Positions 1 through 34,132 of a DNA stretch of 34,132 bases are shown here, in pieces. How positions within the stretch are numbered: the first letter of the stretch is position 1; every line of letters starts with the position of its first letter. Source of the stretch: an uncultured delta proteobacterium (lineage in GTDB: Bacteria > Desulfobacterota > Desulfobulbia > Desulfobulbales > Desulfocapsaceae); NCBI GenBank assembly GCA_903875445.1, contig CAIQWD010000046.1:1-34132 (forward strand). The letters are read 5' to 3'. Both the position numbers and the translations under genes were made by a program. The notes under the pieces were generated by a model. It worked only from the letters and a program-made list of their open reading frames with translations, was not told the origin of the DNA and searched no databases.

Positions 1-1
1 C

Positions 2-106
2 CGCCGTAATGATCCCGAATATGCCGACCGCCGCCGCGACCATAACATAAGTGAATTAAAATTTTTACAGGATCAGTGGAAAGATTCCGGATGCAAGGAT
101 TTGTAG
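2..106 (+). CDS. Possible C-terminal end of an unidentified protein (5' end outside window)
   Basis: An open frame enters from the left edge and ends at TAG 104-106. It gives 34 highly charged residues (begins RRNDPEYADRRRDHN, ends WKDSGCKDL). Composition and codons are plausible for a protein tail, but there is no recognisable domain and the piece is too short to classify. It could equally be chance. Confidence 0.28.
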   Translation, partial: RRNDPEYADRRRDHNISELKFLQDQWKDSGCKDL

Positions 107-379
107 TCGTTACCCCACGAGGACGAATAGTTGTATTATCCTAAAAAATGCGGCGAATTGTATACCAACTTTCCGGCGCTCTCATCTGCCAGCATTAACC
201 ATGCTTCGCAAAATTCCCGATGGCTTAAACGTCACAACTCTCCTGGCATCCAACGTGAGATCACCACCTGTATGTGGACTCTGTCCCCGGTGAGGATTTT
301 TATCCCTGACATGGAATTTCCTCAACGCTCTCATCTGCTTTCACTTTGAGGTCGGTCATCAATATTGCTAAAGATCAAT
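107..379. other. Gene-poor stretch, nothing recognised
   Basis: I see no convincing coding frame, RNA gene or repeat here. A 72-codon open frame on the plus strand (131-349) has no ribosome binding site and no recognisable protein character. Confidence 0.4.
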
Positions 380-772
380 TCAAAGGTTCTTTTCACCCAA
401 ATCGAGATGAAATTTGTGTATAAACCGATGATAGATCGGGGTAAATAGAACTCCGCAAAAAGTCAGGAAAGCCACCCCGCTGAAGATCGCATAAAGTGAT
501 GCAAATACCTTGGCCGTTTCGGTTTCGAGTTTATCAACAGGTCCCATGCCGGTTAGAATCATTGAAGCGTTCAAAAAAGCATCAACCCAACCTAGATTCG
601 CCGTGATGTGATAACCAACGGTGCCAACTCCCAACGAAAACACCAAAAACAGACAGCCGAAAAATACATACCATCCCATGCGAACAAAGAAGTCTTGCCG
701 TGATAGCAGTTGAGAGTTTTTATGTTCCAATTTAATACGTTTCATGAGCACCTCATTATTAGCTACATCCAT
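380..772 (-). CDS. Small two-TM, ion-channel-like membrane protein
   Basis: This is a 130-residue protein with a charged cytoplasmic N-terminus, a first membrane helix at about residues 31-54 (WYVFFGCLFLVFSLGVGTVGY region), a short re-entrant-like segment and a second helix at about 88-112, ending in a basic/acidic tail. The segment NASMILTGMGPV between the helices sits where a pore loop would be. It resembles small proteins often labelled two-pore-domain potassium channel family, but the potassium filter T-V-G-Y-G is absent and reads T-G-M-G-P. Ion conduction is therefore not established. The start at 772 has only a weak GGCGAG upstream. It stands alone on the minus strand. The fold assignment is tentative; that it is a real membrane protein is fairly secure. 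Confidence 0.6.
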   Translation of the reverse strand: MDVANNEVLMKRIKLEHKNSQLLSRQDFFVRMGWYVFFGCLFLVFSLGVGTVGYHITANLGWVDAFLNASMILTGMGPVDKLETETAKVFASLYAIFSGVAFLTFCGVLFTPIYHRFIHKFHLDLGEKNL

Positions 773-1002
773 ATCAGCTCGCCTGGTATGGGGATATCAC
801 CTTCGCTGTAGTATGTATTTTGTTTTGTTCCGAGTCTTGTCTTCAGTATTTTGATGAGCGATCAAAGGGAGCACGGTTGGTATCAATCTGTTCTGTCGAT
901 GGATTTTGGATCAATCAATATTATGGCAAATATATCTTTGTCATGGCAATCTCAGCCGAACCAATTACGCCGACCCTTAAGACTTCCTGAGTAGATAGCT
1001 GG
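773..1002. other. Intergenic DNA between channel-like gene and IS1182 element
   Basis: No gene is recognised. The end next to the insertion element (about 960-1002) may be the far side of the IS3-family remnant seen at 2672-2860. If the element and one CTAG copy are removed, the minus-strand frame of that remnant stays open across the junction for about 29 more codons. No clear promoter for the gene at 380-772 could be picked out. Confidence 0.3.
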
Positions 1003-1020
1003 CTAGGAGTCTGTCGGATT
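1003..1020 (+). repeat. IS1182 element left terminal inverted repeat
   Basis: The sequence is ctaggagtctgtcggatt and matches the reverse complement of 2654-2671 at all 18 positions. The first four bases may belong to the target site. Confidence 0.88.
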
Positions 1021-1158
1021 ATGAGGTTCCACTTCGGGGCAAACCCTAACATGTGCAGTTAAGTATTTCATTTAGTTGATAAAGTTTATTACTTACGTGG
1101 CTTTTAGCCGCCAACCTGAGTTGAAATATGTTCAGGTTGCCTTGTTCTTTGATATATC

Positions 1159-2517
1159 TTAGCCATTCAGAGCAAACATCCTTTTCATATTCCATGCCAT
1201 GGACACAAGTGTCCACTCGCCGGTAACTGCCTCAAGGCCACGCAAGAAAAATTGTCGGAAGCCCAAGACATGTTTGATAATGCCAAATACCGGCTCAACC
1301 GTACTTTTGCGTTGCGCGTAAACCTTGCGGCCCTCGACAGTTTTCAGCTTGTTCCTCATTTTATCAATCGGCTCTGCATCTTCAGGTAACGGCGGAGGGT
1401 CGATGAATCGTGCGGCAAGGGGTTGGTTATGCTTATCCCGATTTGGGGGAATGTACGGTTCAATTCCAGACCGTTTGCAGGATGCCGAGTTATCGTCGCT
1501 GTAATAACCGGCATCAGCCAGCATGATGTCAACCTTGCCCAATTTCTCCGGCAACTCATTCAGGGATGCAAGGGTTGGGTCCATCTCCTGCTTGTCGTTT
1601 GTTGCTTGGCTTATATGAGATTCGACAATGAGTATCGTATCAGCGTCAACACCTGCCTGAGCGTTATAAGCTTGGACAAAGCCTTTGTCCGAGGAAGGCA
1701 TGATACGGGATTCTTCGTCAGTTAAATTAACTTGATCCTTTTTGCGAGGTCCAGGTTCAGGCGGTTTTGGCTCACGACCGCGAGGCTTCTTGCGGCTAGC
1801 TTCTGCTTTTGCCCGACGTTCGGCGACCTTGTCTTCGTATTCTTTTTGTTCCTGTGCGTATCTTTGTGCTGCCCGCTCCTCAATTGTTGCCTTTGCCTGG
1901 GCTATGGCCTCCAACCGGTCTTGACGACGACAGAGTTCTTCCGGAATATCCATTCCATCAGGTATTTCTTCGGAATCAGCCTGTTCGGCAAGACGCATAA
2001 GTTCGTTGACTTCAGTCTGTAATTGTTGCTCAAGTTTACAGGCATGATCCCAGCTCAAGGCATGATGTTTGGAGGCATTGGCTTTTATCTTGGTGCCATC
2101 AAGGCTGACTTTGCCCAATTTCAACAGGCCCATTTCACGGGCAAGCATCAGGATCTGTACAAAAAGTGGTTTCAGTTGTTTAAGAAATCGCTTGCGGAAA
2201 GAGGCGATGGTATCGTGATCAGGATGGGTATTGGCAGAGATAAAACGAAAGGCAACGGAATCATAGGTTGCTTTTTCGATCTTTCGACTAGAGAAAACTC
2301 CGGTTGCATAGCCATAAAACAATAAAGATAGAAGAATTTCAGGATGATATGCTTTTAATCCTTTTCCTGCATAGGTTTCCGCAAGAGGCCGCAGATTGAG
2401 TTGCGAGACGATATCGACAATAAACCGGGCCAGATGCCTTTCCGGTAGCCAATCTTGAATTGCCGGCGGGAAGAGGTACTGTTGATCTCTATTGGTAGGA
2501 ATGAATTTTTGAATCAT
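1159..2517 (-). CDS. IS1182-family transposase
   Basis: This 452-residue DDE transposase catalyses cut-and-paste or copy movement of the surrounding element. The N-terminal part (about 1-110, with LPERHLARFIVDIV and HPDHDTIASFRKRF) is the DUF772-type domain of IS5/IS1182 transposases. LDGTKIKANAS at about 140-150 carries the first catalytic Asp. A long charged linker (about 165-260, rich in E, K, R and Q) follows. MLADAGYYSD carries the second Asp, and RKSTVEPVFGIIKHVLGFR near the C-terminus carries the catalytic Glu. Length and domain order are normal and no frameshift is seen. The ATG at 2515-2517 is preceded by GAGAAAGA, and no alternative start is needed. Confidence 0.95.
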   Translation of the reverse strand: MIQKFIPTNRDQQYLFPPAIQDWLPERHLARFIVDIVSQLNLRPLAETYAGKGLKAYHPEILLSLLFYGYATGVFSSRKIEKATYDSVAFRFISANTHPDHDTIASFRKRFLKQLKPLFVQILMLAREMGLLKLGKVSLDGTKIKANASKHHALSWDHACKLEQQLQTEVNELMRLAEQADSEEIPDGMDIPEELCRRQDRLEAIAQAKATIEERAAQRYAQEQKEYEDKVAERRAKAEASRKKPRGREPKPPEPGPRKKDQVNLTDEESRIMPSSDKGFVQAYNAQAGVDADTILIVESHISQATNDKQEMDPTLASLNELPEKLGKVDIMLADAGYYSDDNSASCKRSGIEPYIPPNRDKHNQPLAARFIDPPPLPEDAEPIDKMRNKLKTVEGRKVYAQRKSTVEPVFGIIKHVLGFRQFFLRGLEAVTGEWTLVSMAWNMKRMFALNG

Positions 2518-2653
2518 ATCTTTCTCGCTATGTGGTTTGCTGAATTTACAAAGAAATCAACCACAAAGATCGGAAAATGTCAATATTTATATTGTTAAAT
2601 CAATATGATACGTTAATTAAATACATCTTTTCCGCTATCGTTCAATGACTCTA

Positions 2654-2671
2654 AATCCGACAGACTCCTAG
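2654..2671 (-). repeat. IS1182 element right terminal inverted repeat
   Basis: This is the exact inverted partner of 1003-1020. It lies about 135 bp upstream of the transposase start, so the transposase promoter probably lies between this repeat and the start codon. Confidence 0.88.
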
Positions 2672-2860
2672 GCGTTCTTCCTCTTTCTGCCAGGTGCAAG
2701 GGGTGACAACCTGCCATCTGAACCCCACCGGGTATGTATTGCAGCCGTAATTTATCGATCATCGCGTACCTCGCTTGGAATCCTTTGCAAAGCACGCTGC
2801 CTTTTTTATGATATCCGGCTCCATCTTGACTTCTGCCAGTTCACGTCTCTGCCTGGCTAT
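2672..2860 (-). pseudogene. IS3-family transposase remnant (orfA end and orfB beginning)
   Basis: On the minus strand, immediately past the stop of the histidine kinase, a frame reads RQRRELAEVKMEPDIIKKAA then CFAKDSK and stops at 2759-2761. This matches the C-terminus of IS3/IS911-type OrfA (usual pattern RRELAxVKxERDILKKAAAYFAKES). An ATG at 2760-2762 overlaps that stop and begins MIDKLRLQY, the usual OrfB beginning. The downstream sequence is then scrambled among frames and is cut by the IS1182 element. No complete domain remains. Two generations of mobile elements are thus nested here. Confidence 0.75.
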
Positions 2861-2861
2861 T

Positions 2862-5585
2862 TCACCTCGCCATAGCTTTAGCCAGCGCTTCCTTCAGGTC
2901 TGCTCTTTGAAATGGCTTGTGCAGAAATGCTTGGGAGTGTTCGAGATGGTCTCCAGCAAAAACCTCGGATTCGTCATGGCCGCTGGCGATTACCACAGGG
3001 AGGTCTGGACGAATCCTTCGAAGTGCTGCCAGGGTCTCCCAACCATTCATGTCCGGCATGTTCAAATCCAGCAAAACAACATGGATTTTGGCTGGATTGT
3101 TCTGTAATATTTCAGCAGCTTCCATTCCATTTTTTGCCGTAATTGCAGTGTAACCGAGGCCTCTGAGAATATTCTTTGTCAAGTTGCGCACCATTTCCTC
3201 GTCATCAACGAGCAACACCGTACCACCGGCTTCAATTGCGGTAGTTTTAGTAATTTTTTTTGGCGGTTGCAGGATGTCTTCGGCAACCGACACCGGAAAG
3301 AATACTCGAAAAGTGCTGCCACTGCCAATTTCACTCTCAACCGAAAAAACACCTTTTTGTGCCATAGCGACACCCCAAACCACTGACAGGCCGAGTCCTC
3401 GTCCTGGAAACTTGCTGGAATAAAATGGATCAAAGAGGTTGTCAATAACTTCCGCCGCAAGTCCACAACCGGTATCCGTTACTTCAATGCAAGCATAGGT
3501 CCTGTTCCGAGGCTGCCAGTCGGTAGGAAATCGGTGCGCCATTGTGATATCCTCAGATGAAACCGTTTTGATGCAGAAGTTAACAACTCCTTGGTTATTG
3601 CCCACTGCCTCAAAGGCGTTTGTGACCAAATTAATCACGACCTGCTGCATCTGGTTGGCATTTGCTTCGATCTTCGGGCCAGGTGTTGGCAAGTCCGCTT
3701 TAAACATTAATTTTTTTGGGGCTGAGGCTTGTAACAGAGAGAGGATTTGTCGACAAGTCTCCGACAGGTCGAGCTGCGTATATCTGCACGATGTTAACCC
3801 AAGATAAGTGAGCATCTGGCTACTCACCTCGGCTGCCTTATGTGCTCCTTGTAAGGCTTGGGCCATGTATCCGGCTATATTCGCATCGCCAGGGATAGCT
3901 TCCATCGCCAATCCAATATTCCCTATAACAACAGTAAGTTGATTATTGAAATGATGGGCAATTGATCCAGCCATCCGAGCCAAACTTTGATTTTTGTGGA
4001 GCTGCCGATTGAGTATTTCAAGTTTGGCATTTTCTACTTCAGCCCTCTTTCGCTTTGTGATATCCAGTACGAATCCATCAATTACCTGTTCTCCACCATG
4101 TTTTTCTGTCCCATCTTTGGTAGTCAATCGAGCGTTGATCGATACCCAGATGATTTCACCATTCTTTTTTTTCCACCGACATTCAAAATGTTTTATTTCG
4201 CCGTGGGTCTGTAATAAATGAACTACCTCGACTCGCCTGGTGTGATCGACATACACCTGCTCGGCCATGTTTGAATAGTTGTTTATGACCTCATCCGGTG
4301 AGTCACAACCGAGTATGTTCGCCCCATCCTTGTTCACTAGCAAAACTTTGCCATCCAGGCTTGTTCGAAAGATGCCGAGAGGCGAATTCTCGAAAAGATG
4401 GCGAAACCATCGTTCGCTTTCAGCCAGCTGCTGAGTACGCTGCATAATTTTCGATTCGAGATCATCGACCAGTTCCCTTATTCTGCCAACCATGATGCTA
4501 AAGGTTCTGCTCAATTGTCCAAGCTCATCCACTGAACCATCGACGACGGAAACGTCGAGATGACCCTGCCGTAACTGCTGGGCAAACTCAGTCAGAGCAA
4601 TTATTCTCCTGGTGACACTACGATTGGTCGTCCTGGAAATGAGAACACTCCATATGAGAGCTATACAGGTTAAGATTGTAATAAGGAGAAAGGTTACTTG
4701 ATGCGAACGCCGCACCCTCTCTTTGGCGAACCCTACTTCTTCATGAGAAAATTCAACCAGGGCTCGGGAAATGGGAATGACATTTTGTTCCTGCAGGGAA
4801 AAATCGTTGAAAATTTGTTTGAGGGTACTATCCGTATCGAGAATTTCATGACCAAGCTGCTCCAGAGAAGCCAGCATTTTATCTATATTCTTTGGCTCGG
4901 CCGAAGAAGAGTCGAATTCTGGCCCTCCAATTTGTTGACGAAGAGCGTAGATGACATTAAAAGCCGATTGCAGAATATGCCTTTGCCGGGCAACCTTGTA
5001 TTGTTGATAGAAAGCCACAACCTCATGCAACCGTTCCTTAATCTCCGGTGAATTGATCGTTTCTCTTGACAATGTTGCAGCAAGATTTTCAAACCGTGGT
5101 TCCAGACCATCGTTAGGTGCGACCAGTCGCGTTAATAGTTCTATGGATTGGATCGAAGTGTCTGCGAAACGTTTGGCTGAGGAAAGATAGAGGTTCAGGT
5201 CAACATTGCGGTATCTGAGGGAATGGTCTATTCCTATTTGTGAAATCTTTTTTTTCAGGTCGGAACTTATGCCCACAGCCTGAGAAATCAGTCTGACCGA
5301 TGGTTGTGCATATTGAACATGTGCTTCGTTCAGTCCAAGCTTGGCTTGGTAGAGAAAAAAGTCGCGATGCAGGCGCTTAGCTTTCTCCATCTTGCGGTCC
5401 ATATCCAGGACACTATTTTCAATCTCGCGGCACAGATCAATTTCAGTTTCGATACGATTTTCCCGGTTAAGTGATAGAAGCCAGGTAGCCAGTATCATGG
5501 CAATCAGGAAAAAAAATCCAAAAAAACTCAACTTGAGTTTTGCTAAAATTGTGCGTCTATTATAAAGGTGGAACCACCTTATCAT
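2862..5585 (-). CDS. Membrane hybrid histidine kinase (helical sensor-HAMP-PAS-HisKA-HATPase-REC)
   Basis: This 907-residue protein is an inner-membrane sensor kinase. TM1 is at about 15-38 and a mostly helical periplasmic region at 40-292. TM2 is at about 295-317, HAMP at 318-372 and PAS at about 388-512. The HisKA H-box is GSIAHHFNNQL with phospho-acceptor His544. HATPase_c follows with N-box Asn656, G1 DTGCG (704-708) and G2 GRGLGLS (728-734). A C-terminal receiver has Asp794/795, phospho-Asp840 and Lys890. All catalytic residues are present. The gene starts 30 bp after a binding-lipoprotein gene, so the lipoprotein very likely presents ligand to the periplasmic helices, as TorT does for TorS. 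No output regulator is adjacent. The terminal receiver would need an Hpt partner elsewhere or may tune the kinase. Base composition is AT-richer than the signalling island at 21938-33376. Confidence 0.93.
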   Translation of the reverse strand: MIRWFHLYNRRTILAKLKLSFFGFFFLIAMILATWLLSLNRENRIETEIDLCREIENSVLDMDRKMEKAKRLHRDFFLYQAKLGLNEAHVQYAQPSVRLISQAVGISSDLKKKISQIGIDHSLRYRNVDLNLYLSSAKRFADTSIQSIELLTRLVAPNDGLEPRFENLAATLSRETINSPEIKERLHEVVAFYQQYKVARQRHILQSAFNVIYALRQQIGGPEFDSSSAEPKNIDKMLASLEQLGHEILDTDSTLKQIFNDFSLQEQNVIPISRALVEFSHEEVGFAKERVRRSHQVTFLLITILTCIALIWSVLISRTTNRSVTRRIIALTEFAQQLRQGHLDVSVVDGSVDELGQLSRTFSIMVGRIRELVDDLESKIMQRTQQLAESERWFRHLFENSPLGIFRTSLDGKVLLVNKDGANILGCDSPDEVINNYSNMAEQVYVDHTRRVEVVHLLQTHGEIKHFECRWKKKNGEIIWVSINARLTTKDGTEKHGGEQVIDGFVLDITKRKRAEVENAKLEILNRQLHKNQSLARMAGSIAHHFNNQLTVVIGNIGLAMEAIPGDANIAGYMAQALQGAHKAAEVSSQMLTYLGLTSCRYTQLDLSETCRQILSLLQASAPKKLMFKADLPTPGPKIEANANQMQQVVINLVTNAFEAVGNNQGVVNFCIKTVSSEDITMAHRFPTDWQPRNRTYACIEVTDTGCGLAAEVIDNLFDPFYSSKFPGRGLGLSVVWGVAMAQKGVFSVESEIGSGSTFRVFFPVSVAEDILQPPKKITKTTAIEAGGTVLLVDDEEMVRNLTKNILRGLGYTAITAKNGMEAAEILQNNPAKIHVVLLDLNMPDMNGWETLAALRRIRPDLPVVIASGHDESEVFAGDHLEHSQAFLHKPFQRADLKEALAKAMAR

Positions 5586-5615
5586 GACAGAATTTCGTTT
5601 CTGAAAGCAGAGGTT

Positions 5616-6881
5616 TTATTGTGACGGAGAGTAGGTAAATTGGATATTTTTTTGTAAAGCTGTGACTCCTTTGCTGGGATCGTCCAGCCGCAGGACATTA
5701 AATACCGGAAAAGCGCAATCTCCGAATTGATCACAGGTCAGACGCCCTGTTACCCCATCAAAGGCTTTTGTGGCATAGAGTACTTCTCGCAGGCTCTGTC
5801 TACCAATGTGCAGAGTGCCATCAGGTTCTTTGATAGCCACCTTGTTGATTGCCTGGAAAAGAAGGTTTGCGGCATCGTACGCACGCAGGTAGTAATTGAC
5901 TGAAGGGGTGGTGTTATATTTCTCTTGATAACGACCATCAAGTAATCTTACGGCCTCCGATTCCACTGAGCTGGGACCGATAAAATACATGCCTTTGGTC
6001 AAATCCCCCATCTCGGTAATAAACGAGTTTTCGATCAAGGCTCCATCACTCATTAAAAATATATTGTTGAAGAACTTATTGTTTCTGGCGTTACGGAGCA
6101 TGTGATTGCCTTCGGGTTGAAACAGAGGGAAGAAGAGCAATTGCGCCTCGGTATTGGCAACTGCGGCTAACACCGGCAGCATTTCCGTATCGCCCTTATT
6201 AATGGAGGTATCAAGAACGACAACACCACCGAGCGCGGTGAAAGTTTTTTTGAAACCGTCTGTCAACCCTCTGGTGTAAATGTCCCCATCATTGATGGTA
6301 GCTGCATTTCGTACTCCAAGAATATTGTAGGCATAGGTGGCTGCCGCTTTCCCGGAAATTTCTTCGTTATTGGCGGTTCTGAAGTATCCCGGTTGCCAAT
6401 TAGGTGCACGATTCCCATTGATGGAGGTGAGAAAAGGAGCACTGTTATTTCCAGAAATCATCGTCAGTCCGGCATCGGACATAGCCTTGGCAGCTGTCGC
6501 TGCCTCACCGGAACAAGTAGTTCCAAAAATAGCCACAGTTTTTGGATCGGCAATAATCTTCAACGCAGCATTGGCGCCACCCTCACTGGTACAACCGGAA
6601 TCCTCGGTCTGCGGCTCGATTGGATGTCCAGCTACCTTTCCCTGCCAAGAGTCAAGGGCGAGTTCAAACCCATAAATCTGCTCTTTGCCAAGGGTAGCAA
6701 CTTTACCTGAAAGTGCCTGGATAATACCGATCTTAATCGGTTCATTAGCAGCGATTTCCACACAGCCAATTGCATCGTTACAAACAAATCGTGGTTTCTC
6801 TTTGGAACATCCAACCAGTATCAAAGACAGGATAAAAATTAATAACCCCGGAAAATGCATCAATTTTTCTCGGTTTTTCAT
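5616..6881 (-). CDS. Periplasmic binding lipoprotein, LivJ-type (type I fold)
   Basis: From ATG 6881 this is a 421-residue lipoprotein with a basic N-terminus, a hydrophobic core and the lipobox LILVGC with Cys25. An in-frame TTG at 6914 would add 11 residues, but it has no ribosome binding site and dilutes the signal peptide. The mature part begins IKIGIIQALSGKVATLGKEQ, the standard opening of Leu/Ile/Val-type substrate-binding proteins, and continues through IFGTTCSGEAATAAKAMSDA and YLRAYDAANLLFQAIN. No ABC permease or ATPase genes lie nearby. The only partner is the downstream hybrid kinase 30 bp away, so a sensory rather than transport role is likely. The ligand cannot be told from sequence; the family binds amino acids, amides and other small polar molecules. 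Confidence 0.9.
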   Translation of the reverse strand: MKNREKLMHFPGLLIFILSLILVGCSKEKPRFVCNDAIGCVEIAANEPIKIGIIQALSGKVATLGKEQIYGFELALDSWQGKVAGHPIEPQTEDSGCTSEGGANAALKIIADPKTVAIFGTTCSGEAATAAKAMSDAGLTMISGNNSAPFLTSINGNRAPNWQPGYFRTANNEEISGKAAATYAYNILGVRNAATINDGDIYTRGLTDGFKKTFTALGGVVVLDTSINKGDTEMLPVLAAVANTEAQLLFFPLFQPEGNHMLRNARNNKFFNNIFLMSDGALIENSFITEMGDLTKGMYFIGPSSVESEAVRLLDGRYQEKYNTTPSVNYYLRAYDAANLLFQAINKVAIKEPDGTLHIGRQSLREVLYATKAFDGVTGRLTCDQFGDCAFPVFNVLRLDDPSKGVTALQKNIQFTYSPSQ

Positions 6882-7076
6882 GATATTTTTTTGCCATTGT
6901 CTGGGAGGCTTCAAGGCGTAATTCGTCTACGAATTGTCATTCGTGTCATCATTATATGTTTCAGGCGTATCTAAAATGAAGAAAAAAAGCAACCAAAGAT
7001 AAGATATATTCTTCTGAAGATATCGTCAGGTTTTTCGGGCGAACTTGTCTCTTCCCGTCAACGGTGATGATTTTGA

Positions 7077-7280
7077 GAAAACGGACTTCATTGTAATCAT
7101 GATCAAAAGCGAATATCGCTTTTGGAGAATGGCAACCCCAACTGTCGGCTGGATAGCCTGTTCCGGCTGCTATCGGCCTTGGGCATTGCCCTGGTAGTCA
7201 GACCAAAAATTGAACTGACATCACTTGATAGGGGAACTAGGCCTTTCCCACAAATCTTCTTAATTCCTCAACACACCTGA
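7077..7280 (+). pseudogene. Remnant of HipB-like helix-turn-helix antitoxin
   Basis: One plus-strand frame reads DQKRISLLENGNPNCRLDSL followed by FRLLSALGIALVVRPK. This is the recognition-helix-to-C-terminus segment of HipB/Xre-type antitoxins (family pattern S-LE-G--N--L-TL-RLL-ALG-ELV-RP). The frame closes at 7278-7280 and overlaps the end of the converging glycosyltransferase gene. Upstream, an in-frame stop at 7074 and loss of similarity before about 7100 show that the N-terminal half is gone. No HipA-like toxin is present. This accounts for most of the 6882-7236 gap. A perfect 8-bp inverted repeat (aaaagcga, 3-nt loop) at 7105-7123 lies within these codons and may be incidental. Confidence 0.6.
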
Positions 7281-8046
7281 GGAAATCCGCTTCCTTGAAT
7301 GTCGCCACCCCTTCGGCGTACGCCGTTGCACAGCGTGAGATGAAACCAACATCATGTATTACCGGTTTGCCCTGGCCGCTATGGCTGATGAGTACGAAAT
7401 CGCCACTCATACAGAGACCTTCTTGAGATACAGTTTGAGCTGCCAGTTCTTGCAGATAGTCGAAATAAACCCTGAGATGTTCCCTGGTCAGCGCATAGAT
7501 CTCGAACAGCTGATCTACCGCCATTTCCTTCCTTTCGTGGAATTGAAAAGGAACGGTGCCGCCGCTCAGGCCATGCGGCACCTCCGGCATATTTATCAGG
7601 TGCATGAAGAGCTGCGCCAGCTGTCCTGGATAAACGAGGATGTCATCGTCGATTGCCAGGTAATAGGCTGCTTTCTCCGCCCAAGCAAGCTTCCAGCGAT
7701 TCCCGCATCCACGCCTTACCGGCTGGTCAAGCAGTACTAGGCGTTCATCCCTGACCCGCACCCAGTCGGCAATTCGCACTTGCGGATTGTCATTGGAGAC
7801 GATCACCTTCTCGACAAAAGCACATTTCAGCACGGAACGCACCAGCGGATCGAGGTTGCCTATCCTCTCTTTCCGGTATGCCGTGAGCACGACCGTCACC
7901 TTGCAGTCCGAGGGAATAGTGACCTCCCGGCACCTTCGCACATGCAGTACCCATTTCCAATAAAAGAGTCTTCTCATGGTAGATACTATCCAGGACCGGC
8001 ATCGTCGGGCAAGCTTGAGGAGAACTCGTCTCATTCCGTTCGGCAT
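7237..8046 (-). CDS. Exostosin-like (GT64-type) glycosyltransferase
   Basis: This is a 269-residue GT-A-fold protein. After a basic N-terminus it shows VTVVLTAYRKERIGNLDPLV (about 50-69), a nucleotide-binding opening, then VEKVIVSNDNP, DQPVRRGCGNRW and YYLAIDDDI with the metal-binding acidic triad at 133-135. This order is like the C-terminal glycosyltransferase domain of exostosins (GT64). Donor and acceptor are unknown. I chose the start at 8046 because GGAGG lies 7 nt upstream. A longer frame to 8112 runs into the preceding gene, and ATG 8034 makes a tight ATGA overlap but has a poorer ribosome site. It is the last gene of the six-gene minus-strand operon, overlapping the transferase gene before it by 16 bp. 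Family assignment is moderate. Confidence 0.68.
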   Translation of the reverse strand: MPNGMRRVLLKLARRCRSWIVSTMRRLFYWKWVLHVRRCREVTIPSDCKVTVVLTAYRKERIGNLDPLVRSVLKCAFVEKVIVSNDNPQVRIADWVRVRDERLVLLDQPVRRGCGNRWKLAWAEKAAYYLAIDDDILVYPGQLAQLFMHLINMPEVPHGLSGGTVPFQFHERKEMAVDQLFEIYALTREHLRVYFDYLQELAAQTVSQEGLCMSGDFVLISHSGQGKPVIHDVGFISRCATAYAEGVATFKEADFLRCVEELRRFVGKA

Positions 8047-8858
8047 GAAAGGTCCTCCAATACTGTCTGGGTGGTCTTTGGATAGCCCATAGTCTTTCTG
8101 CCACCGACCCATTTTCGATAGACAATTCGGGAGCCATGCCCCTGCACTGCCAGGGATGCGGAGTAGCCTGGAATCACAGGAAGATCGAACAGTTCCCAGC
8201 TTTTCACCTCAGCCGGCGAAGCGGAACAGTCCAGCAGGGCGGCCGGTTCGCCGGGAAGCAGGCTGACCTCAAAACCGGCGGGGTCCTGCAAGAGGCCGAT
8301 ACCCTTGCCTTTGAGGAACGCCTCTTTTCTCGTCCAGCACCGGAAAAAGGTTTCGATGTAAGCGCTGCCGAACAGAGTCGAGAGGCTTGCGTTTTCCTTC
8401 GCGGAGAAATACCTGCGGGCGATCTCCGAAACTACCGGATTCGGTTCGATGCATTCAAGATCGACGCCGATTTCCATGCCGTCCGCTATCGCTACCAGTG
8501 CCAGGTCCTGCGAGCGGCTCAGGCTAAAGCGGATGTCCGGATCGTTCAGAGAGGCCGCCAGATACGGTTTTCCGAAGCTTCCCGGGGAAAACTGCAGGCA
8601 CCTCGGATCCTTGTCCAGATAGCTTGCCAATATCTCTTTGAGCATTCCATGGGCCACCGTATAGCATCTGCGATCACGCTCGAAATGGAATCGGCAGGCT
8701 CGCCGCTTCTCGTCCTTCGAAAGAGTGTCTTGCAACCGAGACGAACCACCCTCACCCGCGGTAAGGCAACATTCCCATACATGGACCTCCCGCCCATCCA
8801 TCATCCCTTTACCGAACAGGCCACACGGATTTCCTGGCGGAAAACTATACCCCGACAT
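8031..8858 (-). CDS. 4'-phosphopantetheinyl transferase, Sfp type
   Basis: This enzyme moves phosphopantetheine from CoA onto the carrier-protein serine of the neighbouring synthetase. Recognised elements are FGKPYL (95-100), FSLSRSQDLALVA (111-123; the usual SHS reads SRS), IGVDLE with Mg-binding Asp133 and Glu135, and WTRKEAFLKGKGIGL (175-189) with Glu179. These define the two-domain Sfp/Gsp class, and the length of 275 residues is slightly long for it. The start may be one of the ATG pair at 8804/8801, preceded by AAAGGG, which would remove an atypical 18-residue leader; the first ATG overlaps the synthetase stop by 14 bp. Its place in the operon strongly suggests it activates the carrier domain encoded just upstream. 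Confidence 0.92.
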   Translation of the reverse strand: MSGYSFPPGNPCGLFGKGMMDGREVHVWECCLTAGEGGSSRLQDTLSKDEKRRACRFHFERDRRCYTVAHGMLKEILASYLDKDPRCLQFSPGSFGKPYLAASLNDPDIRFSLSRSQDLALVAIADGMEIGVDLECIEPNPVVSEIARRYFSAKENASLSTLFGSAYIETFFRCWTRKEAFLKGKGIGLLQDPAGFEVSLLPGEPAALLDCSASPAEVKSWELFDLPVIPGYSASLAVQGHGSRIVYRKWVGGRKTMGYPKTTQTVLEDLSCRTE

Positions 8859-11499
8859 CTCGCAGCTCTTTATTTATTTTGTCTGCCAAAACTCGCACAT
8901 GCGGCTCTTTCAGGATCTGGGCATGATGCCCGGGAACCGGATACACATCGATATGCTTGGCGAATTTCCGCCACTCCTCATCCAGTTTTAGGGGTCGCAA
9001 CAGTTTCTGACCCCTGGCCCGATAAAAAGCGATGCGTCCCCGGTACGGCTTGACTCGGTAGCCATTCAACCATGCGGAAATCTTTTGCAGATACCTGCCA
9101 ACTATATAAAAGGGGTCGGAGGTTTCTTCCACATGGAGTCCGAGAGCTTTGCGCAAGACGAGGTTCAGTTGCGCGGCTCTGTGCTCGGTACCACGCCAGT
9201 AGTAATACAGCCAGTAAGGGAAATTCATGCAGGCACGCGCTATGGCGGCCAGTTTCCCGCCTCCTTCTTCACCGCCAGGAACGGGACAGGGGGAGTCAAT
9301 CATGGCCAGCAGCTGGATAGGCAAGTCCATGTCTAACAGTTGCCTGCCGGCCTCGAAAGCCACCACTCCCCCCGAGGAATAACCTATCAAAATAAACGGG
9401 CCGGACGGCGAGACCGTTCGCATGATGTCGATACTCCTTGTCGCCATCGCCTCCAAGGTCATGCTGAGCACCGCATCAGAACTCTCGATGCAGAAGACCG
9501 GGTATTCCGGGTCGATGTGATCAACCAGTTCCCTGAACCAGAGAACGCTGTCTGCTATGGGAGCAATACAGAACAGCGGAAGGCGCGACCCGTCCGGCCG
9601 GATGGGAACCAGACTGACTGCGGTTGCCGTTCCTTTGTCATGTATTTGCGCCTCCACGGTCCGGGCGAGCAGTTCTATGGTCGGCGCCTGCAGGAGGACG
9701 GAAGGAGAGATTCTTACTTCGAATACCTTTCCAATCTCAGCGAAGAGCTGGAAAGCGCGCAGGGAATGCCCACCGAGGTCAAAAAAATTGTCCGTCACAC
9801 CCACTTCATCAAGCTCCAGTACCTTACACCAGATGTCCGCCAGCCTTCGTTCCATGTGGTTTCGCGGGCCGAGTAAGGAGCTGGTGGGCTTTGTCCGACT
9901 GGAATCGGCCAGCGACAAGGCGCCTCGATCCACTTTGCCGTTGGGGTTGAGCGGCAAGGCGTCGACAAAGACGAATTCCGCTGGAATCATATAATCGGGA
10001 AGTCTGTGCCGAAGAAAGTCCCGCAGCGATGCTTCCGACGGCGGGACGTCCTTACCTGCTACCACATAGGCCACCAGGAACTGTTCCCCACCCCTCTCCT
10101 CCCGTGCCAGGGCCACTGCCTCCTTGATCGATTCCAGTCCGAGCAGGCAGGTTTCGATCTCGGCCACCTCTATGGTGAGCCCCCTGATCTTGACGCGGAA
10201 ATCCTTTCTCCCCAGGTGTTCAAGGAGACCGTCCCGGCCGATGCGTCCAAGGTCGCCGGATCGGTACCGGCGCAGTCCCGAGCCGTCCGGGTCCTGCACG
10301 AAGGCCACCTTGGTCAGGTCCGGTTGCCCCCAGTAGCCGGGGCTCAGATACCTGCTCCTGAGTACGATTTCGCCTGTCTGGCCAACTTCGGCCTGTTGCC
10401 CGTCCTCATCGACGATCGTTACCTCCACCCCATCCCCCGGATAGCCGGCGAGAATCTTACCGGGCGGGACCGGGCTGTTTTGGTGGATAAAGTTCCGGGC
10501 GACAACGCTTGCTTCGGTAAAAGCCAGATGGTTGACCAGGATGCACTCCCGGTCAAAATGCCTTTGGAAAAGCTCGACGTCCCGGTCGAACACCGGCTCC
10601 CCTCCCAGATCGATGGCGCGCAGCCGCGGGAACCGCTCCGCTCCGGAAAGACCGGCGACGAGATGGCGGAACAGGGTCGGAACGGAGTGGTAGATGGTTA
10701 TTTGTTCCTCGTTAAGCCATTTGGCCAGAGCAACACTCCCCTCTTCCCGAACATCGTAAAGACAGACCGCGGCGCCGTTGAGCAAGGCACCGTATATGTC
10801 CATAAGCGAGGCGCTGAAGCTGAAGGAAGGGAGCAGCGAGAGGCGGTCGGTGGCAGAGAGCGAAAGGCCGCTGCTGTAACTGCGGATGAAGTGCAGCAGG
10901 TTGCAATGCGTCTGCATCACCCCCTTCGGTTGCCCGGTGGAGCCGGAGGTGTAGATGATGTAGGCGAGAGCCTCGGGTGCAACGGCAAAGCCAGGTTTCC
11001 CATCCGGGAAAGCGCTATCAATCGCATCGATGTCGAGCACCGGGCATTTCCCACAGGCAAGGTCCGCTGCAAGCCCCACGGTTTCCTTTTCGGTAAGGAT
11101 CAGGTCCGCTCGGGAGTCTTCCAGGATATAAGCCGTTCTGGCCCTGGGGTAAGAAGGGTCGAGAGGGATGTAGGCCTTACCGCTTTTCAAGACGCCGAGC
11201 ATGGCGGCAAGCGCCTGCGGCCGATGGCGAAAGAGAAGCGCGATCCGTCCGTGATCCGCACCTGCGAGGGTGCTTACGGAACCGGCAATGCGGTTCGCTG
11301 TCCTGTTCAGGCTGTCATAGGTAATGTCCCGCCCTTGACCCCGAACTGCCGTTTTCGACGGGTAGAGCGCCGCCACCTTCTCAAAGCACGCCGGCACCGA
11401 CTGGTTGAGCTGTTCAAGAGGAAACCCACAGGCCGATCCAGTGCCGGGGACATGAGGGGCGGAGGGTGGCAACGGCAGGCCGGTTTGTTGCTCCAACAT
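8845..11499 (-). CDS. Monomodular NRPS-like enzyme: adenylation-carrier-thioesterase (A-T-TE)
   Basis: This 884-residue protein has no condensation domain. The A domain is at about 35-530: A3 IIYTSGSTGQPKGV at 181-194, A7 YRSGDLGRIGRDG at 412-424, A8 HLGRKDFRVKIRG at 428-440, and A10 NPNGKVDR with catalytic Lys522. The carrier is at about 545-620, DNFFDLGGHSL with phosphopantetheine Ser579. The type I thioesterase is at about 638-880, GYSSGG with nucleophile Ser708 and GHH at 857-859. By hand alignment to GrsA, the residue equivalent to Asp235, which grips the alpha-amino group, is Ser229. The A5 motif, usually YGPTE, is LAFTE. Both point to an unusual, probably non-alpha-amino acid substrate. 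The ATG at 11499 overlaps the previous stop as TAATG with AAGGAG just upstream; a longer in-frame start to 11661 lies inside the previous gene and is rejected. Confidence 0.93.
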   Translation of the reverse strand: MLEQQTGLPLPPSAPHVPGTGSACGFPLEQLNQSVPACFEKVAALYPSKTAVRGQGRDITYDSLNRTANRIAGSVSTLAGADHGRIALLFRHRPQALAAMLGVLKSGKAYIPLDPSYPRARTAYILEDSRADLILTEKETVGLAADLACGKCPVLDIDAIDSAFPDGKPGFAVAPEALAYIIYTSGSTGQPKGVMQTHCNLLHFIRSYSSGLSLSATDRLSLLPSFSFSASLMDIYGALLNGAAVCLYDVREEGSVALAKWLNEEQITIYHSVPTLFRHLVAGLSGAERFPRLRAIDLGGEPVFDRDVELFQRHFDRECILVNHLAFTEASVVARNFIHQNSPVPPGKILAGYPGDGVEVTIVDEDGQQAEVGQTGEIVLRSRYLSPGYWGQPDLTKVAFVQDPDGSGLRRYRSGDLGRIGRDGLLEHLGRKDFRVKIRGLTIEVAEIETCLLGLESIKEAVALAREERGGEQFLVAYVVAGKDVPPSEASLRDFLRHRLPDYMIPAEFVFVDALPLNPNGKVDRGALSLADSSRTKPTSSLLGPRNHMERRLADIWCKVLELDEVGVTDNFFDLGGHSLRAFQLFAEIGKVFEVRISPSVLLQAPTIELLARTVEAQIHDKGTATAVSLVPIRPDGSRLPLFCIAPIADSVLWFRELVDHIDPEYPVFCIESSDAVLSMTLEAMATRSIDIMRTVSPSGPFILIGYSSGGVVAFEAGRQLLDMDLPIQLLAMIDSPCPVPGGEEGGGKLAAIARACMNFPYWLYYYWRGTEHRAAQLNLVLRKALGLHVEETSDPFYIVGRYLQKISAWLNGYRVKPYRGRIAFYRARGQKLLRPLKLDEEWRKFAKHIDVYPVPGHHAQILKEPHVRVLADKINKELRDVGV

Positions 11500-12764
11500 T
11501 ACTCCTTTGCCCTGGTCCGCCAGAGGCTCTGCGCCAATTCGTCGGTCGGGTCCTCGGGGATCCAACCGTCGGCCGAGGCCTTGAGGCGATGCGCCCTTCG
11601 CGGCATGATGGACGGTGCGCGGTCCCGGCCGGTAATATTTATCACTACCGTTTCTTCGCACGGGAAATTGCCGCTGCGCACCAGCTTGATTAGACCGGCA
11701 AGGGCCGCGGCGGCGGAGAAACAGGGTTTAACACCTTCCAATTCCTCGACCATACGTCGTGCTTCCCGTATTTCCCCTTCACTGACGGCAGTAAAGGTCC
11801 CTTTACTGGCGATGACCAGCTCGCGCACATAAGGATAGACCTTGGTTGGATCTCCACGGAGAATTGCCTTGGCGATGCCGCCCGGTCTCCGGACGATGTC
11901 TTCCGGGCGGATCTGCTGCGAATCCGCTTCATGAGCACAAACCATGGGGGAACAGGTATCCTGCTGGACACAGAGCAGGCGGGGAAGACGCGGAATGCGA
12001 CCCAGGCTGAGGAGTTCCCGGGCACCCTTGAAGGTACCGTAGACACCCATGGCGCTGGAAACCGCCTGCACATACCAGTCGATAGGTCTCGGCACTTGCT
12101 CGGCGGCCTCAAGAAAGGCAAGCTTCAAACCTTCGCGCCGGGCCGGGTTGAAAAACCCCCTTTCGGAGGTCACACCGCGCATCTGCGCGAAGGCCCCGGC
12201 GCACTTGAAGGCATCGACGAAACTTGCATCCCGTAAAACGAACGGCACCACTTGATCGTTCTCTGGATAGTCAACGCGATCCCAGAAATCCTCAGCCGTG
12301 AACAGATAGAGCCGGCAGCCTGGGAATCGGGCAATGGCATGGGCATAGGAAGAGGAACTGTTGCCGGTCGAGGAGGTACAGAACTCACGAATGCCACATT
12401 CCCACATAAAGGCCAGAGCCACCGCCGCCATCCTGTCCTTGGTGCTTCCTGTCGGCAGAGATGTTTCATCCTTCAGGTACAGCCACGGCATGCCGAGCCG
12501 TGCACCCAGGTTCCTGGCGTGTATGCAGGGCGTCCTCTCCATATGCTGCGGCAGGAGGTTGGCCGGATCGACGATGGGCAGAAGATCGAAAAACCGCTCC
12601 AGCGGGTTCAGGGAGTCGTAGAAAACCACCCGTTCCAGGTCGTACTCCACGTCGATCATCCCGCCACATGTATCGCAGAAGGTGTTGAAGCGGTGGCCGA
12701 ACACCTTGCCGCACTTCACACAGTACTGCAGTAGCGACGATTTCGAACCAGATGGCGATTTCAT
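11499..12764 (-). CDS. Threonine-synthase-like PLP enzyme (fold type II)
   Basis: This 421-residue cytoplasmic PLP enzyme has an N-terminal Zn-ribbon-like part with C15xxC18 and C30xxC33. KDETSLPTGSTKDRMA follows with Schiff-base Lys109, and STGNSSSSYA (132-141) binds the PLP phosphate. These features fit the threonine synthase/cysteate synthase branch, which perform beta- or gamma-replacement on phosphorylated or activated hydroxy amino acids. In housekeeping threonine synthase the lysine motif is normally PTGSFKDRG and the gene sits with thrA/thrB. Here it sits between a LarA-like gene and an NRPS gene, so a specialised role making or modifying an unusual building block is more likely. The substrate is unknown. 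The gene begins 34 bp after the LarA-like stop and overlaps the synthetase start (TAATG). Confidence 0.87.
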   Translation of the reverse strand: MKSPSGSKSSLLQYCVKCGKVFGHRFNTFCDTCGGMIDVEYDLERVVFYDSLNPLERFFDLLPIVDPANLLPQHMERTPCIHARNLGARLGMPWLYLKDETSLPTGSTKDRMAAVALAFMWECGIREFCTSSTGNSSSSYAHAIARFPGCRLYLFTAEDFWDRVDYPENDQVVPFVLRDASFVDAFKCAGAFAQMRGVTSERGFFNPARREGLKLAFLEAAEQVPRPIDWYVQAVSSAMGVYGTFKGARELLSLGRIPRLPRLLCVQQDTCSPMVCAHEADSQQIRPEDIVRRPGGIAKAILRGDPTKVYPYVRELVIASKGTFTAVSEGEIREARRMVEELEGVKPCFSAAAALAGLIKLVRSGNFPCEETVVINITGRDRAPSIMPRRAHRLKASADGWIPEDPTDELAQSLWRTRAKE

Positions 12765-12798
12765 GTAAACTTCTCTCTCCCTATCCTACTCATGATGC

Positions 12799-14121
12799 TC
12801 AAATAAAAGCCCCACCCAAATGGCCGGATGCGGCGATACAGGACGTTTTATCCGATAGGGCCGCGCACATTACGTTGGCATGGGGCACTACGGCATAACT
12901 GAACTCTCCGGAAAACCTCTGCAGTATCCAGTCGATTCCTTCTTCGATGGAGGCAATCGGAGACAAGCCCAACCCCGCGACCGTATCGCCCGGAAGGGCA
13001 CTGAGCATGGCCACATCGGCGTTGCCGACCAGGCGGCGCAGCATCAGGGAGTTATGTCCGGTGAGGTTGTAACATGCGCGTACTGCTTTATCAAGTTCTT
13101 CATCCGACTTCATTTTGGCCCACTCCAAAAAGCCGGGGTGGATGCCTCCGGCGCACTCCGCCAGCCAGAGGATCGCCCCGCCGGGGCGGACGATCTCCTG
13201 GATATTAAAGGCTGCTTTTAACGACTGCATGAAGTTGGAGTCGTAGGGGCGCCCGCCGGCGCTGGTTATTACCAGATCCACCGGCTCAGGCACCCGCACC
13301 CGAAGCATCTCCTCCGCCTTGCGGCATCCCTCTTCATGGGCCGCGACGAAATCCCCGGCAACAGCGGCAACCAGGCGGTGGTCCGTGTCGAGTATGGTGT
13401 TGAGGCAAAATTCCGGATTCACCATGCGGGTGCCTTCCAGCATGTCCAGATGCACCGGATTTGCCGTCAGGGAACACAAACCGGCCTCGGGGTGTAAGCC
13501 TTGCTCCATCCCGAGAGTCAGCCGGTGGTTCTGGGTAATTGTAGCGAATCCGGCAACGCCGGGGATGAGGGCCTTTCGCCCACCGCTGAAACCGGCAAAA
13601 TAATGGGGTACGATACGGCCGGTCAACACCCGGACATCGGCCTCCAGCACCTTGCGATTTATCCAGACCGGGGTGCCGAAGCTGGTTGTCCCCAGATGGC
13701 AAAGGGCTTCGTCGTCGCGGCAGTCATGACCGCAACAGCGAATCCGAGAGATAATCTCGCTACCGAGCAGTGCCAGCATATCGCTTTCGAAGTGCTGTTC
13801 ATGGGTGCCGTCGGCAAGGAACAGAGTGATGTCTTCATCCGCGAGACCGGCCCTGTTCAACTCCGCCACCAAGGCGGGTACGTAATCATGGGCGGCGGCG
13901 CGGCGCGCCTTGCCCGGGATCAGTATTGCCGCCGTTTTCTTTCCCCGGGCGATCTCATGCAGCGGCGGCGAACCGATAGGGTGCGCCAGGCTGTCGCTGA
14001 GCAACCGCCCGGCAGAGACTGCAGGCGGAACTGTTTTCGGTTCCAAAAAACCGGTAAACCTTCCACGGGGAAGGCTGAATGCAAGCTTTTCTTTACCGTA
14101 GGCCAGGATGAATTCTTCCAT
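12799..14121 (-). CDS. LarA-like nickel-pincer 2-hydroxyacid racemase/epimerase
   Basis: This 440-residue protein belongs to the lactate racemase (LarA) superfamily. These enzymes move a hydride at the alpha carbon of 2-hydroxyacids using a nickel-pincer nucleotide tethered to a lysine. The signature PHYFAGFSGGRKALIPG places His173 and Lys183 with the same 10-residue spacing as LarA His174/Lys184. TITQNH gives His199 (LarA His200), and ADGTHEQH gives His107. The loop that in LarA carries Asp72 and Arg75 reads IPGKARR here: the Arg is kept but Asp appears to be Gly70. Substrate specificity may therefore differ from lactate. No larB, larC or larE cofactor genes are in the window, so cofactor synthesis must be encoded elsewhere. 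It is the second gene of the operon, 13 bp after the GT2 gene. Confidence 0.9.
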   Translation of the reverse strand: MEEFILAYGKEKLAFSLPRGRFTGFLEPKTVPPAVSAGRLLSDSLAHPIGSPPLHEIARGKKTAAILIPGKARRAAAHDYVPALVAELNRAGLADEDITLFLADGTHEQHFESDMLALLGSEIISRIRCCGHDCRDDEALCHLGTTSFGTPVWINRKVLEADVRVLTGRIVPHYFAGFSGGRKALIPGVAGFATITQNHRLTLGMEQGLHPEAGLCSLTANPVHLDMLEGTRMVNPEFCLNTILDTDHRLVAAVAGDFVAAHEEGCRKAEEMLRVRVPEPVDLVITSAGGRPYDSNFMQSLKAAFNIQEIVRPGGAILWLAECAGGIHPGFLEWAKMKSDEELDKAVRACYNLTGHNSLMLRRLVGNADVAMLSALPGDTVAGLGLSPIASIEEGIDWILQRFSGEFSYAVVPHANVMCAALSDKTSCIAASGHLGGAFI

Positions 14122-14134
14122 CGCCGTCCCCTCC

Positions 14135-15064
14135 TTATTCTGAAACGGTCTTTGGCGATATTTTGCCCGGCACCATCATCTGTGCCAAGGCTTCTATCGC
14201 AAATCCAAGAGTGTTTACCAGCAACCAGAGCAGCAACAGGAACAACTTCCGCAAAGGACCGTTGATACCCCTTTCACCGCGGGACTGGTGATAGGACAAA
14301 GTGAGCACTCTGCCGTAGAAGCCGGCATCGGGGCTGTAACCTCCTGAACCGCGGAGAGCCCGTGCCCTGTAGAAACGGAAAGCGCCGCGACCATAGTTGA
14401 AGTGTTGCCGGCAAAAAGAGAAAAAAGAGAGGTTGTTGGCGTGGTAGACAATTGCCCTTGGGGCATAGATCATGCGGCGGGCGAGATGAAGCCAGCGGTC
14501 ACAAAACTCGCGATCTTCCGAGACAAGAAAGTTCGAGTCAAAACAGCCGACTGCCCGAAAAGCCTCCGCCGGGACGGCGAGGTTGTTGGAGGCGAAAAAA
14601 CTTGCCAGCTCGGGATTATCGTTATAATATCGGTAGGTTTCATCGATAATCATCTGGCTGAAGGCCGAGAAGGGGTTTCTATCCAGTCCATTCAGCGTTC
14701 GGCCACCAATGGCATGATCCGGCCTTCTTGCGAAACCGTCGGCAAGTTCGTTGAGCCAGTCCGGGGCTGGATAGCAGTCGTCGTCGATAAAAGCGAGATA
14801 CTCTCCTCTAGCCTGCGCCGCACCCTTGTTGCGCGCAGCTGCAGGTCCGCTGTTCGGCTGACGCAACAAACGCGCATCCAGCCTGTCTCGCACGGAATCG
14901 ACAATTCCTTCTAAAGAGGTATGGCTGCCGTCATCCACCACGATAACCTCAAAGCGATCTCGCGGGTAATTCAGACCGGCAAGAGCTTCCAAAGAGACGA
15001 ACAACTGGTCTTGCCGATTATATGTTGGAATGATGATGGAAAAAAAAGGCAAGGGGCTTACCAT
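14135..15064 (-). CDS. Family 2 glycosyltransferase, probably membrane-associated
   Basis: This is a 309-residue GT2 enzyme. SIIIPTYNRQDQL (9-21) is the nucleotide-sugar opening and VVDDGS (42-47) follows. QPNSGPAAARNKGAAQARGE (69-88) is the acceptor-side loop and AFIDDDC (91-97) carries the metal-binding acidic triad. A long hydrophobic segment near the C-terminus (KLFLLLLWLLVNTLGFAI, about 274-292) should anchor it in the inner membrane, as in O-antigen and capsule transferases. It is the first gene of the minus-strand operon. The ATG at 15064 is preceded by AAGAGAT, and a strong inverted repeat sits just upstream in the leader. Sugar specificity is unknown. Confidence 0.92.
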   Translation of the reverse strand: MVSPLPFFSIIIPTYNRQDQLFVSLEALAGLNYPRDRFEVIVVDDGSHTSLEGIVDSVRDRLDARLLRQPNSGPAAARNKGAAQARGEYLAFIDDDCYPAPDWLNELADGFARRPDHAIGGRTLNGLDRNPFSAFSQMIIDETYRYYNDNPELASFFASNNLAVPAEAFRAVGCFDSNFLVSEDREFCDRWLHLARRMIYAPRAIVYHANNLSFFSFCRQHFNYGRGAFRFYRARALRGSGGYSPDAGFYGRVLTLSYHQSRGERGINGPLRKLFLLLLWLLVNTLGFAIEALAQMMVPGKISPKTVSE

Positions 15065-15074
15065 CTTATCTCTT

Positions 15075-15102
15075 GAAGATGAGGTAAAACCATCTCATCT
15101 TC
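15075..15102 (-). promoter_or_regulatory. Perfect 9-bp inverted repeat in the leader of the minus-strand operon
   Basis: gaagatgag at 15075-15083 pairs exactly with ctcatcttc at 15094-15102 across a 10-nt loop. Its edge lies 11 nt upstream of the GT2 start codon, close to the ribosome site. It could fold in the mRNA and limit translation, or act as a repressor operator. It lacks the GC-rich stem and T-run expected of a terminator. Confidence 0.45.
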
Positions 15103-15144
15103 CAAAAATTTGACAAGGGAAATGGCGATAATGAAACAAATATG

Positions 15145-15172
15145 ACTATATACACATTTACCCCTCTTGCAG
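15145..15172 (-). promoter_or_regulatory. Weak candidate sigma-70 promoter for the minus-strand operon
   Basis: On the minus strand CTGCAA (15172-15167) and TATAGT (15150-15145) are separated by 16 bp. The -10 is good (5 of 6) and the -35 poor. It would give a leader of roughly 70 nt that includes the inverted repeat at 15075-15102. Confidence 0.25.
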
Positions 15173-15367
15173 AAGATTTACAGCTAAAGAAGATTTGATT
15201 ACCTAAGAGACGTTGACTTGTCAATCAGAAAAGGGGCGGATCAGGCCAAGGAGACGCTGTGATCTTGCCACCTGAAATCGGTCCGGTATCAGGGAATAAT
15301 TTGATTGTGAAGATAGGTTTTAAGGGGTAGTTTACTGCCCTTCTGGCAAATAGAGCGGAGGATATGG

Positions 15368-16312
15368 GTGAGCAGAATGGGGATATGGGGTGCTGTGGAA
15401 GGGTTTTTTCGACGTCAAAAAAGTGAGGATCGATCCGCAGCCAACCCGGATTTCGCCGACCTTCTTGGTATGACGACACCAATGGAGCGTGCCTGGCTGT
15501 GGCGATACGGGCGCCGCCAATTTACCGGCAAGGGTGCTGTGGTCGACCTGGGGTGTTGGCTTGGTTCCACGACAATCCCGTTGGTCGACGGGTTGAGAGG
15601 GAACGCAAATTTCCGGCGACTGGGGTTGCCTGTGCACGTATACGACTCGTTTGTCTGGGAGTCCTGGATGGATCGGGTCGTTGTCGGGACCGAACTTGCC
15701 GGTCGGTTTCAACCGGGAGACAGTTTTCAATGTGAGTTTGCGCTGCGAGCAAAAGCCTATGCCTCTGAGCTGGAGGTGCACGCAGGGGATCTCGCCGCCA
15801 TTGGCTGGTGCGGCGGCGCTATCGAGTTCCTTCTCGTCGATGCGATGAAATCCTGGGAACTGGCCCGCGCGACGCTACGGCTTTTCTATCCCCATTTGAT
15901 CCCCGGTACGAGCGTCGTTTTTCATCAGGATTTTTGCCACTATTACACCTACTGGATTCATCTGCTGCAATTCCGTCTTCGTAAGTGGTTTGCCTTCCAG
16001 GAGGATGTGCCATCAAGCTCCAGCACGGCCTTCCGGAACACTGGCCGGATTCCATCGGAATTGCTGAACAGGGAATGGGCGAAGGCGGACTTCTCAAGTG
16101 CCGAGGTGGAGGAGGCGTTTGCCTACTCGCTGGAATTCGTTCGAGTTGAGAACCGAGAAGCGGTGCAGGCGGCCAAGATCATGTGTCTGGCCGACTTGGG
16201 TTTCATCGATTTGGCGCGCACCGAACTGGACGGGGCGCGGGCCATGGGCTGCAATCAATACGATATGCAGATGGTGGGGGCTCTTCCGGGCTTGGGAGCG
16301 GCAGCGAGATGA
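15368..16312 (+). CDS. Class I methyltransferase-like protein of the glycan cluster
   Basis: This is a 314-residue protein. GAVVDLGCWLGSTTIPLVDG (about 56-75) looks like the glycine-rich SAM-binding motif I of Rossmann methyltransferases. EFLLVDAMKSWE at about 152-163 and TSVVFHQDFCHYYTYWIH at about 182-199 fit the later strands, reminiscent of TylF/macrocin-type O-methyltransferases in which acidic residues bind a metal. The C-terminal 80 residues are helical and may form a repeat-like tail. The start is GTG 15368, chosen because GGAGG (15357-15361) lies 6 nt upstream; an in-frame ATG at 15377 is poorly spaced. It opens the plus-strand cluster and overlaps the GT4 gene by ATGA. The methyl acceptor is unknown; sugar methylation is an inference from context. 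Confidence 0.7.
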   Translation: MSRMGIWGAVEGFFRRQKSEDRSAANPDFADLLGMTTPMERAWLWRYGRRQFTGKGAVVDLGCWLGSTTIPLVDGLRGNANFRRLGLPVHVYDSFVWESWMDRVVVGTELAGRFQPGDSFQCEFALRAKAYASELEVHAGDLAAIGWCGGAIEFLLVDAMKSWELARATLRLFYPHLIPGTSVVFHQDFCHYYTYWIHLLQFRLRKWFAFQEDVPSSSSTAFRNTGRIPSELLNREWAKADFSSAEVEEAFAYSLEFVRVENREAVQAAKIMCLADLGFIDLARTELDGARAMGCNQYDMQMVGALPGLGAAAR

Positions 16313-17652
16313 GCGGGCACCCGCCTGCAAAAATCATTTTTACCACACCGCATTACGAACTCAGCGGCGTCAACACCTTCCATGCCAACCTCATCCGCGC
16401 TTTGCGCCGGCAAGGATGGGAGGCGGAATTGCTGATCACCCAGAAGGATGCGCCGTGGCGGATTGCCATGCCTCCTGATCCGCATGTTCCGACGAGCAAT
16501 CTACTGCAAGGTGACGAAACCGATTGGCCCGCCCGGTGGCGTCGCCTGACGGATTATCTGGAGGCCCATGCGCCCTGCCTCTATGTGCCCGGCTACGATT
16601 TCTACTACTCCTGCGTGAGTTCGCTATTGTCCGACAAAGTCGGCATTCTCGGCGTCTTGCACAGCGATGAAGAAGTGCATTACGACCATGCGGTTCGCCT
16701 CGGCCGGTATTGGAACAGGATCGTCTGCGTCAGTCGTCACATTGCCGAACAAACGGCGCAACGTTGTCCGCAGGTTGCCGATCGTCTTGTGACCGTACCG
16801 TATGGTGTGCCGGCCTGCGGCCGTGCCGTGCGGGACGGGCGTGCGGAAGAGCCGCTCCGCATCGTCTATGCCGGACGGCTGATCCAGTACCAGAAAAGGA
16901 TCCTCGACTTGATCGACGTGACGCGCGGACTGAATGCCAGGGGCGTTCGCTATGTGTTGACGGTAGTCGGCGATGGCCCGGAGCGGGCTGTTCTGGCTAA
17001 GGCCTGGAAAAGCGATATTGCCGGCGGCAATGTGCTTATGACGGGAACCCTGTCCAATGCGCAAACGCAGGAGAGCTTCCTCCAAAACGATGTCGTCATT
17101 CTGACCTCGGCATTCGAGGGATTACCTCTCGCCTTGCTGGAGGCAATGGGGGCCGGCTGTGTTCCTGTTGTCAGTCAGACCGAGAGTGGCATCCCGGAAC
17201 TGATTCGTAGCGGAGAGACTGGCTTCTCCGTGAAACAAGGCAACATCACCGGATTTGTTGACGCCTTGGCAGCACTCGCTGGTGATCGGTCGCTTCTGCA
17301 GAAAATGTCCCGAGCCAGTTTTGACGCCGTGTCGAACGGACCATACGAGATCGATACCGTCGCCGGGATTTATGGGAAGATGTTTGACGAAATGCTCCAG
17401 GACATAACTGGAAACGGGTTTGGGCGTTTGCGCGAACCCATACAGGCACCGCCCAACCTACCGCTGCTCCAACTCGACTTGGGTGGCCCAGGCATGAGGC
17501 CTATCCTCCGCCTGCGCCGGTTTCTCAGGCGCTCGACTACATTCCGTCAGTTCATGGCCTTTCCATGCGTTGCCAGGATGACCGCCCGGGCACTTCGCGT
17601 ATACCAGGCAGTTGTTGGGTTTGCTTCGGTTGTGGAGCGAGGCAAACCATGA
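16309..17652 (+). CDS. Family 4 glycosyltransferase (GT-B)
   Basis: This is a 447-residue retaining glycosyltransferase of GT-B fold. The N-terminal acceptor domain begins KIIFTTPHYELSGVNTFHAN with the usual glycine loop. The C-terminal donor domain has RIVYAGRLIQYQKRILDLID, TVVGDGPER, TGTLSN and SAFEGLPLALLEAMGAGCVP, the E-x7-E nucleotide-sugar signature. A basic helical tail (about 395-447, MRPILRLRRFLRRSTTFRQF) may dock on the membrane. The start at 16309 overlaps the preceding stop by four bases (ATGA); the in-frame extension to 16183 lies inside the upstream gene and is rejected. It probably builds the exported glycan, with unknown donor. Confidence 0.93.
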   Translation: MSGHPPAKIIFTTPHYELSGVNTFHANLIRALRRQGWEAELLITQKDAPWRIAMPPDPHVPTSNLLQGDETDWPARWRRLTDYLEAHAPCLYVPGYDFYYSCVSSLLSDKVGILGVLHSDEEVHYDHAVRLGRYWNRIVCVSRHIAEQTAQRCPQVADRLVTVPYGVPACGRAVRDGRAEEPLRIVYAGRLIQYQKRILDLIDVTRGLNARGVRYVLTVVGDGPERAVLAKAWKSDIAGGNVLMTGTLSNAQTQESFLQNDVVILTSAFEGLPLALLEAMGAGCVPVVSQTESGIPELIRSGETGFSVKQGNITGFVDALAALAGDRSLLQKMSRASFDAVSNGPYEIDTVAGIYGKMFDEMLQDITGNGFGRLREPIQAPPNLPLLQLDLGGPGMRPILRLRRFLRRSTTFRQFMAFPCVARMTARALRVYQAVVGFASVVERGKP

Positions 17653-17725
17653 ATGTTGGGCTGGACGACGAGCCTCCTCGCGTGTGGCCATGGATTTGCG
17701 GGACCGATAGGCTGCGGTGCTTTTT

Positions 17726-18823
17726 ATGAACGAATGGATGGAGAACCTCAGGAACCTTTTTGGGATTCATCGGGGACACAAGTCTGTACCAGAAAACAAC
17801 ACACCGGCAAAATCCGTCCTCTCGACCAACGAATCATGTGCCTGCCTCGACTCAATTCACGACTCGCCGGCGTCTTTCGCCAAAGAGAGTGATTACACCG
17901 GAGAACGGCATATTCGTGGATTAAGCGGGCAGGCGTGCGGCGACCTCATTCATATGCTGCGGTATGCCTATGCCGCACCGCTGGTTCGAGGCCGCACCGT
18001 TCTTGATATCGCATGCGGCAGCGGATACGGCAGCCAGTTCCTCGCGGCACAGGGTGCGGTGAGCGTCGTTGGTGTGGACAATGCCACCGAGGCGATCGAA
18101 TACGCCCGCACTCATCACGCTTCACCCACCATTCGCTATGTCGAGGGTGACGCCCATGCCCTCCCGACCATGGCCGATGCCACCTTCGACATGATCGTCT
18201 CGTTCGAGACCTTCGAGCACCTGGAGTCACCAATGGATTTTCTGGTGGAACTGCGGCGTCTCTTGAAGCCCGGCGGCACGCTTCTGCTTTCATGTCCCAA
18301 CGACCGCGCCATACCGATCTGGCAGAGCAAGTTTCACAGGAGGCCCTTCCGCTTCGATGAATTCCGCGACATGGTGCTGCGGGTTTTTGAACAGGCGCGA
18401 TTCCTTGGGCAACACCATCTCCTGGGAAGTTGCCTGACAGAGGAAACAAAGGACCCGGAACCGACTCATCCAGACGAAGATTTCCGGCGCCCGTTGACGG
18501 TCGGCCACTTTGCACGAGAGTATGCGACAGCGCTGCCGGCGTTGGATGACGCCGATGGATACCTGGCGATAATCGGGGCGAACGAAACCGAACTCGGCCG
18601 CGTTATCGGCTATTCGCATAGGGCGTTTCGCGAATTGCTGGGCGGTTTTTCGTTTCTTCAATCGGAAGCCGCGCGGGAGAAGGGGTTGGCCGACGAGGAA
18701 CGAAAGAAAAGGCTTGCCCTGCAGGCTGAATTGTCGAGACTTCGCACCGACCTGGCGGAAGAACGTGCGACCATGCTCTCGCGTCTTAACAGGGTGATCG
18801 CCAAGGTGCTCGGACGAAGATGA
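17726..18823 (+). CDS. SAM-dependent methyltransferase with C-terminal coiled coil
   Basis: From ATG 17726 this is 365 residues. A variable N-terminus of about 55 residues precedes SDYTGERHIRG, then TVLDIACGSGYGSQFLAAQG (motif I), VVGVDNATEAIEYAR (motif II acidic residue), EGDAHALP, FDMIVSFETFEHLESP and LKPGGTLLLSCPN, the complete Methyltransf_11/25 pattern. The last 50 residues (EAAREKGLADEERKKRLALQ onward) are strongly coiled-coil, as in methyltransferases that act on glycan termini with an exporter. It overlaps the permease gene by ATGA. A GTG at 17717 could add three residues; neither start has a strong ribosome site. The 73-bp gap before it holds nothing recognisable. Confidence 0.88.
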   Translation: MNEWMENLRNLFGIHRGHKSVPENNTPAKSVLSTNESCACLDSIHDSPASFAKESDYTGERHIRGLSGQACGDLIHMLRYAYAAPLVRGRTVLDIACGSGYGSQFLAAQGAVSVVGVDNATEAIEYARTHHASPTIRYVEGDAHALPTMADATFDMIVSFETFEHLESPMDFLVELRRLLKPGGTLLLSCPNDRAIPIWQSKFHRRPFRFDEFRDMVLRVFEQARFLGQHHLLGSCLTEETKDPEPTHPDEDFRRPLTVGHFAREYATALPALDDADGYLAIIGANETELGRVIGYSHRAFRELLGGFSFLQSEAAREKGLADEERKKRLALQAELSRLRTDLAEERATMLSRLNRVIAKVLGRR

Positions 18824-19665
18824 AGATCGACAGCAAGCCAACCCTATTGCGACAAGAACTCAATCCGGCACGGATGATAACGTCCTTGTGGAAACACAGG
18901 GATCTCGCGCGGCAATTGGCGTTGCGCGATCTGGCATGCCGCTGCCGTTCAAGCGTTGGCGGCATCCTCTGGGCCGTCGGCGGTCCGCTGATTCTTCTGG
19001 CTGTGTATACCTTGGTGTTTAATGAATTTCTTGGCGTGAAGTGGTCGCGCGATGTCGGCGGAGGTGTCGTCGGGTTTGCGGTAACGGCCTTCTGCGGAAT
19101 GGTCATCTTTTTCTTTGTCGCCGATTGCGTCCAACGCGCCCCGCTTCTGATGAGTGCCTATGCCGGAATGGCCAGGAAGTCGACCATCCCCTTGGAAATC
19201 ATCCCGCTGGCGACGGTGCTTGGGGCGGTGCCCAGCCTTGCAGCGGGCGTCGGAATCGTCGTGGCCGCGACGGCCGTCATGACCGGGTCCGTGCCGGCGA
19301 CGGCATGGCTTGCGCTGGTGGTTCTGTTGCCTTTACTGGCCGGTCTCCTCGGCGCCTGCTGGTTTCTGGCGGGCCTGGGTGTGTACTTCAGGAGCTGTAA
19401 TCACCTGCTGGTACCGGCCTTCAATCTGTTGTTCTTCGCCACGCCCATCCTCTACGATGCATCCCAGGTTCCGCCCAAATGGCGCTTCCTGGTGGATGCC
19501 AATCCGCTTGCTATGACGGTCGAGAATATGCGGCGGGTTCTGCTTTGGGGCATGCAGCCGGATTGGTTCGCATGGGGCGTCTGGACACTGGTCGGCGTGC
19601 TTTCCCTTATGCTGGGGTATGCGGCGTTTCTCGGGATGCGCAGGGGGTTTGCCGATGTCCTGTGA
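18820..19665 (+). CDS. wzm: Polysaccharide ABC exporter permease (Wzm-like)
   Basis: This 281-residue inner-membrane protein is the transmembrane half of an ABC-2 exporter for O-antigen or capsule-type glycans. An N-terminal amphipathic stretch, RDLARQLALRDLACRCRSSV, leads into GGILWAVGGPLILLAVYTLVF, the usual Wzm first helix. Further helices lie at about 85-105, 125-150, 158-185, 190-215 and 250-272. PNPLAMTVENMRR-like NPLAMTVENMRRVLL near residue 230 is typical. It is translationally coupled upstream (ATGA) and overlaps the ATPase start by 11 bp. Together they should move a finished lipid-linked glycan across the inner membrane. Confidence 0.93.
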   Translation: MKIDSKPTLLRQELNPARMITSLWKHRDLARQLALRDLACRCRSSVGGILWAVGGPLILLAVYTLVFNEFLGVKWSRDVGGGVVGFAVTAFCGMVIFFFVADCVQRAPLLMSAYAGMARKSTIPLEIIPLATVLGAVPSLAAGVGIVVAATAVMTGSVPATAWLALVVLLPLLAGLLGACWFLAGLGVYFRSCNHLLVPAFNLLFFATPILYDASQVPPKWRFLVDANPLAMTVENMRRVLLWGMQPDWFAWGVWTLVGVLSLMLGYAAFLGMRRGFADVL

Positions 19666-21154
19666 AACCGCTGAGACTCCTAGGACTGATTTACCGTCCG
19701 GCGCTATGCGAGACAGGTCGGTCCTCGCGGAAGTGAAGGATGTGGGCCGGACCTACCGCATCTGGCGCACGTCGGCATCGTGTCTCAAGGGGCATCTGCT
19801 GGCACGCGCCGCGGCGATGTGGCCGGCGAGCGGCATTGCAAGACACCTGGTCCGGGGCTCCCAGGCCTGCTTCACGGCGGTCCCGGCCTTGAAGGGCGTG
19901 TCGTTTGATTTGCACCGGGGCGAGGTCCTGGGCGTTCTGGGACAAAATGGTTCGGGGAAAAGTACACTTTTGCAGATACTCGCCGGAGCACTCCCGCCAA
20001 CCGAGGGGGAAATCGAGATGCACGGCAAAGTCAGTGCCCTGCTGGAGCTGGGTATGGGCTTCCATCCCGATTTCACCGGCCGCGAAAACGTCTTCATGAG
20101 CGCGGCCGTGATGGGGATGTCCCGGAAGGAGGTTGCGTCGCGATTCGGTTGTGTTGCCGAGTTCGCAGATATCGGTTCCTTCATGGATCGTCCGATCCGC
20201 ACCTATTCCTCCGGGATGACGGTGCGTCTGGCCTTTGCCGTCCAGGTTCTCTTTGAACCAGACATCCTGCTCGTGGATGAGGCCCTGGCTGTCGGCGACA
20301 TTTTCTTTCAGCAAAAATGCTACCGGCATCTTCAAGAGCAACTGAAGCGCGGGGTGGGGGTGATACTGGTGACCCACGATATCGATGCCGTTCTTCGATT
20401 GTGCCGTCGGGCTATCCTTCTGGAGGCAGGCAACGTGGTCATGCTGGGTCCCGCGGAACAGGTCGCCCGGTGCTATTTAATGCAGCAGAATCAAGCACAG
20501 ACGGCGGAACGGAGTCGCGGTGCAACTGGATCTGAGGTGAAATCCCCGTCTCTTTCCGCCTTTGACGTGCCGCCCTTGACATGGCCTGCCGCCCCGGGAA
20601 GCGTTGTCGCCGATGCTCAGCAGGAATCGAACGGTTGGGCACGGTGCACGCGGGTGCTTCTCTGCAATACCGACGATCAACAACAAGGCTTTTTCGAGCA
20701 GGGTAGTACGGCTCGGTTCTATTATGAAATCGAAGTCTTACGCGACATAAATATACCGAGCGCCGGAATCGCCATCAATGACCGGACGGGGATGTTGGTA
20801 CATGCCAAACACCTGCTCCAATATCGCGTGGAGCGGCCGACCTCCGTGATCGCGGGGACGAGGCTCTGTTACAAGCAGGATATGGTTCTACGCCTCAGTC
20901 CCGGCGAATACACCTATCACGTTGGCGTGATCACCCTGCCGCCGACGCTGCAGGAAGGGATACAGATCCCGGAGTCCGATCTTTTCCAGCAGCAGATACG
21001 ACTTGTGGAGACCCACAACCTAGGTCGCTTCCAGGTTACCGGCAGAACGAATTACAGCGGCGTGCAGTCGATGCATTGGGGCATAGCCGATCTGGACGGG
21101 GAAATACAATGGGGCGCTCTGGTTGAATCACCGGAAGAAGGTCACAGACAGTGA
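19655..21154 (+). CDS. wzt: Polysaccharide ABC exporter ATPase with glycan-binding tail (Wzt-like)
   Basis: From ATG 19655 (AGGGGG 7 nt upstream) this is 499 residues. The nucleotide-binding domain has Walker A GQNGSGKST (96-104), signature YSSGM (184-188), Walker B ILLVDEAL (204-211) and H-loop His241. GMGFHPDFTGREN is typical of Wzt/TagH exporters. After a linker at about 265-310 comes a beta-rich C-terminal domain (about 320-499, with INDRTGMLVHAKH and LRLSPGEYTYHVGVI). This matches the Wzt carbohydrate-binding domain that recognises a chemically capped chain end. The tail therefore implies chain-end modification, consistent with the methyltransferases around it. The next gene's original start is coupled to its stop as GTGA. 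Confidence 0.94.
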   Translation: MSCETAETPRTDLPSGAMRDRSVLAEVKDVGRTYRIWRTSASCLKGHLLARAAAMWPASGIARHLVRGSQACFTAVPALKGVSFDLHRGEVLGVLGQNGSGKSTLLQILAGALPPTEGEIEMHGKVSALLELGMGFHPDFTGRENVFMSAAVMGMSRKEVASRFGCVAEFADIGSFMDRPIRTYSSGMTVRLAFAVQVLFEPDILLVDEALAVGDIFFQQKCYRHLQEQLKRGVGVILVTHDIDAVLRLCRRAILLEAGNVVMLGPAEQVARCYLMQQNQAQTAERSRGATGSEVKSPSLSAFDVPPLTWPAAPGSVVADAQQESNGWARCTRVLLCNTDDQQQGFFEQGSTARFYYEIEVLRDINIPSAGIAINDRTGMLVHAKHLLQYRVERPTSVIAGTRLCYKQDMVLRLSPGEYTYHVGVITLPPTLQEGIQIPESDLFQQQIRLVETHNLGRFQVTGRTNYSGVQSMHWGIADLDGEIQWGALVESPEEGHRQ

Positions 21155-21204
21155 AAAAAGAGTATTTGGTCACTCCGTTTGCCTGACCGTTTCTTGAAGA
21201 CGAA
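21151..21204 (+). other. Probable former N-terminus of the next methyltransferase, interrupted by in-frame TGA
   Basis: GTG 21151 overlaps the Wzt stop (GTGA) and has GGAAGAAGG upstream. It reads MKKEYLVTPFA, then TGA at 21184-21186, then PFLEDE directly in frame into ATG 21205. The coupled start, ribosome site and continuous protein-like frame suggest the gene once began here. Either the stop is a nonsense change, with translation restarting at 21205, or it is a sequencing error or rarely a recoded codon. Confidence 0.5.
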
Positions 21205-21792
21205 ATGCGGCCCTGGAAACACCTTTTGCAGGGCAGAGTTCTTAATGCCGGAGGCGGAGATCGAGACCTCTCTCCTCTGGTTGACGGGGAGCTGACAAAT
21301 CAGGATATCTCCGAGGGGCTGCACAACCGGAACATCCATATCCTGTCTCCGCTGTCGACTGTCCCGCGACCGGACGGCTACCTCCACTGTGTTGTGTGCA
21401 ATGCGGTACTGGAACATGTAAACGATCCAGCCGTCGTCTTGCGGGAGTTACATCGTGTGCTGTCGCTCGGCGGGCATCTGTACCTGACCGTGCCGTTCAT
21501 GCAACCCGAGCACCTGAACCCATCCGACTACCAGCGCTATATCCGTGATGGCTTGAGGCTACTGGCGGAGAGGGCCGGTTTCACTGTTGTGGCGGTGGAG
21601 GACCTGCACAACGTCTATGTGACCTTGGGTTGGTTGGTCTACTGTTGGCTAACAGCGAAAGACACCCGTGTATACAGGCTTCTCCGTCGTGTTCTGTTTC
21701 CTTTACTGCGGTACAAGTCGCGGCATTCCACCACCAGGGTTCCGAGCATGGCATCCGCCTACAGATTGATAGGTCGTCGTTCTTCTCCTTGA
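21205..21792 (+). CDS. Small SAM-dependent methyltransferase (Methyltransf_11 type), possibly N-terminally truncated
   Basis: This is 195 residues from ATG 21205. GRVLNAGGGDRDLSPLV is a motif I variant. CVVCNAVLEHVNDPAVVLRE and VLSLGGHLYLTVPF are the usual motif IV and post-motif sequences of class I methyltransferases such as those in O-antigen loci. The C-terminal third has a hydrophobic segment (VYVTLGWLVYCWLT) and a basic tail, so it may associate with the membrane. The ribosome site for 21205 is weak, while a GTG start at 21151 coupled to Wzt is blocked by TGA 21184-21186. It is the last gene of the plus-strand glycan cluster and probably methylates the glycan or its end. Confidence 0.78.
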   Translation: MRPWKHLLQGRVLNAGGGDRDLSPLVDGELTNQDISEGLHNRNIHILSPLSTVPRPDGYLHCVVCNAVLEHVNDPAVVLRELHRVLSLGGHLYLTVPFMQPEHLNPSDYQRYIRDGLRLLAERAGFTVVAVEDLHNVYVTLGWLVYCWLTAKDTRVYRLLRRVLFPLLRYKSRHSTTRVPSMASAYRLIGRRSSP

Positions 21793-21818
21793 CTTTACAT
21801 CCCCCGTTTTGATAGAAA
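21789..21818 (+). promoter_or_regulatory. Candidate sigma-70 promoter upstream of the PocR hybrid kinase
   Basis: TTGACT at 21789-21794 and TAGAAA at 21813-21818 are separated by 18 bp and overlap the end of the methyltransferase gene. The match is 5/6 and 4/6. It would give a leader of about 110 nt for the kinase at 21938. Confidence 0.35.
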
Positions 21819-21937
21819 TAAAGGAACATGCCCGCGTCCCCTGTCGATGTTGTCTAGTCGTCGGCAAAAAAATGGGCCGGAGAACTGCTCGAAACGCTCC
21901 TCTTTTCATTATCTTTTAGGGGTGAGAGAAAACCCAG

Positions 21938-24103
21938 ATGAGTAAAGCAACAATCCTGGTTGTCGAACCCGATGGCGACATCGAGACCTTGCAACTGGGT
22001 GACATCATCGACGCCCCGGCGCTGCAAACCATGATGGAGGATTTCCACCGGCTGACCGGGTTCGGCATAGGTATCCTTGATACCGAGGGCAAAATCCTGG
22101 TGGGTGTCGGCTGGCAGGAGATCTGCACAGAGTTTCATCGCCGTCATCCCGACACCCTGCAAAACTGCCTTGTAAACGATGTCACGCTGAATAGCGATAT
22201 ACCCATCGGCACCGTCAAGGCCTATCGCTGCAAGAATAACCTGTGGGACCTCATGACCCCCATAGAGATAGGCGGACACCACGTAGGCAATGTCTGTCTC
22301 GGGCAGTTTTTTTATGACGACGAGACCGTTGATTATGATTTTTTCCGTAGCCAGGCCAAAAAATATGGCTTTGACGAGGCCGCCTATCTTGCGGCCCTTG
22401 ACCGGGTGCCCCGCTGGAGCCGTGACAAGGTCGCAGCAGCCATGGCTTTTTACACCGGTCTATCACGACTTATTTCAACCCTCAGCTATAACACCGTCAA
22501 GCTGTCCCGGACACTTATCGAAAAAGATACCGCCCTGCAACAACTGGAAGAAAACAAATCCTTCCAGACATCGCTTTTGGAAAACATCCCGATTCCGGTA
22601 TTTTCCAAGGACACCGCCGGACGGTATCTGGTATGCAATAGCGCCTACAAGAATTTTTACGGCAAAACCACCGAACAGATCCTCGGCGCCGACACCTTCG
22701 CCCTGCACCCTCCGGAACTGGCGCAATTCTACCACAACAAGGACGACGAACTTTTCCGAACAGGCCGGCCGCAAGTCTATGAAACCAAATTTCTCAATTT
22801 CCGCGGCGAACTCTGCGACGGCATTGCCCATACGGCTCTCCTGACCGACACCGACGGCATTACCACCGGACTGGTCGGGGCAATCCTCGACATCAGCGAA
22901 CGTAACAGGGCCGCAGAAGACAAGAAAAAACTCCAGTTCCAGCTCATGCAGGCCCAGAAGATGGAGGCCATCGGCACCCTGGCCGGGGGCATCGCCCACG
23001 ATTTCAATAACATCCTCGGGGCCATCCTCGGATATGCAGAGATGGTCCGGGAAGACAGCCCGGTCGGCTCGACAACCGCCCGGGACCTTGATCAAATCCT
23101 CCAGGCCGGCAACAGGGCGAAAGATCTGGTCAAGCAGATTCTCACCTTCAGCCGGCAGGCGATTGCCGAGAGAATCCCCCTGCAGCCGGCAAGTATTATC
23201 AAGGAAACCATCAAACTCCTCCGCGCCTCCCTGCCGACGACGATCACCATCCTGCCGGCAATAGACCCGGCGACCGCCCCTATTCTCGCCGATCCGATCC
23301 AGATCCACCAGCTCACCATGAACCTCTGCACCAATGCCTTCCACGCCATGGAGGAGCGCGGCGGCACGCTGTCCATTTCGCTTACCAACGTCGATACGCC
23401 AAGGCAGGAACAGCTCGGGAGATTCGGAGGGCCGGCGGAAAAATTTATCCGCCTGTCAATTAAGGATACCGGGACCGGCATTCCCCCGGAGATTCGTGAA
23501 AAAATTTTCGATCCCTACTTCACCACTAAGGAAATCGGCAAAGGCACCGGCATGGGCCTGGCCATCGTTCATGGCATAGTATCGAGTTATGGCGGAACAC
23601 TCACCTATGACAGCCAACCGGACCAGGGCACGACCTTCCATATTACCCTGCCGGCCTTGACCGAATTGGAAAAACTGGCCGCCGACACCGCTGCCGACCA
23701 AGAGACAAAAATTCCCCGAGGCGGCGAACATATTCTTTTTATCGACGACGAGGAGATCCTCGTCGACATGACCCGAACCATGCTGGAAAGGCTCGGCTAC
23801 CATGTGACCGTGCGGAACAGCAGCCTTGAGGCCCTTACCGTTTTTCAAAACCAGCCGGATGCCTACGATCTGGTCATCACCGATCAAACCATGCCGGGCA
23901 TGACCGGCATCGATCTCGCTCGGCGAATGCTGCAAATCAGGCCGAACCTGCCGATTATTCTCTGCACCGGCTATAGCAGCCTCATCACCGAGGACAAGAC
24001 CAAGGCGGCGGGAATAAAGGGCTTTGCCTTAAAACCCCTGGCAAAAAAAAATATCGCCGGACTTATCAGGAAGGTACTGGGCAAACCTGACAGCGTTAAA
24101 TAA
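21938..24103 (+). CDS. Soluble hybrid histidine kinase: PocR-PAS-HisKA-HATPase-REC
   Basis: This 721-residue protein is cytoplasmic with no membrane helix. The PocR sensory domain (about 20-185) has LTGFGIGILDTEGKILVGVG and conserved cysteines at 63, 77, 98 and 120 (DVTLNSD, AYRCKNNLWD, GNVCLGQFF). PAS is at about 207-322 (PIPVFSKDTAGRYLVCNSAY). The H-box GGIAHDFNNIL has phospho-His354. The ATPase has N-box Asn463/Asn467 region, DTGTGI and GTGMGLA. The C-terminal receiver has IDDEE and phospho-Asp649. PocR domains sense small molecules in propanediol-utilisation and related regulators; the ligand here is unknown. The HisKA type (AHDFNN) is the one that usually pairs with NtrC-class regulators, and one is encoded three genes downstream. 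The ribosome site is AGGGGTGAGAG. Confidence 0.93.
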   Translation: MSKATILVVEPDGDIETLQLGDIIDAPALQTMMEDFHRLTGFGIGILDTEGKILVGVGWQEICTEFHRRHPDTLQNCLVNDVTLNSDIPIGTVKAYRCKNNLWDLMTPIEIGGHHVGNVCLGQFFYDDETVDYDFFRSQAKKYGFDEAAYLAALDRVPRWSRDKVAAAMAFYTGLSRLISTLSYNTVKLSRTLIEKDTALQQLEENKSFQTSLLENIPIPVFSKDTAGRYLVCNSAYKNFYGKTTEQILGADTFALHPPELAQFYHNKDDELFRTGRPQVYETKFLNFRGELCDGIAHTALLTDTDGITTGLVGAILDISERNRAAEDKKKLQFQLMQAQKMEAIGTLAGGIAHDFNNILGAILGYAEMVREDSPVGSTTARDLDQILQAGNRAKDLVKQILTFSRQAIAERIPLQPASIIKETIKLLRASLPTTITILPAIDPATAPILADPIQIHQLTMNLCTNAFHAMEERGGTLSISLTNVDTPRQEQLGRFGGPAEKFIRLSIKDTGTGIPPEIREKIFDPYFTTKEIGKGTGMGLAIVHGIVSSYGGTLTYDSQPDQGTTFHITLPALTELEKLAADTAADQETKIPRGGEHILFIDDEEILVDMTRTMLERLGYHVTVRNSSLEALTVFQNQPDAYDLVITDQTMPGMTGIDLARRMLQIRPNLPIILCTGYSSLITEDKTKAAGIKGFALKPLAKKNIAGLIRKVLGKPDSVK

Positions 24104-24241
24104 TCGCCGATCAGACGCAATCATCTCTGTCGCTTGTTACTTTCGGCACTATTCTCCTTGAGAAAAATCTCCTGAAGGGCTATGAATTATCTGTTGTATC
24201 AATTTGGATGCCATCGACAACATACTCGCTCGGGGACGGTA

Positions 24242-24607
24242 ATGAAAAACATCCTGGTCATTGAAGACAATGAGAACATGCTTTCTATGATGAACGATCT
24301 TCTCAGTCGATCCGAGTACCATGTTATCTCGGCGACTGATGGCGTTGCCGGACTGAAGGCCTATCGCACCGCCAAACCCGATCTGGTCATTACCGACATC
24401 ATCATGCCGAACAAGGAAGGTCTGGAGGTGATCATGGATCTGGTAAAAGAGACCCCCCGGTTAAAAATCATCGCCATGTCCGGCGGCGGGATAATGGAAC
24501 CACGCACCTATCTTTCGCTTGCCGAGAAACTCGGGGCCGACGAAATTATCGAAAAACCGTTTCGTCCGGCAGATCTTCTGGCCCTTGTTGCCAAACTCCT
24601 CGCCTGA
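24242..24607 (+). CDS. Stand-alone receiver-domain response regulator
   Basis: From ATG 24242 this is 121 residues, a CheY-like receiver with no output domain. VIEDNENM gives the acidic pocket, LVITDIIMPNKEG carries phospho-Asp52, IIAMSGGG the Ser/Thr switch and IIEKPFRPADL the conserved Lys. GGGGACGG lies just upstream, and the in-frame extension to 24182 is not receiver-like. It sits between two hybrid kinases and may shuttle phosphate between them or act on a partner by binding. It starts 138 bp after the PocR kinase and ends 19 bp before the next gene, so co-transcription with the downstream genes is likely. Confidence 0.92.
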   Translation: MKNILVIEDNENMLSMMNDLLSRSEYHVISATDGVAGLKAYRTAKPDLVITDIIMPNKEGLEVIMDLVKETPRLKIIAMSGGGIMEPRTYLSLAEKLGADEIIEKPFRPADLLALVAKLLA

Positions 24608-24626
24608 CTCTTCCAGAGAAGCTTCT

Positions 24627-25778
24627 ATGCCCAGATCCGGGTTAAAGCTGTCGGAAGATAAACTCGAACACCTCCTGCTGCAGTTTAAATACCAGGCTGC
24701 CGTGCGGCGGGTGGCGCGAGGGGTTGCCCACAGCTATAACAACATCTTTACCGGCCTGAGCGGGCAAACGGCGATACTCCGGCAGGAATCGCATCTCCCG
24801 TGCGACGCCGGCAACAGACGCAGCGGCTTGATCGGCGAGCTGCTGCAGCGGGGCATCGACCAGACCGCCATTCTCTACGGTTTTGCCCGTGACGGCGACG
24901 AGGACAGCTGCAGCCAGTCACCTTTCCTCCTGGCAAATAAGGCGGTCGAGCTGTTAAACAGCATCTCCCGCGTACATCGCTTTGTCTTGCATTCGGACAT
25001 CAGTCAGGAAAAAATCCTCTGTAATGTCCGCGACATGGTTTTGATTCTCTTTTATCTCGGAGAAAATTGTGTCGATGCCACCCCGGAAGGCGGCGAGATT
25101 GTCTTTACCATCTACCGTACAAAAGCTCCCGATCCGGGACTGGCTTTTTCTTTCAGGGACCATGGCCCGGGCTTTACCGCAGAGCAGGCCGCCGCCCTAG
25201 GCACTCCTTTTCTATCGTCGAGAAGCGACTCGCCGCACCGGGGACTTGGCCTGTATGCGGCACGGATCCTCGCCGAACGTTACCAGGGGCAGCTGACCTT
25301 TACCCGTGACCATGAGCAAACGACCCTGGTCAGCGCTGTTTTCCCCCTGGCAGCCGACGAAAAAAAGGCCCACCACCCAGACCTCGCAGACGCCCCGCCA
25401 AGGCTGAACGGTAATGCCCCGGCAAAACAGTGTTTTCTCGTCGTCGAAGATGATGAAGCCATGCGCACCCTGCTGCTCAACCGATTGCAGCAACGCGGCC
25501 ATATGGTGTTTTGCGTCGACACCTGCGCCGAGGCATTGGAAGAATACGACCATCTGCACGACATCATCACCACAGTGCTCATGGACGTCGGCCTGCGCGA
25601 CACCAGCGGCTATGAATGCCACCGCAAATTATTGGCCGTCAATCCGCAGGCACGGATCATTTTCATGTCCGGGGAAGACGACACGGCCTCCGGGGAAAGA
25701 GCCGGAAAATCTGTTTTTCTGCCAAAACCGTTCACCATGAATCAATTGGAAATAGCGGTGCACGATGTCCACCTATAA
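24627..25778 (+). CDS. Sensorless histidine kinase-receiver protein
   Basis: This is 383 residues from ATG 24627. There is no sensor domain: the protein begins almost directly at an unusual H-box, RRVARGVAHSYNNIFTGLSG, with His35. A compact ATPase domain has N-box ENCVDATPEGG, G1 RDHGPGF and G2 HRGLGLYAA. A receiver (about 263-383) has VVEDDE, VLMDVGLRD and FLPKPF. It belongs to the same AHxxNN kinase class as the other kinases here. With no sensor it probably takes its signal from a partner such as the PocR kinase or the single receiver. Its end overlaps the sigma-54 activator gene by 14 bp, strongly suggesting translational coupling and a cognate relationship. Confidence 0.9.
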   Translation: MPRSGLKLSEDKLEHLLLQFKYQAAVRRVARGVAHSYNNIFTGLSGQTAILRQESHLPCDAGNRRSGLIGELLQRGIDQTAILYGFARDGDEDSCSQSPFLLANKAVELLNSISRVHRFVLHSDISQEKILCNVRDMVLILFYLGENCVDATPEGGEIVFTIYRTKAPDPGLAFSFRDHGPGFTAEQAAALGTPFLSSRSDSPHRGLGLYAARILAERYQGQLTFTRDHEQTTLVSAVFPLAADEKKAHHPDLADAPPRLNGNAPAKQCFLVVEDDEAMRTLLLNRLQQRGHMVFCVDTCAEALEEYDHLHDIITTVLMDVGLRDTSGYECHRKLLAVNPQARIIFMSGEDDTASGERAGKSVFLPKPFTMNQLEIAVHDVHL

Positions 25779-27165
25779 AGCCCGAGCGGTAAAAAATGCC
25801 CAGGTTCTCATTGTCGATGACGAACCGAGCATCGTCGATTTCATCGCCACCACCCTGAGCGCCAACGGCTATGCGATCGAAGCCCATTCCGATCCTCTGG
25901 AAGCCCTGAAAAACACCAAACGCAAGGTGTTCGATCTGGCGATAGTTGACATCAATATGCCGGAGATGAACGGCATCGAATTCTCAAGAAAACTGCTGGA
26001 AACCTCAATCAGTACCGAAGTGGTAATCATCACCGGCCTGCCCGATGAAGAAAATCTCGACCCTTGCCTGCGCATGGGGCTGACTCATTTTCTCTTTAAA
26101 CCGTTCAATGAGTCGCAGCTGGTCTATACCGTCTACGCCGCCCTCCATTTCAAGCGCCTGCGCAATGCCTTTGTCGCCTCCACCTCCTCGGAGAGAAAAG
26201 GCAGCGGCTATATCGGCGTCTCTATGTCCACCCGCGATATCCGCGACGAGATCGCTTCCCTTGCCGGTCTCGACATCCCGGTGCTGGTCCTCGGCAAATC
26301 GGGAACCGGCAAGGAAATCATCGCCAGGGATATTCATCGCAACAGCAGCCGCAGCCGGAGTGTCTTCATGCCGGTCAACTGCGCCGTTCTCGGGACGCTC
26401 GCCGAGACCGAACTGTTCGGCCATGTCAGCGGCGCCTTTACCGGCGCGGTTAAAAGCACCAAGGGCTACATCGGCACGGCCGACGGTGGCACGCTGTTTT
26501 TTGATGAAGTCGGGGAGTTGCCGCTGGAGGTGCAGGCCAAACTGCTGCGTTTTCTCGACGAAGGTGAGTACTCAAGGGTCGGTGAGGCGAAAATCCACAA
26601 GGTCGATGTCCGGATTGTCGCGGCAACCAACAGAAACCTTGAAGAAATGTGCCGGTCCGGGCGTTTTCGCGAGGATCTCTATTACCGCTTGTCGGCCTCT
26701 ATCATCGAGACCACCCCGCTCGACGAGAGAAAGGGAGATATCCTGCCGCTCATTTGGCATTTTCTCGATCTCTTCGGTACCGCCAAGAATATCACCTACG
26801 AGATCTCCGCCGACGCCGTGTCGCAGCTCATTGAAAGGGATTGGCCCGGCAATGTCCGCCAGCTGAAACAGACCCTGTATAAAATCTCCCAGATGGCGAC
26901 CAGCCGAAAAATCTCCCTGGCCGATGTTCGCCGGGTGGTGGGCGACAGCAAACCGGAGGCGGTTGTCAGCTATAAAGATGCCAAGGAACAGGCTCTTGAG
27001 GAATTTGACCGGGAGTACCTGATGAAGACCCTCTCCCTGTCCCAGGGCAGCCTCCAGCATGCCCTGAAACTCTCCGGCATGCATAAGAAGAATTTCTACG
27101 CCAAGATCAAGGAACTCGGTCTGGCGATGAAGGATTTTGCCAATCTTCAGAATCGCAAGACATAA
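25765..27165 (+). CDS. NtrC-family sigma-54-dependent response regulator
   Basis: This is a 466-residue enhancer-binding activator. The receiver (about 12-125) has VDDEPS, phospho-Asp62 in VDINMPEM and Lys112 in LFKPF. The AAA+ domain (about 148-385) has Walker A GKSGTGKE (177-184), the sigma-54 contact loop GAFTGA (223-228), Walker B LFFDE and the arginine-finger region RFREDLYYRL. The C-terminus has a Fis-type helix-turn-helix (about 420-457, LSQGSLQHALKLSGMHKKNF). All functional motifs are intact. The gene overlaps its likely kinase by 14 bp. Three copies of a dyad and two -24/-12 promoters lie just downstream, so the likely targets are the pseudo-receiver and chemoreceptor genes next to it. 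Confidence 0.95.
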   Translation: MSTYKARAVKNAQVLIVDDEPSIVDFIATTLSANGYAIEAHSDPLEALKNTKRKVFDLAIVDINMPEMNGIEFSRKLLETSISTEVVIITGLPDEENLDPCLRMGLTHFLFKPFNESQLVYTVYAALHFKRLRNAFVASTSSERKGSGYIGVSMSTRDIRDEIASLAGLDIPVLVLGKSGTGKEIIARDIHRNSSRSRSVFMPVNCAVLGTLAETELFGHVSGAFTGAVKSTKGYIGTADGGTLFFDEVGELPLEVQAKLLRFLDEGEYSRVGEAKIHKVDVRIVAATNRNLEEMCRSGRFREDLYYRLSASIIETTPLDERKGDILPLIWHFLDLFGTAKNITYEISADAVSQLIERDWPGNVRQLKQTLYKISQMATSRKISLADVRRVVGDSKPEAVVSYKDAKEQALEEFDREYLMKTLSLSQGSLQHALKLSGMHKKNFYAKIKELGLAMKDFANLQNRKT

Positions 27166-27183
27166 TCTTAAGGAGAGCCAAGA

Positions 27184-27201
27184 GGAGGCAAATCTGCCTC
27201 C
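27184..27201. promoter_or_regulatory. Dyad 1: candidate enhancer site for the sigma-54 activator
   Basis: GGAGGCAAATCTGCCTCC, with 8-bp perfect arms if one base is added each side (27183-27202). Its centre is 139 bp upstream of the -12 GC of the promoter at 27317. It lies 18 bp after the activator stop, so a terminator role is possible, but there is no T-run and two more copies occur at non-terminal positions. Confidence 0.65.
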
Positions 27202-27316
27202 TTCCCCACCTTCTCTGCCGCCCCATGCTGCCGCATGTACCTGATCGCCACGGAAATTCTCAATAATTATTTTCAATATCGGAATCTTACGCCATTGACC
27301 TGTTTTATCTTATTTC

Positions 27317-27333
27317 TTGGTGTGAAAGTTGCA
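27317..27333 (+). promoter_or_regulatory. Sigma-54 (-24/-12) promoter for the pseudo-receiver gene
   Basis: TTGGTGTGAAAGTTGCA has GG (27319-27320) and GC (27331-27332) exactly 10 bp apart, with the consensus TTGCA at -12. Transcription would start near 27343, about 48 nt before the ATG at 27391. Confidence 0.72.
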
Positions 27334-27390
27334 AAACCCCCCTCAACCGGCGGCTAAAGTACGCTCCCCACCTCTTTGTTCAGGATGATA

Positions 27391-27777
27391 ATGGCGAATG
27401 TTTTACTGATTTACGATGACCGAAAGGCCAAGCTGTCCGTCGAGCAGGTTCTGTCAAGCCTGGACATTTCCCCCGTCCACCTGGTTCTTGAGGAGTTCGC
27501 TGCAGAATTCCTTCTGGCGGAGATGTTCGACTTGATTATCTTCGAGTTGTTTGGCGAAAATCGCTCATGTATCGCCATCCTACAACAACTTGAGAAACTG
27601 GCGACAACCTCCGGCATCGACCATCCGCCGGTCATTGTCGTAACCGAGCAGGACTTCGGGATTATTGAACAGTCCCTTCGCACCGCCAAAGTCAACTTCT
27701 TTTTAGTCAAACCCCTTGCCGAAACGGAGCTTATAGCCGCGATACGGCAATCCCTCAAACACCCGACAGCTGTCTGA
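27391..27777 (+). CDS. Pseudo-receiver: small receiver-like protein with Glu at the phospho-site
   Basis: From ATG 27391 (AGGAT upstream) this is 128 residues and folds as a CheY-like receiver by pattern. VLLIYDDRK gives the acidic pair Asp9/Asp10, VIVVTEQ supplies the switch Thr85 and FFLVKPLAE the Lys107. The phosphorylated position, normally Asp in a DLIIxDLxMP context, is Glu52 (FDLIIFELFGEN). Such a protein cannot be phosphorylated in the usual way and may mimic the active state. Starts at 27376 (TTG) or 27385 are possible but less well spaced. It has its own sigma-54 promoter, is flanked by enhancer-like dyads and precedes a chemoreceptor gene, so it may act as an adaptor or constitutive CheY-like output. 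Confidence 0.85.
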   Translation: MANVLLIYDDRKAKLSVEQVLSSLDISPVHLVLEEFAAEFLLAEMFDLIIFELFGENRSCIAILQQLEKLATTSGIDHPPVIVVTEQDFGIIEQSLRTAKVNFFLVKPLAETELIAAIRQSLKHPTAV

Positions 27778-27847
27778 GACCCCTTCCCGTGGGGGGCAAG
27801 CGCCATTCCTGTCCGGTCGGCACAGTCGGCAGCAGGCCAAAAAAAAT

Positions 27848-27865
27848 GGTGGTAAATTTGCCCCC
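27848..27865. promoter_or_regulatory. Dyad 2: candidate enhancer site
   Basis: GGTGGTAAATTTGCCCCC is the weakest of the three copies. It is centred 128 bp upstream of dyad 3 and 267 bp from the -12 GC of the chemoreceptor promoter. Confidence 0.55.
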
Positions 27866-27975
27866 GACAACAATAGTGCCCTCAATCAACGAATATCTAT
27901 CCGAACTACAAAGAGAATCTCACACATAACCGCTTGTCGCAACAAGCCATTCATGGCGGTCTCCGCTAAAAACCG

Positions 27976-27993
27976 GGAGGTAAATTTGCCTCC
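27976..27993. promoter_or_regulatory. Dyad 3: candidate enhancer site
   Basis: GGAGGTAAATTTGCCTCC differs from dyad 1 only at two positions and is a palindrome apart from one mismatched pair. Its centre is 139 bp from the -12 GC of the chemoreceptor promoter, the same spacing as dyad 1 to its promoter. Confidence 0.65.
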
Positions 27994-28109
27994 TCTCTTT
28001 CCTGGTGGCCAGGGTAGTGCCGCAGCCGATTTTTCCCGACTCCTCTACACCCCAGCATTTTCAATCCCCATGCGGTCGGGAGGAGACTCCAAGACATAGT
28101 TAGTGATAA

Positions 28110-28125
28110 TGGCATAATTATTGCT
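28110..28125 (+). promoter_or_regulatory. Sigma-54 (-24/-12) promoter for the chemoreceptor gene
   Basis: TGGCATAATTATTGCT has GG (28111-28112) and GC (28123-28124) 10 bp apart, with TGGCA and TTGCT matching the consensus halves closely. The start would be near 28135, giving a leader of about 70 nt to the ATG at 28208. Confidence 0.78.
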
Positions 28126-28207
28126 TTATGTGACTGCAATAGCTACAAGGCTTGGCGTGACACCAGATGAAGATAAAAATCACGACACAACTGCAAGGAG
28201 AAAACCA

Positions 28208-29872
28208 ATGCTCAAAAACATGAAAATCGGAACCCGACTGATTCTGGCTTTTGGCCTGATTCTCTTGTTCCTGTTGATCAACAGCGGAACGTCATTCAGA
28301 ATAATCGGACAGTTGAGTGACGATCTCAGCACCCTGGCTGAAGATCGCATGCCGAAGGTTGAACTGGCTAATGACATCATCGATAACATTAATATCATTG
28401 CCCGGGCTCTCCGCAATATCGTCATCGACACCAGCAAAGAGACCCTGCAGGCTGAACTGTTGCGCGTCGAAAAGGCTCGTGCGACCATCGGTAAGGACGT
28501 AGAAACCCTGCAGAAAACCACTAAAAGCAAGGAGGGCATGGCCAAGGTTCAAGTCCTTTCTGAGGCCCGGGTCGCCTATATCGAGGTCACTAAGCAATAT
28601 ATGGAGCTGGTAAAGGCAGGCGATCTCGACAAGGCTAAGGGTATGCTGCTCACCACCCTTCGGGCGATACAGAGCAAGTATTTTACCGCCTGTGAAGAGT
28701 TGATCGCTTACCAGGGGCAACAGGCAAAGGACGCAGCCAAAGAGGCAAGCGCCAGTGCCTCGCGCGCAGAAACCCTGATCATTATCTTGTTGATCGTGGC
28801 AATGGCGGTGAGTGTGGCCGCGGCAATCCTCATCATCCGCTCCATCACCGGTCCGGTGGCTCAGACGGTGCACTTGGCCGAAACCATGGCTAAAGGCGAT
28901 TTAACGACGACACTTGACATCGACCAAAAAGATGAAATCGGCGTTATGGCCAAGGCGATGAACGGCACCTTAGGGCAATTGCGCTCGATGATCGGCGAGA
29001 TCATCACCGGCATCAATACCCTCTCCACCTCGTCTACGGATCTGGCCGCCGTTTCCCGGCAGCTCTCCTCCTCGGCCCATGAAACGGCCAATAAATCAGG
29101 GACGGTAGCCACCGCCGCCGAGGAAATGAGTGCCAACATCCATTCGGTTTCCGCCGCCATGGAACAAAGTTCCAGCAACGTCGGCTTGGTCGCCACCGCC
29201 ACCGAAGAGATGACCGCCACGGTCAATGAGATCAGCCATAGTGCCGAAAAGGCAAGAGAGGTGTCGGAAAAAGCTGTTAAACAGAGCCAAGCCACCTCCG
29301 AGAAAATCACCGCCCTTGGCGAGTCGGCACGGAAGGTCGGCAAAGTAACGGAAACGATCACCGAGATCTCCGAGCAGACCAATCTCCTCGCTCTCAACGC
29401 CACCATCGAGGCGGCCAGGGCCGGCGAGGCGGGCAAGGGTTTTGCCGTAGTCGCCAACGAGATCAAGGAACTGGCTCGCCAGACGGCGGCGGCAACGGTT
29501 GATATTAAAAACCAGATCAGCGACATGCAAAGCAACACCAGCTCGACCATAGGTGATATTGAAAGTATCACAGCGGTCATAGTCGAAATCAACAGCGTCA
29601 TAAATGGTATTGCCACCGCTGTGGTCGAGCAGTCGGCCGCCACCAATGAGATTGCCGGTAATATCTCGCAGGCCTCGCAGGGTATTGTCGAGGTCAATGA
29701 AAATGTCGCCCAAAGCACCGTGGTCATAGCCGAAATTACCAAAAATATTGCCGAGATCAACCAGGAAGCCACCCAGGTGGGGGCAAGCAGCAGCCAGGTG
29801 CAGGCAAGCGCCCAGGGCCTGTCCGACCTGGCCGCCCAGCTGCAGGAGTTGATGAAAAAGTTCAAGGTGTGA
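28208..29872 (+). CDS. Methyl-accepting chemotaxis protein
   Basis: This is 554 residues from ATG 28208, chosen because AAGGAG lies 8 nt upstream; the longer frame to 28121 has no membrane-protein character. TM1 is at about 8-27 ([18 protein letters not shown]). A four-helix-bundle type periplasmic ligand domain spans about 30-185 and TM2 about 190-214. A HAMP domain ([20 protein letters not shown]) follows, then a long coiled signalling domain. Its hairpin tip, [20 protein letters not shown] at about 388-407, is the invariant kinase/CheW contact. No CheR-docking pentapeptide is present; the protein ends LMKKFKV. It is apparently transcribed from its own sigma-54 promoter. The periplasmic ligand is unknown. 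Confidence 0.95.
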
Positions 29873-29883
29873 TGGCCATTTCC

Positions 29884-29912
29884 CGGCCCCTCATTTGCGT
29901 TCATAGGGGCCG
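29884..29912 (+). terminator. GC-rich stem-loop between chemoreceptor and kinase genes
   Basis: CGGCCCCT (29884-29891) pairs perfectly with AGGGGCCG (29905-29912) across a 13-nt loop, 12 bp after the chemoreceptor stop. No T-run follows, so it is not a canonical Rho-independent terminator. It may reduce read-through or protect the upstream mRNA. Confidence 0.35.
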
Positions 29913-29935
29913 TACCTGACTGAGCAACTTGACCT

Positions 29936-32900
29936 ATGCCCGAAACAAAGATTAAAATGGCGCCCTTTGCCAACATGCTGCTTCTGTTGCTGGCCCTGCT
30001 CTGCCTCGATCTGTTTGTCGGTTTCCGGTTTTTTAAGGCGCACCAACAACAACAGGAGCGTCTCGTCGAGAACCAGTTGACGGCGATCGGCAACCTGAAG
30101 GTGAGGGAGATAACCGATTGGCGGCAAAGGATGCTGGACGAGGCAGCTTTGCTGACGGAAAGCCCGTTTTTCGCCAGGGGCGTGGAACTGTACCTGCAGG
30201 ACTCGCAAGTCGAAAACGCCCAGGCCCTCCTCAATCGTATCCGCAGCATCACCACCCATTATCATTACCCGGGGGTGTCGGTGATCAATCTCCAGGGAAA
30301 GGCGGTGGTGAGCTGCGGGCCCTTTGCCGGGCTAAGCAAAAAGAGCGGCCTCGAACATCTTGTTGCCCGCGCCATAGAGGAGCGGCTGACGGTGTTAAGC
30401 GATCTGTATACCGATGAGCGGGTGGACGGGATTTTCCTGGCGGTTGTCACCCCCCTTTTTCGACATGGGCAAGCCGGCGAGGAACTGCTCGGGGCTGTCA
30501 TCCTTGTTTGCGATCCCGAAAGGTTCCTCTTCCCTTTGATCCGCAACTGGCCGATCCCCAGCGAAACCGCAGAATCCTTGCTTAGCCGAGCCGATGGCGA
30601 TGATATTCTTTATCTCAGCGAACTGCGGCACCGGCCAGGCAGTGCTATGCAACTGCGCATTCCGAAAAATAACCTTGAAGTGCCGTCCGCCGCTGCCGTT
30701 AGTGGCAAGGCAGGAATAGTCAGGGGGATAGACTACCGGGGTGCAAAGGTCATATCCCATGTCCAGGCGGTTCCCGGTTCTCCCTGGTTTCTGCAAAGCA
30801 AGATCGATGAAGGCGAGGCCTTTGCACTCTGGCGCAACCAATCGCTCCTGCTGATTCTCGCGTTCTCCGTTATCGCTGCCCTCCTTCTCGCCTTGGGCTT
30901 GGCGGTTCTCCAACGCAACAAGAAAAAACACTATCTCCAACTGTTCACTGCGGAACACCAGCTTCGACAAACCGCTGAAAGGAGCGGTGTCATTCTGCGA
31001 AGCATCGCCGACGGTATTATTGTTACCGATTCCTTCGGTCGCATTGAACTCCTCAACCAGGCTGCCGAAGAGCTGACCGGTCGGAACAATGATGATGCAT
31101 TAGGCAAATCACTCGAAGAGGTCTTCACCCTCCTCGATGAAACAAGCGGGAAAGAGGTGGAAAATCCTACCATCACGGTTCGACGCGATGGCAAAAACGT
31201 AGTGCTCGACAGTTACCCTCTTCTTGTCAGAAAAGATGACCGCAAGGTACCTATTTCCGTAAGCGGAGCACCTCTGCACGATGGCCGGGACAATATCAGC
31301 GGTGTTGTCCTGGTCCTTCGTGATCAACGCAAAACGCATTTTATGGAACGTCTGGCGGAGGCTCGCCTGCGCATTACCCTCTATGCCAATACCCATTCCC
31401 TCGATCATCTCCTGACCAAGGTTCTTGATGAAATTTGTGAACTGGTCGACAGTTCGGTCGGCTTTTTTCATTTTGTCGCATCCGACCAAGAGACCGTGAC
31501 CCTGCAACATTGGTCAACGGGAACTGGAGAGTTTTGCCGGGCGGAGGACAAAGGCTGCCATCACAATATTACCGAGGCGGGGATCTGGTTCGACTGTCTG
31601 CGACAGCGGAAACCGGTGGTGCATAACGACTATACCTCCCTGTCCCATAAAAAAGGCTTGCCGGCGGGACATGTGCCGATCATTCGCCAACTGGTGGTCC
31701 CGGTCCTCTACAACGACCGGGTGACGGCAATCCTCGGAGTCGGCAACAAACCGGCGGATTATGACGGGAACGATATAGCAACCGTCTCCTATCTAGCCGA
31801 AGTGGTGTATCACCTCATTGAGGCCAAACGGGTTGAAGAAGTGCTGCGCAAGTCTCTGCAGACCTCCGACGATCTAGTCCGGGCCATTCCTTCCGGATTA
31901 TTCATTTATCAGCATTTTCCGCCGGAAGGCCTGGTACTCCTCCACGGCAATCCCGAGGCTGCGCGACACACCGGGAAAAATATCGAGGAACTCATCGGCC
32001 TGGACTTTGATACAATCTGGCCCGAGGCAAGGGCCGAGGGCATTACCGACCAGTTCCTCAAGGTAATGCAGACAGGCAAGATGTTTGAAACGGAAAACCA
32101 ACGGTATGCCGACAACCTCCTGGTCGGGGCCTTCCGTATCCGTGCCTTTACCCTGCCGGGAACCCGACTGGCCGTGGTCTTTGAAAACATTACCGCGCTG
32201 AAACAGTCCGAGGCCGAAAAAGAAAAAATCCAGTCGCAGTTGCAACAGGCACAGAAAATGGAGTCGATCGGCCAACTGGCGGGTGGCGTAGCCCATGATT
32301 TCAATAATATGCTGAGCGTCATCATCGGTAATGCCGAGTTGGCCCTCGAACAGACCAAGAAAGAACCGACACTGCACCGCGAACTTACGGAGATCAAAAA
32401 AGCCGCCCAGCGCTCGGCCGATCTTACCCGGCAACTGCTGGCCTTTGCCCGCAAACAGACGGTCGCTCCGAAAATCATCAACCTCAACCACACCATTGAG
32501 GGCATGCTGCGGATGCTGCGCCGCCTCATCGGTGAGGATATTCAAATGGCCTGGCTGCCGCAGACCGGACTTGCCTCGATCTTCATCGACCCGTCGCAGG
32601 TCGATCAAATTCTTGCCAACCTCTGTGTGAATGCCCGGGATGCCATCCAAGGGGTGGGAAAAATCATCATCGAGACGGGCACGGTCACGCTCACCGAAGA
32701 ATACTGCCGAAATAACCTCGGATTTATGCCGGGGGAATATACCATGCTCTCCTTCAGCGACAACGGCTCCGGCATCCCCAAAGAACACCTGAAACATATC
32801 TTTGAACCGTTTTTCACCACCAAAAAACAGGGTGAGGGAACCGGTCTCGGCCTGGCGATGATCTATGGCATCGTCAAACAAAATAGCGGCTTTATCAAGG

Positions 32901-33376
32901 TCTACAGCGAACCGGGTCAAGGCACCACCTTCCGCATCTACCTGCCGCAATACACCGGAGAAACGGAAGAGGTCCAACGCTCCGAAGATCTTGTCATTCC
33001 ACTGGGACAAGGGGAGTTGATCTTACTGGTAGAAGATGAAACGGCAATTCTCGAACTGAACGTTCGCTTGCTGGAAGGCCTCGGCTACCGGGTGCAGGCG
33101 ACTAGTTCGGCGACCGAGGCCGTTATCCTGGCCCAGGAACATAAAGACCAGCTGCGGCTTCTTTTGACCGACATGGTCATGCCGGAAATGAACGGTCGGG
33201 ATCTGGCGAACGTCATATGGCAAACCAATCCGGGATTGAAATGTCTGTTCGTGTCCGGTTATACTGCCAACGTCATTGCCCGCCAGGGCTTTTTGCCGGA
33301 AGGCATCAACTTTCTCCAGAAACCCTTCATGAAAAAAGAACTGGGGCTGAAACTCCACCAGATTCTTGCCGAGTAA
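29936..33376 (+). CDS. Multi-sensor membrane hybrid histidine kinase (Cache-PAS-GAF-PAS-HisKA-HATPase-REC)
   Basis: This is a 1146-residue inner-membrane kinase. TM1 is at about 12-31. The large periplasmic region (about 35-300, with [20 protein letters not shown]-like features and [20 protein letters not shown]) resembles a double Cache domain. TM2 is at about 303-325. PAS1 is at about 345-465 ([20 protein letters not shown]), a GAF/GAF_2-like domain at about 480-635 ([31 protein letters not shown]) and a second PAS at about 645-760. The H-box [11 protein letters not shown] has phospho-His at about 787. The ATPase has NARDAI, DNGSGI and GTGLGLAM, and a C-terminal receiver has VEDE, phospho-Asp at about 1079 and LQKPF. 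All catalytic motifs are intact. ATG 29936 has a weak ribosome site; it follows the chemoreceptor gene by 63 bp. The ligand is unknown. Confidence 0.93.
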
Positions 33377-33520
33377 TCGACGGCAATGCAATCGAAAGCC
33401 AGGAGACACACGGGTTTCGGCAAAAGGAGCCCAACCTCGACAAACGGGATCCTCTCGATTAAACCATTTTAAGATGTGAAAACGTGCAAAGAGTCTTTCT
33501 GAAGGATCCTACGAGGTGTA

Positions 33521-34069
33521 ATGGATTTTTTTATTGCCCGACAACCTATTTTTACCGCACATAAAAAACTCTTTGCCTACGAACTGCTTTATCGCGGAAC
33601 GAAAACATCGCGACTCAGTAATACCAGTGGCAACAAGGCAACAACAAGTGTCCTGTCCAGTGCCTTTCTGACGGAAGGTATTGAAAAGATAAGCGGTCTT
33701 CGCCCCTGCTTTATCAATTTCACCCGTGATCTTCTTCTTCAGAACCTTCCCGCCTCCTTTCCCAAAACACTGCTTGTCGTCGAGGTTTTAGAAGATATTC
33801 CACCGACCCCGGAAATTGTGGCGATCTGCCGAAAGCTACGAGATGATGGTTATACCATCGCCCTTGACGATTTTGTTTATGATCGAAGCCTTGAGCCTCT
33901 TATCGCCATAGCCGATATCATTAAGTTTGATTTTTTCTTAACCCCTATCGATACCCTGCAAAAGACCTTGCACCGACTGGCCAGATATAATCTTGAAAGT
34001 CGGATAAAGCGTACACTATTTGGTATCCACTCCCAAGTACTTCAAGAGCAGCGTGTCTCTGGCCACTGA
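33521..34069 (+). CDS. EAL-HDOD (YuxH-like) protein, truncated
   Basis: The first about 160 residues match the EAL half of EAL-HDOD signalling proteins. MDFFIARQPIFTAHKKLFAY leads into ELLYRG (degenerate EAL signature), then PCFINFTRDLLL, VVEVLEDIPPTPE, GYTIALDDFVY and ADIIKFDF. After ARYNL (about 33993-33998), where the family continues KLLAEKVE, the sequence becomes unrelated and stops at residue 182. The final EAL strand and the whole HDOD domain (normally about 400 residues in total) are missing. The break coincides with the end of a minus-strand ORF, so a mobile element probably cut the gene. This EAL class usually lacks c-di-GMP phosphodiesterase residues. The start is firm: GAGGT lies 5 nt upstream. 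Confidence 0.82.
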   Translation: MDFFIARQPIFTAHKKLFAYELLYRGTKTSRLSNTSGNKATTSVLSSAFLTEGIEKISGLRPCFINFTRDLLLQNLPASFPKTLLVVEVLEDIPPTPEIVAICRKLRDDGYTIALDDFVYDRSLEPLIAIADIIKFDFFLTPIDTLQKTLHRLARYNLESRIKRTLFGIHSQVLQEQRVSGH

Positions 34070-34132
34070 TTCGGTGGACCATCGATAGCTGCCCATGACA
34101 GTCTGTACCTTTGTGGTTTCAATGCAGTCGAA
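34016..34132 (-). CDS. C-terminus of an unidentified, possibly transposase, protein (5' part outside window)
   Basis: A minus-strand frame enters from the right edge and gives 38 residues, including MGSYRWSTESVARDTLLLKY then LGVDTK and TAG at 34016-34018. It looks like a genuine protein end, but I cannot assign the family. Its position, converging on the point where the EAL gene loses similarity, suggests it belongs to an insertion element whose end lies near 33995-34015. Confidence 0.4.
   Translation of the reverse strand, partial: FDCIETTKVQTVMGSYRWSTESVARDTLLLKYLGVDTK

Follow-up and report, generated by a model that had tools for sequence, protein, structure and literature searches.

How do two sigma-54-type promoters come to have copies of the same short dyad at the same distance upstream, beside a gene for an NtrC-type activator? 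This question is raised by the window analyzed here, a whole 34,132-nucleotide stretch of DNA that represents contig C46 of the 4.89-Mb, 117-contig assembly of an uncultured member of the Desulfocapsaceae (own genome, G000; G, C and L denote genomes, contigs and examined loci, as in G000:C38 or L046). Having read the motif, promoters, spacing, domain content, co-occurrence, recognition helix and single rpoN match from the sequences, we consider it highly probable that the dyads are upstream activating sites (UASs) of the activator encoded at 25765–27165, which would control a chemosensory sigma-54 regulon.

The motif GGWGGYAAATYTGCCYCC had been reported in an earlier note on this DNA at 27184, 27848 and 27976, and a rescan found exact matches at all three places (27184–27201, 27848–27865 and 27976–27993). 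With up to 3 mismatches allowed, the window contained 6 strand-wise matches, which were these same three places on both strands, whereas 100 shuffled windows averaged 0.41 matches and reached 3 at most. Two sigma-54-type −24/−12 sites were located on the plus strand where the note had placed them, one before a pseudo-receiver gene (TGGTGTGAAAGTTGCAA, 27318–27334, with GG at 27319 and GC at 27331) and the other before a chemoreceptor (MCP) gene (TGGCATAATTATTGCTT, 28110–28126, with GG at 28111 and GC at 28123). Both have GG-N10-GC in a TGGCAC/TTGCW context, as expected of sigma-54 promoters. Weights of the site score were set by hand on a sigma-54 consensus, and a scan of the window with the sigma-54 consensus alone (up to 2 mismatches) was at chance level, with 18 sites against 18.2 expected and thus no excess; the weight of these promoters therefore derives from the dyads and from conservation. 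At both promoters the distance from the nearest dyad centre to the G of the −12 GC was 138.5 bp, which reproduced the identical spacing noted earlier. Dyad 1 (GGAGGCAAATCTGCCTCC, 27184–27201) is the proposed UAS of the pseudo-receiver promoter. For the MCP promoter, the proposed proximal UAS is dyad 3 (GGAGGTAAATTTGCCTCC, 27976–27993). Dyad 2 (GGTGGTAAATTTGCCCCC, 27848–27865), a distal site of this promoter, lies 128 bp upstream of dyad 3, with its centre 266.5 bp from the MCP promoter. None of the three dyads is assigned a strand.

All genes next to the dyads are on the plus strand. A PocR-PAS hybrid histidine kinase-receiver (21938–24103), which is a candidate upstream sensor, and a single-domain receiver (24182–24607), both recognized by domain search, precede a HATPase-receiver protein (24519–25778; in-frame ATG at 24627) that adjoins the 5′ side of the activator gene (25765–27165) and is a candidate cognate kinase; its homologues adjoin the activator in relatives too. 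Downstream are the pseudo-receiver (27376–27777; in-frame ATG at 27391), a weak Response_reg match of 24.6 bits (below the 30.2 cut-off), the chemoreceptor (28208–29872), in which domain search found 4HB_MCP_1, HAMP and MCPsignal, and, 3′ of it, a PAS/GAF hybrid histidine kinase (29936–33376; domain search). By eye, the pseudo-receiver keeps the N-terminal DD and has Glu at the position of the phospho-acceptor Asp; possibly it is a locked or scaffold receiver controlled by the same regulator. Elsewhere in the window, the minus-strand ORF at 1159–2517 presumably resembles an IS-type transposase, and positions 8031–14121 and 18820–21154 appear by eye to hold a small adenylation-domain/phosphopantetheinyl-transferase gene cluster, beyond which glycosyltransferase and polysaccharide ABC-exporter genes were seen, also by eye.

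The earlier assignment of the regulator as an NtrC-type activator with a Fis-type HTH agreed with domain searches, an alignment of 16 homologues and a structural model. Its receiver domain (Pfam Response_reg, 2.8e-25) has D18, D19, D62, T90 and K112 all present, and its AAA+ domain (Sigma54_activat, 1e-60) carries GAFTGA; residues G180–E184 (Walker A) and G223, F225, T226 and G227 (GAFTGA loop) were invariant in the 16 homologues. The C-terminal Fis-type HTH, with HKKNFYAKI at residues 440–448, scored 19.9 against Pfam HTH_8, below the cut-off of 22. An AlphaFold model of this part (residues 400–466, 67 residues; pLDDT 85.7) matched the DNA-binding domains of Fis, NtrC4 and NtrC1 with TM values of 0.56–0.70, including 0.70 for Fis (1fip; Foldseek E 0.34, not significant) and 0.61 for NtrC4 (3e7l; Foldseek E 0.96, not significant). 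On this likeness of the model, and despite the sub-cut-off Pfam score, the C-terminus is classed as a predicted Fis-type HTH. The recognition helix, H440–Y445 plus K447 (HKKNFYxK), was invariant in 16 of 16 homologues with identity down to 41%, and the HKKNFY signature was found in 9 of 80 genome-contig loci, solely L038–L046, with several of the other loci unaligned over the C-terminus. The expected pair would be a recognition helix and a dyad that are both conserved. One RpoN match (PF04552, 1.3e-62) was present in the own genome.

Genome-wide, the motif (up to 3 mismatches) occurred 37 times on the forward and 38 times on the reverse strand, compared with 6 and 12 for a backwards control. 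Strong intergenic dyads clustered in the window (three), on C57 (3653, 3797 and 4037; 12440 and 12584), on C95 (22792 and 22915), at C47:166 and at C38:34668. The gapped dyad-promoter pattern was found in five places (control, 0), with spacings of 138.5, 138.5, 138.5, 139.5 and 140.5 bp, before the pseudo-receiver, the MCP, a second MCP on C95 (475 positions identical over 563 columns), a che operon on C57 and a CheR operon. Thus, the regulon is not local as had been claimed, since the second MCP and the che and CheR operons are on other contigs. The che operon encodes an MCPsignal/MCP-like protein, hemerythrin, STAS, a CheY-like single receiver, CheA, receiver-HD and receiver-kinase proteins; the CheR operon contains CheR, an MBL-fold hydrolase and then an MCP-like ORF with repeats (poly-HAMP by eye). 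This distribution of sites suggests that in Desulfocapsaceae a che operon and receptors may be placed under one two-component enhancer system. When the five loops were compared in 10 pairs, similarity did not exceed that of shuffled controls (z from −3.0 to 2.2), and the simulated chance of five spacings falling within 2 bp was 2e-6 for a uniform range of 80–200 bp and 2e-4 inside the searched 31-bp gap. The claim that identical spacing exceeded chance was therefore strengthened by three more promoters at 138.5–140.5 bp and by five mutually dissimilar loops. Matches at C57:534, 807 and 1080 are coding, inside 273-bp tandem repeats (L022:342–1118) of the MCP-like ORF 3′ of CheR, where dyad-like strings are a coding coincidence, and were not counted as sites.

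The own genome also has another copy of this cluster, partly decayed and split between two contig ends (G000:C47:1–1601 and C95:20550–23692; L024 and L025). It holds an activator (411/466 identical), an MCP, a pseudo-receiver and a hybrid kinase fragment, and at its pseudo-receiver promoter on C95 the expected dyad place had no dyad. Because the C47 and C95 ends share an inverted stretch (by eye), an insertion or assembly break may part the dyad from its promoter.

Among 93 family genomes, 13 had a homologue of the activator at E ≤ 1e-110; among 395 sampled phylum genomes, two had one at E ≤ 1e-130, namely the own genome and G398. Dyads (up to 2 mismatches) had a median number of 6 in the 13 activator genomes versus 1 in the 80 others (p = 2e-6, unchanged when the 3 coding-repeat hits were subtracted from the own count). 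Dyad number thus tracks the presence of the activator, in agreement with the proposal that the dyads are enhancer sites of the activator encoded upstream. Named carriers were Desulfocapsaceae, Desulfobulbaceae or Desulfopila plus one ‘Deltaproteobacteria’ MAG (L038–L045), and Ca. Anammoxibacter (L046; Planctomycetota), whose activator was 42% identical. In four loci (L163, L188, L044 and L196), MCP-like or cheA genes were located ∼1–13 kb from the activator, a neighbourhood that supports a chemosensory regulon; in L044 and L196 the MCP-like protein was merely 24% identical. Conservation also held at the level of individual targets, with dyads kept before orthologous genes in relatives.

Spacing was analyzed in 38 fetched loci (622,038 bases, 376 sigma-54-like sites), which had been chosen for dyads or activators and not for spacing. 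Their 126 motif sites (up to 1 core mismatch) gave 46 pairs 100–145 bp upstream and 3 downstream, whereas six scrambled motifs (21–58 sites each) gave 1, 1, 1, 0, 1 and 12 upstream pairs, the 12 coming from a permutation that hardly differs from the motif. Strong dyads thus preceded sigma-54-type sites far more often than scrambled motifs did. The 46 pairs comprised 27 at 137.5–140.5, 6 at 116.5, 4 at 129.5, 2 at 127.5 and 1 at 105.5 bp, with 6 elsewhere, and 22 of the 40 pairs outside the own genome were at 137.5–140.5 bp. A fixed spacing of ∼139 bp, as claimed earlier, therefore stood for the own-genome promoters and these 22 pairs, but relatives also had shorter ones, and the remaining spacings are mostly whole ∼11-bp turns closer. 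For example, orthologous che promoters in seven genomes had spacings of 140.5 (G000, G006 and G031), 139.5 (G443), 129.5 (G003), 127.5 (G012) and 105.5 bp (G009). The gene behind the sites at G443 L188:2808 and G009 L161:7424 was an MCP.

The 46 pairs were curated by hand, with 5 removed and 3 added; 41 served for pairwise and position statistics and 44 for the phase test. Those dropped were two G006 L158 pairs that share the weak site CGGCAAACCGGTGGCAA (113.5 and 138.5), G000 L022 at 118.5 (promoter facing the opposite way), G443 L187 at 126.5 (GC-rich dyad centre plus a core mismatch) and G012 L170 at 141.5 (one core mismatch and a site ending in GCGG, although an MCP gene does follow). Those added were G003 L160:382 and G032 L174:2781, with site scores of 23.0 against a threshold of 23.5, and G398 L212:8160, which was fetched later. 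Single-linkage clustering of the 44 loops into 22 clusters is too permissive, with different spacings combined in the clusters of 6 and 10 members; each cluster was represented by its median. Twelve medians were at 137.5–140.5 bp and the other 10 tended to be in phase with a best period of 10.85 bp (scan from 10 to 11.6), a fit matched by 76 of 20,000 simulations; best periods overall were 10.85–11.5 bp. For Lac repressor loops in vivo, PMC1762422 gives fitted helical repeats of 11.60, 11.08 and 10.95 bp, which lie in the same range. Off phase were G442 (125.5) and G032, which had 133.5 at one promoter yet 140.5 at another. With regard to dyad-dyad distance, 24 of 37 pairs under 200 bp were 119–146 bp apart. 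In the 38 loci these distances seem clustered at 121–128, 132–138 and 141–146 bp, suggesting that the distal dyad may be positioned too.

How might such sites work? We infer binding, phosphorylation by neighbouring kinases, looping and sigma-54-dependent activation. A neighbouring kinase would phosphorylate the regulator (25765–27165), which would then oligomerise while a Fis-type HTH dimer holds it to the proximal dyad; the DNA between dyad and promoter would loop out, and the activator would remodel RNAP-sigma54 at the −24/−12 site. Looping would be best with dyad and promoter on the same helix face, which would account for centre to −12 distances near 139 bp or whole ∼11-bp turns less. The second dyad, often ∼120–146 bp further out, probably adds occupancy, and the targets would be MCPs, the pseudo-receiver, the che operon and the CheR operon. 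Beyond this, a rigid genome-wide ruler, with the dyad ∼139 bp (∼12.6 turns of 11 bp) from −12, shortened by whole turns and kept from Thermodesulfobacteriota to Planctomycetota while targets change, is put forward tentatively; we find it plausible but lean slightly against it.

Outside the family, Ca. Anammoxibacter (G499) had three dyad-promoter units at 138.5 bp, two of which precede PilZ-domain genes. The third was seen before an apparent decayed PilZ paralogue. The loops of these three promoters are duplicates (z 3.8–9.4), so that they count as one independent case. This genome had 4 strict dyads (control, 0), one of them intragenic. Its activator (L046:9989–11350) was seen by eye to have no Asp at column D62, and may therefore act without phosphorylation; ∼83 bp upstream of the activator gene is a palindrome, GGCGGTATATGTACCGCC (L046:9889–9906), possibly an autoregulatory dyad variant. 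In the 7.6 Mb of G500, a relative of G499, the dyad matched exactly at a single place, which lies ∼33 bp 5′ of the activator ORF and has no promoter at the usual distance. G398, from a different family of the own phylum, has an activator that is 48% identical and a receiver-MCP operon that is preceded by two dyads and, with a spacing of 118.5 bp, a sigma-54-type site; the dyads were inside the longest ORF, and the receiver domain starts near an in-frame ATG downstream of them (L212:8356). In G472 (activator 55% identical), the dyads that precede MCP and kinase genes had spacings of 186.5, 240.5 and 264.5 bp. Compared with the backwards control, the relaxed dyad was not enriched in G398 (13 vs 18), G472 (9 vs 10) or G500 (1 vs 3), and exact relaxed dyads at G472 C1:1931025, 4019362 and 5507444 and on G398 C47 and C155 were intra-ORF and set aside.

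The spacing could instead be set by an IHF-type bend or by intrinsically phased A/T tracts rather than by the bare helical face, an explanation that we consider unlikely yet worth keeping in mind. IHF-like sites (up to 1 mismatch) occurred in 9 of 36 curated loops against 4.3 ± 1.8 in mononucleotide shuffles, but the other 27 had no such site, which makes a weak case for IHF as a general architect. A/T content anchored on the dyad was periodic both in a first test on the same 36 partly related loops and in a second on 22 loop representatives, where it oscillated at 10.5–11 bp (p 0.001–0.009). However, the upstream-flank control also oscillated at 10.5 bp (p 0.011), and A/T content anchored on the promoter had no clear 10.5–11 peak (p 0.08–0.15); phased A/T tracts were not adopted.

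Dyads that fit poorly bear on a second explanation, namely that a different co-inherited regulator, either a repressor or a second activator, binds them. The 38 loci contained 76 exact dyads. Of these, 36 had a site scoring ≥23.5 at 95–150 bp, 14 were second dyads at 60–200 bp from a promoter-paired dyad, and 26 had neither a promoter in range nor a paired dyad nearby, although two of the 26 (the hand-added G003 L160:382 and G032 L174:2781) had their lower-scoring sites at 139.5 and 140.5 bp. Putative UASs lie upstream of −24/−12 promoters, as is characteristic of a bEBP, with these promoter-less exceptions, and those refuting conditions of the note that could be checked on sequence spoke, on balance, for its interpretation. 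G012 had three dyads around a pseudo-receiver without a good promoter, as had G003 with two beside a pseudo-receiver (L159:8142 and 8265), and no close MCP orthologue was seen in G003. Also, G019, G032 and G442 (63% complete) had the activator and 1 dyad each, and G027 had 5 dyads (both counts with up to 2 mismatches) and no orthologue at E 1e-110. In the own genome, a good dyad at C38:34668–34685 (L023:8669), followed after ∼85 bp by the gene for a dCache-PAS-GAF hybrid kinase, had no recognizable sigma-54 site at the expected distance; for G031 proteins with the same dCache kinase layout, dyad and promoter were both present, with a spacing of 116.5 bp. The 26 promoter-less dyads slightly lower our confidence in the dyads as UASs of the activator. 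Nevertheless, co-occurrence over 93 genomes links the dyad to the activator, the recognition helix is invariant in two phyla sharing the dyad, the sole G500 dyad adjoins the activator gene and the phased upstream position is that expected of a bEBP, all of which make a different regulator improbable.

Equal spacing might also have been inherited through duplication of a cassette, in which case the constraint would be historical and not functional. Duplication is accepted for the three anammox promoters and is true of some orthologous or paralogous loops, and under looser single-linkage clustering the window MCP loop and the che loop share one six-member cluster. But the pairwise dissimilarity of the five own-genome loops does not support it there, and 22 loop clusters retain the same spacing classes, leaving this account with very little probability. 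A reading of the dyads as rho-independent terminators, or as RNA hairpins of another kind that mark gene ends, is similarly remote. In its favour, a hairpin can form from the sequence, dyad 1 starts 18 bases past the activator stop codon and a terminator scan flags 27975–27994. Against it, positions 3/16 are non-complementary in 15 of 41 sites without covariation (a T/A pair in 2), each half-site stays GGWGG/CCWCC in the 41 sites, 27184 is absent from the terminator list and the sites recur at set distances 5′ of promoters with dissimilar loops.

From sequence alone, reading the dyads as UASs thus provides an unstudied sigma-54 activator with a probable site of binding, a probable set of targets and a probable function, and the dyad-promoter geometry makes predictions testable at 1-bp resolution. 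The evolutionary spacer series of 105, 116–118, 127–130 and 138–140 bp is independent support for helical phasing of sigma-54 enhancer loops. If the ruler is true, nature has provided in this regulon a series of spacer lengths from which the looping helical repeat can be read in uncultured bacteria, and promoter geometry could be used to find targets of an uncharacterised bEBP.

Searches of open-access papers found neither this regulon nor its dyad, the core GGTAAATTTACC was found there solely in an unrelated plant review, and no open-access paper was found that combines Desulfocapsaceae, sigma-54 and chemotaxis. With regard to known systems, the NtrC-like regulator CrdA of Myxococcus xanthus is reportedly linked to a chemosensory system, Che3. 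Our activator would likewise be of NtrC type and tied to a chemosensory system, the link here being putative transcriptional control of che genes. Its receiver-AAA+(GAFTGA)-HTH layout is that of NtrC1, NtrC4, NtrX and ZraR (PDB 1ny5, 4l4u, 3dzd, 5m7n and 1ojl), and the match to 4l4u aligned over activator residues 12–453. In contrast, the HKKNFYxK helix and dyad were not seen in those systems, which were compared at the protein level, and their targets are unrelated. The Desulfovibrio vulgaris sigma-54 regulome (PMC4641369) is similar in that bEBP regulons of a sulfate reducer, with their UASs, were reconstructed by comparative genomics. There, the closest site is no more than 100 nt away for the largest fraction of promoters and beyond 300 bp for four; unlike here, no fixed spacing is described in its relevant passages, and GGTAAA-initial words are absent from its main text, motif figures apart. 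A parallel in geometry is LuxO/qrr of Vibrio, for which PMC4740811 gives 61 enhancers with loops of ∼80–120 bp displaced by ∼11 bp, so that the principle of turn-quantised sigma-54 loops is already known. Both systems have an NtrC-type activator, sigma-54 promoters and loop lengths clustered at whole-turn steps of ∼11 bp (here with off-phase exceptions in G442, G032 and G472). LuxO/qrr differs, according to the same passages, in its tandem LuxO sites, its loops of ∼80–120 bp and its sRNA gene targets. Here, no tandem of adjacent activator sites was found among the 37 dyad pairs, the closest true pairs being 76–80 bp apart; instead, one proximal dyad, often with a second ∼120–146 bp further out, is combined with main-class loops of 115–118 bp and with chemosensory targets.
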